Assembly: GCA_947304355.1 (NCBI GenBank)
Contig: CAMZAX010000007.1
Location: 1 to 64,000 of the forward strand
From: an uncultured Selenomonadales bacterium
Lineage (GTDB): Bacteria > Bacillota > Negativicutes > Selenomonadales > Selenomonadaceae
Reading direction: 5' to 3'
DNA: 64,000 nucleotides
The notes beneath the pieces are model-generated. The model did no database searches. It was not told where the DNA came from and saw only the letters and a list, made by a program, of their open reading frames with translations. Below, piece after piece: positions 1-64,000 of this stretch; the first letter of the stretch is position 1, and the number at the start of each line of letters is the position of its first letter. The position numbers were made by a program, and so were the translations under genes.

Positions 1-2
1 TC

Positions 3-473
3 GGCGGCTTGCAACAGGTCATCGTTATCTTCGGTGTCCACCACGTCTTCAGCGCATTGGAAATTTATCTGCTGTCAACTCAGGGCTCCGACCCGTTCAA
101 CGCGATTATCACCTGCGCGACGATTGCTCAGGGCGGCGCGGCGTTGGCTGTTTCGCTCAAAACGCAAGATCCGCGTAAACGCGCGCTGTACATCTCCTCG
201 ACGGTTCCCGCGTTCTTGGGCATCACCGAACCTGCTATCTTCGGTATCAACCTGCGCCTCATGAAACCGTTCATGTTCGGTTGCATCGGCGGCGCGGCAG
301 GCGGTGCAGTCTCCAGCTTCCTCGGACTCGCCGGCACCGGCATGGGCATCACGGTTCTGCCCGGTATGCTCCTTTACATGAACGGTCAAATCGTCCAATA
401 CATTATCGTCAACATAATCGCCTTCGCAGTCGGTTTCGCGTTGACTTACGTGCTCTTTAAACACGAAGAATAA
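3..473 (+). CDS. PTS sucrose-type EIIC component, C-terminal part (5' end outside window)
   Basis: The reading frame is open from the first bases, so this is the 3' end of a gene that starts upstream. The visible ~156 residues are hydrophobic and include GVHHVFSALEIYLL, a stretch with GITEPAIFGINLRLMKPF and a glycine-rich membrane segment (FGCIGGAAGGAVSSF). These are hallmarks of the membrane EIIC domain of glucose/sucrose-superfamily PTS permeases; GITEPAIFG is the conserved substrate-site loop. The protein would import and phosphorylate a sugar in the inner membrane. A GH32 sucrose-6-phosphate hydrolase gene lies 400 bases downstream on the same strand, which makes sucrose the likely substrate by inference. 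The B domain cannot be seen. Confidence 0.85.
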   Translation, partial: GGLQQVIVIFGVHHVFSALEIYLLSTQGSDPFNAIITCATIAQGGAALAVSLKTQDPRKRALYISSTVPAFLGITEPAIFGINLRLMKPFMFGCIGGAAGGAVSSFLGLAGTGMGITVLPGMLLYMNGQIVQYIIVNIIAFAVGFALTYVLFKHEE

Positions 474-508
474 TTTCCGATTAATCACCTCTTGATTTTA
501 AAAAATTT

Positions 509-556
509 GCCGCGCTCGTTTGGCTCAAAAACTTCATGCGGGCGCGGCTTATTTTA
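509..556 (+). terminator. Hairpin after the PTS gene
   Basis: The arms GCCGCGC (509-515) and GCGCGGC (542-548) can pair over a 26-base loop, followed by TTATTTTAAAT. It lies between the PTS stop codon and the next ribosome site. The T tract is poor, so it may only attenuate transcription rather than terminate it. Confidence 0.35.
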
Positions 557-579
557 AATAAATTCGGGAGGCGGTTGTT

Positions 580-861
580 ATGGCGGATTTGGAAACTAAA
601 GTCGACAAGATCGACGAACGCGTCACGAAAGTTGAAGGTCAAGTCAGCGAATTGACAGCCAATGTCAACAGCTTGATTCGTGAGCTCAAAGACTTTAAAG
701 ACGAGATGCGCGAGCGCGACAATCAACGCGTGACTGACATTCGTGAAATTCGGGCAAGTATCGACGGCATGGGCAAACACGTCCGCAACATGGCAATAAC
801 CTCAATGGCGGCTATCGGCGCGATGGTCGTTACGGTTATCATTTCACTGTTCAGGAGTTAA
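580..861 (+). CDS. Small coiled-coil protein with C-terminal membrane anchor
   Basis: This 93-residue protein has a GGGAGG ribosome site. Residues ~1-65 are highly charged with heptad-like spacing (KVDKIDERVTKVEGQVSEL), predicting a coiled coil. Residues ~70-90 (ITSMAAIGAMVVTVIISLF) form one transmembrane helix. The layout resembles XhlA-type holin/haemolysin accessory proteins and other short tail-anchored coiled coils. No function can be assigned. It sits between the sucrose PTS gene and the GH32 hydrolase gene, 12 bases ahead of the latter, so it is probably cotranscribed with it, which is an odd place for a phage-like XhlA protein. Confidence 0.7.
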   Translation: MADLETKVDKIDERVTKVEGQVSELTANVNSLIRELKDFKDEMRERDNQRVTDIREIRASIDGMGKHVRNMAITSMAAIGAMVVTVIISLFRS

Positions 862-873
862 GGAGGAATTTTT

Positions 874-2427
874 ATGGCGAAAAAATCCGGCGAAACCTTG
901 GAAGCTATCAAGGCGAAGTTCAACAAGCAGGCGGTCGACGAACGCGTTCGCGGCGAAATCCCCTACAAATCTCGTTGGCACAACAAATTCCACATCGACG
1001 CGCCTCACTCGCTGATAAGCGACCCCAACGGCTTGTGCTGCTGCGACGGCGTCTATCACATTTTCTGCCAGTGGAATCCCGTTCCCGAAAATCAGCAATG
1101 GCACAAAAATAAATCGTGGATGCACACCGCGACCAAAGACTTCATCAACTACACAATGCCCGAACTGTCCCTCTGGCCGCGCGACAAATACGACAAGGAC
1201 GGCTGCCACAGCGGTTGCGGTTTCGTCGAAGACGGCAAAGTTCGCGTGTTCTACACCTGCAACGCCCGCGACGAAAATTACGTCCGCACTGTCGCGCAAC
1301 GTTTCGGCACCCTGCAGGAAGACGGCTCAATCAGCTTGGACGAAATTCAACTTTACGGCAACCCCGAAGGCTACACCGCGCATTTCCGTGATCCGAACTT
1401 CTTCTATCGCAACGGCGTCCGCTATTTCGCAATGGCGGCACAGCGCATGAGCGACCCCGCCAAAAGCTCTCGCCCGACCAACGGCGCAGTGCTTATCTAC
1501 AGGGAAAAACCCGAAGGCGGCTGGGAACTCCTCGGCGAAGTCAAAACCGATTACTACGATTTCGGCTACATGTGGGAATGCCCCAATCTCCTGCAGTTTG
1601 AGGATATGGACGTGCTTATCGTCTGCCCGCAAGGCGTTCACCACGAAGAATTGAAATATCAGAATCACTGCCTCGCCGGCTACTTCATCGGGCATTTCTC
1701 CGTTGATAGCCTCGACATGATTCACGGCAAATTCCACGAACTCGACAAGGGCTTTGATTTCTATTCCCCGCAGGTCTTCGCCAACGAAGCGCGCCACATC
1801 ATGATTGGCTGGATTGGTATGCCCGACCTCACCGACACGGTTGAATCCGCAAAAGACGGCTGGCTCTATACTTTGACAATGCCGCGCGAACTCACGATTC
1901 ATCAGGGCAAAGTCCGCAGTCAGCCCGTCGAAGAAATGAAGGCTCTGCGCAAGGAACGCACCGACGTCGACGTTTCCAACGGGCAAAAAGTTCCGATTAA
2001 CCTGCCCGACGGCTCCGAATCCGACATAACAATCACGTTCGGCGCGGCGCGTAAGGCTGAAATCGTCTTGAAATGGGGCGCGGAAAAATTCGTCATGCAA
2101 TACGACCGCGACACCCAAACCATAACGCTCGACCGCAACGGCATGAAACTCGGCGGCAAGGGAATTCGTCCGTTCAGCGACGGCAAGAATACCGACGTCA
2201 ATATCGGTTTCCGCAAGTTCAAGCTCTTTACGAATCTCGAATTGCAATTCCGCATGTTCGTCGACAAGTCCGCCATTGAACTGTTCCTGCAGGACGGCGA
2301 AGAAGCTTGCAGCATGCTCATCTACCCCGAAGAGGACGTTGCGCCCGTGCTCGAAATTTCCGGCGATAAGCCCCTGCAAAGAGTCAGCGGCAGAGTTTGG
2401 GCTCTCGGCGAGTTCACGTACAAATAA
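874..2427 (+). CDS. Glycoside hydrolase family 32 (sucrose-6-phosphate hydrolase / beta-fructosidase)
   Basis: The 517-residue protein carries the three GH32 catalytic signatures: SDPNG with nucleophile Asp50, FRDP with Asp173 as transition-state stabiliser, and ECPN with acid/base Glu235. A five-bladed propeller domain is followed by a C-terminal beta-sandwich with typical FRMFVDKSAIELF. There is no signal peptide, so it acts in the cytoplasm, as expected for hydrolysis of sucrose-6-phosphate delivered by the upstream PTS. The start has an AAGGAGG site. The family cannot be split into sucrose-6-phosphate hydrolase and fructan hydrolase by sequence alone, so the substrate is inferred from context. 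Confidence 0.92.
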   Translation: MAKKSGETLEAIKAKFNKQAVDERVRGEIPYKSRWHNKFHIDAPHSLISDPNGLCCCDGVYHIFCQWNPVPENQQWHKNKSWMHTATKDFINYTMPELSLWPRDKYDKDGCHSGCGFVEDGKVRVFYTCNARDENYVRTVAQRFGTLQEDGSISLDEIQLYGNPEGYTAHFRDPNFFYRNGVRYFAMAAQRMSDPAKSSRPTNGAVLIYREKPEGGWELLGEVKTDYYDFGYMWECPNLLQFEDMDVLIVCPQGVHHEELKYQNHCLAGYFIGHFSVDSLDMIHGKFHELDKGFDFYSPQVFANEARHIMIGWIGMPDLTDTVESAKDGWLYTLTMPRELTIHQGKVRSQPVEEMKALRKERTDVDVSNGQKVPINLPDGSESDITITFGAARKAEIVLKWGAEKFVMQYDRDTQTITLDRNGMKLGGKGIRPFSDGKNTDVNIGFRKFKLFTNLELQFRMFVDKSAIELFLQDGEEACSMLIYPEEDVAPVLEISGDKPLQRVSGRVWALGEFTYK

Positions 2428-2461
2428 ATCGACAATCGACAGCTCACGATAAAAAAATTAT

Positions 2462-2490
2462 CCCCGATTAAACGTCGGGGATTTTTTTTT
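2462..2490. terminator. Rho-independent terminator between the GH32 and rpiB genes
   Basis: CCCCGA (2462-2467) pairs with TCGGGG (2475-2480) over a seven-base loop and is followed by a nine-T run. The gene converging on the minus strand ends at 2506. Upstream A runs would also give T runs on the minus strand, so it probably works in both directions. Confidence 0.85.
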
Positions 2491-2505
2491 GCAAAGTTGT
2501 AAGCG

Positions 2506-2949
2506 TTACTTGTTTTCAAGTGCCATGATTTTGTTGACGCGCCGTTCGTGGCGTCCGCCCGCAAATTCCGTCGTCATCCACGCGCGAACGATTTCGCCCG
2601 CAGGTCCGAAGCCCAAAACGCGTCCGCCCATTGCCAAGACGTTGGCGTTGTTGTGTTCGCGGCTCATCTTCGCGGAGTACACGTCATTGCACAGCGCGCA
2701 ACGTATGCCGTGAATTTTGTTCGCCGCAATGGAAATGCCAAGCCCCGTGCCGCAAAGGACAATGCCCCTGTCCGCCGCGCCGCTCACCACGTCCGCGCAA
2801 ACTTTTTCGGCGATGTCGGGGTAATCGACGCTGTCCTTGCCGAACGTGCCCACGTCCGTGACTTCGACGCCCTCGAATTCCGCCAAAACTTTTTTGACCT
2901 CGTCTTTGAGTTCAACCGCGCCGTGGTCGCTGCCGATTGTGATTTTCAT
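2506..2949 (-). CDS. rpiB: Ribose-5-phosphate isomerase B
   Basis: This 147-residue RpiB/LacAB family protein interconverts ribose-5-phosphate and ribulose-5-phosphate in the cytoplasm. It opens with the family signature KITIGSDHGA and has the phosphate/active-site loop GIVLCGTGLGISIAANK, including the catalytic-type cysteine. The conserved RCALCNDVYSAKMSREHNNANVL region follows. Length is normal for RpiB (~145-150). It lies 14 bases downstream of thyX and probably shares its promoter. Confidence 0.95.
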   Translation of the reverse strand: MKITIGSDHGAVELKDEVKKVLAEFEGVEVTDVGTFGKDSVDYPDIAEKVCADVVSGAADRGIVLCGTGLGISIAANKIHGIRCALCNDVYSAKMSREHNNANVLAMGGRVLGFGPAGEIVRAWMTTEFAGGRHERRVNKIMALENK

Positions 2950-2963
2950 GTTAAAACCTCCAT

Positions 2964-3593
2964 TTATGTTGCCGGCTTGATGTCGTCGAAGACCGCCGGT
3001 AATTTTTCAAGCATCATATCCAAAATTTTCAGCGCGACTTCACGCATTTGAGGATGCGCCGCAGGAGCCGTCCGCAGTTTCAGGAAGTGGCGAAGCTCGC
3101 GCAAATTCATCGTCACGAAAATTTCCGTCTTGAGCGAATTGGGCAGGATTGAACGCGCTTCTTCGGGTCGTGCGCCCGCCGCCCGCAATGCCAAGTAATT
3201 TTTCTCGACGATTGCCATTGTCTCGCGCCACAAACGAAAATTTTCGTCGCCCTCCGACCAAAAGCACGGCTTGATAAAAGTCAGCTCGCCGCCGAATTTT
3301 CCCGCCGTATAATCACAGAAGCGCGTTGATTCTTGCGAAAAACTTGCCAAGCGGTGGCGAACGAGTTCATGCGTGACGCCGCGATCGCAAATGATTTTGA
3401 ACGAAACCGCCGCGTGTTCGATAACCGATTCGTGTCCGCGTTTGATTATCCCGCGAATGAATTTCTCCGCGCTGTCGGCTTTGATGTTGCCCTCGGATTT
3501 GTAGCAGACGCGCCCCGCCCGTTCAAGCTTGCGCATAATCGTCGCCGCGTCGAAATCGTCGACAAGTTCAACGGCGGGCTCAATAATTTTCAT
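2964..3593 (-). CDS. thyX: Flavin-dependent thymidylate synthase ThyX
   Basis: ThyX makes dTMP from dUMP using methylene-tetrahydrofolate and FAD. The 209-residue protein carries the signature RHRLASFSQESTR (RHRx7S) and the upstream HESVIEHAAVSF segment. The start is set at the ATG at 3593, which has a GAGGTG site six bases upstream; an in-frame GTG nine bases earlier overlaps that site. It is first in a two-gene unit with rpiB. No thyA was seen in the window. Confidence 0.95.
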   Translation of the reverse strand: MKIIEPAVELVDDFDAATIMRKLERAGRVCYKSEGNIKADSAEKFIRGIIKRGHESVIEHAAVSFKIICDRGVTHELVRHRLASFSQESTRFCDYTAGKFGGELTFIKPCFWSEGDENFRLWRETMAIVEKNYLALRAAGARPEEARSILPNSLKTEIFVTMNLRELRHFLKLRTAPAAHPQMREVALKILDMMLEKLPAVFDDIKPAT

Positions 3594-3611
3594 GGTGAAC
3601 ACCTCGCACTT

Positions 3612-3640
3612 ATTATATCAAGTTCGTTGCACGTTTACAA
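3612..3640 (-). promoter_or_regulatory. Sigma-70 type promoter for thyX-rpiB
   Basis: On the minus strand TTGTAA (3640-3635) and TATAAT (3617-3612) are separated by 17 bases. The -10 box ends 18 bases before the thyX start codon. The -35 overlaps the -35 of the divergent serC promoter. Confidence 0.65.
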
Positions 3641-3662
3641 AAAAATTTTCGGCTGGTAGAAT
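3634..3662 (+). promoter_or_regulatory. Sigma-70 type promoter for serC
   Basis: TTTACA (3634-3639), a 17-base spacer and TAGAAT (3657-3662) lie 28 bases before the serC start. The -35 overlaps that of the divergent thyX promoter, so the two may compete for polymerase. Confidence 0.5.
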
Positions 3663-3689
3663 TGGCAAAAACTTTTTGGAGGCATCAGA

Positions 3690-4775
3690 ATGAAACGCGT
3701 TTACAATTTTAATCCCGGTCCCGCGACTTTGCCGCTCGAAGTCCTCAAGGAAGCGCAGGCCGAATTTCTCGATTTCAACGATACGGGAATGTCGATTATC
3801 GAAATCAGTCACCGCTCCGCGCCCTACGAACAAGTTCACAACCAAGCCAAGGCGGATATTTTGGAACTCATGGGGCTCGGCGACGATTACGACGTGCTGT
3901 TTATTCAGGGCGGCGCAACTTTGCAATTCTCTATGCTCGCGATGAACTTCGCCACGAAAAAAAATCCCGGCTCCTACGTTTTGAGCGGCACGTTTTCAAG
4001 CAACGCCTACAAGGAGGCGGCGACTCTCGGTGTCGGCGAAATTGCCGCGTCGACCAAGGACGAAAACTTCCGCCGCGTACCGCGCCAAGACGAACTCAAA
4101 ATTAATCCCGACGCCGCGTATCTGCACGTCTGCTACAACAACACCATTTACGGCACGGAATTTCATTACGTCCCCGAAACCGGCAACGTCCCGTTGTTCG
4201 CCGATATGTCAAGCGATATGCTCAGCCGCCCCGTCGATTTTAAGCGGTTCGCGCTGATTTACGCCGGCGTCCAAAAAAATCTCGGTCCGGCGGGCGTCGT
4301 CGTCGTCGTCGCAAGAAAATCCCTCATCGAAAAAAGTTCGGATTCCCTCCCGACTATGTTGCGCTACGACACGTTTTACAAAAAAAATTCGCTTTACAAT
4401 ACGCCGCCCGCGTTCAGCATTTACATGGTCGGCAAAGTCGCCGCGTGGATTAAATCTTGCGGCGGTTTGTCCGAAATGGCGCGCCGCAACGCTGTAAAAG
4501 CCAAAATTCTTTACGACGCAATCGATTCGTCAGATAATTTCTATCGCGGGCACGCCGATAAGGATTCGCGCTCGTTTATGAACGTGACTTTCCGCCTGCC
4601 GACTGAAGATCTTGAAAAAAAATTCGTCGCCGAAGCTTTGGAAAAAAATTTGAGCGGTGTCAAAGGACATCGCTCGGTTGGCGGTATGCGCGCCTCGATT
4701 TACAACGCCATGCCGATTGAAGGCGTCGAAGCTCTCGCCGATTTCATGAATAATTTTAGAAAATCAAACGTCTAA
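3690..4775 (+). CDS. serC: Phosphoserine aminotransferase
   Basis: SerC is a PLP enzyme converting 3-phosphohydroxypyruvate and glutamate to phosphoserine in serine synthesis (and in some bacteria a step of PLP synthesis). The 361-residue protein starts with YNFNPGPATLP and has SHRSAPYEQV and FIQGGATLQF typical of the family. The PLP lysine is Lys196 in YAGVQKNLGPAG. Length matches the family. A GGAGG site precedes the start. The 3' end overlaps the convergent radical-SAM gene by 12 bases. Confidence 0.96.
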   Translation: MKRVYNFNPGPATLPLEVLKEAQAEFLDFNDTGMSIIEISHRSAPYEQVHNQAKADILELMGLGDDYDVLFIQGGATLQFSMLAMNFATKKNPGSYVLSGTFSSNAYKEAATLGVGEIAASTKDENFRRVPRQDELKINPDAAYLHVCYNNTIYGTEFHYVPETGNVPLFADMSSDMLSRPVDFKRFALIYAGVQKNLGPAGVVVVVARKSLIEKSSDSLPTMLRYDTFYKKNSLYNTPPAFSIYMVGKVAAWIKSCGGLSEMARRNAVKAKILYDAIDSSDNFYRGHADKDSRSFMNVTFRLPTEDLEKKFVAEALEKNLSGVKGHRSVGGMRASIYNAMPIEGVEALADFMNNFRKSNV

Positions 4776-7319
4776 CAGATTTTTTCCCGCGCTAAGCAAC
4801 GCCGTCCGATTAATTTTGGCGTTTGACACGTCTGCGGGGAATTTAAATCGCTCGCGAAGGATTTTTAGCACCTCAACGGGCTTTAAACTCCCTTCAGGCG
4901 CGATTCGCACCGAAAATTTTATCAATATCTCGTCGCCTGACATAAAAACTTCCACGGGAGCGGCAAGATATTTTTTTGCGTCGATTTCACGCGTTTTTTT
5001 CGGCGTAATCCGCGTAAAAATGATTTCGGGCGTCTCATTGAAGTTTTTTACGGCAATTTTCGCGTCCGACAGAAGTTTTTCGTCGAATGGCAAGCGAATT
5101 TCGTATCGCGACAGGTCTACAAGCGACATTACGGGCTTAAATTTGCCTCTCAACCGCTTTAAACGCAAAATTTCCATACCGCGCGGCAGTTGAACGTTCA
5201 ATCGTTTGGCAACGTCGAATTCGGCAACGGGACGCGTCAGCTCGAAGTCAACATATTCGCAATCGCTCGTAACTCCGACCGCCAAAGCCGTCGCGAACGA
5301 AATTTTCATGTGCGGATTAAACCCTTCGCTCCATGCGGCGGGCAATTTCGCCCTCAACAACGCCCGCATGAACACATTCATGTAGTCCAAGTGGCTCAAA
5401 ACGGCAATTTCGTCGCCTTTTCGTATCTGTGCGCGATATTTTGTAGGAACTAGGAACTGGGAACTAGGAACTAGTTTTTCTTCGGGCGGCGGAAGCTGTT
5501 TTTTGGCAAAATCGACGACTTGAACGCCCAAATTCATGCAAACTCCGCAACCGGTGCAATTTGTTCGCCGACAATCGCGAGTTGTTTCGCCGACTTGGGA
5601 TTTTTCCCACTCCGAAAGCAAAAAATTCCTGTCAACGCCCGGAGATGTGTGCTCCCAAGGCAAAATTTCCCAAAAATCGCGCTCGTTATAGTGTTCGGGA
5701 TTAATTTCGCAAGTTTTAAATGCTTTTTCCCACGCATCGGGCTTAAATAAGTCAGACCAGCCGTCAAATTTCGCTCCAAAACGCCACGCCGCCTCAATTA
5801 CCGCCGAAAGTCGCCTGTCGCCGCGCGCCAACACGCCCTCAAGCACCGAAAGCCGCGCGTTGTGCCAATTATACGTTATCGCCTTGTCGACGAGTAAATT
5901 TTTTAAAATATTTTGCCGCCGCTCGAATTCCGACGCCGAAATTTGCGCCGCCCATTGAAATGGCGTCCACGGTTTCGGCACAAAACACGATACGCTCACC
6001 GTAATTTTCACGTCGCGGCGATTTTTTATCGTGCGATACAAATTTACGACCTTTTGCGCTAAATCCGCTATTCCGGCAATGTCTTCGTCGGTCTCGGTCG
6101 GCAAGCCCATCATAAAATACAATTTTACGGACTTCCAACCCTTCGCGAATGCCGCCGCGCAGGCGTCAAGCAAATTTTTTTCGGTGACGTTCTTGTTTAT
6201 CACGTCGCGCAGGCGTTGAGTGCCAGCTTCCGGCGCAAATGTCAGCCCGCTTTTGCGAATTGTTTGCACGCGCTCCGCCAAATCGATTGAAAAACTGTCA
6301 ATTCGCAGGCTCGGAAGTGAAAAACTCACTTTTTCGTTGCGAAAATCGCTTTGTAAATCGTCAATCAGCCTGCTCAAGCACGAATAATCCGCAGAACTCA
6401 ACGAAGTCAAAGAAATTTCATTCCATCCGCTCGAATCAATCAATCGACGCGCAATATTGCGTAAAGTGTCGGGTTTTCGCTCGCGAACGGGGCGATAAGT
6501 CATTCCCGCTTGACAAAAACGACAGCCGCGCGAACATCCGCGAAAAAGTTCCAACATCGCCCGATCGTGGACAATTTCCATGAACGGAACGACAGGTTTT
6601 TCGACCGAAGGCGTTAAATCGAAGTCTTTTACGACGCGTTTCAGCACTTTTTGCGGCGCACCGTCAATATTTTTTATGCCGATAAACTTTTCGCCCGAAT
6701 AAAGCGGCTCGTAAAAGCTCGGAACGTAAATCCCGCCGATATTAAGCAATTTTTTTAGAAAACCGCGCCGACCGCCCGATTTTCCCGCCGATTTCCACGA
6801 AATAAACGCCTCAACGACTTCGCCGAAGACTTCTTCCGCCTCGCCGACGATAAAAAAGTCAAAAAAATCCGCGACGGGCTCAACGTTGTAAACTCCCGCG
6901 CCGCCGCCGATTATAAACGGCTCATCGTCCGTTCGTGCGTCCGCGTGCAACGAAATTTGCGCCAAATCAAGCATATTCAGGACGTTTGTATAAATCATCT
7001 CGTATTGCAACGAAAATCCCCAAAAATCGAAGTCGCGAACTTTTTTTTTCGACTCCAACGCAAAAAGCGGGATATTTTCGTCGCGAAAAACCTTTTCGGC
7101 GTCAATCCACGGCGCATAAACGCGTTCGCAAAGCGTATCTGCGCGGCGATTCAAAATCGAATATAAAATCGACAATCCGAGGTTGCTCATGCCGACTTCG
7201 TAGACATCGGGCAGCGATAAAACGATTTTGCAAGGAATTTCGTCGAAATTTTTCGCGACGCTGTTAAATTCGCCGCCCGTGTAGCGCGCAGGCTTCATAA
7301 GTTCAAAAATATTTTTCAT
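4764..7319 (-). CDS. B12-binding radical SAM protein fused to a DUF2344 domain
   Basis: This ~851-residue protein joins two modules that often occur as neighbouring genes (TIGR03960-type radical SAM and TIGR03936-type DUF2344). An N-terminal B12-binding-like region (EVGMSNLGLSILYSILN; IIGGGAGVYNVEP) is followed by a radical-SAM core whose CxxxCxxC cluster is C262, C266, C269 (CSRGCRFC). Additional cysteines occur in CRRTNCTGCGVC before the linker. The C-terminal ~230 residues are DUF2344. The linker (~residues 612-622, KLVPSSQFLVPT) is encoded by a four-copy heptamer tandem repeat. The start at 7319 has an AAGGTGA site. Its substrate is unknown; the family is sometimes linked to tRNA or ribosome maturation. 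It overlaps the upstream flavoprotein gene by four bases. Confidence 0.88.
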   Translation of the reverse strand: MKNIFELMKPARYTGGEFNSVAKNFDEIPCKIVLSLPDVYEVGMSNLGLSILYSILNRRADTLCERVYAPWIDAEKVFRDENIPLFALESKKKVRDFDFWGFSLQYEMIYTNVLNMLDLAQISLHADARTDDEPFIIGGGAGVYNVEPVADFFDFFIVGEAEEVFGEVVEAFISWKSAGKSGGRRGFLKKLLNIGGIYVPSFYEPLYSGEKFIGIKNIDGAPQKVLKRVVKDFDLTPSVEKPVVPFMEIVHDRAMLELFRGCSRGCRFCQAGMTYRPVRERKPDTLRNIARRLIDSSGWNEISLTSLSSADYSCLSRLIDDLQSDFRNEKVSFSLPSLRIDSFSIDLAERVQTIRKSGLTFAPEAGTQRLRDVINKNVTEKNLLDACAAAFAKGWKSVKLYFMMGLPTETDEDIAGIADLAQKVVNLYRTIKNRRDVKITVSVSCFVPKPWTPFQWAAQISASEFERRQNILKNLLVDKAITYNWHNARLSVLEGVLARGDRRLSAVIEAAWRFGAKFDGWSDLFKPDAWEKAFKTCEINPEHYNERDFWEILPWEHTSPGVDRNFLLSEWEKSQVGETTRDCRRTNCTGCGVCMNLGVQVVDFAKKQLPPPEEKLVPSSQFLVPTKYRAQIRKGDEIAVLSHLDYMNVFMRALLRAKLPAAWSEGFNPHMKISFATALAVGVTSDCEYVDFELTRPVAEFDVAKRLNVQLPRGMEILRLKRLRGKFKPVMSLVDLSRYEIRLPFDEKLLSDAKIAVKNFNETPEIIFTRITPKKTREIDAKKYLAAPVEVFMSGDEILIKFSVRIAPEGSLKPVEVLKILRERFKFPADVSNAKINRTALLSAGKNLLDV
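5443..5473. repeat. Heptamer tandem repeat (AGGAACT-like, four copies) inside the radical-SAM fusion
   Basis: Four near-perfect copies of AGGAACT (one with GGGAACT) lie within the coding sequence at the domain junction. A change of one copy would shift the reading frame by one base (7 mod 3) and separate the radical-SAM part from DUF2344. Confidence 0.85.
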
Positions 7320-8563
7320 ATGGTCACCTTTTCCGAAGTTGAATATATTCCGGCGGCATTTCCCGTTGCCCAAGCCGCTTGCAAATTAAAGCCGCCCGTA
7401 AATCCGTCAATATCCGCCACTTCGCCGACGATAAACAAATTTTTTACGATTTTTGATTCCATAGTGCGCGGATTAATTTCTTTTACCGAAATTCCGCCCG
7501 AAGTGACGATTGCCTCGGCTATCGGGCGCGTTTTTGTTATCGTCAACGGCATTCCGCGCAAAATTTCAACCAATCGACGACGTTCAGCCGATTTTATGTC
7601 GTCGACGCGTTTTTCTTCTGGCAAATACGCCAAATCCAAAATAATCGGGATTAATTTCGACGGCAAAAGCTCAATCAGCGCATTTTTTACGATTTTACCC
7701 TTGAACTTGGCGAAATCGCGCAAAATTCGGGCGTCAAGTTGTTCGGGCGTCAACGCGGGCTTTAAATTTATTTCAAGCTCAACTAATCGTCCCGCCGCCA
7801 AAAGTTGTGCGACTTTTCGGCTTAAAGTCAAGATTATCGGTCCCGAAACTCCAAAATGCGTGAATAACATTTCGCCAAACAGCTCATCGACGCGTTTTCC
7901 GTCCGAAATCAGTTTTACGCGCACATTTTTTAGCGAAAGTCCTTGCAAATCGCGAACGAAGTCCTCTTCCGTTTCGAGCGGCACGAGCGCGGGCAAAATC
8001 TCCGTGATTGTGTGTCCCAATCGCCGCGCGAACTTAAATCCGTCGCCCGAAGAGCCAGTTGCGGGATATGACGCGCCGCCCGTCGCCAAAATCACGGCGT
8101 CCGCCTCAAAAATCTTTCCGTCGACCAACACGCCGACGATTTTTTTGTTGCGGGCGATAATTTCAGTGACGGGCGCATTTGTCTTGACTTCGACGCCGAG
8201 AATCGCAAGCCGCGTCAACAGCGCGTCGATAACTTCCGTGGCGTCGTCGCTGATTGGAAACACTCTGCCGCCGCGTTCGACCTTGGTTTTGACGCCGAGA
8301 CCCTCAAAAAAGCTCACGGTATCGGCGGGCGTGAAATTTTTCAACGCGCTGAACAAAAATTTGCCGTTTCCGGGAATGTTCTTGACGACTTCGGCGACAT
8401 CGGCGGAATTTGTCAAATTGCAACGACCTTTGCCCGTGATTCGCAACTTGCGCCCGACTTGCGGCATTTTTTCAAACAGCGTGACATGCGCGCCACCTTC
8501 AGCCGCACGAATCGCCGCCATCATGCCTGCGCAACCGCCGCCGACCACAATAATTTTCTTCAA
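7316..8563 (-). CDS. NAD(P)/FAD-dependent oxidoreductase (HI0933/BaiN family)
   Basis: This flavoprotein of ~415 residues starts with the dinucleotide-binding motif IIVVGGGCAGMMAAIRAAE. It has KMPQVGRKLRITGKGRCNLTNS, which is diagnostic for the HI0933/BaiN family, and ends with FIVGEVADIDGFTGGFNLQAAWATG near the FAD C-terminal signature. The true start is the TTG at 8563: AAAGGAG lies seven bases before it, while upstream in-frame codons lie inside rluB. Stop and start of rluB and this gene overlap (TTGA), so they are translationally coupled. The substrate is unknown. Confidence 0.9.
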   Translation of the reverse strand: MKKIIVVGGGCAGMMAAIRAAEGGAHVTLFEKMPQVGRKLRITGKGRCNLTNSADVAEVVKNIPGNGKFLFSALKNFTPADTVSFFEGLGVKTKVERGGRVFPISDDATEVIDALLTRLAILGVEVKTNAPVTEIIARNKKIVGVLVDGKIFEADAVILATGGASYPATGSSGDGFKFARRLGHTITEILPALVPLETEEDFVRDLQGLSLKNVRVKLISDGKRVDELFGEMLFTHFGVSGPIILTLSRKVAQLLAAGRLVELEINLKPALTPEQLDARILRDFAKFKGKIVKNALIELLPSKLIPIILDLAYLPEEKRVDDIKSAERRRLVEILRGMPLTITKTRPIAEAIVTSGGISVKEINPRTMESKIVKNLFIVGEVADIDGFTGGFNLQAAWATGNAAGIYSTSEKVTI

Positions 8564-9279
8564 GTGAATGCTCCTTTGAGTGCCGCGACTTCCGCCGCCG
8601 TCAACGAACGCCATTTGCCGACCTTCAAGCCGTCGAGCGTCAAGCCCGCGAATCTGATTCGGCGCAAGCGTTTGACGTCGCAACCGACAGCCGCGAACAT
8701 GCGCCGCACTTGCCGATTGCGCCCCTCGTGAATCGTGACTTCAACCGTATCGGCGTCGAGCAGATATACTTCGGCGGGCGCGGTCAAGCCGTCGTCGAGT
8801 TCAATGCCGGCACGGAGGCGGTCAAGTTTTTCCTCGGTGACGTCGCCCGAAATCTTTGCGCGATAAGTTTTGGCGACTTCGTAGCGCGGGTGAATCAGCG
8901 CGTTGGTCAAATCGCCGTCGTTGGTGAGAATCAGCAAGCCTTCCGAATTCAAATCGAGCCGACCGACGGGATAAACGCGTCCGCGAAAATTTTCGCCGAG
9001 CAAATCCAAAACGGTCTTGCGCCCGCGATCGTCGTGAGCCGTCGAGACGTAACCGCGCGGCTTGTTCAACAGCAGATAAATCTTTTCCGTGTCGAAGTGC
9101 AAAGGCTTGCCGTCGACGCAAATTTTTTGATTGGTGTCAGCCTTCGCGCCGAGTTCGCGGACGATTTGCCCGTCGACAGTGACGCGCCCCGCCGTGATTA
9201 AATCTTCAGCCGCACGCCGCGAACAGACGCCTGCGCGGGCGATGAGCTTTTGTAAGCGTTCCAAGTCGTCAGCCTCCAA
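8560..9279 (-). CDS. rluB: Ribosomal large-subunit pseudouridine synthase B type
   Basis: A 239-residue RsuA/RluB-family enzyme that isomerises uridine to pseudouridine in 23S rRNA. It has an N-terminal S4 RNA-binding domain (ERLQKLIARAGVCSRRAAEDLI) and the catalytic motif GRLDLNSEGLLILTNDG with the essential Asp. The C-terminal VTIHEGRNRQVRRMF is also typical. RluB and RsuA are close relatives; RluB is favoured because this is the common Firmicute copy. It is translationally coupled to the flavoprotein gene downstream. Confidence 0.9.
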   Translation of the reverse strand: MEADDLERLQKLIARAGVCSRRAAEDLITAGRVTVDGQIVRELGAKADTNQKICVDGKPLHFDTEKIYLLLNKPRGYVSTAHDDRGRKTVLDLLGENFRGRVYPVGRLDLNSEGLLILTNDGDLTNALIHPRYEVAKTYRAKISGDVTEEKLDRLRAGIELDDGLTAPAEVYLLDADTVEVTIHEGRNRQVRRMFAAVGCDVKRLRRIRFAGLTLDGLKVGKWRSLTAAEVAALKGAFT

Positions 9280-9313
9280 AAATTTTTTCGGAGCGATTAT
9301 ATCACACGACGCA

Positions 9314-9343
9314 ACAAAAAAACCCCGACGCGTTGTCGAGGTT
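9314..9343 (-). terminator. Terminator of the double-glycine peptide operon
   Basis: On the minus strand AACCTCGAC and GTCGGGGTT pair (one mismatch/wobble) over a five-base loop, followed by seven T. It lies just after the stop of the second leader-peptide gene. Confidence 0.75.
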
Positions 9344-9377
9344 CTTTGCTTGTCAAAATTTTGTCGAAGGTCGCAGA

Positions 9378-9701
9378 TTACATGTACTTGTCGAGATTCA
9401 TTCTGATGTGCTTCACGTCCAAAACACGCTGCAGAGCTTCCTTGCGGGTGACCGACCTGTCGTTGATGCTGTATTCGTTGGGATTGTCGTGGCTAAACAC
9501 CATTTTGACTCCGTAGTTGGCAAAAATGTTCGAGATTTCGTCTATGGAGATGGTAAAACCTCCGTTTCTGTCGAACTTAGGGAAAAGACCGATGTCTTGC
9601 AAGAAGGTAACGTCTTTGTCGAGTTCTTCAATGGTGCCGCCCGCCACTTGTTCGAGCTGTTCGTCGGTGAGCTGTTCATCTTTGAGGATTTCGTTTGCCA
9701 T
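9378..9701 (-). CDS. Double-glycine leader peptide (bacteriocin-type), paralogue 2
   Basis: The ~107-residue protein begins MANEILKDEQLTDEQLEQVAGG. It has a classic acidic, amphipathic leader ending in a GG cleavage site (~residue 22), then a ~85-residue C-terminal part with no cysteines. Such leaders are cut by C39-peptidase ABC exporters. The start at 9701 has GGGGGTGA five bases upstream. The gene follows a paralogue with the same leader, same length and related tail (both end in DxxKYM). No exporter or modification enzyme is in the window. The mature product is not recognised. Confidence 0.75.
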   Translation of the reverse strand: MANEILKDEQLTDEQLEQVAGGTIEELDKDVTFLQDIGLFPKFDRNGGFTISIDEISNIFANYGVKMVFSHDNPNEYSINDRSVTRKEALQRVLDVKHIRMNLDKYM

Positions 9702-9716
9702 TGTTGTCACCCCCGA

Positions 9717-10037
9717 TTACATGTACTTGTTGACGTCGAAGTCTTTGACGTGTTTGGCTTTGGCGATTTGGCGCAGGACGTCCACGCGATTGACTTGCTT
9801 GCCCTTGAAGTAGTATTCGTTGGCGTCATTATCGTTGTCGTGCTCAATGACCGTGTAGCCGAACTGCGCGAAGGCGCGTTTCATCTGATCCATGTCGAGC
9901 TTACTGTCGGAGGGATTCATCAAGGCGAGGTCAGTCATGAACTGCCAGTCTTTGTTGATTTCGCGAACGGTGCCGCCCGCCACGTTGTCGAGTTGCTCAT
10001 CCTTCAAGATTTCGTCTTTCAAAATTTCGTTTGCCAT
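9717..10037 (-). CDS. Double-glycine leader peptide (bacteriocin-type), paralogue 1
   Basis: The ~106-residue protein starts MANEILKDEILKDEQLDNVAGG, a leader nearly identical to the downstream paralogue with a small in-frame duplication of EILKD. The ~85-residue core (acidic, with DNDNDANEYYFKGKQVNR) aligns with the second copy's DNPNEYSINDRSVTRKE region, so both arose by duplication. The start ATG at 10037 is preceded by AAAGGAG. Secretion through a C39 exporter encoded elsewhere is inferred from the leader; the role is unknown. Confidence 0.75.
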   Translation of the reverse strand: MANEILKDEILKDEQLDNVAGGTVREINKDWQFMTDLALMNPSDSKLDMDQMKRAFAQFGYTVIEHDNDNDANEYYFKGKQVNRVDVLRQIAKAKHVKDFDVNKYM

Positions 10038-10083
10038 GGTTATCAAGCTCCTTTGTGTTCGTTTTGGAATTTCCTTTCTGCCT

Positions 10084-10112
10084 ATTATACGACACGCGTA
10101 AAGTTTTGTTAC
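10084..10112 (-). promoter_or_regulatory. Promoter of the leader-peptide pair
   Basis: A perfect TATAAT on the minus strand (10089-10084) has GTAACA 17 bases upstream (10112-10107), about 47 bases before the first start codon. The -35 match is weak (4 of 6). Confidence 0.5.
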
Positions 10113-10130
10113 ACGCGCCGAAAAAAATTT

Positions 10131-11300
10131 TTATTGGGCTTTTAGGGTGAAGTAAGCGATTTCGGGCGGACAGCCGAGCCTGAACGGGAACCAGCTGCCG
10201 TTGCCGACGTGGACGTAGCCGAAACTGTCGCCGATTTTCACGACGCCGCGCGTGTATTTGAACACGGGGAACAGCGGCACGCCGAAAATCCCGATTTGAC
10301 TGCCGTGAGTGTGACCCGTCAGCGTCAAAGCGAAGTTTCTTTCCGCTCCGTCGTCGATGAATTCGGGGTGATGAGCCAGCAAAATCTTAATCGCGTCGTC
10401 GGGAACGCCTGCCGCCGCCTCGTCGACGAAACTTTTGCGCGCTTCGGCAAAAATTTGTTCGCGCTCCTTGTCGGCGGTGCTTGTGACGGGCGCACGCGAC
10501 GGATAATCGACGCCAAGGACGTAAAGCTTACTTGTGACGTGTTCGGCGCGATTAACGAGCCAATGTATCTTGGTTTGCGCGAGTTCAGCCTCAATCGCCC
10601 GAATTCCGCGAAAATGTTCGTGGTTTCCGTGAATGTACCAGATGCCGAACTTGAATTTGTCGGTAAAAGCGTCGACAATTTTGATTGCGGCGGGATTCAT
10701 GTGCACGTCGTCGAAGATGTCGCCCGTTATCGAGAGCAAGTCGGGTTTTGCGTCGGCAACGCGTTGTAAGAGACTTTCCAGCCGCTCAAGCGAAAAGTAC
10801 GCGCCCAAATGCAGGTCTGAAATCTGCGCCACGCGGAAATTTTCCAAGTCGGGCGGCAGATTTTTAATCGGCACGTCGTAAAAATTTTCCACGTCGTGAT
10901 TTTTTTCGATTCGGTTGCCGTAAAGCGAGACCGCCAAGCTCAACAGCGGGTAAATCATGCCGTAAGCCAACATGCGCCGCCGCGCAGGGTCAAAAGGCTT
11001 CGGAGGATTGAATTTGCGATAAATCCAACGCACGACGACCGCGATTATGACGATTGCGCCGCAAAACAGTTGCGCCGTCAGAAAAATCGTTGCGCAGTTG
11101 CCAAAAATCGAGACAAACCACATCGGCACGTATGAACGAATCGCCCAACCGACGATTATCACGACGATTATCGCCAAATCAGCCAGCGCGAACAGCCGAT
11201 AAAATTTTTTTGCGAGATGATCGCTGAAAATGAACCGTATCGAGAACAGCGCGAGAGTCATAATCGCGCCGAGGAGCAACGAGACCAATAAAATAAACAT
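10131..11300 (-). CDS. Membrane-anchored metallophosphoesterase (YkuE/YaeI-like)
   Basis: The 389-residue protein has an N-terminal membrane region with about four hydrophobic segments (residues ~1-130). A calcineurin-like phosphoesterase domain follows, with the metal motifs in order: QISDLHLG, ITGDIFDD, HGNHEHFRG, LLAHHPE and LTGHTHGSQ. All metal ligands appear intact. Relatives act on phospholipid-type phosphoesters such as UDP-diacylglucosamine or are uncharacterised; the substrate here is unknown. It lies two bases downstream of folD and probably belongs to the same transcript. Confidence 0.88.
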   Translation of the reverse strand: MFILLVSLLLGAIMTLALFSIRFIFSDHLAKKFYRLFALADLAIIVVIIVGWAIRSYVPMWFVSIFGNCATIFLTAQLFCGAIVIIAVVVRWIYRKFNPPKPFDPARRRMLAYGMIYPLLSLAVSLYGNRIEKNHDVENFYDVPIKNLPPDLENFRVAQISDLHLGAYFSLERLESLLQRVADAKPDLLSITGDIFDDVHMNPAAIKIVDAFTDKFKFGIWYIHGNHEHFRGIRAIEAELAQTKIHWLVNRAEHVTSKLYVLGVDYPSRAPVTSTADKEREQIFAEARKSFVDEAAAGVPDDAIKILLAHHPEFIDDGAERNFALTLTGHTHGSQIGIFGVPLFPVFKYTRGVVKIGDSFGYVHVGNGSWFPFRLGCPPEIAYFTLKAQ

Positions 11301-11302
11301 TT

Positions 11303-12166
11303 TTAAGCCTCAAGCTGCAAACGAGCCGCCTTGACGACGTTTTTCATAAGCATGGCGACCGTTAAAAGTCCGACGCCGCCCGGAACGGGAGTAATCGCGC
11401 CCGCAACGTCAACAGCCGCGTCAAAATCAACGTCACCGACCAATTTTTTCGGCGCAATGCGATTAATGCCCACGTCAATGACGGTTGCGCCGGGTTTTAT
11501 CATGTCAGCCGTCACGAGCTTGGGTTTTCCGCTTGCCGCGACCAAAATATCGGCTTGGCGGGCGATTTCGGGCAAATTTTTCGTGTGAGTGTGGCAAACG
11601 GTAACCGTAGCGTGGCGCGCAAGCAATAAATGCAACAGCGGCTTGCCGACGATGTTACTTCTGCCGATAATCACGGCGTTTTTGCCGTCGATTTCGATTC
11701 CCGCGAGATCAAGCATTTCGATACAGCCGGCGGGCGTGCACGGCACCAAATCGGGCGTTCCGATGACCAATTTGCCGACGTTTACGGGATGAAAGCCGTC
11801 GACATCCTTGCGCGGGTCAATGCGATTCAAAATTTCGTCCGAATGCGCTTTAATCGCGGCGGGCAACGGCAGTTGAACCAAAATGCCGTGGACGTTCGGA
11901 TTCGCGTTGAGCTCGTCGATTTTTGCAAGCAGATCGTCCTTGTTCGTGTCTTCGGGCAACGCGACGACTTCTGAAACGATGCCCAATTCCTCGCAAGTCT
12001 TGTGTTTGTTGCGAACGTAGACCTGCGACGCGGGATTTTCGCCGACGATTATCACGGTAAGCCCCGGCGTCACGCCGAATTTGCTTTTGAGCTCTTCAAC
12101 TTGCTCCCGCGCGGATTCTTTTATCTTTGCGGCGAATTCTTTACCGTACAAAATTTTTGCGGACAT
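11303..12166 (-). CDS. folD: Bifunctional methylenetetrahydrofolate dehydrogenase/cyclohydrolase
   Basis: FolD interconverts methylene-, methenyl- and formyl-tetrahydrofolate in the cytoplasm. The 287-residue protein has the catalytic segment VYVRNKHKTCEELGI with the conserved Lys, the VDGFHPVNVGKL motif, the NADP loop GRSNIVGKP, and the C-terminal PGGVGLLTVAML signature. Length is standard. The start is preceded by GGGAGGC. It heads a two-gene unit with the metallophosphoesterase. Confidence 0.97.
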   Translation of the reverse strand: MSAKILYGKEFAAKIKESAREQVEELKSKFGVTPGLTVIIVGENPASQVYVRNKHKTCEELGIVSEVVALPEDTNKDDLLAKIDELNANPNVHGILVQLPLPAAIKAHSDEILNRIDPRKDVDGFHPVNVGKLVIGTPDLVPCTPAGCIEMLDLAGIEIDGKNAVIIGRSNIVGKPLLHLLLARHATVTVCHTHTKNLPEIARQADILVAASGKPKLVTADMIKPGATVIDVGINRIAPKKLVGDVDFDAAVDVAGAITPVPGGVGLLTVAMLMKNVVKAARLQLEA

Positions 12167-12193
12167 AATTTCAGCCTCCCAAAGTTTTTTCGC

Positions 12194-12222
12194 AGTCTAC
12201 AACAGAAAAATCTTTTTGACAA
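12194..12222 (-). promoter_or_regulatory. Promoter of folD
   Basis: TTGTCA (12222-12217), 17 bases, TAGACT (12199-12194) on the minus strand, 28 bases before the folD start. Confidence 0.55.
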
Positions 12223-12252
12223 CTTGAAGCGGAGACGCGCCCGAAAAATTTT

Positions 12253-12281
12253 TTGCCAAAGTCGCGGCGGCTTATTATAAT
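12253..12281 (+). promoter_or_regulatory. Promoter of lpxB-msbA
   Basis: TTGCCA (12253-12258), a 17-base spacer and a perfect TATAAT (12276-12281) lie 25 bases before the GTG start of lpxB. Confidence 0.65.
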
Positions 12282-12306
12282 TTCGGTTGTAGAGGAGGCA
12301 ACGGCT

Positions 12307-13422
12307 GTGAAGATAATGTTTTCGGCGGGCGAAGCGTCGGGCGATGTGCACGGCGCGGGATTGGCGCGTGAAATAAAAAAAATTTCGCCTTCGACGGAAC
12401 TTTTCGGCTTGGGCGGCAATTTAATGGCGGAATCGGGCGTGCGGCTCGTTCGCAACTACAAAAATTATAACGTCATGGGTTTTATCGAAGTCGTCAAGAA
12501 TTTGCGGCGGATTTTACAGTTGCTCGACGATTTGACGGAAATCATTCGCACCGAACGCCCCGATTTGCTCGTTTTGATTGATTATCCGGACTTCAACTGG
12601 CGATTGGCGAAGCGCGCAAAGAAACTCGGCGTCAAAATCCTGTCGTATATCCCGCCGTCGGCGTGGGCGTGGCGAAAAGGGCGTGCAAAGACCTGCGCGG
12701 CAATCGCGGACGTATTCATCGCGATATTTCCGTTTGAGTTGCCGGTTTATCGTGAAGCGGGCGCAAAAATCTTTTTCCTGGGCAATCCGCTGGTCGATAC
12801 CGTCAAGCCGTCAATGACGCGGGCGGAGGCGCGTAAATTTTTCAACGTCGACGAATCGGAGCGCGTGATTTTGCTGTTACCGGGCTCGCGCAGGCAAGAA
12901 ATCAAACTTTTGTTGCCGCCAATGCTCGAAGCGGTTAAAATTTTATCGACGACGCGGCAAATGAGGTTTTTTTTGCCTGTAGCGGACGGCGTCGAACATT
13001 TAATCGACACGGCGGGGCTCGAAATCACAATCGTCGAATCAGCGCGGCGTTATGACATAATGCAAATCGCGGACGCGGCAATAGCGACGTCGGGCACGGT
13101 CGTTTTGGAGGCTGCGTTGCTAAATTTGCCGTGCGTAGTGCTTTACAAGATGTCTTCGCTGAATTTTTTTATCGGAAAGCTGTTTGTCGACATAAAATTC
13201 TTCAGCCTGCCGAATATTTTGGCGAACGAGGGCATTTTGACGGAACTTCTTCAAGATGAAGTCACTCCGGAAAGAATTTCAGCCGAAATCGCGCAGATTC
13301 TTGACAATCGGTCGCTTATCGTGAAAAAATTGCAGTCGGCGTGTAAAAAACTCGGCGAACCGGGCTCGGCGGCGCGTGTAGCAAAAAAAATCTTGGAGAC
13401 GGCGAACAATGAAGAACTATAA
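12307..13422 (+). CDS. lpxB: Lipid-A-disaccharide synthase
   Basis: LpxB joins lipid X and UDP-diacylglucosamine to make the lipid A disaccharide at the inner membrane. The 371-residue protein has the start signature MFSAGEASGDVHGA, the conserved YIPPSAWAWRKGRAK and LLPGSRRQEI segments, and ATSGTVVLEAALLNLPCVVLYK in the sugar-nucleotide half. The GTG at 12307 is chosen as start because AGAGGAGG lies just upstream. It overlaps msbA by 14 bases, making an LPS operon. Its presence in a Firmicute-like context points to a diderm lineage such as Negativicutes. Confidence 0.95.
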   Translation: MKIMFSAGEASGDVHGAGLAREIKKISPSTELFGLGGNLMAESGVRLVRNYKNYNVMGFIEVVKNLRRILQLLDDLTEIIRTERPDLLVLIDYPDFNWRLAKRAKKLGVKILSYIPPSAWAWRKGRAKTCAAIADVFIAIFPFELPVYREAGAKIFFLGNPLVDTVKPSMTRAEARKFFNVDESERVILLLPGSRRQEIKLLLPPMLEAVKILSTTRQMRFFLPVADGVEHLIDTAGLEITIVESARRYDIMQIADAAIATSGTVVLEAALLNLPCVVLYKMSSLNFFIGKLFVDIKFFSLPNILANEGILTELLQDEVTPERISAEIAQILDNRSLIVKKLQSACKKLGEPGSAARVAKKILETANNEEL

Positions 13423-15133
13423 ACGACTTTTAGCGTATATCAAGCCGTATTTGGGGCGATTTGGGCTTGCAATCATCTGCATAATCGTTGCATCGGGCGC
13501 GAATTTGTATTTGCCGTGGATAATCAAAGATATGATCGACAAAGTGCTTGCCGAACGCGATATGGCGATGTTGAACTTCATTTCGGCGAGTATCGTGGTC
13601 GTTTTCGCGATTCGCGGCGTATTTTACTACGGACAATCGTATTTGGTGTCGTATATCGGTCAAAGAGTGGTCGTCGACGTGCGCGAAGTGATGTTTCGCA
13701 AATTTCAGCGAATGCCGATGTCATATTTCGATAAACACCAGACCGGCGAGACGATGAGCTACTTAACGAACGACGTAAACGCGATTCAAGCGGCTTTGGT
13801 CGATAATTTAATCGAAATGTTCACTGAAGGCGCGATTTTAATCGGTTCAATCGCGATGATGTTGTATTTGGACTGGAAATTAACGCTTTTGACGCTGATA
13901 ACGGTGCCTTTAGTCGGATTTTCGATGAGAATCTTTGGAAAAAAGATAAAATCGACGAGCCGCGTGATTCAAGAGAAATTAGCGGACATAACGTCGCTTT
14001 TGCAGGAAAGTATATCGTCAATCCGCGTCGTTAAGTCGTTCGTCCGCGAAAATTACGAAATAGACCGCTTCAAAGTCGAAAACGAGCTAAATTTCCGCGC
14101 CACGATGAAAAACGTGCAACTTACGAGCCTTTTAACGCCGACAGTCGAATTTTTGGCGGCATTGGCGGTAACTTTAATCGTTTGGTTCGGCGGCTACGAA
14201 GTTGTCAACGGAATCATGTCGGCGGGCGCGTTGGTTGCGTTCCTCACCTACGCCGTCAACCTCGCCAACCCCGTCAAGCGGCTGTCGCGAATCTACGGAC
14301 GCTTGCAAAAGGCAATGGCGGCTATCGACAGGATTTTCGGCGTGCTTGACTTGCCCGAAACCGTGAACGACAAACCGAACGCGATTGATTTGCCGAAGGT
14401 CGCGGGCAGTGTCAAAGTCGAAAACGTTACCTTCAGCTACGACGGCGTGCACAATGCGCTTGAGGACGTGAGCTTTGAAGTCGCGCCGGGGCAGATGATA
14501 GCCTTCGTCGGACCGAGCGGCGCGGGCAAGTCGACGATTGCCAATTTGATTCCGCGCTTTTACGACGTGACGGCGGGCGCGATTAAAATCGACGGACACG
14601 ACTTGCGCGACGTGACTGTTCATTCCCTGCGCGAACAAATCGGTATCGTGCCGCAAGAGACGTTGCTTTTCTCGACGACTGTCATGGAGAATATTCGTTA
14701 CGGGCGGCTCGACGCGACGGACGACGAAGTTATCGCGGCGGCGAAGGCTGCCAACGCCGACAAATTCATTCGCGACTTGCCCGAAGGCTATCAAACGCAA
14801 ATCGGCGAACGCGGCTTGAACTTGAGCGGCGGTCAGCGTCAACGTATGGCAATAGCACGCGCCATGCTGAAAAATCCGCAGATTTTGATTCTCGACGAAG
14901 CAACCAGCGCGCTCGACACCGAAAGCGAAAAAATTGTTCAGTCCGCACTTGACGACTTGATGATCGGGCGCACGAGTTTCGTTATCGCGCACCGCCTCAG
15001 CACGATTTTCGCGGCGGATAAAATTTTCGTCATCGACAAGGGGCGCATTTGCGAATCAGGCACGCACAAGGAGCTTTTGGAACTCGGCGGCGTCTACAGC
15101 CACCTTTATAATATTCAGTTCAGCAAACTTTAA
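13409..15133 (+). CDS. msbA: MsbA-type lipid A/lipid flippase ABC exporter
   Basis: A 574-residue half-size ABC exporter with an N-terminal six-helix membrane domain (residues ~15-310) and a C-terminal ATPase. The Walker A is GPSGAGKST, the signature [15 protein letters not shown], the Walker B ILILDEATSALD, and the H-loop IAHRLST. Coupling to lpxB (14-base overlap) argues for lipid A-core export rather than drug export. MsbA and multidrug exporters cannot be separated by motifs alone. Confidence 0.88.
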   Translation: MKNYKRLLAYIKPYLGRFGLAIICIIVASGANLYLPWIIKDMIDKVLAERDMAMLNFISASIVVVFAIRGVFYYGQSYLVSYIGQRVVVDVREVMFRKFQRMPMSYFDKHQTGETMSYLTNDVNAIQAALVDNLIEMFTEGAILIGSIAMMLYLDWKLTLLTLITVPLVGFSMRIFGKKIKSTSRVIQEKLADITSLLQESISSIRVVKSFVRENYEIDRFKVENELNFRATMKNVQLTSLLTPTVEFLAALAVTLIVWFGGYEVVNGIMSAGALVAFLTYAVNLANPVKRLSRIYGRLQKAMAAIDRIFGVLDLPETVNDKPNAIDLPKVAGSVKVENVTFSYDGVHNALEDVSFEVAPGQMIAFVGPSGAGKSTIANLIPRFYDVTAGAIKIDGHDLRDVTVHSLREQIGIVPQETLLFSTTVMENIRYGRLDATDDEVIAAAKAANADKFIRDLPEGYQTQIGERGLNLSGGQRQRMAIARAMLKNPQILILDEATSALDTESEKIVQSALDDLMIGRTSFVIAHRLSTIFAADKIFVIDKGRICESGTHKELLELGGVYSHLYNIQFSKL

Positions 15134-15143
15134 TCGAATCGCA

Positions 15144-15171
15144 ATGACAAATTCGTTTCGCGTGATATAAT
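15144..15171 (+). promoter_or_regulatory. Extended -10 promoter of the secreted repeat protein
   Basis: TGATATAAT contains a perfect -10 (15166-15171) with an upstream TG. ATGACA (15144-15149) lies 16 bases upstream as a weak -35. The start codon is 28 bases downstream. Confidence 0.55.
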
Positions 15172-15199
15172 TGCCAAAACGTTTCAAGGAGTGACTTTC

Positions 15200-15613
15200 A
15201 TGCATAAGAAACTTTTGGGCGGCTTGTTAATCGGCGCGTTCGTGTTCGGCGTCGGCGCGACCAACGTTCAGCCCGTCAGCGCGGCGTCGCTCGACAAAGC
15301 CGTCGAAGCCAAGGAAAAATTCGACAAAGCCAAAGGGCTCTTCGGTCAGAAACAGGACGGCGACAACTCCAACCGCCCCGAACCGCCTAAAGACGAAAAC
15401 GGCAACCCGTTGCCTCCGCCCGACAGGCAAGACGGCGACAGCTCCAATCGTCCCGAACCGCCCAAAGACGAGAACGGCAACCCGTTGCCTCCGCCCGGCA
15501 ACAAGGACGGCAGTCAATTCGGCGACATCAAAGACAAACTCTCCGACGCGAAAGACAAATACGACAGCGCGAAGGACAAATACAAGACCGCCAAGGAACT
15601 TTTCAAGAAATGA
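15200..15613 (+). CDS. Secreted proline-rich repeat protein
   Basis: The ~137-residue protein has a clear signal peptide (HKKLLGGLLIGAFVFGVGA, cleavage near VSAAS). Two ~24-residue tandem repeats follow (core NRPEPPKDENGNPLPPP). The charged C-terminal helix has repeated DK.KYDSAKDKYK units. The DNA is repeated over ~72 bases at 15352-15500. It is probably exported to the periplasm or cell surface, where proline-rich spacers and charged helices often bind peptidoglycan or span the envelope. No known family is recognised. The ATG at 15200 is favoured over a GTG at 15191 because AAGGAG directly abuts the GTG. Confidence 0.8.
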   Translation: MHKKLLGGLLIGAFVFGVGATNVQPVSAASLDKAVEAKEKFDKAKGLFGQKQDGDNSNRPEPPKDENGNPLPPPDRQDGDSSNRPEPPKDENGNPLPPPGNKDGSQFGDIKDKLSDAKDKYDSAKDKYKTAKELFKK

Positions 15614-15635
15614 TCACGCACCTGCAAAAAAATTA

Positions 15636-15664
15636 ATCCCGCCAATGCGACGGGATTTTTTTTG
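15636..15664. terminator. Bidirectional terminator
   Basis: ATCCCG (15636-15641) pairs with CGGGAT (15651-15656) over nine bases, followed by T9 on the plus strand; the upstream A-rich run serves the convergent sugar-transferase gene. Confidence 0.8.
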
Positions 15665-15665
15665 T

Positions 15666-17102
15666 TCAGTAAGCACCTCGGCTTTGCAAAACAGCCTTAA
15701 CGGTTTTGAACAGATACATGATGTCAATCCAGACCGACCAGTTGCGGACGTACCACGTGTCCATTGCGACGCGTTCGGGATAAGTGGTGTCACTGCGCCC
15801 GCTGACTTGCCACATGCCCGTTATCCCCGGCAAGACCATGTAATATTCGCGAATGAATTTGCCGTAGCGCGGAACCTCCGCCTGAACAATCGGGCGCGGA
15901 CCGACAAGGCTCATTTCGCCGCGAATCACGTTCCACAGTTGCGGCAATTCGTCAAGGCTCGTGCGACGCAACCACCCGCCGAATTTTGTGACGCGCGGGT
16001 CGTTGGTCAGCTTGAAAGTTTCGTCCCACTCGCGCCGCGCCTCGGGATTCTCCGCCAAATATTTTTTTAAACGCTCCTCGGCGTCGGGCACCATCGTTTG
16101 AAATTTGTAGCACGGAAATTTTTTGCCCGCTGCGCCAACCCGTCTGTGAGCGAAAATCACGCGCCCGCGATTCTCCACCGCCACCCGCAACGCAATCGCC
16201 AACAATATCGGCGAAATCATCAGCCCGCCGACAATCGTCAGCGTCAAGTCGAAAATTCGTTTGAATGCGCGATTGTACGGACGCGATAAGTTGTTGCGCA
16301 GGTTGAGCATCAAAATTTTTTCGCTGAACAAAATCGACAGCTCCGCGCTCGACATCGGCGTTCCAATCAAATCCGGCACGAACGAAATATTTTTGACGTG
16401 CGGTTGAATTTTGCTTATCAAGGCTTGCAAGCGTTCCTTGTCCAGACCCGGCGCGGCTATCACGACCGTTTTGACTTTCGCCGCCCGAATTAGACTGCGC
16501 GCCTCGTCGAAGCCGCCAAGCAACGGGAAATCTTTCGGCAACTGCGCGGAAACCGGATGGTCGTCAATCAGCCCGACTATCTCGTAACGATAGCCCAAGT
16601 CCTCGCGCCAAAATTTTATCAGTTTCTCGGCAGTCAGCCCCGCCCCGATTAAAATTATCGGCTCGTGGAAAAGGTTGCGCCGCTTTAGAAATTTCAGCAC
16701 CGCGTAGCGAATCAGGCAGACGTTAATCAGCACGAACAGCCCGAACAAAATTATGAACAGCCGCGACGCTTGATTGCTCGCCTTCAGAAAATAGATGATG
16801 ATTATCGACGCGATCCAGCCCGCGAACACCGATTGGAAGATGTCGCGCATTGTGTCGACGACGGGTTTCATTTGACCATAGGAGCGCGATTGTCCCAAGA
16901 AAATCAGGAACAGCAACGGCACCGCGCCGTAAATATAAATGTCGTCGTAAAGATACGTGACGCGATTCCACGTGTCCAGGGCGTCGCGCAACGCAAAGGC
17001 AAGATGTTCGCTCAGCACCACGCCCGCGTAGTCGAACAGTAAAAACAAAATCGGCGGCGCGTACGTCCTAAGGGTCGTCGAATTTTTTTTTGCGTAAGGC
17101 AT
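15666..17102 (-). CDS. Undecaprenyl-phosphate sugar-1-phosphate transferase (WbaP/CpsE type)
   Basis: The ~478-residue polyprenol-phosphate hexose-1-phosphate transferase starts exopolysaccharide or O-antigen subunits at the inner membrane. It has four or five N-terminal membrane helices, a Rossmann-like domain (IILIGAGLTAEKLIKFW, residues ~150-260), another helix, and the catalytic sugar-transferase domain with RVGAAGKKFPCYKFQTM, RRTSLDELPQLWNVIRGEMSLVGPRP and a C-terminal GITGMWQVSGRS. The start ATG at 17102 has an AGAGGA site. Sugar specificity cannot be read from the sequence. Confidence 0.92.
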   Translation of the reverse strand: MPYAKKNSTTLRTYAPPILFLLFDYAGVVLSEHLAFALRDALDTWNRVTYLYDDIYIYGAVPLLFLIFLGQSRSYGQMKPVVDTMRDIFQSVFAGWIASIIIIYFLKASNQASRLFIILFGLFVLINVCLIRYAVLKFLKRRNLFHEPIILIGAGLTAEKLIKFWREDLGYRYEIVGLIDDHPVSAQLPKDFPLLGGFDEARSLIRAAKVKTVVIAAPGLDKERLQALISKIQPHVKNISFVPDLIGTPMSSAELSILFSEKILMLNLRNNLSRPYNRAFKRIFDLTLTIVGGLMISPILLAIALRVAVENRGRVIFAHRRVGAAGKKFPCYKFQTMVPDAEERLKKYLAENPEARREWDETFKLTNDPRVTKFGGWLRRTSLDELPQLWNVIRGEMSLVGPRPIVQAEVPRYGKFIREYYMVLPGITGMWQVSGRSDTTYPERVAMDTWYVRNWSVWIDIMYLFKTVKAVLQSRGAY

Positions 17103-17175
17103 GATTCGTTCCTCTTGAAAATTTTTGCCGCCATTGTAACACAAAGCCCGCCGCAACGCTCAAAAAAATTTCGGC

Positions 17176-17203
17176 TTGTCCCTTGTCCCTTGTCCCTTGT
17201 CCC
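17176..17203. repeat. Four tandem copies of TTGTCCC
   Basis: Perfect 7-base repeats at 17176, 17183, 17190 and 17197, between the divergent sugar-transferase and exbB genes. One copy supplies the likely -35 box of exbB. Confidence 0.9.
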
Positions 17204-17218
17204 TAAATATGCTATCCT
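17190..17218 (+). promoter_or_regulatory. Promoter of exbB-exbD-tonB embedded in the heptamer repeat
   Basis: TTGTCC (17190-17195, third repeat copy), a 17-base spacer and TATCCT (17213-17218, with TG one base upstream) precede the exbB ribosome site. No Fur-like box is obvious. Confidence 0.5.
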
Positions 17219-17248
17219 GCCGAAAAAGATTTGCAAGGAGCGATTTTA

Positions 17249-17860
17249 TTGGAAGTCGTGGAACTTTTCGCCAAGGGCGGGGCGGTCATGTATCTGCTTT
17301 TAATAAGCTCGGTCGCGGTCGCGGCAATCGGCATTGAACGTTTCAGATTTTACAACTACGCGGCGGGCGACGGCGAAAATTTTTTGTCCGCCCTGAAGGG
17401 CAAGCTTAAAAGTCAGCCGGCGGACGAAGTGCTTAGTTTTTGCAACGGCGAACGTTCTTGCGTCGGAGCGGTGGCGACGGCGGGCGTCAAGGCGGCGGCG
17501 GTCGGCGATAACGTCGAACTCGCGCTGAATATCGCTTACGACGAAGCGGCAATGAAACTGCGCGCCCGATTAAATTATCTGTCGATGATTGTGACGCTCG
17601 CGCCGCTTTTGGGTTTGCTCGGCACGATAAGCGGCATGATTGAGGCGTTCAACATTTTCAGCATCCAAGCGGGTCAGCCGCTGGCGATAACGGGCGGAAT
17701 CGGTGAAGCGTTAATCGCGACGGCAACGGGTCTTTGCGTGTCGATTTTCGCGCTGATTGTCCACACGTACTTTGCGCAACGCCTCGACGAAAATTTAACC
17801 GTGCTCGACAAGACAGTCAACATTGTGCTTGCCGGCTTGGAGGGACGCAATGAAGCGTAG
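17249..17860 (+). CDS. exbB: ExbB/TolQ/MotA proton-channel protein
   Basis: The 203-residue inner-membrane protein has three hydrophobic segments and the conserved core LAPLLGLLGTISGMIEAFN plus GGIGEALIATATGLCVSIFALI, typical of ExbB. It harvests proton-motive force with ExbD to drive TonB. The TTG at 17249 is the start, eight bases after AAGGAG. Its 3' end overlaps exbD by 11 bases. Three-gene order with tonB supports ExbB rather than TolQ. Confidence 0.92.
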   Translation: MEVVELFAKGGAVMYLLLISSVAVAAIGIERFRFYNYAAGDGENFLSALKGKLKSQPADEVLSFCNGERSCVGAVATAGVKAAAVGDNVELALNIAYDEAAMKLRARLNYLSMIVTLAPLLGLLGTISGMIEAFNIFSIQAGQPLAITGGIGEALIATATGLCVSIFALIVHTYFAQRLDENLTVLDKTVNIVLAGLEGRNEA

Positions 17861-18266
17861 AGACTTCCGCGAAAAAAATCAGCCGCTCGTCATGATTATC
17901 CCGATGATTGACATTATGCTGTTCCTGCTGGTGTTTTTCATGCTCAGCACGATTTACATGGTGCAGACGAACACTTTGCCCGTGAGCCTGCCGCAATCGA
18001 CCGCCGCCGGTAAGGAGATGCGCCCCAACGTCGTGCCGATAACCGTGCTCGCAAGCGGCGACGTGCTCTTCGACAAGGACACCGTGCCCAATCAACAGCT
18101 CGCCGAAAAAATTCACAAGGCTCTTGCCGACGACGAAAACGCGATCTTCGTCCTGCGCGGCGACAAGGCTGCTCGTTACGAAAGCGTCGTTGCCGTCCTC
18201 GACCTGCTGAAAAAATCGGGCGCGCGGCGCGTGTCAATCGCTACGGAGCTGAAAGGCAATGAGTAA
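17850..18266 (+). CDS. exbD: ExbD/TolR energy-transduction protein
   Basis: The 138-residue protein has one N-terminal membrane helix (MIIPMIDIMLFLLVFFML) that includes the essential aspartate (PMID). The periplasmic domain has the typical VLRGDKAARYESVVAVLDLLKKSG end. It works with ExbB as the proton channel for TonB. Overlap with exbB indicates coupled translation. Confidence 0.93.
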   Translation: MKRRDFREKNQPLVMIIPMIDIMLFLLVFFMLSTIYMVQTNTLPVSLPQSTAAGKEMRPNVVPITVLASGDVLFDKDTVPNQQLAEKIHKALADDENAIFVLRGDKAARYESVVAVLDLLKKSGARRVSIATELKGNE

Positions 18267-18290
18267 TGCGCAATGAATGGAGAATTATGA

Positions 18291-18992
18291 ATGAAAAAAT
18301 ATTCGGCGCATTGGCGGGCGACGATTCTCACGGCGATAATCCTGCACGTCGCGGCGGCGTTGATATTTTCATACGTCCTGCCGCTGTTCGCGCCCAAGCC
18401 CAAGCTCGAAACCGTCGCGGAGCTCGAATGGGTTGACGCGGACTTGACGGACGACGTGACGGTTATCGACGCGGAGGCAATCTCCTCGGACGCGCCGCAA
18501 GAATCGTTATCGACCTTCGACGCGGGCGATTTGGTCTTGCCCGAATTGACAATCCCCGAACCGAAAATCGAACCCGTCGCGCCGACGTTGCCGCAACCCA
18601 AGCCGACAGAGCCGCCGAAACTTCAACCGACACCCAAGCCCGCCGACGTTAAGCCCGACGCCAAGCCGCAACCCGCGAAAGGTGACGCCAAGGAAGTCAC
18701 GCCCGCCGACAATCGCCAAGTCGTCACGCGCCCGCCGATAACAATCAACGCGGTCTATCCCGAACAAGGCAGCGGGCTCGGCTTCAAGGGTTACGTCTCG
18801 TTCGCGGCGCACATCGACAAAAACGGCAAAGTCACCGCGACGGAAATTCTGCAGAGTTCCGGACGCTACTTCGTCGACGAAATTGCTCGCAAGGCGGCTC
18901 AGCAGTGGACGTTCAAGCCCGCGCTCGACCAACACGGCAGACCAATGGAGTGCGACAAAATCATCACGTTCGACTTTAAAAAGTTCGCTTAA
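18291..18992 (+). CDS. tonB: TonB energy-coupling protein
   Basis: The 233-residue protein has an N-terminal membrane anchor (ATILTAIILHVAAALIFSYVL), a long Pro/Lys/Glu-rich periplasmic spacer (residues ~85-145) and a C-terminal TonB domain (YPEQGSGLGFKGYVSFAAHIDKNGKV... QQWTFKPALDQHGRPMECDKIITFDFK). It carries energy to outer-membrane receptors, which again implies an outer membrane. A GGAG site eight bases upstream supports the start at 18291. Confidence 0.93.
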   Translation: MKKYSAHWRATILTAIILHVAAALIFSYVLPLFAPKPKLETVAELEWVDADLTDDVTVIDAEAISSDAPQESLSTFDAGDLVLPELTIPEPKIEPVAPTLPQPKPTEPPKLQPTPKPADVKPDAKPQPAKGDAKEVTPADNRQVVTRPPITINAVYPEQGSGLGFKGYVSFAAHIDKNGKVTATEILQSSGRYFVDEIARKAAQQWTFKPALDQHGRPMECDKIITFDFKKFA

Positions 18993-19007
18993 GCCCCTCC
19001 TTTGCAA

Positions 19008-19035
19008 CAAAAAAGCCCGCCAACCGTGACGGGCT
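19008..19035 (-). terminator. Terminator downstream of the MATE remnant
   Basis: On the minus strand AGCCCG (19035-19030) pairs with CGGGCT (19019-19014) and is followed by T6. On the plus strand it also lies after tonB, but no T tract follows there. Confidence 0.65.
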
Positions 19036-19037
19036 CG

Positions 19038-20070
19038 TTATCGTAAGAATTCTTTTATTTGCGTGGCAAGGTCGCGCCCCCTGTCGTCGCGCCGCGTTGC
19101 AAGCAAAAATTTTCCGCCGTGTATGCGGACGCCGCTGAAATCTCTTTCGCCGTACAGCATCCCGATAATCGGCATCATCGCGCCGTTGCAACCGGCAATG
19201 CACATGGACACGACCGACAAGCACGCCATACAAATCGCGTACAAAGTCATTGCGTCCGCGCCGCCCGTTTCACCGAGAATTTGATAAATCGCCCAGATCT
19301 TGACGGAAATCAACGCCGTGCCGCTCGCAACAGGAATGCCCGATTTAATAATCTTTCCGGCTTGACTTATGAATTTGCCGAAATCGTTGAACACCGCGCA
19401 GAACTTTCTGGATCGTTCGTTTGAGGAAAAATATTTCTTCGCGACGTAACTCATTGCGATAACGTCGCCGGAAATCACGGCGACTGCCGCGCCCGCCACC
19501 CCGAAGCCGCTTGCGACGAGTGCTAAGCTCAATACCACGTTCGTAACTTGTCCGAGTAAAATGCCGCGACTGACGACCTTTGCAAAGCCGTCCGTGCGAA
19601 TTAACGTTTGCCACGTGAAGAACATCAAATCCAGCGGCACGCGCCAAACGAAGACTGTCAAGTATTCGTGCACCAAGCCGCGCAAGTCTTCGGCGGACGA
19701 CAAAAACACTGCTGCCGAATAACTGTTCGGGACCAAAAGCAGTGCCCAGAGCATTCCGCCGAATATGCTTACCGCCACGACCGTCGTAAAGATGTAATCT
19801 GCTCCGTCGTTGTCGCGCTTGCCGGCGGCTACCGCTATCAAGCCCGACGAGCCGATTGAAATGAGCACCGCCAAAGCATACGTGATTTGATTTATCGGCA
19901 GGCAGGCGGACACCGCTGCCATTGCGTGCGGACTTATCAAATTGCCGACTATAATCCCGTTCACTATCGTGCCCAGTTGAATTGCCATCGAGGATAAAAC
20001 CGTCGGCATAAAAAATTCGCGAAACTTTCGTTTTAATAAGCGTCCCGGTTTTTTGGTATGTCAGATCCAC
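19038..20070 (-). pseudogene. Truncated, frameshifted MATE-family efflux transporter
   Basis: The continuous frame from 20009 (323 codons) is clearly MATE/NorM-like (MPTVLSSMAIQLGTIVNGIIVGN; PINQITYALAVLISIGSSGLIAVAAG; CNGAMMPIIGMLYGERDFSGVR). MATE proteins are ~450 residues with 12 helices; this one ends soon after the ninth helix with an unrelated charged tail. The usual N-terminal start is missing from this frame. A GTG at 20070 begins DLTYQKTG in another frame, and removing one A from the A6 run near 20049 would join it to PGRLLKRKFREFFMPTV, a normal MATE start. A decaying gene is the best reading; a sequencing error in the A run would explain the 5' end only. Confidence 0.75.
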
Positions 20071-20194
20071 CGTGATTACCTTTCAAAAAATTTTTCGGAA
20101 AATTATACCCTGCGACGTTAATTGCCGTCAATGAAGGATTACTTAAATCCGAACACGAATTCTTTATCATTATGATTTTACGGAGGGCAGTTTC

Positions 20195-21856
20195 ATGGAC
20201 AAAAATATTTTGCTCCTTTTCCTGAGCGACGTGAAGACGAAAAAGGTCGGCGATAAAGTTGTCATATCCGAGACCCGTTACGAAAACATCGCGGGCGAGA
20301 AAACGCAAATCACGAACGAATCCGCCGTGCGGTACCTCCTTAAGGATTTTCCTGTCGATAAGGTTTTCGTCTTCGCGTCGAAAAAAGTTCGCGACACTCT
20401 CTTAAATGTCGAGGGCACGCCGCAAACGCATTTGCAGTATTCGCTTGAACGCCTCAAGAAATTTTTGCCCGACGACGACCGCTATTTTGTTTTCGATTAC
20501 AACGAGGACGGCTCCGGCGAAGAAAACCTTAAGAGCGTGGCGAAAATGGCGGGCATTATTCAAAAATTCGTCAGCGACGAAAAAGGCGTCAAGTTGCACG
20601 TCGATTTGACCGGCGGTATGCGTCACGTCAACATGATGATGCTTGAACTCACGCGCCTCCTTGAATACAGCGGCTTGAAAATCGACAAAATCCTTTACTC
20701 CAATCGCGACAACAACACCGAAACGGGACGTGTCGAAGAAATTCAAAACGTCTACGACTTGTTTCAGCTGATGGCGGGCGTCGAAGAATTCGTAAACTTC
20801 GGCAGCGTCAAAGCCTTGAAAAATTATTACAAGGGCAAAAAAATATCCGAGCCGCTTGCAAAACTTTTGGACGCCATGAAAATTTTCGCCGACGCCATTA
20901 AGCTTTGCCATTACGGTCAGTTCAACGCGGCGATTGAAAATCTGCACGACGCCGTTAAAGACTTCAAACCGACCGACGACATTGAAGACGTCTTGATGAA
21001 TACGTTCATTGCCCGCATTCGCAAAGATTACGCCGATTTGATTTTCCCCCGCCAAAAGGACGACCTGCGCATCATTCGCTGGTGCTTGGACAACGATTAC
21101 CTGCAACAGGCTTTGATTCTGTACACCGAACGCATTCCCGAATACCTCGGCGAAAAGGGCTTAATCACGTTGAACGCGGCGCAGACGAAAAATCCTAATC
21201 CGTTTTTTTATCTGTTCAGCAAAGTCGAATCGAAAGGCGACAATCTCGACGAAGGCAAGAAAATTTTTTGCAAGGCGGTCAAGCGCGACGCTTTGCCTGC
21301 GATTCGCGATAAGGCGTTCAACTTCGACGAGTGGCTTGCGGCTTTGAATCGGAAGTTGGTGCCGCTTAACTTGAACTGCCCAGACAACGAAGACTTTCGC
21401 AAACAATTTGAGACTCTCGCCGCCGTTTTCCAAGACCCGAAACTTTTGCTCGACCTGTCGTCGCCCGAACTCGAACCCGTCCGCAAAATCATCGACGCAC
21501 TCGACGAAGAGCTGAAGGCTAAACAATATGGCGGGCAACGCGTCAAAATCCTTGCAAAGTTTTTCAACAACGCCCTGGTTGACGACGACGTTCCGGATTA
21601 CTTCACGGGCAGCGGCTTCATGAAATATCCCAAGGCGTTGAAAATGCACGAGTTGCTGAACGAAGGGGCTTTCGGCGTCAGCATTCCCAAGGAAAAATTT
21701 TTGAGCATCGTCGACAAATATTTCCGTATAAAGGACGAGCGCAACCACAGTGCTCACGCCCGCGAAGATTACGGCGAACTCAAAACCGCCGACAGACTCC
21801 GCGACTTCATGCACCGTGCGCTGAAAGAAATTCAAGACGCCCTGCCCGCGCAATGA
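20195..21856 (+). CDS. CARF-HEPN CRISPR ancillary ribonuclease 1 (Csm6/Csx1-like, DxTHG family)
   Basis: The 553-residue protein has an N-terminal Rossmann-like CARF domain (residues ~1-200) with the ligand-loop signature DLTGGMRHVNMMML (137-150), as in the DxTHG family. A C-terminal HEPN domain has RNHSAH (516-521), matching the RNase motif R-x4-6-H. Such proteins are switched on by cyclic oligoadenylate made by Cas10 and cut RNA nonspecifically. It has a GGAGG ribosome site and stands alone on the plus strand at the left edge of the CRISPR island, end to end with the WYL genes. A second, divergent homologue is at 24346-26049. Ring size of the activator cannot be told from sequence. Confidence 0.88.
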   Translation: MDKNILLLFLSDVKTKKVGDKVVISETRYENIAGEKTQITNESAVRYLLKDFPVDKVFVFASKKVRDTLLNVEGTPQTHLQYSLERLKKFLPDDDRYFVFDYNEDGSGEENLKSVAKMAGIIQKFVSDEKGVKLHVDLTGGMRHVNMMMLELTRLLEYSGLKIDKILYSNRDNNTETGRVEEIQNVYDLFQLMAGVEEFVNFGSVKALKNYYKGKKISEPLAKLLDAMKIFADAIKLCHYGQFNAAIENLHDAVKDFKPTDDIEDVLMNTFIARIRKDYADLIFPRQKDDLRIIRWCLDNDYLQQALILYTERIPEYLGEKGLITLNAAQTKNPNPFFYLFSKVESKGDNLDEGKKIFCKAVKRDALPAIRDKAFNFDEWLAALNRKLVPLNLNCPDNEDFRKQFETLAAVFQDPKLLLDLSSPELEPVRKIIDALDEELKAKQYGGQRVKILAKFFNNALVDDDVPDYFTGSGFMKYPKALKMHELLNEGAFGVSIPKEKFLSIVDKYFRIKDERNHSAHAREDYGELKTADRLRDFMHRALKEIQDALPAQ

Positions 21857-21886
21857 AAAAAACCCGCCGTTCGTCGACAGGGCTTT

Positions 21887-22822
21887 TCATTCGTACAGAG
21901 CGTATATTTCGGCGAATCGTTTCCGCACGCGTTCGCGAAGATTTTCGGGCGCGACGACCGTGACCGCCGAGCCCAGCGATAAAATTTTTTCCAAAATCTC
22001 TTCCTCGTCAAGCGGACTGTAGCTGATCGTAAGGAAGCACCCGCCGTCGTCTTGCAGGCGGGCTTTTTTGTCGAACGAACTGAACAGCGCGAAACAACGT
22101 TCGACGGCGTTGCGCGTGTTTTGTACTTCAAACGCGACCTCCGCGACGTTCGCCGAATAAAAATCTTCCAATCGGGCGTCGGCGTCGTTCGGGATTTGTT
22201 CCACGCTCAACGCAACCATATTCAAGGCCTCGACGGAAAATTTTTCTATCGTCCGCGCCTCGTCAAGCACAGCAATAAAAAAGTATTTGTTCGCCGCCAA
22301 ATCGTACTCCAGGCGGCACGGCGACACGGCTCGTCCGTTGACGACAACTTTCCGCCGCAAGCGCAGGGCTTCAACGATTATCGACAGGTTATCGGAAAAA
22401 TTTTCCGCCGCAGCAATCTGCGCGGGTCGGATGTTTCGCCACGAGCTTTTTTCAAACAGCGGCGGGCAATTAATCAAGCGGGCAAGCAATTTTTTCCTTA
22501 ACGCGGCGGGTAAAAGAAACGTCAATTCCTCATCGGAGAGCACCGCACGCAACCACGCAAGTTCGGCGTCGCTTGGCGGCAAGGAAAAATTTTTCGTCGA
22601 CGGCACCACGGCAAATCCGTTGCGGTCGAAATTAAACAGCGTATCGACGATTTCTTCTTCGCGAGCCCGTTCGGGTGCCTCAAGGTAAATGAATTCGGGC
22701 AGGGCGAAAATGCGGCGCAGGATGTCTTTGCGTGTGAACTTGCCGCCCGCGCAAATTTCGTCGACGATTTGGCACAGCAGGCGGAAGAGTGAATTTTTCG
22801 TGTCGTCAAATAGACTTCGCAT
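21887..22822 (-). CDS. WYL-domain transcriptional regulator A
   Basis: The 311-residue protein has an N-terminal helical region with DEICAGGKFTRKDILRRIF (winged-helix-like, residues ~18-40). A WYL-type domain in the middle has VVNGRAVSPCRLEYDLAANKYFFIAVLDEARTIEKF, with degenerate W-Y-L residues, and a C-terminal WCX-like extension. WYL proteins bind nucleic-acid ligands and often regulate CRISPR-Cas and other defence genes. It overlaps the upstream WYL gene by 17 bases, so the two are cotranscribed and may act as a heteromer. Targets are not known; the divergent micro-ORF cassette is a candidate. Confidence 0.72.
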   Translation of the reverse strand: MRSLFDDTKNSLFRLLCQIVDEICAGGKFTRKDILRRIFALPEFIYLEAPERAREEEIVDTLFNFDRNGFAVVPSTKNFSLPPSDAELAWLRAVLSDEELTFLLPAALRKKLLARLINCPPLFEKSSWRNIRPAQIAAAENFSDNLSIIVEALRLRRKVVVNGRAVSPCRLEYDLAANKYFFIAVLDEARTIEKFSVEALNMVALSVEQIPNDADARLEDFYSANVAEVAFEVQNTRNAVERCFALFSSFDKKARLQDDGGCFLTISYSPLDEEEILEKILSLGSAVTVVAPENLRERVRKRFAEIYALYE

Positions 22823-24017
22823 AATTTTTCAAGACCTCCCGCACGTCGCGGCTCATTCGGTCGCGTAAACCGTCCGCGCCCGCCAAAATTTCTGCCCACG
22901 GTTGAAACTTCCACAGACGCGGATAAATTTGCAACGGGTCGGGCGTTTCGACAACGCAAATGACACCTTCCGCCTCCTCGACGATTCGCGCCGGCAATTC
23001 GTCCGTCAACATTTTTTCGCGGCGACGGCGTTCGTCCGCGTCGTTGAAGTGAATCAGCAAGCGAACTTCGCGCAATTTGTGCCGCGACGTTGCAATCGGT
23101 TCGGCGGCGTCGTTCGTCAGCTTTACTGCCGTGATTTTTTCAATTCGCAGGCTCATCAATTCTTTTTGCCGCAACGCAACGAGATATTGGCGCGAGCAAA
23201 GGAAATCGGTTTCGACGGCGACAGGCGTCACTGTCACAGGCGGCTTTCCTTCGCGTTCGACCAAAAGTTTTTTGCGGCAGCGCAGAGCTTCGGCAATCGT
23301 CAACAGGATGTCGTCGTCGAGGATGCGGGCGAAGTTGTTGTTTCTAAACTGGAAAATTTCCCGATCGGGCGGCGCGTCCGTTTTCAAGCCGGCGCACAAA
23401 AAATAACCCGCCGTCCCTATCGGCGCGACGTTCCGATAAAATTTCAGCGCGGACAGCAAAAGGTTCGCTTCGTCCGCAGACAATTCGCCGAGCGGGTTGG
23501 CGATTTTCTCAAACAAAAACTTGCCGCCCGCCGTGACTTTGCGCACGACCCCCGAATCGGTCAGTTCGTTCAACCGGCGACGACAGCTTTGGAACAAATC
23601 GGAATACGCGCGGTCGGGCTTATGGTCGGTCAGTATCATTTCAGCACGCGACAAAATTTCTGTCGTCGGCAATGCCCCCGCGCCCTCAAGCACTTGCAAC
23701 AAAACGATTTTCTGCAGGCATTGTTCGGGCAGGAGCGTCTTGACGAGAAACGACGAGTAAAAGTAATTCCGCGTGCCGTGCCGAAAGTCGCCTACGATTG
23801 TGAAGTACGAGCACTTGTCGTGGCGCGTCATCTGCAGATTTTTTTCGGGAATGAAGAATCGAATTTGCCTCAGCAAGTCGTCGTAACTGCGCGGCGTAAT
23901 TGCGTGCTTTGCGAAAAGATTTCGGTGGTAGCAACCGTAAGAGACCAGCCGCAAAAATTTTCTCAAGCCCGCGTGCGAACGGTGAAATTTGTTTATCGTC
24001 TTGGGGTTATTGCGCAT
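22806..24017 (-). CDS. WYL-domain transcriptional regulator B
   Basis: The ~403-residue partner has an N-terminal winged-helix-like region (KHAITPRSYDDLLRQIRFFIPEKNL), a second helical region (residues ~110-170), and a WYL-type segment with KLLVEREGKPPVTVTPVAVETDFLCSRQYLVAL. The final ~80 residues resemble a WCX domain (RLLIHFNDADERRRREKMLTDELPARIVEEAEG). The ATG at 24017 has CGGAGGA five bases upstream and is preferred to an ATG 15 bases earlier. It is the first gene of the WYL pair and is divergent from micro-ORF cassette 1, separated by ~110 bases. Confidence 0.75.
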   Translation of the reverse strand: MRNNPKTINKFHRSHAGLRKFLRLVSYGCYHRNLFAKHAITPRSYDDLLRQIRFFIPEKNLQMTRHDKCSYFTIVGDFRHGTRNYFYSSFLVKTLLPEQCLQKIVLLQVLEGAGALPTTEILSRAEMILTDHKPDRAYSDLFQSCRRRLNELTDSGVVRKVTAGGKFLFEKIANPLGELSADEANLLLSALKFYRNVAPIGTAGYFLCAGLKTDAPPDREIFQFRNNNFARILDDDILLTIAEALRCRKKLLVEREGKPPVTVTPVAVETDFLCSRQYLVALRQKELMSLRIEKITAVKLTNDAAEPIATSRHKLREVRLLIHFNDADERRRREKMLTDELPARIVEEAEGVICVVETPDPLQIYPRLWKFQPWAEILAGADGLRDRMSRDVREVLKNYAKSI

Positions 24018-24047
24018 TGAAGTCCTCCGCATTCGTTCACAGGATTT

Positions 24048-24081
24048 TTGACATGACGGAACATCTTTTCGGGCGTATTAT
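24048..24081 (+). promoter_or_regulatory. Promoter-like element of micro-ORF cassette 1
   Basis: TTGACATG (TTGACA at 24048-24053) and TATTAT (24076-24081) are 22 bases apart. The same layout (TTGAAATG, 22 bases, TATACT) precedes cassette 2. The 22-base gap is too long for an ordinary sigma-70 promoter, so the left half may be a regulator site. The downstream leader (GCAAGGATTAAGCAACAG... CCGAAAGG) is also similar to cassette 2. Confidence 0.45.
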
Positions 24082-24127
24082 GGGCAAGGATTAAGCAACA
24101 GGCAGTCGCCGAAAGGAAGTGAATTTT

Positions 24128-24190
24128 ATGCCGTGGTTCGTTGCAGGTTTCGTCGTTGCAGGTTCAATGATTCTCGCGTCTGATCGTTAA
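24128..24190 (+). CDS. Micro-ORF 1a (20 codons, hydrophobic)
   Basis: Starts after GAAAGGAAGTGA and encodes MPWFVAGFVVAGSMILASDR, a short hydrophobic peptide long enough to span most of a membrane. No known family. First of three tandem micro-ORFs, each with its own ribosome site. Confidence 0.5.
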   Translation: MPWFVAGFVVAGSMILASDR

Positions 24191-24209
24191 TTCTTTGGAG
24201 GTGACAATT

Positions 24210-24272
24210 ATGGGTTTCATGCCGGATTTTGAAGGTTCGTTGTCGGTTGGTATGCGTCGCGTATTTTTCTGA
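24210..24272 (+). CDS. Micro-ORF 1b (20 codons)
   Basis: Strong TTTGGAGGTGA site seven bases before ATG; encodes MGFMPDFEGSLSVGMRRVFF. Lies 19 bases after 1a. Its stop codon (TGA) directly abuts the next GGAGGTGA site. Confidence 0.5.
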   Translation: MGFMPDFEGSLSVGMRRVFF

Positions 24273-24286
24273 GGAGGTGAGCTGAT

Positions 24287-24313
24287 TTGATTGACGACAA
24301 AAAAATTTTTTAG
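24287..24313 (+). CDS. Micro-ORF 1c (8 codons, abuts terminator)
   Basis: TTG start after GAGGAGGTGA; encodes (M)IDDKKIF with a TAG that touches the terminator stem. Its D/K-rich composition and position match the last micro-ORF of cassette 2 (MNVDKTDKKFP). A ribosome stopping here would cover the terminator stem. Confidence 0.45.
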   Translation: MIDDKKIF

Positions 24314-24347
24314 CCGTTGCGTGCAGAAAGCGCAGCGGCGTTTTTTT
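24314..24347 (+). terminator. Terminator of micro-ORF cassette 1
   Basis: CCGTTGCG (24314-24321) pairs with CGCAGCGG (24331-24338, one G-U), then T7. Both arms are identical to those of the cassette 2 terminator. It also lies at the 3' end of the convergent CARF-HEPN gene. Confidence 0.85.
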
Positions 24348-26049
24348 ATGCATTGACCCGTTCAAGCGCGACAAGACAATCGTCAATGAGCCGCCGCAAG
24401 TCGGAAATTTTGGTCGTCGAGGATTCGTTTGCGTGATTGATTTGGTTGCGCTCGTGCCTTATCTCGTGGTAGCCGCGCAGGATTTTCAAGGCGGTGTCAA
24501 CGTCGGGTCTAAAGCTGATAATCCTTTGCCGAAAAAGCTCCCGATATTCCCGTTCGCGATTGTCCAAAAAGTTTTCGGCTTTCTCGGCGGGCGGCGTAAT
24601 TTTTTTGACAGTCGGTTCGCGCGCAATGGCGAAGGCTTGCATAAGTCTTTCGTCGGGCAGCTTGGCAAGCAACTCCGGAATCCTCGCGTAATTAAGCGTT
24701 CGCAGGAAGCCGTAAAAATTTCGTCGATAGGTCGGGTTTGCCTTGCGTTCGTCGAAAAGAGCCTGCAACGCGGCGGCAAGCGTCGGGTACCTGCCCTTGA
24801 AAGTTTTGACTGCCATTTTATTGCCCGCACAAAATCCGAAGTCAATCTCGGCTGTCGCGTACTCTTTGACGAAATTTTTCAGCTCGGGCAAGCGGGCGGC
24901 GTCGCCGGAATTCAACGCGTCGCGCAGGTCGCCGCAAGGGTTTCGCTTATTCGAGCCCTGCTCCGCAATTTTGTAGTCGATAATGAAGCATTGCTGCCAG
25001 CTCCTGTGCATGGAACGCCCCTTTGACGTGCAACTTTCAATGACCGTCGTATCGCGCGGCATACAGACTCTCCGCCGAACAATTTCTTCGGGCAGCCACT
25101 CGGTGCAAAGCGTCATTGCCTGTTGCCAAAAGCCCTTGCGCATACACCAGCGAATTATCTCAAGACGCGTCGCCGTCACGCCGATAAGTTTGCCGTATTC
25201 GTGCTCAATCGTGTCGATAATCTTCGCGAACAGTTCGCTTTTCAAGTCGCGGTCGGGGTGTTCGCGGAAAGCTTTTATGTTCCGGCTCAAATTTTCCAGC
25301 TCGCCTTCAATCGCGCTCGTTCGACAAATCTTTATCGCCTCGGCGAAACGGTTCATTGCCTCCAGCAAATCTTTCACGGCGGGCGGCGGTTCCGCGCCGA
25401 AGTAATCGTTCAACGCCTCGACGCTCCCGAATTTTACAAACTCGTCCGCACCCGTTATCAACGTGAACATGCGCTGTATTTCCGTCATGCGGTACACTTC
25501 GCGACTTGTCGGCTCGGAGTAAAGTACTTCGCCCGTCTTCACGCCACGATACCTGAGCAACTGAATTATCGACAGCATCAGCATTGACGTATGCCGAAAA
25601 CCGCCCGTCATGTCCGCATGTACCACGACTTCAGACGCCGCGCAACTTTTGGCGAAGTCCGTGACGGCGTCGGCGATTCGCGCGATTTGCAGGATGTTCC
25701 TTTCAAGCTTGGTCGAGCCCGTGCCTTCCTCCGAATAGTCTTGGATTGAAAACCGCTCCGCCAGTTGCGGGCATTCCTTCGCCACGCGCCGCTGCAAAAA
25801 CTCCAAATGCGTCACGTCGCCGAATTCGTTTTCGGGCTGTACTTTGCCGCTCTTGACCGAGTCGCTTGCGATTAAAAAAATTTGCGCCAACGAATCCGCG
25901 CCGAGCACGCGTGCCACATAAACGATCGCCGATTCGTTCGTTTGTATTGCCGTGTACGGTCGCCCTTGGATGTCGGGATATTCTATCGGCTTGTTCAGCG
26001 AGAACGCGCTCACCGGGCTGACGAACGCCAGCATGATATTTGTCGTCAT
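24346..26049 (-). CDS. CARF-HEPN CRISPR ancillary ribonuclease 2 (Csm6/Csx1-like, DxTHG family)
   Basis: The 567-residue homologue of the 20195 gene has a CARF loop HADMTGGFRHTSMLML (DMTGG at 146-150) and a C-terminal HEPN motif RNQINH (534-539). It should be a cyclic-oligoadenylate-activated RNase of the type III response. It lies one base downstream of a small Csx-like gene and is transcribed with it on the minus strand, in line with the CRISPR array and cas1-cas2. The two CARF-HEPN proteins share architecture but differ widely in sequence, so they may respond to different signals or form different dimers. Confidence 0.88.
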   Translation of the reverse strand: MTTNIMLAFVSPVSAFSLNKPIEYPDIQGRPYTAIQTNESAIVYVARVLGADSLAQIFLIASDSVKSGKVQPENEFGDVTHLEFLQRRVAKECPQLAERFSIQDYSEEGTGSTKLERNILQIARIADAVTDFAKSCAASEVVVHADMTGGFRHTSMLMLSIIQLLRYRGVKTGEVLYSEPTSREVYRMTEIQRMFTLITGADEFVKFGSVEALNDYFGAEPPPAVKDLLEAMNRFAEAIKICRTSAIEGELENLSRNIKAFREHPDRDLKSELFAKIIDTIEHEYGKLIGVTATRLEIIRWCMRKGFWQQAMTLCTEWLPEEIVRRRVCMPRDTTVIESCTSKGRSMHRSWQQCFIIDYKIAEQGSNKRNPCGDLRDALNSGDAARLPELKNFVKEYATAEIDFGFCAGNKMAVKTFKGRYPTLAAALQALFDERKANPTYRRNFYGFLRTLNYARIPELLAKLPDERLMQAFAIAREPTVKKITPPAEKAENFLDNREREYRELFRQRIISFRPDVDTALKILRGYHEIRHERNQINHANESSTTKISDLRRLIDDCLVALERVNA

Positions 26050-26050
26050 G

Positions 26051-26419
26051 TCAATACTCCCTGAACTGCACGAAACGGAACGTCGAAATTTGTCGGGCAG
26101 AGCCGTCGGGCAATATTTCTTCGGCGACGACGCGTTCGGACGTTGCCGCCACTGTCGTCACGCCAAAATTTTTCAGCCGCTCAACCATTGCGAACGTATA
26201 ATTGAATTCGCCTTGGCAAAGCACGGCGGCGGGCTTGTGTGCCAAAATTTTTGCAAGATTTTCTTCAACCAGCGCGACGACCTCGGCGGGCGTGGCGTCT
26301 GCGTCGACGTTCGGAAACGGAACATCAACAATCTCGCCGTAAGCCTGCGCTGCCGTCATTTGCTCCGCGCTCCAGCGCGCCGACGGGTGATTCGTGTGAT
26401 TCACAAAAATTTTTTTCAT
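26051..26419 (-). CDS. Small Rossmann-like CRISPR accessory protein (candidate ring nuclease)
   Basis: The ~122-residue protein begins KKIFVNHTNHPSARWS, has an alternating beta/alpha pattern with AVLCQGEFNYTFAMVERLKN, and ends near TTVAATSERVV. The fold prediction (short Rossmann/CARF-like) and position directly before a CARF-HEPN effector suggest a protein that binds or degrades cyclic oligoadenylate, like the Csx15/Csx16/Csx20 or Crn groups. The exact family was not recognised and activity is inference. The ATG at 26419 has GAGGTG six bases upstream. Confidence 0.6.
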   Translation of the reverse strand: MKKIFVNHTNHPSARWSAEQMTAAQAYGEIVDVPFPNVDADATPAEVVALVEENLAKILAHKPAAVLCQGEFNYTFAMVERLKNFGVTTVAATSERVVAEEILPDGSARQISTFRFVQFREY

Positions 26420-26447
26420 CGACTGCACCTCGCCGACAATTTAGCAC

Positions 26448-26477
26448 AAAAAAATACTTCCCGCAATGGAGAAGCAT
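26448..26477 (-). terminator. Terminator of the CRISPR array transcript
   Basis: On the minus strand a hairpin formed by ATGCTTCTCC and GGGAAGTAT is followed by T7. It sits just beyond the leader-distal degenerate repeat and before the accessory operon. Confidence 0.6.
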
Positions 26478-26490
26478 TTTTTCTTTTCTC

Positions 26491-27420
26491 GGACACCGTA
26501 AACGGGTAGGGATTCTGAGAAATGTCGCGACAGCTTCGGTTTTCTCTAGACGAAGACAGGCGTAACGCGTACGTTTCAAAACCGTAAACGGTATGAGAAA
26601 TGTCGCGACACGACGCTGGCTACGACTTCACACCGGCTGGTAAAAGTCTGGTGTTTCAAAACCGTAAACGGTATGAGAAATGTCGCGACTCAAGGCGTGG
26701 CTGAACGGATCCTCAAAGAGACCGTTTTCGCACGCAAGTTTCAAAACCGTAAACGGTATGAGAAATGTCGCGACGCTATGCACCAGTAGCAAACCTATGG
26801 GCAACGTCGGTGTCCGTTTCAAAACCGTAAACGGTATGAGAAATGTCGCGACTAGCGAGAGCGGAAGCAAAATTCAAAGCCGCTTACGACGACAGGTCGT
26901 TTCAAAACCGTAAACGGTATGAGAAATGTCGCGACTGCCAACAAGCTCATGAACTTTGTATTACAAAAACCGGGCAGCAAGTTTCAAAACCGTAAACGGT
27001 ATGAGAAATGTCGCGACAAGGAGATAATAACCATGGCAGCAATAACAGCAAGCGACCTTTTGAAGTTTCAAAACCGTAAACGGTATGAGAAATGTCGCGA
27101 CGCGAGAGCAAAGAAACGGTTACGATCAACGGAGATCTCAAAATGTTTCAAAACCGTAAACGGTATGAGAAATGTCGCGACCTTTTCCAATTCGTTGTTG
27201 ACGACAAGTACACTCTCGGCGATGGTTTCAAAACCGTAAACGGTATGAGAAATGTCGCGACGCTTTGCCGAAGAGCACTTGGTATCGATGAACGTCACGA
27301 GTTTCAAAACCGTAAACGGTATGAGAAATGTCGCGACATTAGAGCAACTTTGCGCAGCACATACGACAAATGCATTCAGACGAGTTTCAAAACCGTAAAC
27401 GGTATGAGAAATGTCGCGAC
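26491..27420 (-). CRISPR. CRISPR array: 11 perfect 37-nt repeats plus one degenerate repeat, 11 spacers
   Basis: Identical 37-base repeats start (plus strand) at 26573, 26653, 26738, 26816, 26899, 26981, 27065, 27145, 27225, 27301 and 27384. Each begins GTTTCAAAACC and ends ATGTCGCGAC. A decayed copy with a ~5-10-base insertion lies at ~26491-26531. Spacers are 39-48 bases. Read on the minus strand the repeat ends TTTTGAAAC, like the usual crRNA 5' handle of Cas6-processed arrays. The degenerate copy is at the end far from cas1. Together these indicate transcription on the minus strand from a leader at 27421-27680. ACCG/CGGT and the terminal GTCGCGAC are internal palindromes. Confidence 0.97.
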
Positions 27421-27685
27421 CGCACACCCTAAAGGTGGCGTCCTTGTGCGATTCATTCGGCGGTTTTGGAAAATGATTTCAAACGCGCCGATTTTCGCTG
27501 AGGTTCTCGAAAATTTTTGTCATATACGTTTCAGAAAAGTGTCTTGAATGTTGATTTGACGCCACTTGTACCTTTTGGAAAATGTTTCCGATAACCGGCG
27601 TCGCTACGTACCCTCCAATCACTTTCCAAAATCAAAATCTGAACTGCCTGCTTTATACCATATCCGTCGCCAAATTGCAAGAAAA
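27421..27685 (-). promoter_or_regulatory. CRISPR leader region
   Basis: A ~265-base gene-free stretch between the array and cas1. It is the expected leader for minus-strand transcription. It holds two direct copies of TTTTGGAAAATG (27464-27475 and 27573-27584, 109 bases apart) and an inverted TTTCCAAAA at 27623-27631, which could be adaptation or regulator sites. A possible -10 (TATATG on the minus strand) is near 27523-27528, without a good -35. Confidence 0.6.
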
Positions 27686-27689
27686 ATTT

Positions 27690-28640
27690 TCAGCGGTTAA
27701 GACAGGCGGAGAATTTCTTGACGCGTTCGTTAATCACTTCGCGGGAAGTCTTGTCGCCGTATTCGCGATATTTTTTCGCCATGTACTCTTCGTATCGGTT
27801 GCAAAAGACGATGCGGCCGTCGTCGGTCAAGCGGCACTCTTCGGGCGTCGCGGTGAAGTGTTCGGGCTGAATCATTCGTTTGTTGAGCAAATTCAGAACG
27901 AAACGGTCAATGACGGGCTGGCGGAAAAACTCCATAAGGTCGAAGATAAGCGAATCCTTTCTGCCGTCATTGGCGTGAAAGAAACCGATGCGGGCGTCCA
28001 TGCCGGAGAGCGCGGCGGCGATACGGACTTCGCGTTCAAGGAAAGCGTAACCGTAATTTAGCAGGGCATTGACGGGATCACGGGCGGGGTGTTGCGAACG
28101 TTCTTTCCACTTCCATTTTTGGTCGAGCAGATCAGGGAATGTCGCGAAGTAAATTTTTGCGGCGAGCCCTTCCGCGCCGCGCAGTTCGTCGAGGGTCTTC
28201 ATTGCGGCAAGCTTATCGGCGGTTTGCTTGAGCTTTTTCGCGGGCTTGTCGAGTTTTTCGGCACCGACGGTTTTTTCGTAGCGTTTAAGCAAGTCGCGCT
28301 GATTGGCGATTTTTTCGGCGACAACTTCCCGCGACAGATCGAGTTGCCTTACGGGGTCGCGGAAAATTTCCAGTTGGCGGAAGAGGCGCGCCGCCGATTG
28401 TTTCTCGTTAATGAAATGCCCGATGATTTTGCCGCGCCCGTCGATATAAAAAATCGGAATGCGCAGCTCCATGAGTTCAAAAATTGTCTGCGTCGAAAGT
28501 TGCGCGTTGTAGCCGACGACGACGCCGTCAATCAAGCGAACGGGCAGGCGTCCCAGGACTTCGGAATTTTTTTCGACGACAATGCGCGGACCGGCTTTAT
28601 GTGCGGCACTGCCCGCCGACAAAAGATAAAGTACGCCCAA
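27690..28640 (-). CDS. cas1: CRISPR integrase Cas1
   Basis: The 316-residue endonuclease inserts new spacers with Cas2. Active-site residues are visible: Glu in RGAEGLAAKIYF, His in GFFHANDGRKDSLIFD and Asp in DLMEFFRQPVIDRF. The N-terminal beta domain starts GVLYLLSAGS from a TTG codon at 28640 with GAGGTGA upstream. It is a stand-alone Cas1 without a fused reverse transcriptase. Confidence 0.96.
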   Translation of the reverse strand: MGVLYLLSAGSAAHKAGPRIVVEKNSEVLGRLPVRLIDGVVVGYNAQLSTQTIFELMELRIPIFYIDGRGKIIGHFINEKQSAARLFRQLEIFRDPVRQLDLSREVVAEKIANQRDLLKRYEKTVGAEKLDKPAKKLKQTADKLAAMKTLDELRGAEGLAAKIYFATFPDLLDQKWKWKERSQHPARDPVNALLNYGYAFLEREVRIAAALSGMDARIGFFHANDGRKDSLIFDLMEFFRQPVIDRFVLNLLNKRMIQPEHFTATPEECRLTDDGRIVFCNRYEEYMAKKYREYGDKTSREVINERVKKFSACLNR

Positions 28641-28651
28641 GATTTTTCACC

Positions 28652-28927
28652 TCACACGACGAGAAAGCCTTTTTCCTCTTCCAACGGTTTGGCGGAGAGC
28701 AACAGATTTTTTTCGCAAGCCTTGCAAAGCGGCACCATCAAGACGGAATTGCCTTTATCGGGGTCAGCGATTGCCAATAAATCCTTCCACACGATAGCCG
28801 CCCGCTCGGCGTCGAGTCGGCAACTGAAAACGCTGTATTGGACGCGCCACGCGAATCGCTCAAGGTAATTGACGATATTGTCGCGCGTTTTGTCGTCCGG
28901 GATGTCGTAGCATATGATGTAGCGCAC
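28652..28927 (-). CDS. cas2: CRISPR adaptation protein Cas2
   Basis: The 91-residue protein has a ferredoxin-like fold start MRYIICYDIPDDKTRDNIVNYLERFAWRVQYSVF with the conserved Asp after the first strand. It starts at GTG 28927 and precedes cas1 by 11 bases. It is divergent from micro-ORF cassette 2. Confidence 0.95.
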   Translation of the reverse strand: MRYIICYDIPDDKTRDNIVNYLERFAWRVQYSVFSCRLDAERAAIVWKDLLAIADPDKGNSVLMVPLCKACEKNLLLSAKPLEEEKGFLVV

Positions 28928-29006
28928 AAGACTTCAGCTCACAAGAATTTTTCGTTAATGTAACACAACGCCTGCCGCGCCGCAACTGCCGACATTCACA
29001 GGAAAA

Positions 29007-29040
29007 TTGAAATGCGCTCTGCCGACGCCCGTGCTATACT
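29007..29040 (+). promoter_or_regulatory. Promoter-like element of micro-ORF cassette 2
   Basis: TGCTATACT is an extended -10 (TATACT 29035-29040). TTGAAATG begins 28 bases upstream (TTGAAA 29007-29012, 22-base gap), matching the spacing and TTGA-ATG core of the cassette 1 element. The following leader has GCAAGGTTAGGGAAGCA and CCGAAAG, similar to cassette 1. Confidence 0.5.
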
Positions 29041-29108
29041 GCGCTTGCAAGGTTAGGGAAGCACCCCGACCGAAAGATTCCTTGAAAACCGAATATCGAA
29101 AGGAGCCG

Positions 29109-29141
29109 ATGCCTATAGCACCACGTTCACGGGAAAAGTGA
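29109..29141 (+). CDS. Micro-ORF 2a (10 codons)
   Basis: Encodes MPIAPRSREK after GAAAGGAG (spacing three bases, rather short). Unlike its neighbours it is basic, not hydrophobic. Translation uncertain. Confidence 0.3.
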   Translation: MPIAPRSREK

Positions 29142-29195
29142 TTCGCAAAATTTCTGCCGAATTGGTAAGATGCACTTTGAAAGGAGTTGGTAAGT

Positions 29196-29303
29196 ATGTT
29201 CTTCTTGGCACCGTTGTTCACCGCCGCCGCCACCACCGAAGCCATAACCTCATTCACCGCCGGCGCAACCACCGCAGTTACCGTCTTCTCGCGCCGCGAC
29301 TAA
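29196..29303 (+). CDS. Micro-ORF 2b (35 codons, Ala/Thr-rich hydrophobic)
   Basis: ATG after GAAAGGAGTTGGTAAGT. Begins MFFLAPLFTAAATTEAI and ends TVFSRRD: a hydrophobic, Thr/Ala-rich stretch followed by a basic end, as in small membrane peptides. No family recognised. Longest member of the cassette. Confidence 0.5.
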   Translation: MFFLAPLFTAAATTEAITSFTAGATTAVTVFSRRD

Positions 29304-29324
29304 TTTGAAAGGAAGGTTTGCAAA

Positions 29325-29378
29325 ATGTCGGAAGCTGAATTGTTGCTGTGGTGGCTGACCTACGGATACTTGTTCTAA
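29325..29378 (+). CDS. Micro-ORF 2c (17 codons, Leu/Trp-rich)
   Basis: Encodes MSEAELLLWWLTYGYLF after GAAAGGAAGG. Strongly hydrophobic with two Trp. Resembles micro-ORF 2f (LLLWYLLL). Confidence 0.5.
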   Translation: MSEAELLLWWLTYGYLF

Positions 29379-29407
29379 GCCGCCGCAGTTGAAGGGAGGT
29401 TGACCGC

Positions 29408-29458
29408 ATGGAAAAGTTGGCTCTGATGTTGTTGCTCGATGTTCTTTTCGGCGAATGA
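29408..29458 (+). CDS. Micro-ORF 2d (16 codons, Leu-rich)
   Basis: Encodes MEKLALMLLLDVLFGE after AAGGGAGGTTGA. Its TGA overlaps the ATG of 2e (ATGATG/TGATG), allowing re-initiation. Confidence 0.5.
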   Translation: MEKLALMLLLDVLFGE

Positions 29459-29523
29459 TGCTCAAGCAGTTCAGCCGCACGGGAGGTGATGTTTATAGCG
29501 TAGCCGTCGACTTGCCGCGTTAA
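29458..29523 (+). CDS. Micro-ORF 2e (21 codons)
   Basis: Starts at the ATG overlapping the 2d stop; begins MLKQFSRTGGDVYSV. An internal GGGAGGTGA (29481-29489) has no good start codon at the usual distance (ATA instead of ATG), so this may mark a decayed further micro-ORF. Confidence 0.35.
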   Translation: MLKQFSRTGGDVYSVAVDLPR

Positions 29524-29552
29524 ATCTTCAGCCTTGAAAGGAGGTGAATAGC

Positions 29553-29594
29553 ATGGGTGAATTGTTGTTGTGGTACTTGTTGCTTCGTGACTGA
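29553..29594 (+). CDS. Micro-ORF 2f (13 codons, Leu/Trp-rich)
   Basis: Very strong GAAAGGAGGTGA site; encodes MGELLLWYLLLRD, a short hydrophobic peptide with a charged end, similar to 2c. Confidence 0.55.
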   Translation: MGELLLWYLLLRD

Positions 29595-29630
29595 TACTAA
29601 CCCGCGTAGATTTGAGAGGAGGTGAAAAAT

Positions 29631-29681
29631 ATGGCATTCCCGTTCCCGTTTCCGCTCACGTTCCCGCCGATAGTGTACTAA
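29631..29681 (+). CDS. Micro-ORF 2g (16 codons, Phe-Pro repeat)
   Basis: GAGGAGGTGAAAAAT before ATG; encodes MAFPFPFPLTFPPIVY. The start region, GGAGGTGAAAAATATGGCATTC (written here as 12 + 10 bases: GGAGGTGAAAAA, TATGGCATTC), is identical to that of 2h, so the two arose by duplication. Confidence 0.55.
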   Translation: MAFPFPFPLTFPPIVY

Positions 29682-29729
29682 AATTCCAAACCGCTACTCA
29701 ATCGTTCAAAAAAAAAGGAGGTGAAAAAT

Positions 29730-29795
29730 ATGGCATTCTCGGCATTCGCCCCGCGCCCTCTGCCCGGTTGCTTTACGTGGCCGTTCCGTTGGTAA
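29730..29795 (+). CDS. Micro-ORF 2h (21 codons, Phe/Pro/Trp-rich)
   Basis: AAAGGAGGTGAAAAAT before ATG; begins MAFSAFAPRPLPGCF and ends WPFRW. Shares its start region with 2g but has diverged afterwards. Confidence 0.55.
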   Translation: MAFSAFAPRPLPGCFTWPFRW

Positions 29796-29837
29796 TCTGA
29801 AGTTCGTTGCGAAAAATTTTTGGAGGTGATTGCTAAA

Positions 29838-29873
29838 ATGAACGTCGACAAAACAGACAAAAAATTTCCTTAG
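29838..29873 (+). CDS. Micro-ORF 2i (11 codons, abuts terminator)
   Basis: TTTGGAGGTGATTGCTAAA before ATG; encodes MNVDKTDKKFP. Its TAG touches the terminator stem exactly as in cassette 1, and the D/K pattern is shared with MIDDKKIF. Confidence 0.5.
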   Translation: MNVDKTDKKFP

Positions 29874-29901
29874 CCGTTGCGTTAAAGCGCAGCGGTTTTT
29901 T
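29874..29901 (+). terminator. Terminator of micro-ORF cassette 2
   Basis: CCGTTGCG (29874-29881) pairs with CGCAGCGG (29888-29895), then T6. Both arms are identical to those of cassette 1. Confidence 0.88.
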
Positions 29902-29902
29902 C

Positions 29903-29931
29903 TTGCAAAAATTTCACGATTGGTGCATAAT
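29903..29931 (+). promoter_or_regulatory. Promoter of the type III-D effector operon
   Basis: TTGCAA (29903-29908), 17 bases, CATAAT (29926-29931), 20 bases before the cas10 start. It begins two bases after the cassette terminator T run, so the operon can be expressed without readthrough. Confidence 0.6.
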
Positions 29932-29951
29932 GACGCCACGGAGGTGAGCGG

Positions 29952-31640
29952 ATGGTTCAAAAAATTTTTAATGCGTTGCTGTTCGACACGCGGAGCATCC
30001 AACGCTACATTTATTCGGGCGACAGACTTCGCACAAACGTCGGCGCGTCTTACATTGTCGACAGGCTTTTTTTCGACGTGCTTATTAAAGACGTGCTCAA
30101 GCCTATGTTCCCCGAAGACCGATTCGCTGTGGAAGACGACGCGTGGAATCCGACTGCGGACGCAACACAGCCTTGGACTGAAATGAAGTCTTGCTGCGTG
30201 GCGTATATCGGCGGCGGCAATGCTTTGTTGCTGTTCGATTCGTCGATGCCGGACAGACGCAACGAGGTCGTCGAAAAATTTACGCGCAGACTTTTGGTCA
30301 AACGTCCCGGCTTGAAAGTCGGCGCGGCGACAGGCAAGTTGGAGCAAATCGGCGACAAGCTCAATCAAGACGACATTGACGCCCTTTATCTAAAGCTCAA
30401 GGAAAATCAAAATCGCATTTTCCCGACAGTGAACGTGCCTTACAGCGGCTTAACGCTCAGCTGTGAAATTAACGGCGAGACCGCGAATTTCTGCGACACG
30501 GCGGGCGTCGTCCGCAAGCGCGAAGGTGATGTTCGTTTCTATTCGCAAGAGGCCGCCGTTAAAGCCAAAATCGCCGTGGAGGCAAACAAAAATCTGCACG
30601 ACCGCTTCAACGAAATTTTCGCGCTTAAACAACTCGACGGGCTGACAGATTTCGACTTTCCGACCGAAGTTGAAAAGCTCGGTCAAAAGGAAGGCGAAAA
30701 TTATTTTGCGATAGTGCACGTCGACGGCAACAACATGGGCTTGAAGTTCCGGAAGTGTACGGGCTTGATTGAACGCCGCATATTGTCGCGCGAAATCCGC
30801 CGCAAGACCGAAGGCGCGGTTGCCGACCTGCTTGCCAAAATCATACGCATGAAAAGCGCGGGCGGCTTCGACGGCGTGCTTGACCTCGACGAAAAATTTT
30901 TGCCGATACGCCCGCTGATAATCGGCGGCGACGACGTAACATTTTTCTGCCCGGCACAGACGGCGATTTTGTTCACAAAGACGCTCATGGAAAATTTGTA
31001 CGCAACCACGCCCGACAACGCGCCCGAACATTTGACGAAGCCGATTTCCCGACGCATGGACGCCTGCGCGGGCATCGCCATCCTGCCGACAAAGTACCCG
31101 TTCTTTCGCGGTTACGAATTGGCGGAACAGCTCTGCGACACGGCTAAAAAATCCATGCGCGAACTCGCTCAAAACTCAGACGATTCGGCGGACGATCTGC
31201 GCGGGTCAAGTTGGTTGGACTTCGCGATTCTTCACGGCGAACAGGCTCCGACTCTCGAACAGATTCGCTCGACGGAATATCGCGGCGCGCGCGGCAACTT
31301 GCATTTCGGTCCCTACCGCGTTTGCAACGACAAGGCTCCTTACAAGCGCGACCGCCTTCACAATTTGGAAAACCTTCTCGCCTGCACCACGCAATTTCCG
31401 AAGACAATGGCGAACAACAAAATCAAGGAATTGCGCGGCGTCCTTCAACGCGGGCAAGACGATGCAAAGAAATTTTTGCAACAGCTTGAACGTCAACAAC
31501 AGCACTTGCCCGACGTGCCGGATTGGGATAATTTCCTTGAAACGCTTTGGCATAACGACGCAACGCCTTACGTCGACGCGATAGAACTCATGGACTTTTA
31601 CAACGGAGAGGTGGCAGACGCATGGCAACGATTGACGTGA
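29952..31640 (+). CDS. cas10: Cas10, HD-less type III-D signature protein
   Basis: The 562-residue large subunit makes cyclic oligoadenylate when the complex binds target RNA. An N-terminal palm starts FDTRSIQRYIYSGDRLRTNVGASY. The catalytic palm has AIVHVDGNNMGLKF and an intact GGDD at 325-328 (IIGGDDVTFFC). There is no N-terminal HD nuclease domain, and the protein is short for Cas10 (usually 700-1000), as described for subtype III-D. DNA cleavage by Cas10 is therefore not expected; immunity would rest on RNA cleavage and the CARF-HEPN RNases. It overlaps the next gene by 19 bases. Confidence 0.9.
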   Translation: MVQKIFNALLFDTRSIQRYIYSGDRLRTNVGASYIVDRLFFDVLIKDVLKPMFPEDRFAVEDDAWNPTADATQPWTEMKSCCVAYIGGGNALLLFDSSMPDRRNEVVEKFTRRLLVKRPGLKVGAATGKLEQIGDKLNQDDIDALYLKLKENQNRIFPTVNVPYSGLTLSCEINGETANFCDTAGVVRKREGDVRFYSQEAAVKAKIAVEANKNLHDRFNEIFALKQLDGLTDFDFPTEVEKLGQKEGENYFAIVHVDGNNMGLKFRKCTGLIERRILSREIRRKTEGAVADLLAKIIRMKSAGGFDGVLDLDEKFLPIRPLIIGGDDVTFFCPAQTAILFTKTLMENLYATTPDNAPEHLTKPISRRMDACAGIAILPTKYPFFRGYELAEQLCDTAKKSMRELAQNSDDSADDLRGSSWLDFAILHGEQAPTLEQIRSTEYRGARGNLHFGPYRVCNDKAPYKRDRLHNLENLLACTTQFPKTMANNKIKELRGVLQRGQDDAKKFLQQLERQQQHLPDVPDWDNFLETLWHNDATPYVDAIELMDFYNGEVADAWQRLT

Positions 31641-32278
31641 CGATAAAAATTTTGTCGCCGATTCATTTGGGCTCCGGTCAAGCTGATGTAAACGTCGACG
31701 CCGAAATTGTTCGCGACGAATTCGGCTTCCCTTACTTCCCCGGCAAAAGATTCAAAGGCTTGCTTTATGAAAGCGCGGTTGAAGTCGTCGAAATGTTTGA
31801 ACTCAGCGGGCTCGCCGCCGAACAATCCGCGTTGCTCGAAAAAATTTTCCACAGACGCTCGGAAAGTGCGGTTCAGCTCGTCGTGCCGAATTTCTTCATT
31901 CGCCCGCGTGACGAATACGAACGCCTCTGCGCGGAGTGGAAATATTTGCAACGGCGATTCCCCGCTGTCTTCACGGCGACGGAAGTCTTGAACGCGTTCA
32001 CGTCGTTGCGCTATCAGACACGCCTTGAAGACGGCGTGGCAACGGACGGCTCCTTGCACAATCTGCGCGTGCTCGAAGACGGCTTGGAATTTTTCGGCGA
32101 AATAACTTTGTTCAACGCCGATGACGAAATCCGTACCCTGCTGGCGTTGGCGATTAAAAATTTGACTGCGGCGGGCACGAAACGCAATCGCGGCTTCGGG
32201 CGAATCAAATGCACGGCGACCTTTGACGGCTTACCCGCCGATAAAATCGTCGAAAAATTTTTCGCGGAGGTGGCGTGA
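31622..32278 (+). CDS. Cas7-like RAMP (Csm3-type backbone subunit)
   Basis: The 218-residue RAMP protein begins IDVTIKILSPIHLGSGQADVNVD and has the typical FGFPYFPGKRFKGLLYE loop and a C-terminal glycine-rich GTKRNRGFGRIKC. Csm3/Cas7 subunits form the crRNA-binding backbone and cut target RNA with an aspartate in the first loop; Asp in VNVDAEIVRD is a candidate. It is translationally coupled to cas10. Confidence 0.85.
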   Translation: MATIDVTIKILSPIHLGSGQADVNVDAEIVRDEFGFPYFPGKRFKGLLYESAVEVVEMFELSGLAAEQSALLEKIFHRRSESAVQLVVPNFFIRPRDEYERLCAEWKYLQRRFPAVFTATEVLNAFTSLRYQTRLEDGVATDGSLHNLRVLEDGLEFFGEITLFNADDEIRTLLALAIKNLTAAGTKRNRGFGRIKCTATFDGLPADKIVEKFFAEVA

Positions 32279-32280
32279 GT

Positions 32281-33840
32281 ATGCATCGATTGGAATTTGT
32301 CATCAAAACGCTGTCGCCATGCGTCCTCACGTCGACCAGCAACGCGACCGTCATGACGGGCACGCATTCGGCTTTCAGCGGCTCGATTGTTCGCGGAATA
32401 CTTGCTTCACGCTACGTTGCTGTTCAAAAGCTCAGTGACGAGGCGCACGACAAAACGTTCCGCGAAATTTTTTTCGGCGGCTTGAAGTTCCTGCCCGCCA
32501 ATCCCGACTTGCTGAACAAACGCGCTTTCGTACTGCCGATGTCGTTGCAGAGCGGCAAAGCCGGCACATCCGACGGCGACAAGATTCAAGACCTGCTCGG
32601 CGACGAAAAACCCCGACGCGGTTACAAAAGTTTTCGCGGCTTCGGCGTCCTTGACGGCAATAAAATTTTCAGACCGCAAGTCAAAACGAATATGTTCATG
32701 CACATGAGTCGCAGCGGCGAAAAGGAACGCACGGCGGGCAGGAGCGTCGACGGGCAAATCTACAATTACGAGGCTCTCGACGCCGGGCAAGTCTTTCGCG
32801 GCGAAATTATCGGCGACGAAAATCTTTTGCGGCAACTGCGCGACGGGCTCGCTTTGGACGGCGACAACATGCCGGCTTATATCGGGCGGTCAAAGTTCAC
32901 GCAATACGGCAAATGCCTCGTGACTTTCGGCGACGTTAAACCACTGCCCGCGCAGATTGACGCCGATAAAATTTTCTTGCGCCTGGACACGCCGCTTATC
33001 CCCGCAAACGATTGCTTCTTGAACGCCGAAAAAATTTTGACGACGGAAGTCGCGGACAAACTCGGCGAAAAATTTTCGATCGGCAAAGTGTTCGCGTCCG
33101 GCGTCGAAGTCGAAAATTTCGTCGTGCCTTGGGGCATGAAACGTCCGCGCGTTTCGGCTTTGGCGTCGGGCTCCGTCTTTGAGCTGAAAACCGCTGCGCC
33201 CCTGACTGACGACGATAAAGCCTTACTGAACGAAAAAATATTCGCGGGTTTCGGTTTGCGCACGGAAGAGGGTTTCGGACAAGTACGACTTTGGCAACCG
33301 TCGCCCGATTTCTTGAAAGGCACGCACGACAAAGATGACCTTGCACAGCCCGAAACGTTTTCGGCAGAGACCGTCGCGCTGGCGAAAAAAATCTTGACGG
33401 CTTATCTTTTGGAGCAGGTAAGGATTGACGCCTACGAAGACGCCGAAAAACTTCGCCCGCAACTGCGGCGCGGCAACATGACGCACTTTTTCACGCGGCT
33501 CGGCGGTATCCTTTCAAGCGTCGGCAAAAACAACGTCCGTGAAAATTTCAAGGCGCGTCTTGAACTTGAAATTCGCGGCGGCAGTCGCTTCGAAGAACAT
33601 TTGAAAAAATTCGAGATGGCGAACGGACAGAAATTCTTCGACGTGTTCACCGGCAGAGCTGATTTCCCGCGCAACGTTCACGACTTGATAAGCGAAACCG
33701 CGACGGGGCAACTCAAAGGCGTGATTGATTTCGGCGACGACGATTTTTCGGACGACGCATTCATTACAGAGTATCTGACGAATTATTTCCGCTCCGCACG
33801 CAAAATCGCGGCGTCTTCGGGAGGTGAAAGGCGTGAATAG
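32281..33840 (+). CDS. csx10: Csx10-like RAMP (Cas5-type) with long helical C-terminus
   Basis: The ~519-residue protein starts HRLEFVIKTLSPCVLTS and has GTHSAFSGSIVRGILASRY and a glycine-rich GLRTEEGFGQVRLW loop near residue 325, as in Csx10, the Cas5-like subunit of III-D. After ~residue 345 comes a ~170-residue mostly helical extension that does not look like a RAMP. No separate Cas11 (small subunit) gene is visible in the operon, so this extension is a candidate for a fused small subunit. The ATG at 32281 has GGAGG ten bases upstream and is preferred to the GTG at 32275. Confidence 0.78.
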   Translation: MHRLEFVIKTLSPCVLTSTSNATVMTGTHSAFSGSIVRGILASRYVAVQKLSDEAHDKTFREIFFGGLKFLPANPDLLNKRAFVLPMSLQSGKAGTSDGDKIQDLLGDEKPRRGYKSFRGFGVLDGNKIFRPQVKTNMFMHMSRSGEKERTAGRSVDGQIYNYEALDAGQVFRGEIIGDENLLRQLRDGLALDGDNMPAYIGRSKFTQYGKCLVTFGDVKPLPAQIDADKIFLRLDTPLIPANDCFLNAEKILTTEVADKLGEKFSIGKVFASGVEVENFVVPWGMKRPRVSALASGSVFELKTAAPLTDDDKALLNEKIFAGFGLRTEEGFGQVRLWQPSPDFLKGTHDKDDLAQPETFSAETVALAKKILTAYLLEQVRIDAYEDAEKLRPQLRRGNMTHFFTRLGGILSSVGKNNVRENFKARLELEIRGGSRFEEHLKKFEMANGQKFFDVFTGRADFPRNVHDLISETATGQLKGVIDFGDDDFSDDAFITEYLTNYFRSARKIAASSGGERRE

Positions 33841-35194
33841 TTCAAGCGTTATCGGCAAAATTTTAATCGAGGGCGATTTGGTTTTGATGTCGCCGCTTCT
33901 GATTGGCGACGGCGCGGGCGAAACTTCCGACAACTTCCGCGACGTGCACGTCCTTAAAAATCGGCGCGGCGAACCGTTCATACCCGGCACTTCGCTTTGC
34001 GGCGTTCTGCTTGATTGGCTTGAAAACGTATCGCCCGCTTGGTCTACAAAAATTTTCGGCGACACAGACGAAATGCAAAGTTCAATTCAAGTTGAAGACA
34101 TTGCATTGACGGGCAGCGAAGTCATTGCTCGTGATGGCGTGCGCATCGACGGCTTGACGGGCACAGGCGAAGACGGCGGCAAATACGATTTCGAGGTCGT
34201 GGAACGCGGCGCGGCAGGTAAGCTTCGCCTGCTGATAAATCTGCGCGGCATTCACGTCAACAAAAATTTCGACGGCGACAAAAATTATTCGCTTGACGAC
34301 ATAACTGCGGTAGTCGCCCGCCTGTCGCGCAGATTGCATGACGGGATTCGACTCGGCGCGCTCACGTCAAAAGGTTTCGGATTGGTCGCCGCCAAAAACT
34401 TGACTGCAAGCCTTTACGACTTCCGCGACGCCAATGACGTTGCCGCGTGGCTCACCGAAAAAAAGCCCGCTCGTGAAATTCAACCGTCCTCCGAACAAAA
34501 TTCCGCAAGCCCGAAAGATTTCGTCGTCGACGCGCAATTTCAATTCAACTCGTCATTCATTATCCGCGATTATGACGTCAGCGCGAAGGATAAGGAAAAA
34601 AATATTTCTGCCGTAACGCTCAAGAGCCGCAAGGATTTCGTCATTCCCGGCACCGGTCTCAAGGGCGTCCTGCGCCACCGCGCCGAATACATCTTCGGCA
34701 AGCTCGGTCTCGACACAAAACTTTTGGACGGCTTGATGGGCACTTCGGCGGACGACAAAAAAATCAAGAGTCGCTTTATCGTGGCGGAAAGTTACATCGC
34801 CCCCGAATACTTCGCAGAAGTCGAACACACGCGCAACAAAATCGACAGATTCACGGGCGGCACGTTGCAAGGCACACTGTTCACCACAAAGCCCGCTTAC
34901 CAAAAGAATCGCGGCGCGGCAACGTTCAATCTCCATTTTGAAATTCGCGATGCCAACGAAGCCGAAGCCGGCCTTGCGATTTTTTTGTTGCGAGATTTGT
35001 GGCTCGGTCGCGTGGCTTTGGGCGGCGAAAAATCTGTCGGGCGCGGCACCGTCAGCGGTCTTTCCGCCGAAATCTGTTTCAACGGCAAGACTTACAAACT
35101 CGGCGCGAACGGCAAAGTTATCGGCGACGGCAAGTCGGAGCTTGAAGACTTCGCGACAGCATTGAAACATTTCGCGGGAGGTGACGGCAAATGA
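33833..35194 (+). CDS. Double-RAMP protein (Cas7-2x type)
   Basis: The ~453-residue protein has two Cas7-like domains. The first starts ILIEGDLVLMSPLLIGDGAGE with PFIPGTSLCGVLLDWL. The second has the same features around KDFVIPGTGLKGVLRHRAEYIF and VALGGEKSVGRGTVSGL. A tandem Cas7 fusion is known in III-D2 complexes, where one gene supplies two backbone positions. The GTG at 33833 has GGAGGTG just upstream; it overlaps the csx10 stop by eight bases. Confidence 0.82.
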   Translation: MNSSSVIGKILIEGDLVLMSPLLIGDGAGETSDNFRDVHVLKNRRGEPFIPGTSLCGVLLDWLENVSPAWSTKIFGDTDEMQSSIQVEDIALTGSEVIARDGVRIDGLTGTGEDGGKYDFEVVERGAAGKLRLLINLRGIHVNKNFDGDKNYSLDDITAVVARLSRRLHDGIRLGALTSKGFGLVAAKNLTASLYDFRDANDVAAWLTEKKPAREIQPSSEQNSASPKDFVVDAQFQFNSSFIIRDYDVSAKDKEKNISAVTLKSRKDFVIPGTGLKGVLRHRAEYIFGKLGLDTKLLDGLMGTSADDKKIKSRFIVAESYIAPEYFAEVEHTRNKIDRFTGGTLQGTLFTTKPAYQKNRGAATFNLHFEIRDANEAEAGLAIFLLRDLWLGRVALGGEKSVGRGTVSGLSAEICFNGKTYKLGANGKVIGDGKSELEDFATALKHFAGGDGK

Positions 35195-35757
35195 ACGGCT
35201 TGGACTTGGCCAAACGAGTCGGTCTTCAGCTTGGCGAGTGCAAATCTTTTTCGGAACCGATTGACTGCCCTGCGACAGAACTCGAAAAATTTCTGCGCGG
35301 GAAAATCGACGACGGCATTGTCGTGGCGTGGCAAGTTCAAAGCGTCGTCTGGGGCTCGTTCGACGGCAAAAAATTTTTCTTCAAGGACAACACCGCGCCA
35401 AACGTTGACGACTGGTTGGAGTGTCGCATTTTCAACGAGAGCGCGGAAATTCATCTTAAACGTTCGGGCAACAAATTTATCGGGCGTTTCATTCGCGACG
35501 CGGCGGGCAACGGTACTTTCTGCGTCGACAGCTTTTCACGGCTTTGGGGCGAGTGCACGGCGGCGACGGGCGATTGGATAACTTTGACTGACAAGCCACG
35601 CAAAATTTCCATGACGTTGCCCTGCGCCGGCGACGGCAAAAAATTTTACGGACTTTTGACACGAAACTATATCGGCAGCGACGACGCAACGGGCTTGAGC
35701 GGATACGTCGATTATCGTTTCGTCGCGATTGAGCCCGCCGATTGGGACGGTGATTGA
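35191..35757 (+). CDS. csx19: Csx19-like protein
   Basis: The 188-residue protein has a mostly beta pattern with VVAWQVQSVVWGSFDGKKFFF and a C-terminal YVDYRFVAIEPADWD. Size, composition and position between the double RAMP and the long RAMP match Csx19 (TIGR03984 type), a small subunit of unknown function that marks subtype III-D. Assignment rests partly on context. It is coupled by an ATGA overlap to the gene before it. Confidence 0.65.
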   Translation: MNGLDLAKRVGLQLGECKSFSEPIDCPATELEKFLRGKIDDGIVVAWQVQSVVWGSFDGKKFFFKDNTAPNVDDWLECRIFNESAEIHLKRSGNKFIGRFIRDAAGNGTFCVDSFSRLWGECTAATGDWITLTDKPRKISMTLPCAGDGKKFYGLLTRNYIGSDDATGLSGYVDYRFVAIEPADWDGD

Positions 35758-35758
35758 C

Positions 35759-37762
35759 ATGGGAAGAAAAGGCATTTCGCTTGACGAACTCAGACAACAA
35801 CGCGGATTCAAATCGCCCGAAGATTCGCCGCCGAAGAAGAAACTTCAGCAACAAAGAAATTTTCAATCGCAACGCAATTCGCAACCGCAACAAAATCCTG
35901 CGCGGCAAGCGACTGCGCCTTATAACTTCGTCTCGTTGCCCGAAAAGGTTTTGCCCGCGCAATTTAACGGCGTCGACGGCTTCAAAGAACACCTCGGCTC
36001 GTCGGGCAACATCAGCGGCGAAATTTTATTGGACATCTCGACTTTGACACCGCTTTTCATCGGCGGCAACGGCTCGAAGAGTTTCGCGCCCGTCGACAAG
36101 CCGATTATCCCCGGCTCGTCTCTGCGCGGCATGTTCAAAAATATTTTCAAAATCGTGACGTGCGGCGCATTTCGCGGGCAGACGACTTCGCAAGGCAAGG
36201 GCGAAGACTTCAACGACGAACACATTTATTTCCGCGCGCTCATGGGCGTCGGGCGTTATCCTTGGACGAAGGATTTGAACAAACTTTACAACGGCAGGAT
36301 GACACACAGCGCGAAGGGCAAGGACGGCAAATTGCACCCCGTCAAGAACGCGCGCCCCGGCTTTTTGATTTGCACGACCGACAACAAATACTTTATCGCG
36401 CCGTCGATTTACAAAAGCGACCGCAAGGAAGACCGCACTCTGATTCGCGAATACGAAGAGAAATTCCACGCGCGCATTGACGAAAGAAATTCCAGTTGCG
36501 TCGAATGGCATGACGGCACGGCTTACATAATCACGGGCAGCCAGAATTTTGAAAAGCTTTATTGTGGCAAATGCTATGATAAATTGAAGGGTGACGACAA
36601 GAAAAAAGCCGGCAAGCAGTTTATTCGATTTACCAAACTCGATTACGTCGATTGGAGCCGAGACCATTGGATTGACTTGCCCGAAGAAGTCCGCACCTCC
36701 TACGAACACGACCGCAACCGTCGCGGCGTCGACTTGTTCACCGACAAAGGCATTATGAAACGCGCCGAGCTTGAACGACTGACAAAAAAATCTTTGCCCG
36801 ACATCAAGTCGCTGATTCCCTGCCACTTCCTTGAGGAGCGCGGGCAAGTCACGGCGTTCGGGCACGGGCAATGTTTCCGCATTCCCTATCAAAAACGAAT
36901 CGGCGACGCCGCAAAAATTTTGGACAACAACGCGACAGACTTCGCCGACGCCGTTTTCGGGTGCACCGAGCTTTGGGCAAGCCGCGTTTACTTCGAGGAC
37001 GCCGTGCCCGTCGACGGCAAAGTTTCCGAACTTGCTGCGGCAAAGGCGCATCCGCTCATGCAACCCAATCCGACTTCATATCAGCTCTACCTCAAGCAAG
37101 ACGGCGACACGCTGAATCATTGGGACGCCGTTGCCGCGCAGATTCGCGGTTACAAATTTTATTGGCACAACGACACCGACGATTGGAAGGCAAACGCCTT
37201 TGAACTCGGCGAAAATCAAAAACGCGTCGACGGCGGGAAAGAACCTTTGACCAAAGACATCACGCCGCTTAACAGAGGCAACAAGTTCCTTGCAAAGATT
37301 CGTTTCAAAAACCTCAGCGCGGTCGAACTCGGCGCGTTGATGATGATGTTCGATTTGTACGGTTCAACTGACGCGGCTTACAAAATCGGCATGGGCAAGC
37401 CCTTCGGCTTCGGCAGCGTCCGAATCAAGCCGACGCTTTTGGTTGAAAACGACGACGCCTATTCCGAACTTTTCGGCGCGGACGGCTGGCAAAACCCTTG
37501 CTGCGAAAAAAATCCCGCCGAATATCTCGACGCCTTCAAAGATTATCTGCGGTCTTGCGACATGTACGAGACGTGGCGACAGGTTATGGTTGAGTTGAAA
37601 AAAATTCTGGACTGGTCGTTGACCAAGCGGGAGCGTTGGAGCCAAAAAATTGCAACCATGCGCGGCAGCGTCAAAATCCGAGACGGCAAGCAAACCATGG
37701 AGCTTGACGAGCGTTTTCGGCAACGTGACCCCTTGCCGACAATCTTCGACGTGGTCAAATGA
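35759..37762 (+). CDS. Long RAMP protein with large insertion (TIGR03986 type, Cas7-insertion)
   Basis: The ~667-residue protein has a Gln/Arg-rich N-terminal tail (residues ~10-60, many Q and N), then a RAMP start SGEILLDISTLTPLFIGGNGS and IIPGSSLRGMFKNIFKI. A long insertion (~residues 130-400) includes YCGKCYDK with a CxxC pair. A second RAMP-like half ends with IGMGKPFGFGSVRIK. This matches the TIGR03986-type subunit of III-D, the Cas7 with insertion. The ATG at 35759 is preceded by GGGACGGTGA. Confidence 0.8.
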   Translation: MGRKGISLDELRQQRGFKSPEDSPPKKKLQQQRNFQSQRNSQPQQNPARQATAPYNFVSLPEKVLPAQFNGVDGFKEHLGSSGNISGEILLDISTLTPLFIGGNGSKSFAPVDKPIIPGSSLRGMFKNIFKIVTCGAFRGQTTSQGKGEDFNDEHIYFRALMGVGRYPWTKDLNKLYNGRMTHSAKGKDGKLHPVKNARPGFLICTTDNKYFIAPSIYKSDRKEDRTLIREYEEKFHARIDERNSSCVEWHDGTAYIITGSQNFEKLYCGKCYDKLKGDDKKKAGKQFIRFTKLDYVDWSRDHWIDLPEEVRTSYEHDRNRRGVDLFTDKGIMKRAELERLTKKSLPDIKSLIPCHFLEERGQVTAFGHGQCFRIPYQKRIGDAAKILDNNATDFADAVFGCTELWASRVYFEDAVPVDGKVSELAAAKAHPLMQPNPTSYQLYLKQDGDTLNHWDAVAAQIRGYKFYWHNDTDDWKANAFELGENQKRVDGGKEPLTKDITPLNRGNKFLAKIRFKNLSAVELGALMMMFDLYGSTDAAYKIGMGKPFGFGSVRIKPTLLVENDDAYSELFGADGWQNPCCEKNPAEYLDAFKDYLRSCDMYETWRQVMVELKKILDWSLTKRERWSQKIATMRGSVKIRDGKQTMELDERFRQRDPLPTIFDVVK

Positions 37763-38574
37763 TCGGCGCGGTCGTTTACCTGTTGCGGGCGGAAAATTCG
37801 GCACCCTTGTCGCCGATAAACGGGCGGCTTATGCACGCGGCGTTCTTCAAAATTCTGAACGATTATTCGCCAATGCTGGGTTCCTTCGTCCACAACGAAC
37901 AAAACTTAAAACCGTTCACGGTATCGTTTCTTGAATCGGCGCAAGACTTTGCGGACGGCGACGAGCGGCGTTTGATTCGGCGCGGCGAAAAATTTTTTTG
38001 GCGCGTGACGGGGCTCAACGAAGACATTCTTCAAGCGGCGTTGAACGTGGCTGTCGGAGAAAAAATCCAAGCCGGTGCCTTGTCCTTGCGCGTGGAAAAA
38101 ATCATCTGCAACAACAACGCCCGCGCCGATTCGGGCATCATCTCGGTCGAAGATTTTATCTTCGCCGTCAAACACGCGCCGCCCGTCAAGGAAATTCGCT
38201 TTGACTTCGTGTCGCCCGTGTCCTTTCGCATTGACGACTTTGACGCGCCGTATCCGCGCCCCGAATTGATTTTCGCTTCACTCGCCGACAAGTGGTCACA
38301 ATCAGAAATGCCCGCTGCCGTCGACAAAAAATTTATTCGCGAACTCGCCGCGCAGATTCATCTGACTCAATGGAGCGGTGAGAGCCGAAAATTTTATTTC
38401 GGGCGCGACAGAGGAACGCTGGCTTTCTTCGGGCGGTTCCTTTACAACGTCGAGGATACGGACAAAGATTTAAACAAAGTCTTCACGTTGCTTGCCAAGT
38501 TCGGCGAATTTTCCGGCGTCGGTCGATTGACGGGACAAGGTTTCGGACAAACGAGCGTTTCGTGTTTCAGCTGA
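37759..38574 (+). CDS. cas6: Cas6 crRNA-processing endoribonuclease
   Basis: The 271-residue RAMP cuts pre-crRNA in the repeat. The N-terminus has GRLMHAAFFKILN with a conserved His that may be catalytic. The C-terminus is the classic Cas6 glycine-rich loop FSGVGRLTGQGFGQTSV. It is last in the III-D operon (ATGA overlap). Its own coding sequence contains a short match to the core of the CRISPR repeat near 37907-37923. Confidence 0.9.
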   Translation: MIGAVVYLLRAENSAPLSPINGRLMHAAFFKILNDYSPMLGSFVHNEQNLKPFTVSFLESAQDFADGDERRLIRRGEKFFWRVTGLNEDILQAALNVAVGEKIQAGALSLRVEKIICNNNARADSGIISVEDFIFAVKHAPPVKEIRFDFVSPVSFRIDDFDAPYPRPELIFASLADKWSQSEMPAAVDKKFIRELAAQIHLTQWSGESRKFYFGRDRGTLAFFGRFLYNVEDTDKDLNKVFTLLAKFGEFSGVGRLTGQGFGQTSVSCFS

Positions 38575-38594
38575 CGATTTGCATTGCAAAAAAA

Positions 38595-38626
38595 AACGCC
38601 TGAGCAATCGGGCGGTTTTAATTTTT
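38595..38626. terminator. Hairpin between cas6 and the defence operon
   Basis: CGCC (38597-38600) and GGCG (38611-38614) with flanking A and T runs; it lies between convergent genes and could serve both. The stem is short. Confidence 0.4.
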
Positions 38627-40612
38627 CTTGCGGTGTTCAATCGAAATGACGGGCACCAAAATTTCTTCCAAGGACGCGCCGCCGTGAATCTCGTTGCCGG
38701 GTGCGCCCTTTTGTGCGAAGCGCGAATAATCCGCGAAAATTATTTTGCCGTCGTGTTCGAGGGCGTTCGGAAAGTTTTCGGCGTCGTGCGGCAACGCGTC
38801 AGCGAATCGCCCGTTTTTGTAGACCTTGCGATTTTCGGCGGGCTGCGCGGCGTTGAAGTTTGTTTGACGGGCAAGCACCGCCAAGCGACTCGTGCCGTGA
38901 TCTGCGCTGAGAATTATTTTGTCGTAACCTTTGAACGCACGCAAAATTTTTTCCTTGAGGGTCGTCAGCAAATACAGTTCGCTTAAAATATTTTCGGGGT
39001 AAGGAAGATTCTCGTGCTTGCGCGTGTCGAGTGAAAGCACTTCGCCCGCAACGTTCCTGCCTTGCAAAAAGTCCTTGTTGAGCTCCGTGACTGAAGGCAA
39101 ATTGCAACGCCCGACTTGATACTTGACCGAAAAATTTCCCGCCAACGACGCGAAGTCTGCCGCAAAAAAGTTCATGTACTCCGCGCCCAGCCCGTCGACG
39201 AAAAAAATCGCCGACTTATCGGAATACTCCGCGCCGACAATTTCATTGCGCGACTTCAAGGCGTAAATGGTTTCGTCCGCCTTGCAAGCGATTTCGGCAA
39301 CCCGGCGATTGAAATCCTCGGTCAGTCGATTGGTTACCTTGAGCCATCGATACCGGCGAAAATATTCAGCTTGCTCCGCCGTCAAACCCGCCGCGCCTTC
39401 GGACAAATACTTTGCCAACGCGGGGAATGTCCGTTGCAAAATCTTCCTTGCCGCCGCCGATTCGCCGAACCGAACTCGTTGCAAAATCTCGAAGACGGCA
39501 AGACGCTCGGTTTGCGAATTGTCCGTCAAAATTTTCAGGGCAATAAACTTGTCCGCCGACTTGACCCGTTCGCCGAAATGTTCGGGCGGCAACATTTTCA
39601 TGAGCGACAAAATTTCACGCCGCTCGTCACAGAGGTCGTCGAAGTTTTTTTCAGCGGCGCAAACAAAAATCTGTTCGTAAATCTGCGCGGCGAAATCTTC
39701 GAAGGAGTCCGCCGCATTGGCGCAACGTGCCGCATAACTCAAACCCTGCAACTTGCACCTCAACCACAAAAGCCATTGCTGAAACTTTTCAAGGTCGCCA
39801 AAATTTTTAAACACCATCGCGCTGAAGGTGTCGACTTTGAATTCTTCGCAAAACGCCCGCTCGAAACTTCCCGAAGCCGCAACCAAATCGGCAAGCCGTT
39901 GCCAATGATCTTCGCGCCCGTCATTTCGTTTGAACTCGGCAGGCAAGGCGTAACGGCAGCGGAGCAGGTCAAACGCGTTGGCGATTACTTTAACGTCGTC
40001 GAAAAAATTTTTGTCCTGAAAGTGGACGGCGTGAGCCGTATACAGGGTCAACGTCGCGGCGGGCGACTCTTCCAAACGCTGAAAATATTGCTTGAAGCCG
40101 TCAACGCGCTCGCCGGCAGTATTGAACTGCATGGACTTTTGAATTATCGTCAGCGAACATTCGTCCGTTGCCGCCGCCGAAAGGATTATGCATTCCCTTT
40201 TGCGCGGGTCGGTGCCCTTCAGCGACAGGAAAAAATCTTTCAGCCGATACGTCAGAAAATACACGCGGAACGAGTAAATCTCGCCTTTGAACACGTCGAC
40301 GAACATTTTGACTTCTTGCGCGGCGCGTTCGGGATTGACGCGCAGAAATGCCGACAACGGCAGGACGCAAACGCTTCGGGTTGTCCCTTGCAAGTCGTTA
40401 CGCAACTTCCGCAGATTCGGCAAGCTGTCGGAGCCCGCGCAGTAATCCGACAGGAAAATAAAATCCGTCGTCAGCGTGCCCAGAAAATTTTTCATTTCGC
40501 GCCACTCCGACAACGAATCCGTATTTATGAACCGCACGGGCGTCAAAGCTTGTTGACCCTTGTCGTGCCGCAAAAATGTCTTAAGCTCCTCAAGATCTTC
40601 AAAGATAATCAT
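38618..40612 (-). CDS. pglZ: PglZ-domain protein (BREX-type phosphatase-like)
   Basis: The 664-residue protein has the alkaline-phosphatase-like PglZ core: metal Asp473 in AIFFVDGLGAEYM and Asp571-His572 in IILSADHGTSRLAVLA, with the end GGASLEEILVPVI typical for PglZ. The N-terminal ~450 residues are helical. PglZ is the shared component of BREX and related systems, and it is last in this six-gene minus-strand operon. It is shorter than many PglZ proteins (~800). Confidence 0.8.
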   Translation of the reverse strand: MIIFEDLEELKTFLRHDKGQQALTPVRFINTDSLSEWREMKNFLGTLTTDFIFLSDYCAGSDSLPNLRKLRNDLQGTTRSVCVLPLSAFLRVNPERAAQEVKMFVDVFKGEIYSFRVYFLTYRLKDFFLSLKGTDPRKRECIILSAAATDECSLTIIQKSMQFNTAGERVDGFKQYFQRLEESPAATLTLYTAHAVHFQDKNFFDDVKVIANAFDLLRCRYALPAEFKRNDGREDHWQRLADLVAASGSFERAFCEEFKVDTFSAMVFKNFGDLEKFQQWLLWLRCKLQGLSYAARCANAADSFEDFAAQIYEQIFVCAAEKNFDDLCDERREILSLMKMLPPEHFGERVKSADKFIALKILTDNSQTERLAVFEILQRVRFGESAAARKILQRTFPALAKYLSEGAAGLTAEQAEYFRRYRWLKVTNRLTEDFNRRVAEIACKADETIYALKSRNEIVGAEYSDKSAIFFVDGLGAEYMNFFAADFASLAGNFSVKYQVGRCNLPSVTELNKDFLQGRNVAGEVLSLDTRKHENLPYPENILSELYLLTTLKEKILRAFKGYDKIILSADHGTSRLAVLARQTNFNAAQPAENRKVYKNGRFADALPHDAENFPNALEHDGKIIFADYSRFAQKGAPGNEIHGGASLEEILVPVISIEHRKKN

Positions 40613-40622
40613 TACGCTCGCC

Positions 40623-42179
40623 TCAAGAATTTTTCAAAATGCGGATGCCCAAAAGCGTGTCCTTTTCAATGAGCTCCTCAAGATATTTCTTCGCCTCCTC
40701 GGCTGAAAACCTGCGGACTGTTTCGCGGACGGTCGGCAGGAATTTTTCTTTATAACTTTTGTCCGCCAAAAAGATAATCCGCCCTTTGCAGTTGTCCTTC
40801 TTTGAAAACCAAGAGTAAACGTCATTGCCCAAGCGTCGCCGCAAAATTTCACGCAACGCATCGACTTCGATAACGGTGGCATAATCTTCGCCGCAAAAAT
40901 AGCGCACGAACGCCCGCTCACAATTTCGTTTATTGGCAAGCCGCGAAAGCTTGTCGCTGCGGAGAAACTTCAAAGCCGAATCCAATGCCGCCTCGTTGGG
41001 CAACGTTGACGTCTTGTTCAGTGCGGCGAAATACGACTGAGCGTCCTCAAGGCAATTTTGAAACGCGCAAAGGATTGGCATTCCGTGCCGGCTTGACCAG
41101 TCGGCGGGCGAATCCGTGCCCGTGACTTCTTGCCATGTCGCGAAAAATTTATCGGTCTTTTCGTCCCGGCGCATTTTCTGCAGGCGCGCTTTCATCTGCA
41201 AAACAAAATCGTCGCGGGTCTTGAAAAAATTTCCTTCCGGCGCGTCGTTGAACATTTTCTCGGCGAGTGTCGAATCAATCGCGGCGTCGACGTATTTCGT
41301 CAAGGCTTCGGCAAAGACGGTAAATTGATTCTCGAAAAATTCCGTGAACAGCGGCGCGAATTGATTGATTTGCTCCGCCGCCTGTCCGAAATTTTTTTCG
41401 CCGGTGCCGCGCAAAGTCGCGAAGGTCTGCAAGAGGTTTTTCAATTCGGGCTGAAATTCCTCGACGACTGCATACGGAATTTTGATGCGGTTGCACTTGT
41501 CGCCCAAGGATTCAAAAGCTTCGGGCAATTTTTTTTGCGGCGCGGAAAGGATACGGTTAATCGCCTCAATCAAGCGCAGTTCGTCAAACAGATTATCAAT
41601 CTGCCGATTCACGTCGTCGACCTGCCAAAGATAAGCCGAATCGTCCGAAAGCTTTTCATTGAGCCGCGACAGATATTCGCCGTCAAGGAGTTTCAATCGC
41701 CCGACGATTTTTTTCAGCTCCGGCTTATACTGAGCGACGTAGCCCGTCATGCCCGTCTTAAAATTTTCTTCGCGCACGATGTCTTTAAGCTCGTCAATGA
41801 CAGCGGGATTTTTTTCGTAAATGACAAAAATATCGTCCGCCACTTTCGTCACGTCACGACCCGCTTTAGGATTTATGATCTCTTCAATCAGTTGCAAGAA
41901 GCGCAGATAAATATTCTTGTGCGGCGCGTCGAAATAATTTTCCTCGACGAAGTATTTCAATGCCCACAGCGGATAACGACCTTTGGTAAGCCGAACACGT
42001 ATGCTTTTTGCCGCGTCTTCAACGGAATTGACTTTGCCTTCGGGCAGGTTAAAAATATCAGACGTTATTCGGCAAAATTCTTTGTGTTCAGGCGTCTGCT
42101 TAACGATGAACTTATCTCGCGCGGCAGGCAACTCCTTGACCGTATTCACGATTAAATTGCAAAGCCGTTCTCGCGTCAA
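40623..42179 (-). CDS. Unrecognised helical protein of the defence operon (518 aa)
   Basis: No known family is recognised. The protein appears soluble and helix-rich, with an N-terminal segment RLCNLIVNTVKELPAARDKF, a central coiled-coil-like part (residues ~130-330), and a C-terminal segment GNDVYSWFSKKDNCKGRIIFLADK. It is joined to the ATPase gene by an ATGA overlap and to pglZ by a 10-base gap, so the three are made together. In BREX-like operons, comparable large helical proteins sit beside BrxC/PglY ATPases. Confidence 0.7.
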   Translation of the reverse strand: MTRERLCNLIVNTVKELPAARDKFIVKQTPEHKEFCRITSDIFNLPEGKVNSVEDAAKSIRVRLTKGRYPLWALKYFVEENYFDAPHKNIYLRFLQLIEEIINPKAGRDVTKVADDIFVIYEKNPAVIDELKDIVREENFKTGMTGYVAQYKPELKKIVGRLKLLDGEYLSRLNEKLSDDSAYLWQVDDVNRQIDNLFDELRLIEAINRILSAPQKKLPEAFESLGDKCNRIKIPYAVVEEFQPELKNLLQTFATLRGTGEKNFGQAAEQINQFAPLFTEFFENQFTVFAEALTKYVDAAIDSTLAEKMFNDAPEGNFFKTRDDFVLQMKARLQKMRRDEKTDKFFATWQEVTGTDSPADWSSRHGMPILCAFQNCLEDAQSYFAALNKTSTLPNEAALDSALKFLRSDKLSRLANKRNCERAFVRYFCGEDYATVIEVDALREILRRRLGNDVYSWFSKKDNCKGRIIFLADKSYKEKFLPTVRETVRRFSAEEAKKYLEELIEKDTLLGIRILKNS

Positions 42180-44785
42180 GGTATGCGTGTTGCTGTTGAA
42201 ATCGCGACGTAAAAATTTTTATCGGCATAGTCTTTCATCAGGAGCGTGAACAGGAACACGGAGCCCGCGCACTTAAGCAAGCCTACGGGCGGTTTCTTCA
42301 GCGCGTCCCAAATATCATTGAAGTCGGTTTCGTTCCGTTGTGTCAAGCCCTCTTCAATGACCCTGTCGACGACGATTTTCATTTTGGAAATCGGATGCGA
42401 AGGCGTTGTCAACCAATATTTGTCGCCACCGTGCCCGCAAAGGTCGTCGAAAGATTCGCCAATAAAATTGAGCCAATTTGAACTGCCCTTGACTCGCTCG
42501 CCGCTCAAAGCATATTTGGCAACCGTCTCCGTAAATCCGCTCGGCGAAAAAAGTCTGTCGTTGATTGAAATTTCCTCCAAGCCGCCGCCGAAAAATTTCT
42601 TGTTCAATTCCCTTAGCAACTTGAATAAATTGCCGTCGCCCGTTATTTGCGTCGAGTCCTCTGCGGAACTCCACACACGCACGGTCGCCACGCCGAGCTG
42701 ATGAATCCATTCGTCAATGAGGTCTGCCGCCGCTTTCTTTGAAAACCGCACTTGCCCCGACTGATTCGGCATATCTCTGAAATAAAGTTCGCGGGCTTTG
42801 TTCTGAACAAATTTTTCATAACGTTGTTTCGTAAACGGCGTGCTCGAAAAATCCGCGACGAGACAACGTTCCGGAAATTTTTCGCGTATCTTCCGGAGCA
42901 CTTGATTGACTTTGCCCTGTTCGTCTTCGTCGACGGCGAAAATGTAAAACGTCAGTATCTGATTGTCGGCAAGACGTAAATTCGCCGCGCCCGATTGCAG
43001 AAATTTTGTCGGCGAAATGATCTGAATATCGAGACGATACTTGAGGTAATCGGTCGGCTTGAATTTTTTTGACACGCCGTAGGATTCGTCTTTGATGAGC
43101 GCGTCGAAGGATTTTTCATGTCGCACCACTTCCAAAAGATTCTTCATGCGGTCGGGATCGGTTTGCATGGTCGCCAAAATATATTCGGTGTCGTCGCCCT
43201 CTTCAAGCGGGCTGATTATTCCCCTGCCGGCGAAATAATCCAGCGTCGAATTGACTTCGCTTGCAATCGGCGTGCCCGCAAAGCAGGCGTAAATATTTTT
43301 CTGCGTCGAACGCAAAAGCGCACTCACACCGCTGCGCCCGCCGTAGCTTTTTTGTTGCAGGGCGAATAAAGTCAATGTCGTTTTCAATATGCGCCGCTGA
43401 TTCTCGTTCTTGCAGACAGGCGCGAAGTTGCCGTAATGCCCCATTGCCTCTTGAAATGTTTCGTCGAGGTCGGGGTTGTCTTCTTGAAAGAAATAGTCCC
43501 AAAGAAAATCCGTCGTCAGAAAATTGTCGCCGCCGTATTCAAAGCCGTGTTCGTCTATAAAATTTCTGAAACTGCCTTCGCCCGCCGCGCAGATAAATTG
43601 GAACATCGTGCGTTGATTCGAGCTGATTGACTGCGCGATAAATTTCAGCAGGCAGGCGGCGTAAGGGTGAATCGGCAAAAGCTTTTGCAGGTCGCCGAGG
43701 TTAATTTTATCGTCGCGTTGCAGGATGAAGTCCGCTCCGTCGCGTCGGACACTTTCCCACAGTTCGCGTGCGCATTTTTGCCAAGCATCTTTTAAAGCCG
43801 GCTCAATCGTCAAAGCCTGCGCCATTAACTGAAACGCCGTGTGTTCAGCCAAAGTGATTCGGGCAAGTTTAAAGCGCGCTTCTATGATTTTCCTCTGAAC
43901 GGCGTCCGTTATCAGCTGATTGGCGTCGCCGTGCGTGATGAGGAAAAAATAAAAGCTCAATTCTGCGGCGTGTTGCGCCAATTCCTGCAAGCCCGTGATG
44001 TTGTTCAAATTATTGCGAAAGTACTCGGTGAACTCGTCCCAAATGAACACGATGGCATAAAGATTATTTTTCGTGCGGACGTCCCGCAGCCAAGCAATAA
44101 CATCCTGCGCGGACATTGACCAGTTGTAAGATTCACTTTCCGCCACGTCGACAATATCTTCAAGCAATTCAAGACGCTCCTGCCCGTCAAGGGTTTCCAA
44201 GTCCGCAATGATTTCATCGGGCGAGGTGTATGTTAAAAACTTCCCGCGATACTTGTTGAAGGCGGCGCGGAAGTTGAAGGCAGCGTTCGGGTCTTTCAGC
44301 GTCGCCAACACCCTGTCGAGAATCGCGGCGGCTCCCGTGTATTCATAACCGTTTTCGCGAAGAGCGCGCTTGACCGATTCGATTATCGTGTTGAAAAGCT
44401 TGTTTTGGGAATTGATGCCTGACGACGAGCTGTGGTGGACGACAAGAATTTTGCCTTTGCCGCGCACGCCCGCGACCCGTCGCCACAGCGGATTCATTTC
44501 GTCATGTGCGAAGTAACTTTCGACTTTGTCAAGCTCGTCTTCCAAAATGTGCTTGATGACGAACGAAGCAAATGTCTTGCCCGTGCCGTAACTGCCGCTT
44601 ATCCAAATCGGGCGGTCTTTCAAGGCGGTGCCCTTTTCCAGCGTCTCAATCATCAGCGTCAAAATCTTTTTGAAACTTTCGTGCGGGTAAAAGGATTTCC
44701 ATCTGTCGGGGTGAGTTCTGTCGCTGCTCGACGAGAAAACCGGGATGAAGTCCGATTCAACCTTTATGTAATCTTTGTAAAGCAT
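42176..44785 (-). CDS. Large P-loop ATPase of the defence operon (BrxC/PglY-like)
   Basis: The 869-residue protein has Walker A GSYGTGKT (64-71), a Walker B-like AIVFIWDEF (~244-252), and a Ser-rich VVHHSSSSGINSQ sensor region. The ATPase part covers residues ~40-420, with helical and winged-helix-like segments behind it (KSYGGRSGVSALLRSTQ). This layout matches the large BrxC/PglY/DUF499-type ATPases that partner PglZ. It is shorter than BrxC (~1200). The substrate, probably DNA, is inferred. Confidence 0.75.
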   Translation of the reverse strand: MLYKDYIKVESDFIPVFSSSSDRTHPDRWKSFYPHESFKKILTLMIETLEKGTALKDRPIWISGSYGTGKTFASFVIKHILEDELDKVESYFAHDEMNPLWRRVAGVRGKGKILVVHHSSSSGINSQNKLFNTIIESVKRALRENGYEYTGAAAILDRVLATLKDPNAAFNFRAAFNKYRGKFLTYTSPDEIIADLETLDGQERLELLEDIVDVAESESYNWSMSAQDVIAWLRDVRTKNNLYAIVFIWDEFTEYFRNNLNNITGLQELAQHAAELSFYFFLITHGDANQLITDAVQRKIIEARFKLARITLAEHTAFQLMAQALTIEPALKDAWQKCARELWESVRRDGADFILQRDDKINLGDLQKLLPIHPYAACLLKFIAQSISSNQRTMFQFICAAGEGSFRNFIDEHGFEYGGDNFLTTDFLWDYFFQEDNPDLDETFQEAMGHYGNFAPVCKNENQRRILKTTLTLFALQQKSYGGRSGVSALLRSTQKNIYACFAGTPIASEVNSTLDYFAGRGIISPLEEGDDTEYILATMQTDPDRMKNLLEVVRHEKSFDALIKDESYGVSKKFKPTDYLKYRLDIQIISPTKFLQSGAANLRLADNQILTFYIFAVDEDEQGKVNQVLRKIREKFPERCLVADFSSTPFTKQRYEKFVQNKARELYFRDMPNQSGQVRFSKKAAADLIDEWIHQLGVATVRVWSSAEDSTQITGDGNLFKLLRELNKKFFGGGLEEISINDRLFSPSGFTETVAKYALSGERVKGSSNWLNFIGESFDDLCGHGGDKYWLTTPSHPISKMKIVVDRVIEEGLTQRNETDFNDIWDALKKPPVGLLKCAGSVFLFTLLMKDYADKNFYVAISTATRIP

Positions 44786-44804
44786 GACTGTTTATCACCT
44801 CGGT

Positions 44805-45134
44805 TTAAAAAAGTTGAACGACTTCTTCGGGCGTTTTGTCGCGATTCAAAAAAATATTTTCCATGATACCTTTGTTGAAGTCCACGCGAATGAAGTCGGG
44901 ATAATCGTTGGCAAGCCCTTGCAGGAGCGGGCGCAATATCTCTTCGTCGAGACCGAACAAAATTTTCGGGCTCAAAGCCTCGCGTTCGTCGCTGTCGTCA
45001 AGCAATTCGGTCAGCGTGAAGCTGTAGAGTGCGTCCGCGTGCGCGGCGAACAGGTACAGGCTGTACAAAATCACGAGCGGTTCGGGGTGTTCCCAAGCCG
45101 CCCGCGTAATCGAAATAACGATATTGCCTTTCAT
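44805..45134 (-). CDS. Small protein of the defence operon (109 aa)
   Basis: No family recognised. The acidic, helix-rich protein starts MKGNIVISITRAAWEHPEPLVILYSLYLFAAHADALYSF and contains LTELLDDSDEREALS and LLQGLANDYPDFIRVDF. It lies 19 bases before the ATPase gene and 12 bases after the PAPS-reductase-like gene. It may act as a small adaptor for the ATPase, by position only. Confidence 0.65.
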   Translation of the reverse strand: MKGNIVISITRAAWEHPEPLVILYSLYLFAAHADALYSFTLTELLDDSDEREALSPKILFGLDEEILRPLLQGLANDYPDFIRVDFNKGIMENIFLNRDKTPEEVVQLF

Positions 45135-45146
45135 TGCGCAAAAACC

Positions 45147-47153
45147 TTAACCGAGCTGCCGACCCGTCGGAGATTCGCGAAAGAAATTCTTCAGTGCCGT
45201 CAGTGCATTTCGCTTCGTTCGCTCTTTGAGTGAATCGCCGAGCATTTCCATAAAGGTTTCGTTGTCCAGCGGCGTGTAAAATTCGACCTTCTTGACGAAG
45301 AAATTTATCAGCGCGGATCGATAGGCGGCGTTGACCCAAAATATGCCCCAAAGTTTCAAACTGTCCGCACCGAGCGCAACGAGCTTGTCCAAGTTCGCGA
45401 TGAAATTTCTTTTGTCGATAAGCAAGCCGACTTCCTGTCCCCAGTTGCGAAAACTTTCAAACATCTTTGAGCCCATGCGCTCATTGCCCCAAAAAGCCTG
45501 CGGGTTTTCAAAAAGAATTTTTATCCACTCCGCCCGCAAACCAAAAGTTCTGTGGTTGTCAATGCCTTTGACGTTCATGCCTTCCGTGTCGCCTCCGCAT
45601 TTCAAAGAATCAGCCGCCAGACAGCCGCCGGGCTTGTCCAAGCACCTGTAACAGTGCCGACAATTTTTTATCCGCACGTCGTCGGCGGTTATAATCAAGG
45701 CACAGTGCGGACATTCTATCATACAATCGCGGCAGTTGCTACAATACGCCGCTTTGTTCAAAATTTTTTTCAGCCGACCGAGGAATTGAATCGCTTTCTT
45801 GTCGAGCACGGGCATGCGCAGGGAAATGGTTTCCTTGTCGCCTTGAACTTCGACACCGAAAATTATCGTCTCGCCTTCATACTGCAGAGCAAATCTGTTT
45901 TCACCGATTTCAACGAAGTCGCCGAGCACCGGCATCCACTTGCGCCACGAATAATTTGCGTCGCTGATAATGAAGTCAACACGACCGCCGCCGCGCAGAG
46001 TCTCAATCTTTTGTCGCCCGATCGTCAAAATCTTTCCGCCCGTGCGTTTCTTCCAGCCTTGGTCGTTCAGATACTCGCGCCATTCCTCTGCGGACGTAAA
46101 ACCTTTATCAATACTTCGCTTGACGACGCCGACAAAAGGCGCAATCTCTTCGGGATAAAAATAATTTTGCAGGCAATCGTTCAGCTCCGAAGACAACGGG
46201 CACAGCTTGCACCTGACTCGCGGCAACCCGTTACGATAAGATTGACTGAACGGCAATTTTCCCGCAAACAGATATAAAAAAATTTCGGCGGACGACCATT
46301 CGAGAATCGGGTAAAAATTTATTTGCGCGGGGTGCTTGCGGCTCACGGCAATTTTGTCGTAAGTCGAACGCCTTTCGCTTTCCTCGGCACGCACGCCGAC
46401 AAATGCCATTGCCCGAAAATTTTTCACGTCGACGACGGAACATTGGCGGCGGGCAGCGATAATCTCCTTGACCTTGGCGAGCGAAGGTCCTGCCTTGTGC
46501 ACGGGACAACACCAGCGAATTTTTCGGGCGGGCGGTCCCATGAATTGCCACGAGTCAAGGGCGTCGAAGGGTGCGCGTGCCGTATACCATTTCAAATCGG
46601 CAAACAGTTTCCGCACCGCCGCAACCGTCCGACAGGTGTCGTCGAGCTCCATTGTTGTATCGCCGAAAATAACTTCAAAGGCGTCGTGCGGCAACGCCCG
46701 CTGAATCAAATCCAGCATAACCGTCGAATCTTTGCCGCCGCTGAACGCCGTATAAAACAAGTCAACCTTGCTCTTGTAAGCGTTGAAGGTACCGTAAATA
46801 TTTTTGAGCGTCCGCTGAACCATGCCCGTCATCAGGTCTTCGTTTTTGACAAGCATGGCTTTCACGTCGACGGGCGACAACGACAAATTGGCGGTCACAT
46901 TCTTCAGCGCGGGCAGAGTAAACAAATTGCCGCCCTGCGTTTCGGCAACAAGCTCACCGCGATAAAAATAGCGTCGACCCTCTGCCCAACAGAGCGGCTC
47001 TTTCGTGTGCGGAAACTGCCAGCCGTAATTTCTGTCCAATCCGAGAAAATTCAACTCTTCAAAAAAGACGGGGCGAACCTCTTTGGCAAGTTCCGAAATA
47101 TTCGGTGTAAGATTATAACCGCCCGTAACGCTGTCCCATTCGTAAGCATACAT
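45147..47153 (-). CDS. PAPS-reductase/DndC-like protein with ferredoxin-type cysteines (BrxP-like)
   Basis: The ~668-residue protein has the adenine-nucleotide PP-loop FSGGKDSTVMLD (S138-T144) and the downstream GVRAEESERRSTYDK typical of PAPS reductases and DndC. A C-terminal cluster reads CxxCxxCxxxC (SNCRDCMIEC) followed by CxxCxxCxxxxxC (CRHCYRCLDKPGGC), as in dicluster ferredoxins. An additional Cys group is in RVRCKLCPLSSE. DndC uses such chemistry to put sulfur into DNA; BREX type 4 carries a PAPS-reductase-like BrxP. Its reaction here is unknown. The start is taken at 47153; it overlaps the upstream gene by ~40 bases. Confidence 0.8.
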   Translation of the reverse strand: MYAYEWDSVTGGYNLTPNISELAKEVRPVFFEELNFLGLDRNYGWQFPHTKEPLCWAEGRRYFYRGELVAETQGGNLFTLPALKNVTANLSLSPVDVKAMLVKNEDLMTGMVQRTLKNIYGTFNAYKSKVDLFYTAFSGGKDSTVMLDLIQRALPHDAFEVIFGDTTMELDDTCRTVAAVRKLFADLKWYTARAPFDALDSWQFMGPPARKIRWCCPVHKAGPSLAKVKEIIAARRQCSVVDVKNFRAMAFVGVRAEESERRSTYDKIAVSRKHPAQINFYPILEWSSAEIFLYLFAGKLPFSQSYRNGLPRVRCKLCPLSSELNDCLQNYFYPEEIAPFVGVVKRSIDKGFTSAEEWREYLNDQGWKKRTGGKILTIGRQKIETLRGGGRVDFIISDANYSWRKWMPVLGDFVEIGENRFALQYEGETIIFGVEVQGDKETISLRMPVLDKKAIQFLGRLKKILNKAAYCSNCRDCMIECPHCALIITADDVRIKNCRHCYRCLDKPGGCLAADSLKCGGDTEGMNVKGIDNHRTFGLRAEWIKILFENPQAFWGNERMGSKMFESFRNWGQEVGLLIDKRNFIANLDKLVALGADSLKLWGIFWVNAAYRSALINFFVKKVEFYTPLDNETFMEMLGDSLKERTKRNALTALKNFFRESPTGRQLG

Positions 47154-49029
47154 GCAGATCACCGATTCGCCCTTTGTTTAAAATTTTAAACGCCTTGCCG
47201 TCCGCCAAAAATTTCGGGAGCGTCTTATTGCACAGACCGCGCGCCTTGAGCCAATTAAAAATTTCCAACTCGGACTGAAATTGTTCCCGCACATGTTCGG
47301 CAGATAAAATTTTTATCAGGAAGGATTTAAAATCGTCTCCTGCGAACTTCTCCGACACAAAAATCGTCGCCGCCCGATTCGCTGGTTGCGAAAGAATTTT
47401 CAATCGCCGGGGCGCGTTTGCGGCGAGCGACGCCACGCTCTCCAATAAAAAGCCGTTCCAAGGCGTTTCCGTGCGCGGCAACCATTCATAATCGTCGAAG
47501 TTTTGAGCAGCCAGCCATCCACCGTTGCGCTTGACTGCTGCACGAATTCTTTCGGCGACGGCGGCAATGATTTTATCCGTGATGCCGATTGATTCCGTTC
47601 GCCGCAAAGTCAATGCGTCGACGCGAACAAATTCCGGGCTCAAGCTGTCAATCAAATGAGCCCTCGACGTAAATCGGATTCCGTTTTCCGCGCAAATATC
47701 GACCAAGTCTTTGATTTCAATTTCGTCCAAGCTCTCCAACCGGTCAAGCAAAACGGCTTTATTGTTGATAATCTTCACGCCCTTCAGGGAAATGTACGGG
47801 CGCGAAAAGTTGAAGTCGTTGCGGAACATGTATTGCAACACGCCGAAAAGTTTATCGTGGTCTTGAATTTCGTTGCGGCGCATGAAGTCGGCAAAGCGTT
47901 CAAAAAAATAATCGAACAGGACTCGCGAATTGACGGGCGTCGAACAATTTTGGCTTAGAAATTTTTTTATCGGCTCAAAGTCATTCGCCCGCAAGTTCAA
48001 ACGTTTCGCATGAATAAACGTCCCGTGACCCGTGCGGATGACGGCGGGGCAACGCGTCAGCAAAAAATTTATGTCGGCTACGGTACATGCGGCAAAATTT
48101 TCTTTTATCTCTTGCGACGAAACTTCACCGCGCCCCGCAACGAAATCGTTGAACTCTTGCCCGATGTCTGTGCCGGGAATTGTCGTAAGGTAACAGTTGA
48201 AAAACGTGTAGGGTAATTTGTAAAATTTCATTACACCTTGCAAGAAATAATGGTTGGTGATTTGCGTCCCGACAAACGAATCTCTGAGCGTCTCGAAAAT
48301 TTCATTGTAAAAAAACGTCGTGCGGTCAGAGGCGTCAATAAAATTTTTTACTCGTTCACGGACTTCACGAGGCACGTGAACCAAGTCGGGGTGCATGTAC
48401 TTGTTGCTGTCGCAAAGCACGCCGATTTTTCTGATAAGCGTGTTAAGTGCCCTTTGATTGGGCGGTGCCTGCTCGTTAAAAATTTCTTGCATGTAACGAA
48501 CGAATTGCAAATAAAAATTTTCGTTGCCGATTTTGTATCCGTTGGGAAATCGTCCCTTGAGGACATGCGCACATTTAAAGGTTGTCGTCAATTTGCCGCG
48601 ATGGAAGAATTGCCCGCTGTGTTTATAAATTCTCGACAGCTTCGCCGTAATAACCTCGGCAGGACAATTTTTTTCGTGCGCCAAATCTTCTATCGTCGCG
48701 GCGAAAAGTTTTTCATGCATTATGGCAGGCATGTTGGCAGTCAGCTCGTCACCGTCAAGAGCAGCTCTGTCGGCAAAGACAAATGCGTTGAGTCCGTCGG
48801 AAACGTCTTGCGGCGGGGGAATTTTTCCTGCAAAGCGACGCTCACGAAAGCCAAGCACATTTTGCAACCGAATTATTTGCGCACGCGGCACGGCATATTC
48901 GGCGCGATAAGCAATAAAGTCTTCGCGATCCAATTCGTCGACGAATTTCTTGCCCGATTCTCTACAATATTTAAAAAAACTTTCGTCTTGCCCGAATAAT
49001 TTTTCTTTGATAAGACTTTGCCTCTTCAA
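47113..49029 (-). CDS. Unrecognised protein, first gene of the defence operon (638 aa)
   Basis: No family is recognised with confidence. The sequence contains repeated short helical units that look like helix-turn-helix or sigma-region-4-like segments (for example EDLAHEKNCPAEVITAKLSRIYKHSGQFF, LDEIEIKDLVDICAENGIRFTSRAHLIDSLS and IGITDKIIAAVAERIRAAVKRNGGWLAAQNFDDYEWLP). They suggest a DNA- or complex-binding role, by pattern only. It starts at a TTG (49029) after GGGTGA and is the promoter-proximal gene of the six-gene operon. Confidence 0.65.
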   Translation of the reverse strand: MKRQSLIKEKLFGQDESFFKYCRESGKKFVDELDREDFIAYRAEYAVPRAQIIRLQNVLGFRERRFAGKIPPPQDVSDGLNAFVFADRAALDGDELTANMPAIMHEKLFAATIEDLAHEKNCPAEVITAKLSRIYKHSGQFFHRGKLTTTFKCAHVLKGRFPNGYKIGNENFYLQFVRYMQEIFNEQAPPNQRALNTLIRKIGVLCDSNKYMHPDLVHVPREVRERVKNFIDASDRTTFFYNEIFETLRDSFVGTQITNHYFLQGVMKFYKLPYTFFNCYLTTIPGTDIGQEFNDFVAGRGEVSSQEIKENFAACTVADINFLLTRCPAVIRTGHGTFIHAKRLNLRANDFEPIKKFLSQNCSTPVNSRVLFDYFFERFADFMRRNEIQDHDKLFGVLQYMFRNDFNFSRPYISLKGVKIINNKAVLLDRLESLDEIEIKDLVDICAENGIRFTSRAHLIDSLSPEFVRVDALTLRRTESIGITDKIIAAVAERIRAAVKRNGGWLAAQNFDDYEWLPRTETPWNGFLLESVASLAANAPRRLKILSQPANRAATIFVSEKFAGDDFKSFLIKILSAEHVREQFQSELEIFNWLKARGLCNKTLPKFLADGKAFKILNKGRIGDLHVCLRMGQRYGRL

Positions 49030-49043
49030 CAGTATTCACCCGA

Positions 49044-49119
49044 CTTCCGAACTCAATTAAAAAAATGCCTGTCGAGCTTCCGAAAAATATTAAGACCATT
49101 TGTCGGAAGGAGTTGAAAA
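49044..49119 (-). promoter_or_regulatory. Repeated CTTCCGA elements upstream of the defence operon
   Basis: CTTCCGA occurs at 49044-49050 and 49077-49083, and inverted (TCGGAAG) at 49113-49119, spaced 33 and 36 bases (about three helical turns). It lies directly upstream of the operon's first gene and could bind a regulator. No clear -10/-35 pair was found. Confidence 0.4.
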
Positions 49120-49170
49120 CATTGTATCTTATCGCGGTTTTTCTTGCAAGGATTTGTCTGCGGCAGCGGT

Positions 49171-50202
49171 TTATTTGGTGAAGTCTTTGACGATATTTAT
49201 ATTTTCGCGGTCAACGATCATCGGAATGCAAAGGTAAGCGGGAATTGTCATCACGTCATTCTTTATGTTGGTTACGTCGTTAATTGCGGGCTGAGAGCCT
49301 TCGGTTACCGCCTTGACCATGCGCACGATCTTGCCGCAAAGAATTTCGGGGTCTTTGTAAATCGTCATTGTTTGCTTGCCGGCTTTAATGTTGGCGACGC
49401 CGTTGGCTCCCGCGTCTTGTCCCGTTAAAATGGTTGGCGTTCCTTTGTAACCGACTGCCTGTTCGGCGAGAATCAAACCTTCTGCCAAATCGTCGTTGGA
49501 GGCAATGACGACGTTAAGCGATTTGCCGTCCGCGTAGTACTTTTGCAAGATGTCGGTCATGCGGCGTTGAGCGTTTTCCTTGCTCCAACGTTCGGTCGCC
49601 ACCGCGCTGAAATCCGTTTGCCCCGAAGCGACGACAAGCTGACCTTTGTCGATGTAAGGCTTGAGATAATTGTACGCGCCACCGTAAAACAGAGGGGCGT
49701 TGGAGTCGTCGGGCGAGCCGGCAATAAATTCTATCGTAAACGGCCCCGCGCCGCTTTTTAGGTTGAGCTTATCTTCGACATAACGCGCTTGGAATTCGCC
49801 AACGGAATTGTTTTCAAACGAGGCGTAATACGAAATGGCGTCCGTATGCATAATCATGCGGTCGTAAGCGATAACGGGAATGCCGCGCTCCTTGGCGAGC
49901 GACAAAGTTTCGCCGAGGTTGCCCGCATCTTGCGCGCCGATAACAATGGCGGCGGGATTTTTTTCAATGGCGTCCTGCAGTTGCGTGACTTGGTCGTTGG
50001 CGTCCTTGCAGAAACGCATTTCAACTTCGTAACCCGCGTCGCTCATCAGACGGGCGCAAAGGTTGCCTATGTAATTCCAGATGCCGCCGAACGCCGGATT
50101 GGGAAACAGCAGTTGCACCGAATTTTTTTGCGCGGCTTCCTCGCCGCAACCGCTGACGACGGCACAAACCGCCAAACATAAGATCAGAAAAATTTTCCGC
50201 AC
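49171..50202 (-). CDS. Sugar-type periplasmic binding lipoprotein (type I fold)
   Basis: The ~343-residue protein has a lipoprotein signal (FLILCLAVCAVVSGC) and a type I periplasmic-binding fold like galactose/xylose/ribose-binding proteins (VEMRFCKDANDQVTQLQDAIEKNPAAIVIG; GIPVIAYDRMI; ILTGQDAGANGVANIKAGKQTMTIYKD). No ABC permease or ATPase genes accompany it. It lies 11 bases after a chemoreceptor gene in the same operon, so it probably presents a sugar to the receptor. The GTG at 50202 has GAGGTG just upstream. Confidence 0.85.
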   Translation of the reverse strand: MRKIFLILCLAVCAVVSGCGEEAAQKNSVQLLFPNPAFGGIWNYIGNLCARLMSDAGYEVEMRFCKDANDQVTQLQDAIEKNPAAIVIGAQDAGNLGETLSLAKERGIPVIAYDRMIMHTDAISYYASFENNSVGEFQARYVEDKLNLKSGAGPFTIEFIAGSPDDSNAPLFYGGAYNYLKPYIDKGQLVVASGQTDFSAVATERWSKENAQRRMTDILQKYYADGKSLNVVIASNDDLAEGLILAEQAVGYKGTPTILTGQDAGANGVANIKAGKQTMTIYKDPEILCGKIVRMVKAVTEGSQPAINDVTNIKNDVMTIPAYLCIPMIVDRENINIVKDFTK

Positions 50203-50212
50203 GTTAATCACC

Positions 50213-51910
50213 TCACACCTTGAACTGAGAAGTCGAATCCTTCAGCTTTTGCGCCATGTCCGACATATTCTTGCTGGCACCGGCAATTTCGTCCATTGAA
50301 GCGGAAAGTTGCTCTGTGGCGGCGGACACCGATTCTGCCTCTTGCGAAACGGCTGCGCTTGTTTTGTTCAAGGCGTCCATGACGGCAACGAGCTTGTTGA
50401 TTTTTTCGGCGGAAGCTTGCGCGGCGTGCAAAATGATTTCGGCGTTTTTGGTTAGCCCGATTACGGCTTGAACGATGTTGCCGAAAGAATCGCCCGCCTT
50501 GTCGACGACGCTCTTGCCGCTCTGCACGTCTTGCGTCCCTTGTTCCATGCGTTCAACCGCTTTGGTCGTGTCGTTTTGAATCACTCTGATTAACTCGGCG
50601 ATTTTCGACGCAGCAAGGGCTGACCCTTCGGCGAGCTTGCGAACTTCGTCGGCGACAACCGCAAACCCGCGACCGTGTTCGCCGGCGCGCGCCGCTTCGA
50701 TTGCCGCGTTCAGGGCAAGCAGATTCGTCTGTTCGGCGATGGCACTTATCGTATCGGAAATTTGGCTTATCTCTTCGGAACGGGCGGCAAGCTGGCGAAT
50801 AACCTCGGCGGATTCGGTGACGGACGCGGCGATTGTTTCCATTTGCGACACTGCGCCCGCCACGGCAACACGACCGTCTTGCGCAATGCCGGCGACGTCG
50901 TTGGCTGCCTTGGACGATTGTTCGGACAGCTTTTCAAAGGCGGCAATGTCCTCCGTCATGCGATTTATTTCGGTAACGGACGAATTGACTTGTTCGCCTT
51001 GGTTCGTCATGTTGAAGGCGACGTTGCTTATCGAGTTTGCGACTTGTTGAGTGGCAAGCGCGGATTGGTCGGCGTTGGAAGTCAGTTGCTCCGAAAAGGT
51101 AACGAGATTGTCGGCGGTGGAAGTTATCCCTTCAATCAGGCTCTTGAGTTGCTTGACCGTTTCGGCAAAAGCCTTGGTGAGCATACCGAATTCGTCGTTG
51201 CTCTTGGGCGTCACGTCGACTTTCAAATTCCCCTGCGCGATATGGTTGGCGACACCGATAAGGTATTGAATGGAAGTGTTTATCGAGCGGCTCAGGTACA
51301 ACGCCATTGATACGGAAATTAAAATGACGACAATGACCGACGCTATCAAGATAAATTTTGTACGTTCGTATTCGGCGGCGGCGGCTCTGGTCTCGGCGTT
51401 GATGAAATCCTTGCGGGCGTCAATAACCTTTACAAGCAGGTCGTCGAGGACTTCAAACTTGTTCAACGAGCCGTCGAGAATCAACGCTGCCTGCGCCGAT
51501 TGGTTGTTGTTGGACAGTTCGATAATATTGTTCAGTTGCCCGCGATATGACGACCAGCCTTGCCGCAATGCCGTAAGATTGTCGTCGATATTGCCTTCCA
51601 TGCTTTTTTCCAGGGCGTCGAAGGTGATGTCGATTTGGTCGGCGAGCTTGCCGGCTTTCTTCTCGGCGTAAGAACGACTGATCAAATTTGGCGCGGTGAC
51701 TATGGAATATTCCAGTTGTCGATATTGCTCCATTGCTTTGCCGTTGTCGGTGGCGACAAGTACGCTCAGCAGGTGCGTCGTCGCTATTCGCATCGCACCT
51801 TCATTTATCTTGTTGAGAGCGTAAGTCGAATAAATGCTGACGGCAACGAACACCATGATTAAAACGACGAAAATCAGATTCAATTTTTGACGAATAGTTA
51901 AAGCACTCAA
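50213..51910 (-). CDS. Methyl-accepting chemotaxis protein
   Basis: The ~565-residue chemoreceptor has an N-terminal membrane helix ([18 protein letters not shown]), a ~155-residue periplasmic four-helix-bundle sensor, a second helix ([21 protein letters not shown]), a HAMP domain, and a long signalling coiled coil with the hairpin tip [38 protein letters not shown]. The TTG at 51910, eight bases after GGAGG, is chosen as start. It is followed in the operon by an orphan sugar-binding lipoprotein. It implies a motile or chemosensing host. Confidence 0.93.
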
Positions 51911-51988
51911 AGCACTCGCCTCCTTGTTTGTCGGGCAACCGCTCCGCAACTGTTCAACTGTTTCATATCATCACCGCCTAAAAATTTA

Positions 51989-52006
51989 CCCCTCCGCTTG
52001 GAGGGG
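51989..52006. terminator. Hairpin upstream of the chemoreceptor gene / downstream of the cyclase gene
   Basis: CCCCTCC (51989-51995) pairs with GGAGGGG (52000-52006), with A-rich and T-rich flanks on both sides. It lies in the gap between two minus-strand genes and most likely ends the DctP-cyclase transcript. Confidence 0.65.
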
Positions 52007-52217
52007 CTTTATTATTTTGGATTCACCGTCAATATGTTCGTCCCGCCGATTTGTTCGATGTAAATTATACCGTAAGTCATTTGCTTGGTCGCCTCAAATG
52101 TCATGATTTTTTCGTTCGTTAAATTTGTGCTTTCGGCGTAATTCCGAGGGCGTCTTGGGAATTTTGTACACACTCCCACTGTTTGTAGTATAGCATGGTT
52201 TGTCAAGTTTCTGCATT
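52007..52217. other. Gap between cyclase and chemoreceptor genes
   Basis: Contains a possible minus-strand 64-codon ORF (52012-52206) ending GIIYIEQIGGTNILTVNPK, with no ribosome site at its first ATG. An internal ATG at 52104 follows AACGAAAAAATC, also weak. A duplicated or decayed gene end is possible. Nothing else is recognised. Confidence 0.3.
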
Positions 52218-54620
52218 TCAGCGAACTTCCTCACCGTATTTCGCCTTAATTGCGGCTTTGTGATTATACATGGCGGCATCGGCTTTTTTCGACACGGCGG
52301 CGAAGTCCATGCCCGCTTCGTGAACGCCGAGCCCGCGCGCTACCGATAAAGTCAACGTGTCATTCACAACGGTAAATTTTTCTTGCGCAACCATTTCGTC
52401 GAACAGGAGCAGAAGCCCTTGCCGATTCTCATAATCGTGACCTTCAAGTATCGCCGCGAACTCGTCGCCGCCCGTGCGGTAAGTCAAGCTGTTGGCGAAA
52501 ACTTTTTCGATAACTGAACCGGCGTGCCGAAGCAATTCGTTGCCCGCCTCGTGACCGTAATTGTCGTTGACCTTCTTGAGAAAATTCGCGTCGAAGATGA
52601 CAACGCCGTAATGCAAATCAGGGTCGCGCTTACTCCTTTCGTTGAGTTCCACCGATTTGCTCATATACGCCGCCGCATTTCGCAAGCCCGTCAGTTTGTC
52701 GCGATAAACATAAACTTCAAGCTTGGCTGCCATTTCGCGAATACTGCGCACCAAAATGCCCAATTCGTTGCCCGATTCGTAGGAAATTTTTACGTCGAGG
52801 TCGCCGGAGGCAATGCGCTTTGCTGCCTCGGTCATGCCCGCCAACGGCGTTATTGCTTTCGACGCAAGAGTAATGCTCACGAAAGAAATCAGCATTGCCA
52901 CAATTATAATCGTCGTGATCAGATTCATCATAACGTCGTTGCGGGCGTCGTAGACTTTGCTCAGCGGCGTCGCAATGCCGAGCCACATGCCGTTCGCCAA
53001 ATAAATTTCAATTTCTTGGAAGTCGGGATTCGGCTGGAACAGCGCGCCTTGCGGCTGGTCTCTGTGGTACAGGACGATATTATTCCTGTTCATAAGATAA
53101 ACGTAGCCGTAATCGTAAATTGACATGCGGCGCAATTCCTGTATGATAAAATTAAAATCAATGTCCATGCCGACGACGCCGATAAATTTGTCCTCGACGA
53201 ACAGCGGCGCGACGTAAGAGATGACGTAAAAATTTGTTACTGCGTCGACGTAGGGTTCAATCCAAGTGGCGGTCTTGCTTTTCTTCGGAATGTAATACCA
53301 CCCGACATTTTGCACGTCTTCGGGGTCATACGGCGCAAGGTCTATCGGCTCACGTTCGACGAAGGGCGAAAGTTGACCTTCCCAACGAGCCTCTTCGCGT
53401 TGCATAGAAAAGCCGCCTTTGGTGCCGGCGATTTCAGGTATCAGCCGCAAGTAATACGAAATGCTGCCCGCCGTGCCCAGGGAGATAAAACTGAAGTCGT
53501 TTTTCATTCGGGCAATGTACGCCGCGCGGTAATCGGCGTCGTTGGCAAGCCGGTCGTAGCTTTCGACAGAATCGACGGCTTGGAGCTTCATGCCGTTGAC
53601 CGCCTGCCGCACGCAAAAGAAAGTTTGATACAATCTTTCGCGACAGATGGTGCTCATTGCGTGTAACGATTCGTCTGTATGGCTCTTGACCAGATTGCCC
53701 ATTGCGACGGAATTGCCCGCACCGAGTACCGTTGCCGTGAAAAATACCGTCTGCGTCACGAGAAAAACGACCTCAACCATAATCGAACGCCGATAACGCA
53801 ACAACAGGTAAAGCATAAGCACAAGGTACACGTCAATCAGCGCGAGGCATTGCGCCATGAACGGCAACCATGTGTCGATTCGATCCATGCCGTAGATTTG
53901 ATAATTGTCGACGTACAAGACCACGGCGGGAAAGAACATGTAAAAACCCAACGCCATGCGCCACGCGTGAGACTTTTCGGCGGCAGTTCGTTCGTCCTGC
54001 TCGACTGACGGCTTGAAGGGCGTGCCCAAAGGATTGTCGAACGGAAATCCTCTGCTGACCAGAAAGAAAAACCACGCCAAGTCGACGAACACCGCCAAAA
54101 AGAAATCGTTCACGAAGCAGGCGACAAAGCAATTAAACGGCGTCGCCATTCTGCCCGAACCGAGCAAACCCGCCAATGTCGTCAATTCTTCCGGCGTCAC
54201 CGTCAAGGCGCGATATGCGGACGTCACGACGAACGTCGCCATAATTATCAAGATAAATTTTTTGAGGATACCTACGCTGAGAAAAAACGGACACGGCTCC
54301 GAAGGAATCGGCCACTTGTGCCAAAGAAAATACGGCAACCAACCCGCAAGGAATGTCCATCCCGCTCGAACGAAATACATTGACCAATCGCCGACGCCGC
54401 CCGCCGCCGCAAAGAGATGACGCAGTTCCGGCACAACGAGCAACGCGCCAATGTATACGCCCGCCGCCGCCGGCAATCCCCACATTAATCCGAGGACGGG
54501 CGGCACAAACGCGGCAATGCTTATGACTTCGTCGGGGAACTCCAAGACGTGATTCGCGAACGACGCAACGAACCAGTACAAGAGCAATGACAGGCAAAAT
54601 TTGTAAATTCTCTGTTTCAT
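52218..54620 (-). CDS. Membrane diguanylate cyclase with periplasmic Cache-type sensor
   Basis: The 800-residue protein has ~7-8 N-terminal helices (residues ~1-290, MASE-like), then a large periplasmic Cache-like sensor (residues ~300-560; FISLGTAGSISYYLRL; FVEDKFIGVVGMDIDFNFI), another helix, a HAMP segment (SKAITPLAGMTEAAKRIASGDLDV) and a GGDEF domain (YRTGGDEFAAILEGHD) with an intact GGDEF. It should make cyclic di-GMP in response to an external ligand. Its gene overlaps the TRAP-type binding protein gene by four bases, suggesting the binding protein delivers the ligand. Confidence 0.88.
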   Translation of the reverse strand: MKQRIYKFCLSLLLYWFVASFANHVLEFPDEVISIAAFVPPVLGLMWGLPAAAGVYIGALLVVPELRHLFAAAGGVGDWSMYFVRAGWTFLAGWLPYFLWHKWPIPSEPCPFFLSVGILKKFILIIMATFVVTSAYRALTVTPEELTTLAGLLGSGRMATPFNCFVACFVNDFFLAVFVDLAWFFFLVSRGFPFDNPLGTPFKPSVEQDERTAAEKSHAWRMALGFYMFFPAVVLYVDNYQIYGMDRIDTWLPFMAQCLALIDVYLVLMLYLLLRYRRSIMVEVVFLVTQTVFFTATVLGAGNSVAMGNLVKSHTDESLHAMSTICRERLYQTFFCVRQAVNGMKLQAVDSVESYDRLANDADYRAAYIARMKNDFSFISLGTAGSISYYLRLIPEIAGTKGGFSMQREEARWEGQLSPFVEREPIDLAPYDPEDVQNVGWYYIPKKSKTATWIEPYVDAVTNFYVISYVAPLFVEDKFIGVVGMDIDFNFIIQELRRMSIYDYGYVYLMNRNNIVLYHRDQPQGALFQPNPDFQEIEIYLANGMWLGIATPLSKVYDARNDVMMNLITTIIIVAMLISFVSITLASKAITPLAGMTEAAKRIASGDLDVKISYESGNELGILVRSIREMAAKLEVYVYRDKLTGLRNAAAYMSKSVELNERSKRDPDLHYGVVIFDANFLKKVNDNYGHEAGNELLRHAGSVIEKVFANSLTYRTGGDEFAAILEGHDYENRQGLLLLFDEMVAQEKFTVVNDTLTLSVARGLGVHEAGMDFAAVSKKADAAMYNHKAAIKAKYGEEVR

Positions 54621-55672
54621 TTGTCATCATCCTCCCCATAGTCTTTTTCCATGTCAATGCGGAAAGCGCGGCAAGCTTCCTCGCCGTATTTCGCCTTGAG
54701 CTGTTCACGCAGCGGGCGGACGCGTTCACGGAAAAGTTCCAATTCTTCGGGCGTCAGGTCAATGATTTCCAAACCGTCTTCGGCAAACTGAACGCGCAAT
54801 TTTTTTTCTTCGGCTTCCAGGTAGTCGCGGCTCCATTCGCAAGCCTCGTGCATTTTGTCGCGCAACAACTTCTGCGTCTTCGGCTCCAACTGGTCAAAGG
54901 TCTTGCGGTTGGCGACGAACAGATAATTTTCGTAAAGGTAATTCCAAACCGTCATGTACTTTTGAATTTCGTTGAGACGACCCGAATTCATAAGAAAAAA
55001 GCCGTTCTCTTGTCCTTCGATGTAATTTTGTCGAATCGCGATATTCAGTTCGCTCCAGCTTAAAGGAACGGGCACCGCGCCGAGTGCCGAAAAGAATCGC
55101 CGATACACTTCGCCGCCCAAAACGCGAATTCTCATGCCGCGCAGGTCTATGGGCGTCCTTACGGGGTTACGATTGCTTGAAAGTTGGCGCATGGCGTTAT
55201 GCGTCGAGCCGAGGTAAACCAAGCCGTATTCCGACAAAATTTTTTCATAGTACTTGCCGCCCGTGTCGTCGATAATGCGCCGCGCCTCTTTATAACTTGA
55301 AAACGACCAAGGGATTGTGGCGACTTCCAAGCGAGGATCGAGCATGGACAATGTGCCCGACACGTAAGCACCCAAATCGACCGCTCCTTCGGACAGCGAG
55401 CGCACGGCTTCGTTGGTATTGCCGCCCGTCATTTCGTCGTTGGGATAAAATTCAATATTCACGCTGCCCCCCGACGCCTCGTACACCAATTTGACGAAAC
55501 GTCTTGCCGTAAGCACTTCAATGCCCTTGTCGGTGCCGTTGGCGGTCATCACCAAGCGGACGGTTTGATAATCGCCCGCATTTTTTCCGAACTCCTTATG
55601 TTGTTTGCCGCACCCGGTCAAAAAAATCATCAACGTCAGCAATAACGAAACGGGCAGTAAACGACGTTGCAT
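54617..55672 (-). CDS. TRAP-type solute-binding lipoprotein (DctP family)
   Basis: The ~351-residue protein has a lipoprotein signal (LLLTLMIFLTGCG). The DctP/TAXI fold is visible in VNIEFYPNDEMTGGNTNEAVRSL, IRVLGGEVYRRFFSALGAVPVPLSWSELNIAIRQNYIEGQENGFF. Such proteins bind C4-dicarboxylates or sugar acids for TRAP transporters. No dctQ/dctM genes are near. It overlaps the cyclase gene (ATGA), so it may serve signalling rather than uptake. The start at 55672 has GGAGGGA upstream. Confidence 0.85.
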   Translation of the reverse strand: MQRRLLPVSLLLTLMIFLTGCGKQHKEFGKNAGDYQTVRLVMTANGTDKGIEVLTARRFVKLVYEASGGSVNIEFYPNDEMTGGNTNEAVRSLSEGAVDLGAYVSGTLSMLDPRLEVATIPWSFSSYKEARRIIDDTGGKYYEKILSEYGLVYLGSTHNAMRQLSSNRNPVRTPIDLRGMRIRVLGGEVYRRFFSALGAVPVPLSWSELNIAIRQNYIEGQENGFFLMNSGRLNEIQKYMTVWNYLYENYLFVANRKTFDQLEPKTQKLLRDKMHEACEWSRDYLEAEEKKLRVQFAEDGLEIIDLTPEELELFRERVRPLREQLKAKYGEEACRAFRIDMEKDYGEDDDK

Positions 55673-55809
55673 TGAAAAAATCCCTCCTAATGTAAAAGAC
55701 GCCACACACCGAGATTTGGTGAATGACGCCTTTGAATTTTCAGAAAGTATTGCAAGAAAATTCGCTTTGATTTATAATTTTTTCGCGAATAAGTCTTTAA
55801 CAATTTCGG

Positions 55810-55945
55810 TGAGTGACATCGCCGATATTCGGACTCTCCGGGTTGACACCATGCACCGGCAGGCTCTGCAGCGTTGGGAAGCACTGCAGGGCTTTTCGCT
55901 TGTTCAGCTTGGAATTACTCCCGCTTATAGAGGCGGGAGATTCAT
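55810..55945 (+). mobile_element. Possible end remnant of an IS200/IS605-family (TnpB) element
   Basis: A GC-rich, structured stretch (GCAGCGTTGGGAAGCACTGCAGGGC) leads into a perfect hairpin CTCCCGC (55918-55924)/GCGGGAG (55933-55939) followed by ATTCATGAG. This resembles the right end/omega-RNA segment of TnpB elements. No tnpB, tnpA or left end is seen in the window. The match is by eye and tentative. Confidence 0.3.
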
Positions 55946-56011
55946 GAGAAATTTAATAGCCTAAGCTACCCTTATTCTCAAAGGATTGTCCAAGAACCAC
56001 ACACACAATCG

Positions 56012-56062
56012 CTATTCTGCTTTGGTTAGTCTGCGGATTATGTTTATTTGTGTCAAATACAT
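56012..56062 (-). CDS. Possible micro-ORF (16 codons)
   Basis: On the minus strand GGAGGTGAAAACA precedes an ATG encoding MYLTQINIIRRLTKAE. The ribosome site is strong but the peptide matches nothing known. It resembles the CRISPR-linked micro-ORFs only in size and ribosome site. Confidence 0.25.
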   Translation of the reverse strand: MYLTQINIIRRLTKAE

Positions 56063-56152
56063 TGTTTTCACCTCCTTTCGGAGGGATTATTACATGTTTT
56101 TTAGTGAAACGCAACTTGCGGCGGCTTTTTCGGATCGGATAAAGTTTTGTGT

Positions 56153-56497
56153 ATGCTCGACGACAAATGGCAAAACGTTCACGCCGCCCAACCCGGCGGA
56201 ATCCTCGGAACGAAACCCGAATATGTCGTTGCCGAATTTTATCACGACCGCGCGGGGGCGACAACCGAAAAAATTTACATACCCGACACCGATGCCTTGA
56301 ACGCGGTAATAGACACTTGGGCAGGGCACGGCATTCGTTTTATCGGCTTCGTTCACGCACACCCGCCGCGCAAGATTCGCCTGTCCTCTATCGACGTGCA
56401 TTATGCGAACAAAATCAAAAAATACTGCAGGCTGAGTGAAATTCTTATGGTGATTTACATTCCGACAGAAAAAAATTTTTACTCATATGTTCTGTGA
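56153..56497 (+). CDS. JAMM/MPN-domain metalloprotease-like protein
   Basis: The ~114-residue protein contains a complete JAMM motif: Glu in VVAEFYHD and HAHPPRKIRLSSID (H-x-H-x7-S-x-x-D). JAMM proteins cleave isopeptide or peptide bonds, or sulfur-carrier and ubiquitin-like conjugates. Its whole length is just the domain. The start is uncertain: ATG 56153 (or TTG 56147) lacks a strong ribosome site, while a strong GGAGG belongs to ATG 56094 in another frame (MFFSETQLAAAFSDR). A -1 shift near 56145 would join the two. The gene overlaps the convergent hydrolase gene by 19 bases. Confidence 0.7.
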   Translation: MLDDKWQNVHAAQPGGILGTKPEYVVAEFYHDRAGATTEKIYIPDTDALNAVIDTWAGHGIRFIGFVHAHPPRKIRLSSIDVHYANKIKKYCRLSEILMVIYIPTEKNFYSYVL

Positions 56498-57801
56498 GCA
56501 AGCACGCCTGCCGCGAAATCGTCGACCAAAACATTGCAAACGGCGTCCATGATTTTTTCTTCCCAGATGTAATTGTCGCTGAAAACGCCGTGACTGCGCG
56601 GGTCAAAATCTTCGGCAATCGCTTCGCCGTTTAGCATGTATAAAAAGCCGTCGCGGGTGTTCGGTCTGAAAAAAATTCCCGACAGCAAACCGTAGGCGGC
56701 ACCCGTATGACCGAGCAAATCGACTTCGTGTGAACGACAAACACGCGCCCGACTCCTGCCGTCCACCCGATATGTGCCCAAGCCGTAGTTGAGAATCGCG
56801 CCGCCGTATGGACGACCGTTGGGACTTTGCGGATCGTAAATCCAATGCGCCCGAAAAATTTCGTCCAAGGATTCACGGCTTAAAATGCGTCGTCCGCGAT
56901 AAAGCCCGCCGTTCATCATCATTTCAAGAGCGTGCGCAAGCTCCGCGAACGAAATGCGCAAGCCGCCCTGCGGTGAAAAAATCGTCGCGTTCGTCCCGAC
57001 GCGGTAACCCGTCAAGCTGTATTCGTCTTGAAAATCGGGCGCGTACGGATTCTGCAGGCGAACGATATCTTTCGGCGGTTGTTCGTCCGCACAGTCGTCG
57101 ATTTGTCCGAACCACTTTCCGCGCTCATTCCATTGACCGAGCGCGTTTTTCTTTTGGTAAATCGTGCCGAGCAATTCAAATTCCGACGGCTCCAAGTTGG
57201 CGGGCAGGTAATCAGCTTTGATGTCCAGTTGCCGAAAAAGATTTTCCTTTTGATAGCGGTCAAAGCGTTGTCCCGTCACGTTTTCGATTATCGTGCCCAA
57301 AAGTCCGTAATTCAGATTGCTGTAGGTGAAGTACTGACCGACAGGTTCGGTTGACGGCGCGAAGTGGGCTCCATCCTCCCAAAACTTCCCGCGCGGCGTC
57401 ACGAGTTCGGCAACGCTTTCGGTTGGCGGGATGCTGTAAATTTTCCCGTCACGCAATGACGACGTGTGGCTTGCCAACATGCGCACGGTAATTTTTTCAT
57501 GCGGGCAAGCGGGGTTGCGCAGGCGGCAAGGCAGGTAGTCGCCCGCGTCGTCGTTCAAGGAAATTTGCCCGCGTTCGACGAGCTGCAGGAGAGCGAACAC
57601 CGTGAACATCTTCGAAACCGACGCCGCCCGAAATCGGGTGTCGCGCGTCACGGGTTTATTTTTTTTGCCCAAAACACGACTGCCCAAAAATCGCGAGTAA
57701 ATTTCTGCACCGTCCTTGAACACGATGACGCCGAACCCCGGCACTTTGAATCCGTCGTCGCCAATCAGAGCGGTCAACGCCGCGTCCAAATTAAAATTCA
57801 T
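56479..57801 (-). CDS. Serine hydrolase, beta-lactamase class C/PBP-like
   Basis: The 440-residue protein has the SxxK motif in AASVSKMFTVF, a YxN motif in FTYSNLNYG and a C-terminal GHTGAAYGLLSG triad segment, as in class C beta-lactamase/EstB/DD-peptidase proteins. No signal peptide is visible, so it is likely cytoplasmic. Beta-lactamase activity is not implied; many relatives are esterases or peptidases. The gene is alone, between convergent and divergent neighbours. Confidence 0.88.
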   Translation of the reverse strand: MNFNLDAALTALIGDDGFKVPGFGVIVFKDGAEIYSRFLGSRVLGKKNKPVTRDTRFRAASVSKMFTVFALLQLVERGQISLNDDAGDYLPCRLRNPACPHEKITVRMLASHTSSLRDGKIYSIPPTESVAELVTPRGKFWEDGAHFAPSTEPVGQYFTYSNLNYGLLGTIIENVTGQRFDRYQKENLFRQLDIKADYLPANLEPSEFELLGTIYQKKNALGQWNERGKWFGQIDDCADEQPPKDIVRLQNPYAPDFQDEYSLTGYRVGTNATIFSPQGGLRISFAELAHALEMMMNGGLYRGRRILSRESLDEIFRAHWIYDPQSPNGRPYGGAILNYGLGTYRVDGRSRARVCRSHEVDLLGHTGAAYGLLSGIFFRPNTRDGFLYMLNGEAIAEDFDPRSHGVFSDNYIWEEKIMDAVCNVLVDDFAAGVLAHRTYE

Positions 57802-57882
57802 TTCATTGCTCCATTCAACTTGACAATTATTCTTTCAGGTTGTTATCATAACAAAAATATTTTTTGACGGGAAGTGAGCCCA

Positions 57883-58476
57883 TTGGAAGGATTTTGCATT
57901 GCGGACATCGACGACAAAATTTTTTCGAGGATTGCAGGCAAATCGTACAAGGTAACCTGTTCGTTGCCGCTTACCGACTTGCGTTACCTTAAGCTCCTGC
58001 ACAAAGACTTGAGCGGCGAAACTCTGCGCGGCGAAATGATCTGTAACGCACGAATCGCCGCCGACGTGCTGGAGATATTTGAGCGACTGTACGCGGCCGA
58101 CTATCCGATTGAACGAGTTAAGCTGATTGACGAATACGGCGCGGACGACGAACTTTCCATGCGCGACAATAATTCCTCGTGCTTCAACTTCCGATTCGTC
58201 TCGTTCACCAATCGCATTTCGCGGCACGGTTACGGGCTGGCGGTCGACATCAACCCGCTTTACAACCCGTACATCAAAACCGTCGACGGGCAGAAAATAA
58301 TTGCGCCCGACAACTCGGCGGACTACGAAAACCGCGATAAAATTTTCCCGTACAAAATCACTGCGGACGACCTTTGTTGCCGGCTGTTCCGCGAAAAAAA
58401 TTTTTTGTGGGGCGGCGATTGCTGGGACGACGAAAAAGACTATCAGCATTTCTTTATCCCCGAAGAAGGAGATTGA
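57883..58476 (+). CDS. M15-family (VanY/D,D-carboxypeptidase-like) peptidase
   Basis: The ~197-residue protein contains FTNRISRHGYGLAVDINPLYNP, with the zinc ligands His and Asp of the M15 motif (SxHxxGxAxD), and a C-terminal HxFF segment (YQHFFIPEEG) that may supply the third ligand. It has no signal peptide. Family members cut D-Ala-containing peptidoglycan peptides. It lies two bases before oppA, so it may act on peptides handled by the transporter. The TTG at 57883 is favoured as start. Confidence 0.82.
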   Translation: MEGFCIADIDDKIFSRIAGKSYKVTCSLPLTDLRYLKLLHKDLSGETLRGEMICNARIAADVLEIFERLYAADYPIERVKLIDEYGADDELSMRDNNSSCFNFRFVSFTNRISRHGYGLAVDINPLYNPYIKTVDGQKIIAPDNSADYENRDKIFPYKITADDLCCRLFREKNFLWGGDCWDDEKDYQHFFIPEEGD

Positions 58477-58478
58477 CC

Positions 58479-60131
58479 ATGAAAAAAATTTTTTCACTGC
58501 TGATGATATGCGCGCTGTTCTTAATAACGGGTTGCGGCGGCGGCTCCGACAATGCGGCGGGCAAGCTCAGCGTCATGCTCGGTTCAAACGTCGTGTCGCT
58601 TGACTCCGCCAAGTGCACCGACCCCGCCTCGTTTGAAGTGATTGCCGATTGTATTGACGGCTTAATTCAACTCGACGCCGACGGCAAGCCGATTCCCGCC
58701 ATTGCCGAAAGTTTCGACGTGTCTGCGGACGGCAAGACTTACACCTTTCACCTGCGCGACGCCAAGTGGTCGAACGGTGACCCCGTCACTGCCGACGATT
58801 TCGTTTTCGCGTGGCGGCGTCATTGCCAAGAGTCTGACAAATACGCCTACATCATGGGCAATACGGTTGCTTGCGTGAAGAACGCCGACGCCGTGACTAA
58901 GGGAGACGACCCGACGACTTTGGGCGTGAGCGCGCCCGACCCGAAAACGTTCGTCGTTGAGCTCGATGCGCCCGTTTCATTCTTCCCTTCGCTTATGGCT
59001 TTCCCGACATTTTACCCGATAAATGAAAAATTTTTCAACGGGCTTGACGCGGGCACATACGGCACGTCGCCCGAAACTTTCTTGTCGAACGGCGCGTTCG
59101 TGCTGAGCGACTATTTGCCCGGTGCCGCCAACATTCAACTGAAAAAGAACGACGGTTATTGGAACGCCGCCAACGTCAAGCTTGACGAGTGGCAGTATCA
59201 AGTTGTAAGTTCGTCCGACAACGCCTTGACCGCTTTCAAGAACGGCACGCTTAACGTCGTCGACATCGGCGGCAGTCAAATCGAAAGCGTCAAATCCGAC
59301 ACCGCGCTCGTCAAGGATTTGCAGAACATTCCGTCCGGCTCGCTGTATTTCATTTCGTTCAATCAAGACCCGAAGAATCACCACGCGGGCGCGCTCTCCA
59401 ATGTCAATTTGCGTCTTGCCATTTCAAACGCCATTGATCGCGAATCCCTTGCCGCGAATTTCGTTGCGAACGGAGCAAAGGCAACTTATACCGCCATTCC
59501 GATTCACTTCGCGCCCAACGCCAAGACCGGCAAATATTTCGCGGAGAATCAGCAACAGTTCGCCGAATACGTTGGTTTCAACGTCGACAAGGCTCGCGAC
59601 TACTTGAACAAGGCAAAAGCGGAGCTCGGCAAGGACAGCTTTGAACTGGAATTCATTTACGCCAACGATTCGGGCAACACCGTTGTGAAGGTCGCGCAGG
59701 CTATCAAGTCGCAAGTCGAAGAGAATTTGCCGGGCGTCGTCTTGAACCTTCAACCCATGCCGAAAGCGGAGTATCTTGACCGCCTCACGTCTGACAGTTT
59801 CGACTTGGCGATCAACAGCTGGGTGCCCGACTACGACGATCCCATGACGTTTTTCACGCTGTGGACGACTTCGGGCAGTGAAATCTGCGAACACTGGAGC
59901 AACGCCGCCTACGACAAGATAATCGCCGACTGCACGACGGGTGACCTCGCCGCCGATTATGACGCTCGTTGGCAAGCCATGTACGAAGCCGAAAAGATTT
60001 TGCTTGAAAACGCCGTTATCGCTCCGCTTTACACAGGTGCCAATGCCACGTTGATTGGCTCGAATGTCAGCGGAATTGAATTCCACGTTGCCGGCGTCAA
60101 TCGCATTTTTAAATCGGTGACCGTAAAATAA
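58479..60131 (+). CDS. oppA: Oligopeptide ABC transporter, substrate-binding lipoprotein
   Basis: The 550-residue protein (start ATG 58479, AGAAGGAGA site) has a lipoprotein signal (LLMICALFLITGCGGG) and the family-5 extracellular solute-binding fold (IADCIDGLIQLDADGKPIPAIAESF; FHLRDAKWSNGDPVTADDFVFAWRR; LRLAISNAIDRESLAANFV). It binds peptides in the periplasm for the OppBCDF complex encoded next. Confidence 0.93.
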   Translation: MKKIFSLLMICALFLITGCGGGSDNAAGKLSVMLGSNVVSLDSAKCTDPASFEVIADCIDGLIQLDADGKPIPAIAESFDVSADGKTYTFHLRDAKWSNGDPVTADDFVFAWRRHCQESDKYAYIMGNTVACVKNADAVTKGDDPTTLGVSAPDPKTFVVELDAPVSFFPSLMAFPTFYPINEKFFNGLDAGTYGTSPETFLSNGAFVLSDYLPGAANIQLKKNDGYWNAANVKLDEWQYQVVSSSDNALTAFKNGTLNVVDIGGSQIESVKSDTALVKDLQNIPSGSLYFISFNQDPKNHHAGALSNVNLRLAISNAIDRESLAANFVANGAKATYTAIPIHFAPNAKTGKYFAENQQQFAEYVGFNVDKARDYLNKAKAELGKDSFELEFIYANDSGNTVVKVAQAIKSQVEENLPGVVLNLQPMPKAEYLDRLTSDSFDLAINSWVPDYDDPMTFFTLWTTSGSEICEHWSNAAYDKIIADCTTGDLAADYDARWQAMYEAEKILLENAVIAPLYTGANATLIGSNVSGIEFHVAGVNRIFKSVTVK

Positions 60132-60132
60132 A

Positions 60133-61074
60133 ATGACCAAGTACGTTGCCAAAAGAATTTTGATGTCGGTGCTTACGTTGCTGCTGATAACGTTCGTGCT
60201 GTTCGTGCTGATTCGAATCATGCCGGGCAACCCCTTTCCCGTCGAACGCATGACCGCCGATATGATTTTGCAAAAGCGCGCGGAGCTCGGTCTCGACAAG
60301 CCGATTCTTGAACAATTCGTCAACTACATGTCGATGCTTTTGTCGGGGAGCTTTGGGAACGGCACTTCGCTTTACAACGGCGCGCCGATAAAGCCGATAA
60401 TGTTGAAATGCCTGGAGACCTCGTTCCGAATCGGCGTGTTGTCGATTTTGTTCGGGACGGCGGTCGGGCTGACAATCGGAATCACCGCCGCCCTCAATCG
60501 CGGCAAGTTTCTGGACGGGTTGTGCACCGTGGTTTCAATCTTGGGCGTATGCATTCCGTCGTACGTCTTCATGATTTTCCTGCAGTACTTTCTGTCGTAC
60601 AAGATACCGTTGTTCCCGTATTTCTTTGACCCGTCGCAGTTTCTGAACTCGTCGATAATGCCGTCGTTGTCGCTGAGCCTGTTCTCGATTTCGGCTGTGG
60701 CGCGTTTCACACGAAACGAAATGATTGAAGTCATGAACAGCGATTATGTCAAGCTTGCCGAAGCAAAGGGACTTTACGGCTTTGAACTCATGCGGCGACA
60801 CGTCCTGCGAAACGCACTTATACCCGTCGTCACGGTCATTGCGCCGCTCGTCGTTGACTTACTCACGGGCGCGATGGTTATCGAAAAAATTTACGGCATC
60901 AACGGCGTCGGCTCGCTCATGGTCAACGCCATTGCCGGCGACGGCGTCGATTACAACTACGTCCTTGCGTTGGGCATTGTTTTTTCCGCGCTTTATATCG
61001 GCGTCATGCTCGTGCTCGACATCCTCTACGGCATTATCGACCCGCGTATCAGCTTGGCAAAGGAGGCGGGTTGA
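60133..61074 (+). CDS. oppB: Oligopeptide ABC transporter permease OppB
   Basis: The 313-residue membrane protein has six helices and the conserved binding-protein-dependent permease loop EAKGLYGFELMRRHVLRNALIPV. It starts MTKYVAKRILMSVLTLLLITFVLFVLIRIMPGNP, typical of OppB. One base separates it from oppA. Confidence 0.94.
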   Translation: MTKYVAKRILMSVLTLLLITFVLFVLIRIMPGNPFPVERMTADMILQKRAELGLDKPILEQFVNYMSMLLSGSFGNGTSLYNGAPIKPIMLKCLETSFRIGVLSILFGTAVGLTIGITAALNRGKFLDGLCTVVSILGVCIPSYVFMIFLQYFLSYKIPLFPYFFDPSQFLNSSIMPSLSLSLFSISAVARFTRNEMIEVMNSDYVKLAEAKGLYGFELMRRHVLRNALIPVVTVIAPLVVDLLTGAMVIEKIYGINGVGSLMVNAIAGDGVDYNYVLALGIVFSALYIGVMLVLDILYGIIDPRISLAKEAG

Positions 61075-62067
61075 TTGTACACGCCAAAAGACGACGACTT
61101 TGATTTTCTTACGGACAGAGATTTGAGCGTTGACGAAAATTTTGCCGCGCAGGGCTATTGGAAGGGCGTCGCCGTTCACTTCGTCCGTAATCGGCTGGCG
61201 GTCGCGGGTGCGCTGATCGTCTGCTTGGTTATAGTGTTTGCCGTCCTTGCTCCGATTGTCAGTCCGTACAGTTACGACGAGATTGTTTCGATTCAAACGA
61301 CGGACGGTCGGCAAGTCATCGCGAAAAATTTGGAACCGCAGCTCGGCGCGCCCGCGCAAGTCGACGACGCCTCCGCCAACTTCGCGGACAAGACGTTCGT
61401 GTTCGGCACCGACGAATTGGGGCGCGACTTGTGGACACGGACTTGGCAGGGCGCACGCGTCTCGCTGATTATTGCGTTCGTCGCCATCTTTATCGACATG
61501 GTTATCGGCACGAGTTACGGCTTGGTGTCCGGCTACTTCGGCGGACGCGTCGATAACGTCATGCAACGATTCATTGAGATTGAAAGCAGCGTGCCGACTC
61601 TCGTTATCATTTCGATTCTTGCCATCTTCATGGAAAAGGGAATCGGCTTGGTTATCGCCTCGTTGCTTTTGACCGAATGGATTGGTATGAGCAAAATCGC
61701 CCGCGCGGAGTGTCTCAAGCTGAAGGAGCGCGAATACGTCTTGGCGAGCCGAACACTCGGCGCGGGAAGTTTCCATATCATCTTCAAGCAGATTTTGCCG
61801 AACACGATCGGACCGATAATAACGCAAGTCATGTTTTCGATACCCGTCGCCATTTTCACGGAGGCGTTCTTGAGTTTCGTCGGCGTCGGCATTGTCCTGC
61901 CGCAATGTTCGCTGGGCTCGTTGATTGAGGCGGGCTTTAACAACATAACCGTCTTGCCGTATCAAATCTTGCCGCCGATAACGGTGTTGGCGTTGCTTAT
62001 GCTCGGTTTCAATTTGGTTGGCGACGGCTTCCGCGAGGCTTTGGCTCCCAAGCTTGAGGACATGTAA
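61075..62067 (+). CDS. oppC: Oligopeptide ABC transporter permease OppC
   Basis: The 330-residue permease has an N-terminal cytoplasmic tail with DRDLSVDENFAAQGYW, the periplasmic FGTDELGRDLWTRTWQGARVSL motif diagnostic for OppC/DppC, and the ATPase-contact loop ASRTLGAGSFHIIFKQILPNTIGPI. TTG start directly after the oppB stop. Confidence 0.94.
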   Translation: MYTPKDDDFDFLTDRDLSVDENFAAQGYWKGVAVHFVRNRLAVAGALIVCLVIVFAVLAPIVSPYSYDEIVSIQTTDGRQVIAKNLEPQLGAPAQVDDASANFADKTFVFGTDELGRDLWTRTWQGARVSLIIAFVAIFIDMVIGTSYGLVSGYFGGRVDNVMQRFIEIESSVPTLVIISILAIFMEKGIGLVIASLLLTEWIGMSKIARAECLKLKEREYVLASRTLGAGSFHIIFKQILPNTIGPIITQVMFSIPVAIFTEAFLSFVGVGIVLPQCSLGSLIEAGFNNITVLPYQILPPITVLALLMLGFNLVGDGFREALAPKLEDM

Positions 62068-62084
62068 GCCTGCGGGGCAAAAAC

Positions 62085-62096
62085 GAAAACGTTTTC
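62085..62096 (+). promoter_or_regulatory. cre-like palindrome between oppC and oppD
   Basis: The perfect 12-base palindrome GAAAACGTTTTC in the 92-base oppC-oppD gap is close to a CcpA/LacI-family operator. It could give catabolite control of oppDF separately from oppABC. Confidence 0.4.
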
Positions 62097-62159
62097 ATTT
62101 TTAATCGAATGGCGCAGAAAACGGAACACGTATTCCGATTTGAAATGCGAGGTGATTCA

Positions 62160-63221
62160 ATGAACGACACGATTCTTTCCGTCAAAAATCTGGACATAAC
62201 CTTTCGAACGAACGCCGGCAACATCCATGCGATTCGCGGCGTTGCATTTGATTTGCCGCGCGGCAAGACGGTCGCGCTCGTCGGCGAATCGGGTTCGGGC
62301 AAGTCCGTCACCATGAAGGCGGTCACGGGCTTGCTTGACGACAACGCCGTTATCAACAGCGGGCAAGTTCTTTACCGATTGAACGGCGACAAAGTCGTTG
62401 ACCTGCTGACGCTTACAAAAAAAGATTTGCGCCGCGAAATTAACGGGCGACAAATCGCAATGGTTTTTCAAGACCCGATGACAAGCTTGGATCCGACCAT
62501 GACAATCGGCGCGCAGATTACCGAGGCAATGCTCCTGCACAAAAAAATTTCCGCGTCCGAAGCCGCCGATAAAGCCGTCGAGCTGCTGAATCTTGTCGGA
62601 CTGACTGCGCCCGAAAAGCGCGTCAAAAATTACCCGCACCAGTTGTCAGGCGGGCAACGGCAACGCGTCGTCATTGCCATTGCGCTTTCGTGCGAGCCGA
62701 AAGTTTTGATTTGCGACGAGCCGACCACCGCTTTGGACGTGACGATTCAAGCCCGCATCTTGGATTTGATTGACAATCTCCGTGAACGGTTAGGCTTATC
62801 GGTAATTTATATCACGCACGACTTGGGCGTCGTCGCGAAGGTCGCCGATTTCGTCAACGTCATGTATGCGGGCAGGATTGTCGAGACGGGCACCGTTGAA
62901 GAAATTTTTTATGACCCTCGGCATCCGTACACTTGGGGCTTGCTGTCGGCGATGCCGGACTTGGACACTGACGACGAACGACTTTATTCTATACCGGGGT
63001 CGCCGCCCAATCTTTTGCACGAGCCGTCGGGCGACGCCTTCGCCGCACGCAACGAATTCGCAATGAAAATTGACCAACGTGTCGCGCCGCCCATGTTCCA
63101 AATTTCCGAAACGCACTTCGCTGCGACGTGGCTCCTGCACCCGGACGCGCCGAAGGTCGAGTTGCCGCCGGCTTTGCGGGCGCGGCTTGCACGCTCAAGG
63201 AAGGCGGCGAATTTGCAATGA
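62160..63221 (+). CDS. oppD: Oligopeptide ABC transporter ATPase OppD
   Basis: The ~353-residue ATPase has Walker A GESGSGKS, signature [15 protein letters not shown], Walker [13 protein letters not shown] and the C-terminal OppD/DppD extension ([40 protein letters not shown]). ATG 62160 has GCGAGGTGA upstream and is preferred to ATG 62109. Confidence 0.94.
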
Positions 63222-64000
63222 ACATTCCCTTGCTTAAAGTCGAAGAACTTCAGCAACACTTTAAGGTAAGCCGTAATTTCACGGTCAAAGCCGTCAACGG
63301 CGTTTCGTTTGAAATTCAGCCCGGCGAAACTTTCGGATTGGTCGGCGAGTCGGGCTCCGGCAAGACGACAATCGGACGCAGTATCATTCGGCTTTACCAA
63401 CCGACGGGCGGCGTCGTCGTCTTCAATCAAAAAAAAATTTCGGGCACGCTCCACGAGGCAACGCGACGAATGCTCCGCAAGGAAATGCAAATGATTTTTC
63501 AAGACCCGATGTCGAGTTTGAACCCGCGCAAGAAGATCGGAGATATTATCGGCGAGGGACTTGATATTCACGGATTGTGCAGCGGACGCGCCGAACGTAA
63601 CGAGCTTGTCGGCGACATCTTGAAAAAGGTCGGATTGTCGCCCGCGCACGCCGAACGCTACCCGCATCAATTCTCCGGCGGACAGCGGCAACGGGTCGGT
63701 ATCGCCCGCGCGCTCATCATGAAGCCCAAGCTGGTTATCGCCGACGAATGTATTTCCGCTCTCGACGTTTCAATTCAAGCGCAAATAGTCAATCTCATGA
63801 AGGATATTCAAATGCAGACGCAATGCGCGTACCTTTTTATCGCGCACGATTTAAGCATGGTCAAGTACATTTCGGATCGGGTCGGCGTCCTGCACTTGGG
63901 CTATCTTGTCGAGACAGGTTCGACGCAAGAAATTTTTTCCAACCCGCAACACCCGTACACGCAAGCATTGCTGTCGGCAATCCCAAACCCGAATCCGCGA
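63218..64000 (+). CDS. oppF: Oligopeptide ABC transporter ATPase OppF (3' end outside window)
   Basis: Begins [20 protein letters not shown] with an ATGA overlap to oppD and runs off the window end. Walker A GESGSGKT, signature [15 protein letters not shown] and Walker B LVIADECISALD are visible. OppF is the second ATPase of the complex. Confidence 0.94.
   Translation, partial: MNIPLLKVEELQQHFKVSRNFTVKAVNGVSFEIQPGETFGLVGESGSGKTTIGRSIIRLYQPTGGVVVFNQKKISGTLHEATRRMLRKEMQMIFQDPMSSLNPRKKIGDIIGEGLDIHGLCSGRAERNELVGDILKKVGLSPAHAERYPHQFSGGQRQRVGIARALIMKPKLVIADECISALDVSIQAQIVNLMKDIQMQTQCAYLFIAHDLSMVKYISDRVGVLHLGYLVETGSTQEIFSNPQHPYTQALLSAIPNPNPR

Follow-up and report, generated by a model that had tools for sequence, protein, structure and literature searches.

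What is encoded between cas2 and cas10 in this contig of an uncultured Selenomonadales bacterium, of which a stretch of 64,000 nt (the window) was analysed? An earlier note had described nine tandem tiny ORFs in this place, most of them with perfect SD-type sites, as an array not known to be described, and the papers searched contained no description of one. Its setting inside a type III-D CRISPR locus was confirmed by the cas1/cas2 and cas10 flanks, together with Csx19, TIGR03986 and Cas6. The cassette-bearing type III-D module is that of Quinella and its relatives, rumen bacteria. From the sequence, cassette 1 (24036-24339) and cassette 2 (28995-29897) can be read as the two transcription units of this kind in the window. 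They have their dedicated promoter element in common, contain consecutive SD-driven micro-ORFs with conserved peptides and have similar terminators, and each looks like a transcription unit of its own (Table 1).

Table 1. Features of the two cassettes and their surroundings in the window (G numbers denote relatives' genomes; for the reading of dN/dS see text).
Feature	Position	Strand	Remarks
MATE-family transporter gene	19038-20009		cassette 1 lies about 4 kb away
Two overlapping WYL regulator genes	21887-22822, 22806-24017	-	divergent from cassette 1; putative activator
Promoter/operator element, cassette 1, TTCACAGGATTTTTGACATG	24036..24055	+	-10 TATTAT at 24076-24081
Class B micropeptide MPWFVAGFVVAGSMILASDR	24128..24190	+	profile A3; dN/dS 0.19
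Class D' micropeptide MGFMPDFEGSLSVGMRRVFF	24210..24272	+	dN/dS 0.49, eight own-genus sequences
Class E terminal micro-ORF LIDDKKIF	24287..24313	+	TTG start
Intrinsic terminator, cassette 1	24313..24339	+	similar to that of cassette 2
csx1 (CARF-HEPN)	24346-26049	-	
csx20	26051-26428	-	
cas1 and cas2	27690..28927	-	divergent from cassette 2
Promoter/operator element, cassette 2, TTCACAGGAAAATTGAAATG	28995..29014	+	-10 TATACT at 29035-29040
boxA-like element CCTTGAAAACCGAATA	29080..29095	+	cassette 2 5'UTR; 12-base exact match to G140 16S leader
Micro-ORF MPIAPRSREK	29109..29141	+	straddles two promoter-unit copies; unlikely to encode a peptide
Class A micropeptide MFFLAPLFTAAATTEAITSFTAGATTAVTVFSRRD (35 aa)	29196..29303	+	profile A1, dN/dS, helix prediction
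Class C micropeptide MSEAELLLWWLTYGYLF (17 aa)	29325..29378	+	G057 homologue MADMELLLWRITYEYMF; dN/dS 0.26, two sequences
Class C-like micropeptide MEKLALMLLLDVLFGE (16 aa)	29408..29458	+	SD GGAGGT
Four-codon ORF MFIA	29489..29503	+	directly after GGAGGTG
Class C micropeptide MGELLLWYLLLRD (13 aa)	29553..29594	+	identical peptide in G055; dN/dS 0.41
Class D micropeptide MAFPFPFPLTFPPIVY (16 aa)	29631..29681	+	FPFPFP peptides in G053, G057, G060, G080, G107
Class D2 micropeptide MAFSAFAPRPLPGCFTWPFRW (21 aa)	29730..29795	+	orthologues in G055, G073; dN/dS 0.29, three sequences
Class E terminal micro-ORF MNVDKTDKKFP (11 aa)	29838..29873	+	stop abuts terminator stem
Intrinsic terminator, cassette 2	29872..29897	+	11 pairs
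Promoter-like site before cas10, TTGCAA-N17-CATAAT	29903..29931	+	
Type III-D effector operon, cas10 to cas6	29952..38574	+	

The plus strand of region 28928-29951 holds eight SD-backed ATG micro-ORFs and the four-codon ORF MFIA, which is probably the ninth ORF of the earlier count. The first of the eight, at 29109, is probably no peptide gene; it straddles the seam of two promoter-unit copies (the second, weaker copy scores 12/16 and lies at 29126); G055 has four such copies and G057 five. The array between cas2 and cas10 is real and comprises seven or eight SD-bearing micro-ORFs. The claim of mostly perfect sites went too far, since the full GGAGGTGA precedes only four of the eight, the incomplete sites being GGAGGT (29408), AGGAG (29109 and 29196) and AAGGA (29325). 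The identical start regions reported for two ORFs were found again at 29631 and 29730. At the MFIA site ATGTTTATAGCGTAG is identical in G000, G055, G073 and G057, and the class C peptide of 29553 has relatives elsewhere (MGELLLWWLLLRD, MLGEILWWLILRR and MLEDLLWWLIRR), while no orthologue was identified for the class C-like peptide at 29408.

The short peptides, some of low complexity, and three long antisense frames (105, 119 and 220 aa) crossing the cassette 2 region could mean that the ORFs arose by chance, that a gene has decayed here or that an ordinary gene lies on the opposite strand. Counting ORFs of 7-45 codons with the SD GGAGG or AGGAG, a rule that takes in ORF 29109 and leaves out 29325, gave seven ORFs in the cassette 2 region compared to a mean of 0.11 and a maximum of 2 in 1000 dinucleotide shuffles, and zero on the reverse strand. 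GGAGGTGA occurs there six times (one being the site of cas10 itself) versus 0.009 in shuffles. For the small cassette 1 the rule gave only one ORF (shuffle maximum 2) and GGAGGTGA was present twice (shuffle maximum 1). Among the 42 listed matches of GGAGGTGA-N3-9-ATG in the 2.4 Mb genome, two of which overlap, four are clustered within about 300 bp in this region. The earlier note had named one long intact gene in place of the array as the sign of decay; no relative compared has a long gene in the gap, and a decayed gene was rejected. Two of the antisense frames are interrupted by stops in relatives, the match of the 119-aa frame to the two nearest relatives is limited to 41-51 aa, and a Pfam search of the frames gave zero matches below E=0.01, so that an antisense gene was rejected as well. 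With the excess over shuffles, the recurrence and conservation in relatives and the dedicated promoter element, the array is genuine, and an origin by chance, decay or antisense coding can practically be discounted.

Eleven own-genus genomes that have cas10 carry cassettes with related peptides, as do G107, for which cas10 gave no hit, and G012, a genome of another genus. In 11 of the 24 cas10-positive own-genus genomes no cassette was present in the stretches compared, and the module is therefore dispensable. The peptides of the relatives fall into the classes A (FF..AGA..VF.RR), B (WFVAGFV), C (LLLWWL or amphipathic), D (FPFPFP), D' (PDF..VFF, with MFGFMPVDIPFPAGTIVFF of G012 among its relatives) and E (DD..KK, at the terminator). 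Profile A1 (class A) matched 12 places in 10 genomes (E<=1.5e-5) and profile A3 (class B) 13 places in 11 genomes (E<=1.8e-6), in both cases including several of the profile's own sources. The earlier note had proposed to look for repeated SD spacing in other Negativicutes. A tandem-site pattern that is blind to peptide sequence, its spacing tuned on the window, was run against 380 Negativicutes genomes, and 14 of these accounted for all 22 matches; 17 matches, from 9 genomes, belong to the cassettes of these CRISPR loci and five do not. The reversed pattern gave zero matches in the 380 genomes. With an earlier pattern, the gap of which was too short, 3 of 189 genomes (a set common to the order-level and family-level searches) were matched, the window was not, and the reversed control matched once.

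Codon changes indicate purifying selection on the peptides. Over seven peptide sets dN/dS, computed without a null control, was 0.18-0.49, and for class A it was 0.18 in the near and 0.25 in the far set, far-set values depending on the peptide alignment. Third codon positions change most in all five comparisons, with a weak excess in the near cassette 2 set (0.142/0.078/0.156). The ORFs are less divergent than the spacers between them in four of the five, the exception being the far cassette 2 set, where they are slightly more divergent (0.348 versus 0.326). The rapid peptide change suspected in the earlier note is not supported, as the classes remain recognisable at these dN/dS values; the variable part between loci is which classes are present and in what copy number.

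A 20-bp element, TTCRCAGGA-www-TTGAMATG, with a -10 box about 22 bp further on, precedes 21 of 26 cassette regions, each of the 21 having at least one copy at 13/16 or better. The strict pattern, which was defined on these same cassette sequences, has two sites in the genome, before cassettes 1 and 2; 13/16 matches unrelated to cassettes exist (L087 inside cas1, L153 and L155). TTGAMA and the best -10 box are 21-23 bp apart in 32 of 33 element copies, two of these being tied with 20 bp, and 20 bp apart in the remaining copy (G060c1). The element of cassette 1 is located 19 bp from the start of wyl2, and a distance of 19-33 bp to the wyl2 gene or match start was found in 7 of 9 element-bearing cassette 1 regions. 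A WYL domain is present in both regulators (PADLOC WYL profile, 1.6e-13 and 1.6e-7); Pfam WCX was detected in the first (6.7e-9) and not in the second, and NCBIfam gave no WYL match for either. In the PDB, wyl1 matched PafC at E=0.1, and wyl2 matched no WYL chain. The G012 stretches carry cassettes with neither a WYL hit nor the element before them, the G110 contig has csx1/csx20 and no WYL hit, element or cassette, and no WYL hit was obtained in the stretches compared of G084 and G108. Considering position and co-occurrence, control of the cassettes by the WYL pair is somewhat probable, and position and spacing suggest that the pair may bind the element and act as activator rather than as repressor. 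Binding over the -35 element or adapting sigma has been described for WYL activators (PMC12340889 and PMC11804915). As described there for DriD and PafBC, WYL regulators have dedicated promoter elements; PafBC has two subunits, as there are two adjacent WYL genes here, and as for DriD the element lies where a -35 would be. The sequence match is, however, too weak for membership, and the targets here would be micropeptide operons.

The boxA-like pattern was found in the 5'UTR of 7/10 cassette 2, 2/10 cassette 1 and 1/3 single own-genus cassettes. Its match to rRNA operons is restricted to a core of 9-13 bases (TTGAAAACT in G140 and G039, CTGAAAACT in G025), which is present in 9/9 16S leaders and 8/9 spacers of these three family genomes; 16S was not found in G068 or G177. 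A longer string, CTTTGAAAACTNNATA, occurs in three of ten genomes, in the cassette of G055 and at one site each, outside the 16S places, in G140 and G141. A terminator scan gave two terminator-like sites in the cassette 2 region compared to a shuffle mean of 1.6; a similar terminator block is present in 20 of 26 cassette regions. Wherever a terminator was recognised (20 of 20 regions), an SD-backed ORF has its stop at the start of the stem or 11-14 nt inside it.

Cassette 2 does not look like a part of the cas10 operon, because it has its own promoter element and terminator and a separate promoter-like site precedes cas10. By scan alone this site is not beyond chance (one found, shuffle mean 1.0), and TTG[CA]AA-N17-CATAAT is present at an equal position before cas10 in seven of the eight regions examined, G080 being the exception. 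Moreover, in G060 the gap between cas2 and cas10 is only about 120 bp and the cassette is found at another place in the locus. Cassette 1 runs towards the convergent csx1, and therefore there is no gene in its direction to regulate. A function as cas10 leader or attenuator is disfavoured by these arrangements. In the relatives' loci compared, csx1 and csx20 are the usual neighbours of the cassettes.

Our data make it very likely that the cassettes are real, selected and CRISPR-linked operons. Their anatomy is read from the sequence, and from it we infer regulator and function. The peptides are small and hydrophobic, with positive GRAVY in 8 of 9 window peptides. Interfacial sums are clearly favourable for five window peptides, unfavourable for class A (+0.9) and the 16-aa class C-like peptide (+1.6) and about zero for D'; E is polar. 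For class A a single helix was predicted (residues 5-32, 28 residues, mean pLDDT 86), and a lone short helix of this kind says little about function. The best reading, to which we give slightly less than an even chance, is that the cassettes are WYL-activated operons of membrane-active micropeptides, serving as growth-arrest effectors of type III-D immunity. The WYL pair would be an activator of the DriD/PafBC kind, binding the element and turning the operons on upon sensing nucleic-acid ligands from phage attack or DNA damage, and boxA would let RNA polymerase read through the cassette transcript. The peptides (class A helix, transmembrane-like class B, short Leu/Trp-rich or amphipathic class C, aromatic Phe-Pro class D) would target the membrane of the own cell, slow or stop growth and complement the Csx1 RNases as a second arm. 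For the cassettes, neither an antitoxin nor an immunity gene was identified, and the membrane-active effector role as such is held tentatively.

Many bacterial micropeptides act as small protein partners, and the peptides may be partners of membrane or CRISPR proteins, for instance tuning Csx1/Csx20 or a host membrane complex, instead of toxins. Several classes per operon and the csx1B/csx20 neighbours look more like specific parts than redundant toxins, and by the sums used the membrane preference of classes A and D' is not strong. However, classes and copy number differ between loci, the G107 stretch has both cassettes without csx1 or csx20 hits, and no partner was identified, so that we regard this role as unlikely, though worth weighing. 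The very short ORFs with strong SD sites and the terminal ORF reaching the terminator stem would also suit a regulatory RNA, in which translation of the micro-ORFs senses the translation state (e.g., blockage by phage) and the last ORF acts as switch; in G066 and G078 the cassette indeed leads towards a co-directional csx1. The promoter-like site before cas10, the orientation of cassette 1 and the selection at the peptide level argue against such a switch, and we consider it improbable.

An RNA toxin like CreT, with strong SD and mini-ORF sequestering a scarce tRNA and a CRISPR-guided antitoxin, would share with the cassettes the mini-ORF, the strong SD, the following stem-loop, the encoding in a CRISPR locus and the action on the own cell (PMC8501985). 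Mini-CRISPRs adjoin cassettes in G108, G060 and G107, and short matches between spacers and cassettes are in slight excess over expectation. For the window's spacers, 6 of 40 tests gave p<=0.05 (best match 15 nt with one mismatch, p=0.003); for the mini-CRISPR spacers, 3 of 14 tests reached the 95% level or more, one through a match located in repeat sequence. These spacer matches span at most about 25 of 41-48 nt, the nulls are simple shuffles, and no repeat-like match exceeded the shuffle 95% level in either window cassette. According to PMC8501985, CreT is under the control of a CRISPR-like guide RNA and acts through overuse of a rare codon, not through its peptide. In contrast, the codons repeated in the window peptides are common (TTG 35.4, TTC 36.5 and CCG 19.6 per 1000, from 10,642 codons of 22 window ORFs), rare codons are only single and never consecutive in the window mini-ORFs, the peptide sequence looks selected, each transcript holds several ORFs and no guide turned up. 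CreTA is disfavoured on codons, and a mechanism of this type is highly improbable. The same low rating applies to secreted peptides, bacteriocins or signals, that happen to sit in a CRISPR locus. Leaderless bacteriocins are typically short hydrophobic and amphipathic peptides, as are the peptides here, and a MATE-family transporter is encoded near cassette 1; however, this MATE gene went unmatched in the 22 relatives' stretches, the window genes scanned included no recognised modification or immunity gene, and for the ten peptides of at least 20 aa PHROGs, Pfam and NCBIfam gave nothing below E=0.05. A phage or plasmid origin was also rejected: one class A peptide was unmatched in phages and plasmids and one class B peptide in plasmids, the class A profile gave 59 stretches matching a pattern in viral contigs with zero confirmed, and the promoter pattern gave five stretches in viral contigs, none with SD-backed micro-ORFs within 900 bp. 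Rfam gave no match at gathering level in the window.

As effectors, the micropeptides would resemble type I toxin peptides, which are small and hydrophobic, in the expected action on the own membrane. According to PMC8309996 and PMC6563280, type I toxins are usually one peptide with an antisense RNA, whereas the cassettes are arrays of several peptide classes behind a common promoter element. If the inference holds, they would also be comparable to Cam1, Csx23 and CorA as a membrane-acting arm of type III immunity. Cam1 and Csx23 have the signal-binding domain in the same protein (PMC11229360); the ten peptides of at least 20 aa gave no sign of a ligand-binding domain such as CARF or SAVED (Pfam, NCBIfam and PHROGs, no match below E=0.05). 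Multi-peptide membrane-toxin operons, WYL-activated and boxA-protected, would then be a growth-arrest arm of type III-D that is independent of a cyclic nucleotide signal, a possibility we put forward with reserve.

The cassettes, which seem to code for nothing but tiny peptides of about 10 to 40 aa, may be a new kind of immune effector. Surveys of CRISPR genes have called proteins as their starting point and would easily miss ORFs of 11-41 codons; a large type III survey kept Cas10 proteins longer than 500 aa and left WYL regulators out of consideration (PMC11229360). The cassettes are conserved micropeptide operons linked to one CRISPR subtype through a promoter element that occurs in its strict form twice in the genome. 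If they are not effectors, they remain unusual as peptide operons that carry an rRNA-like boxA core. If they are, type III immunity has an overlooked class of weapons, micropeptides too short for usual gene finding.

Seven ORFs of cassette 2 are counted by the rule used, against at most two in any of 1000 shuffles of the sequence; under the same rule cassette 1 alone is not outstanding (one ORF). The earlier note had read nine micro-ORFs in cassette 2. Eight ATG ORFs backed by SD sites and one four-codon ORF were recovered, but the first ORF is probably the seam between two promoter-unit copies, because in the relatives G055 and G057 the unit is present four and five times, and an ORF of this kind arises at the majority of the seams. 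The four-codon ORF (MFIA, ATGTTTATAGCGTAG) is identical in cassette 2 of the own genome, G055, G073 and G057. The surrounding locus (Table; G+C of the window 51.6%, completeness of the own genome 88.5%) is a single type III-D locus with two different Csx1 (CARF-HEPN) genes and one Csx20 gene.

Table. Gene order and cassette features in and beside the type III-D locus
Feature	Position	Strand	Remark
csx1	20195-21856	+	type III-D locus gene order
two WYL genes	21887-24017	-	between csx1 and cassette 1
cassette 1	24036-24339	+	between WYL genes and second csx1
terminator of cassette 1	24313-24339		meets terminal ORF
csx1 (second)	24346-26049	-	
csx20		-	after second csx1 in gene order
CRISPR array			37-bp repeats; between csx20 and cas1-cas2
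cas1-cas2		-	before cassette 2 in gene order
cassette 2	28995-29897	+	between cas1-cas2 and cas10
four-codon ORF MFIA	29489-29503		start 2 nt after GGAGG
terminator of cassette 2	29872-29897		meets terminal ORF
cas10 to cas6 (type III-D)		+	after cassette 2
PglZ gene (BREX-4-type)	38618-40612	-	directly after cas6, convergent

A 20-bp element, TTCRCAGGA-www-TTGAMATG, precedes 21 of the 26 cassette regions examined, and its best copy in each reaches at least 13/16. The five regions lacking it are two of G012, one of G008, the G103 remnant and a G073 region cut by a contig end. The best −10 box, sought at 15–26 bp, lay 21–23 bp from TTGAMA in 32 of 33 copies (two tied with 20 bp), the sole exception being G060c1 with 20 bp. 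In the own genome the strict pattern has two sites, before cassettes 1 and 2, and no third site of at least 13/16 was found in the 64-kb window. Where the cassette 2 element lies, a promoter scan returned no promoter of standard type, in keeping with control by an activator.

The element starts 19–33 bp from the start of the wyl2 gene or match in 7/9 element-bearing cassette 1 regions; the two exceptions are G060, where CRISPR repeats intervene, and G108, whose WYL genes lie past the contig end. The G012 stretches show no WYL match and no element ahead of their cassettes (one 13/16 element match falls inside cas1), and no WYL match, element or cassette was found on the G110 contig, which has csx1 and csx20. 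Among published WYL regulators, DriD has sites overlapping the −35 element, and PafBC, a heterodimer of WYL proteins, adapts sigma; both sense ssDNA (PMC12340889, PMC11804915). WYL proteins can also repress, as described for BrxR (PMC9122601), so that control of the cassettes may be of either sign.

Among 189 family genomes, 52 have a cas10 relative, and 24 of these 52 belong to the own genus. A clear cassette is present in 11 of these 24 (G000, the own genome, G053, G055, G057, G060, G066, G073, G078, G080, G098 and G108) and a remnant in two (G103 and G084). In the type III-D loci of both remnant genomes (L094 and L157, respectively) cas genes are broken, yet the cassette remnant is kept. 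No cassette was found within the stretches fetched from the other 11, where absence is unproven because nine of the stretches also lack a csx1, csx20 or WYL match. Whole-genome profile searches at the cut-offs used found neither class A (FF..AGA..VF.RR) nor class B (WFVAGFV) peptides in these 11, a weak negative since the G066 and G080 cassettes were missed too; partial class B matches occur in G090 (E=0.27) and G105 (E=0.49). The class A profile (A1) matched 12 places in 10 genomes (E≤1.5e-5) and the class B profile (A3) 13 places in 11 genomes (E≤1.8e-6), several being the profiles' own sources; weaker matches (6 and 16), mostly partial and many within longer frames, were left out. Places first found via A1 were in G107, G060, G073 (a second place), G012 (two) and G078, and those via A3 in G000, G073 (two), G057 and G098.

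G107 (59% complete) has both cassettes and no cas10 match. In G060, the CRISPR array and csx20 flank cassette 2, and the cas2-cas10 gap, on a separate contig, is about 120 bp. G066 and G078 have a single, co-directional cassette between csx20 and csx1. G073 carries two sets on separate contigs (L085, L144, L145), either as two loci or because the assembly is mixed. Outside the genus, two arrays that adjoin cas genes in G012 hold class A, B, C and D' peptides, and G008 shows two ORFs resembling D' close to cas1. In G173, of another genus, a csx1 gene directly follows a class C-like micro-ORF (MGEVLHWLLERRW with GGAGGTGA; L171 245-286).

The repeated SD-site spacing, which the earlier note proposed to seek in other Negativicutes, does recur: the pattern, its spacing tuned on the window, matched 22 places in 14 of 380 genomes, and 17 places (nine genomes) are these cassettes. 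At the other five (G210, G025, G063, G067, G378) the match fell on a longer ORF or on one short ORF followed by a longer one. Cassettes of G078, G080, G098 and G108, with differing SD sites, were missed. The reversed pattern gave no match in two control runs and one match in each of two others.

The peptides appear constrained. dN/dS (Nei-Gojobori counts with Jukes-Cantor correction and no null model behind the values; seven sets from classes A, B, C, D' and D2) was 0.19 for class B, 0.49 for D', 0.41 for class C, 0.29 for D2 (three sequences) and 0.26 for the 17-aa class C peptide (two sequences). Class A gave 0.18 in the near set, which hardly depends on alignment, and 0.25 in the far set, peptide-based alignment tending to lower the far-set values. 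In plain DNA alignments third codon positions changed most in 5/5 comparisons; the excess was strong in cassette 1 (0.036/0.054/0.207 for positions 1/2/3) and weak for the near set of cassette 2 (0.142/0.078/0.156). ORFs diverged less than the sequences separating them in 4/5 comparisons, with the far cassette 2 set slightly reversed (0.348 vs 0.326).

A boxA-like core is found in the 5′UTR of 7/10 cassettes 2, 2/10 cassettes 1 and 1/3 single own-genus cassettes. In rRNA operons of three genomes (G140, G039, G025) it occurs in 9/9 16S leaders and 8/9 spacers, the places where boxA lies in such operons; the longest exact match to a cassette was 13 bases. By pattern search, a similar terminator block is present in 20 of 26 cassette regions, with parts also weakly elsewhere in the genome, and in all 20 an SD-backed ORF (relaxed SD list) has its end precisely where the stem starts or 11–14 nt inside the stem. 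The terminator is possibly coupled to translation. A TTG[CA]AA-N17-CATAAT site precedes cas10 in 7/8 regions checked, although a scan of the window alone was not above chance.

That the cassettes act as a CreTA-like RNA toxin, one partner of a CRISPR-regulated toxin-antitoxin RNA pair, is very improbable: the rare-codon feature of CreTA is missing in the window. In favour of a CreTA-like guide RNA, short matches of spacers to the cassettes are slightly more frequent than expected, which marginally raises the probability of this reading. With the window's own spacers 6/40 tests gave p≤0.05; one spacer (8 of 10), as reverse complement, matches cassette 2 over 15 nt at 29665-29679 with one mismatch (p=0.003, simple shuffles, 40 tests). 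With mini-CRISPRs of G108, G060 and G107, 3/14 tests reached the 95% shuffle level, none convincing. These short extra arrays, some with degenerate repeats, lie next to cassettes or in the gap that separates cassette 2 from cas10 (G108:C5, L091; G060:C95, L084; G107:C6, L083). The micropeptides are probably not cyclic-nucleotide effectors by themselves, as no sensor domain was seen in ten peptides scanned. The cassette queries used found nothing in phage, plasmid and viral collections, and the literature searched, with most subscription journals outside its reach, held no description of such arrays.

Operons, promoter element, conservation and CRISPR linkage are read from sequence. Class A is predicted to form a single helix over residues 5–32 (six sequences, mean pLDDT 86). 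We propose that the WYL pair would activate the cassette operons via the promoter element, that Nus antitermination may act on the cassette transcript, and that the micropeptides would bring membrane-directed growth arrest.
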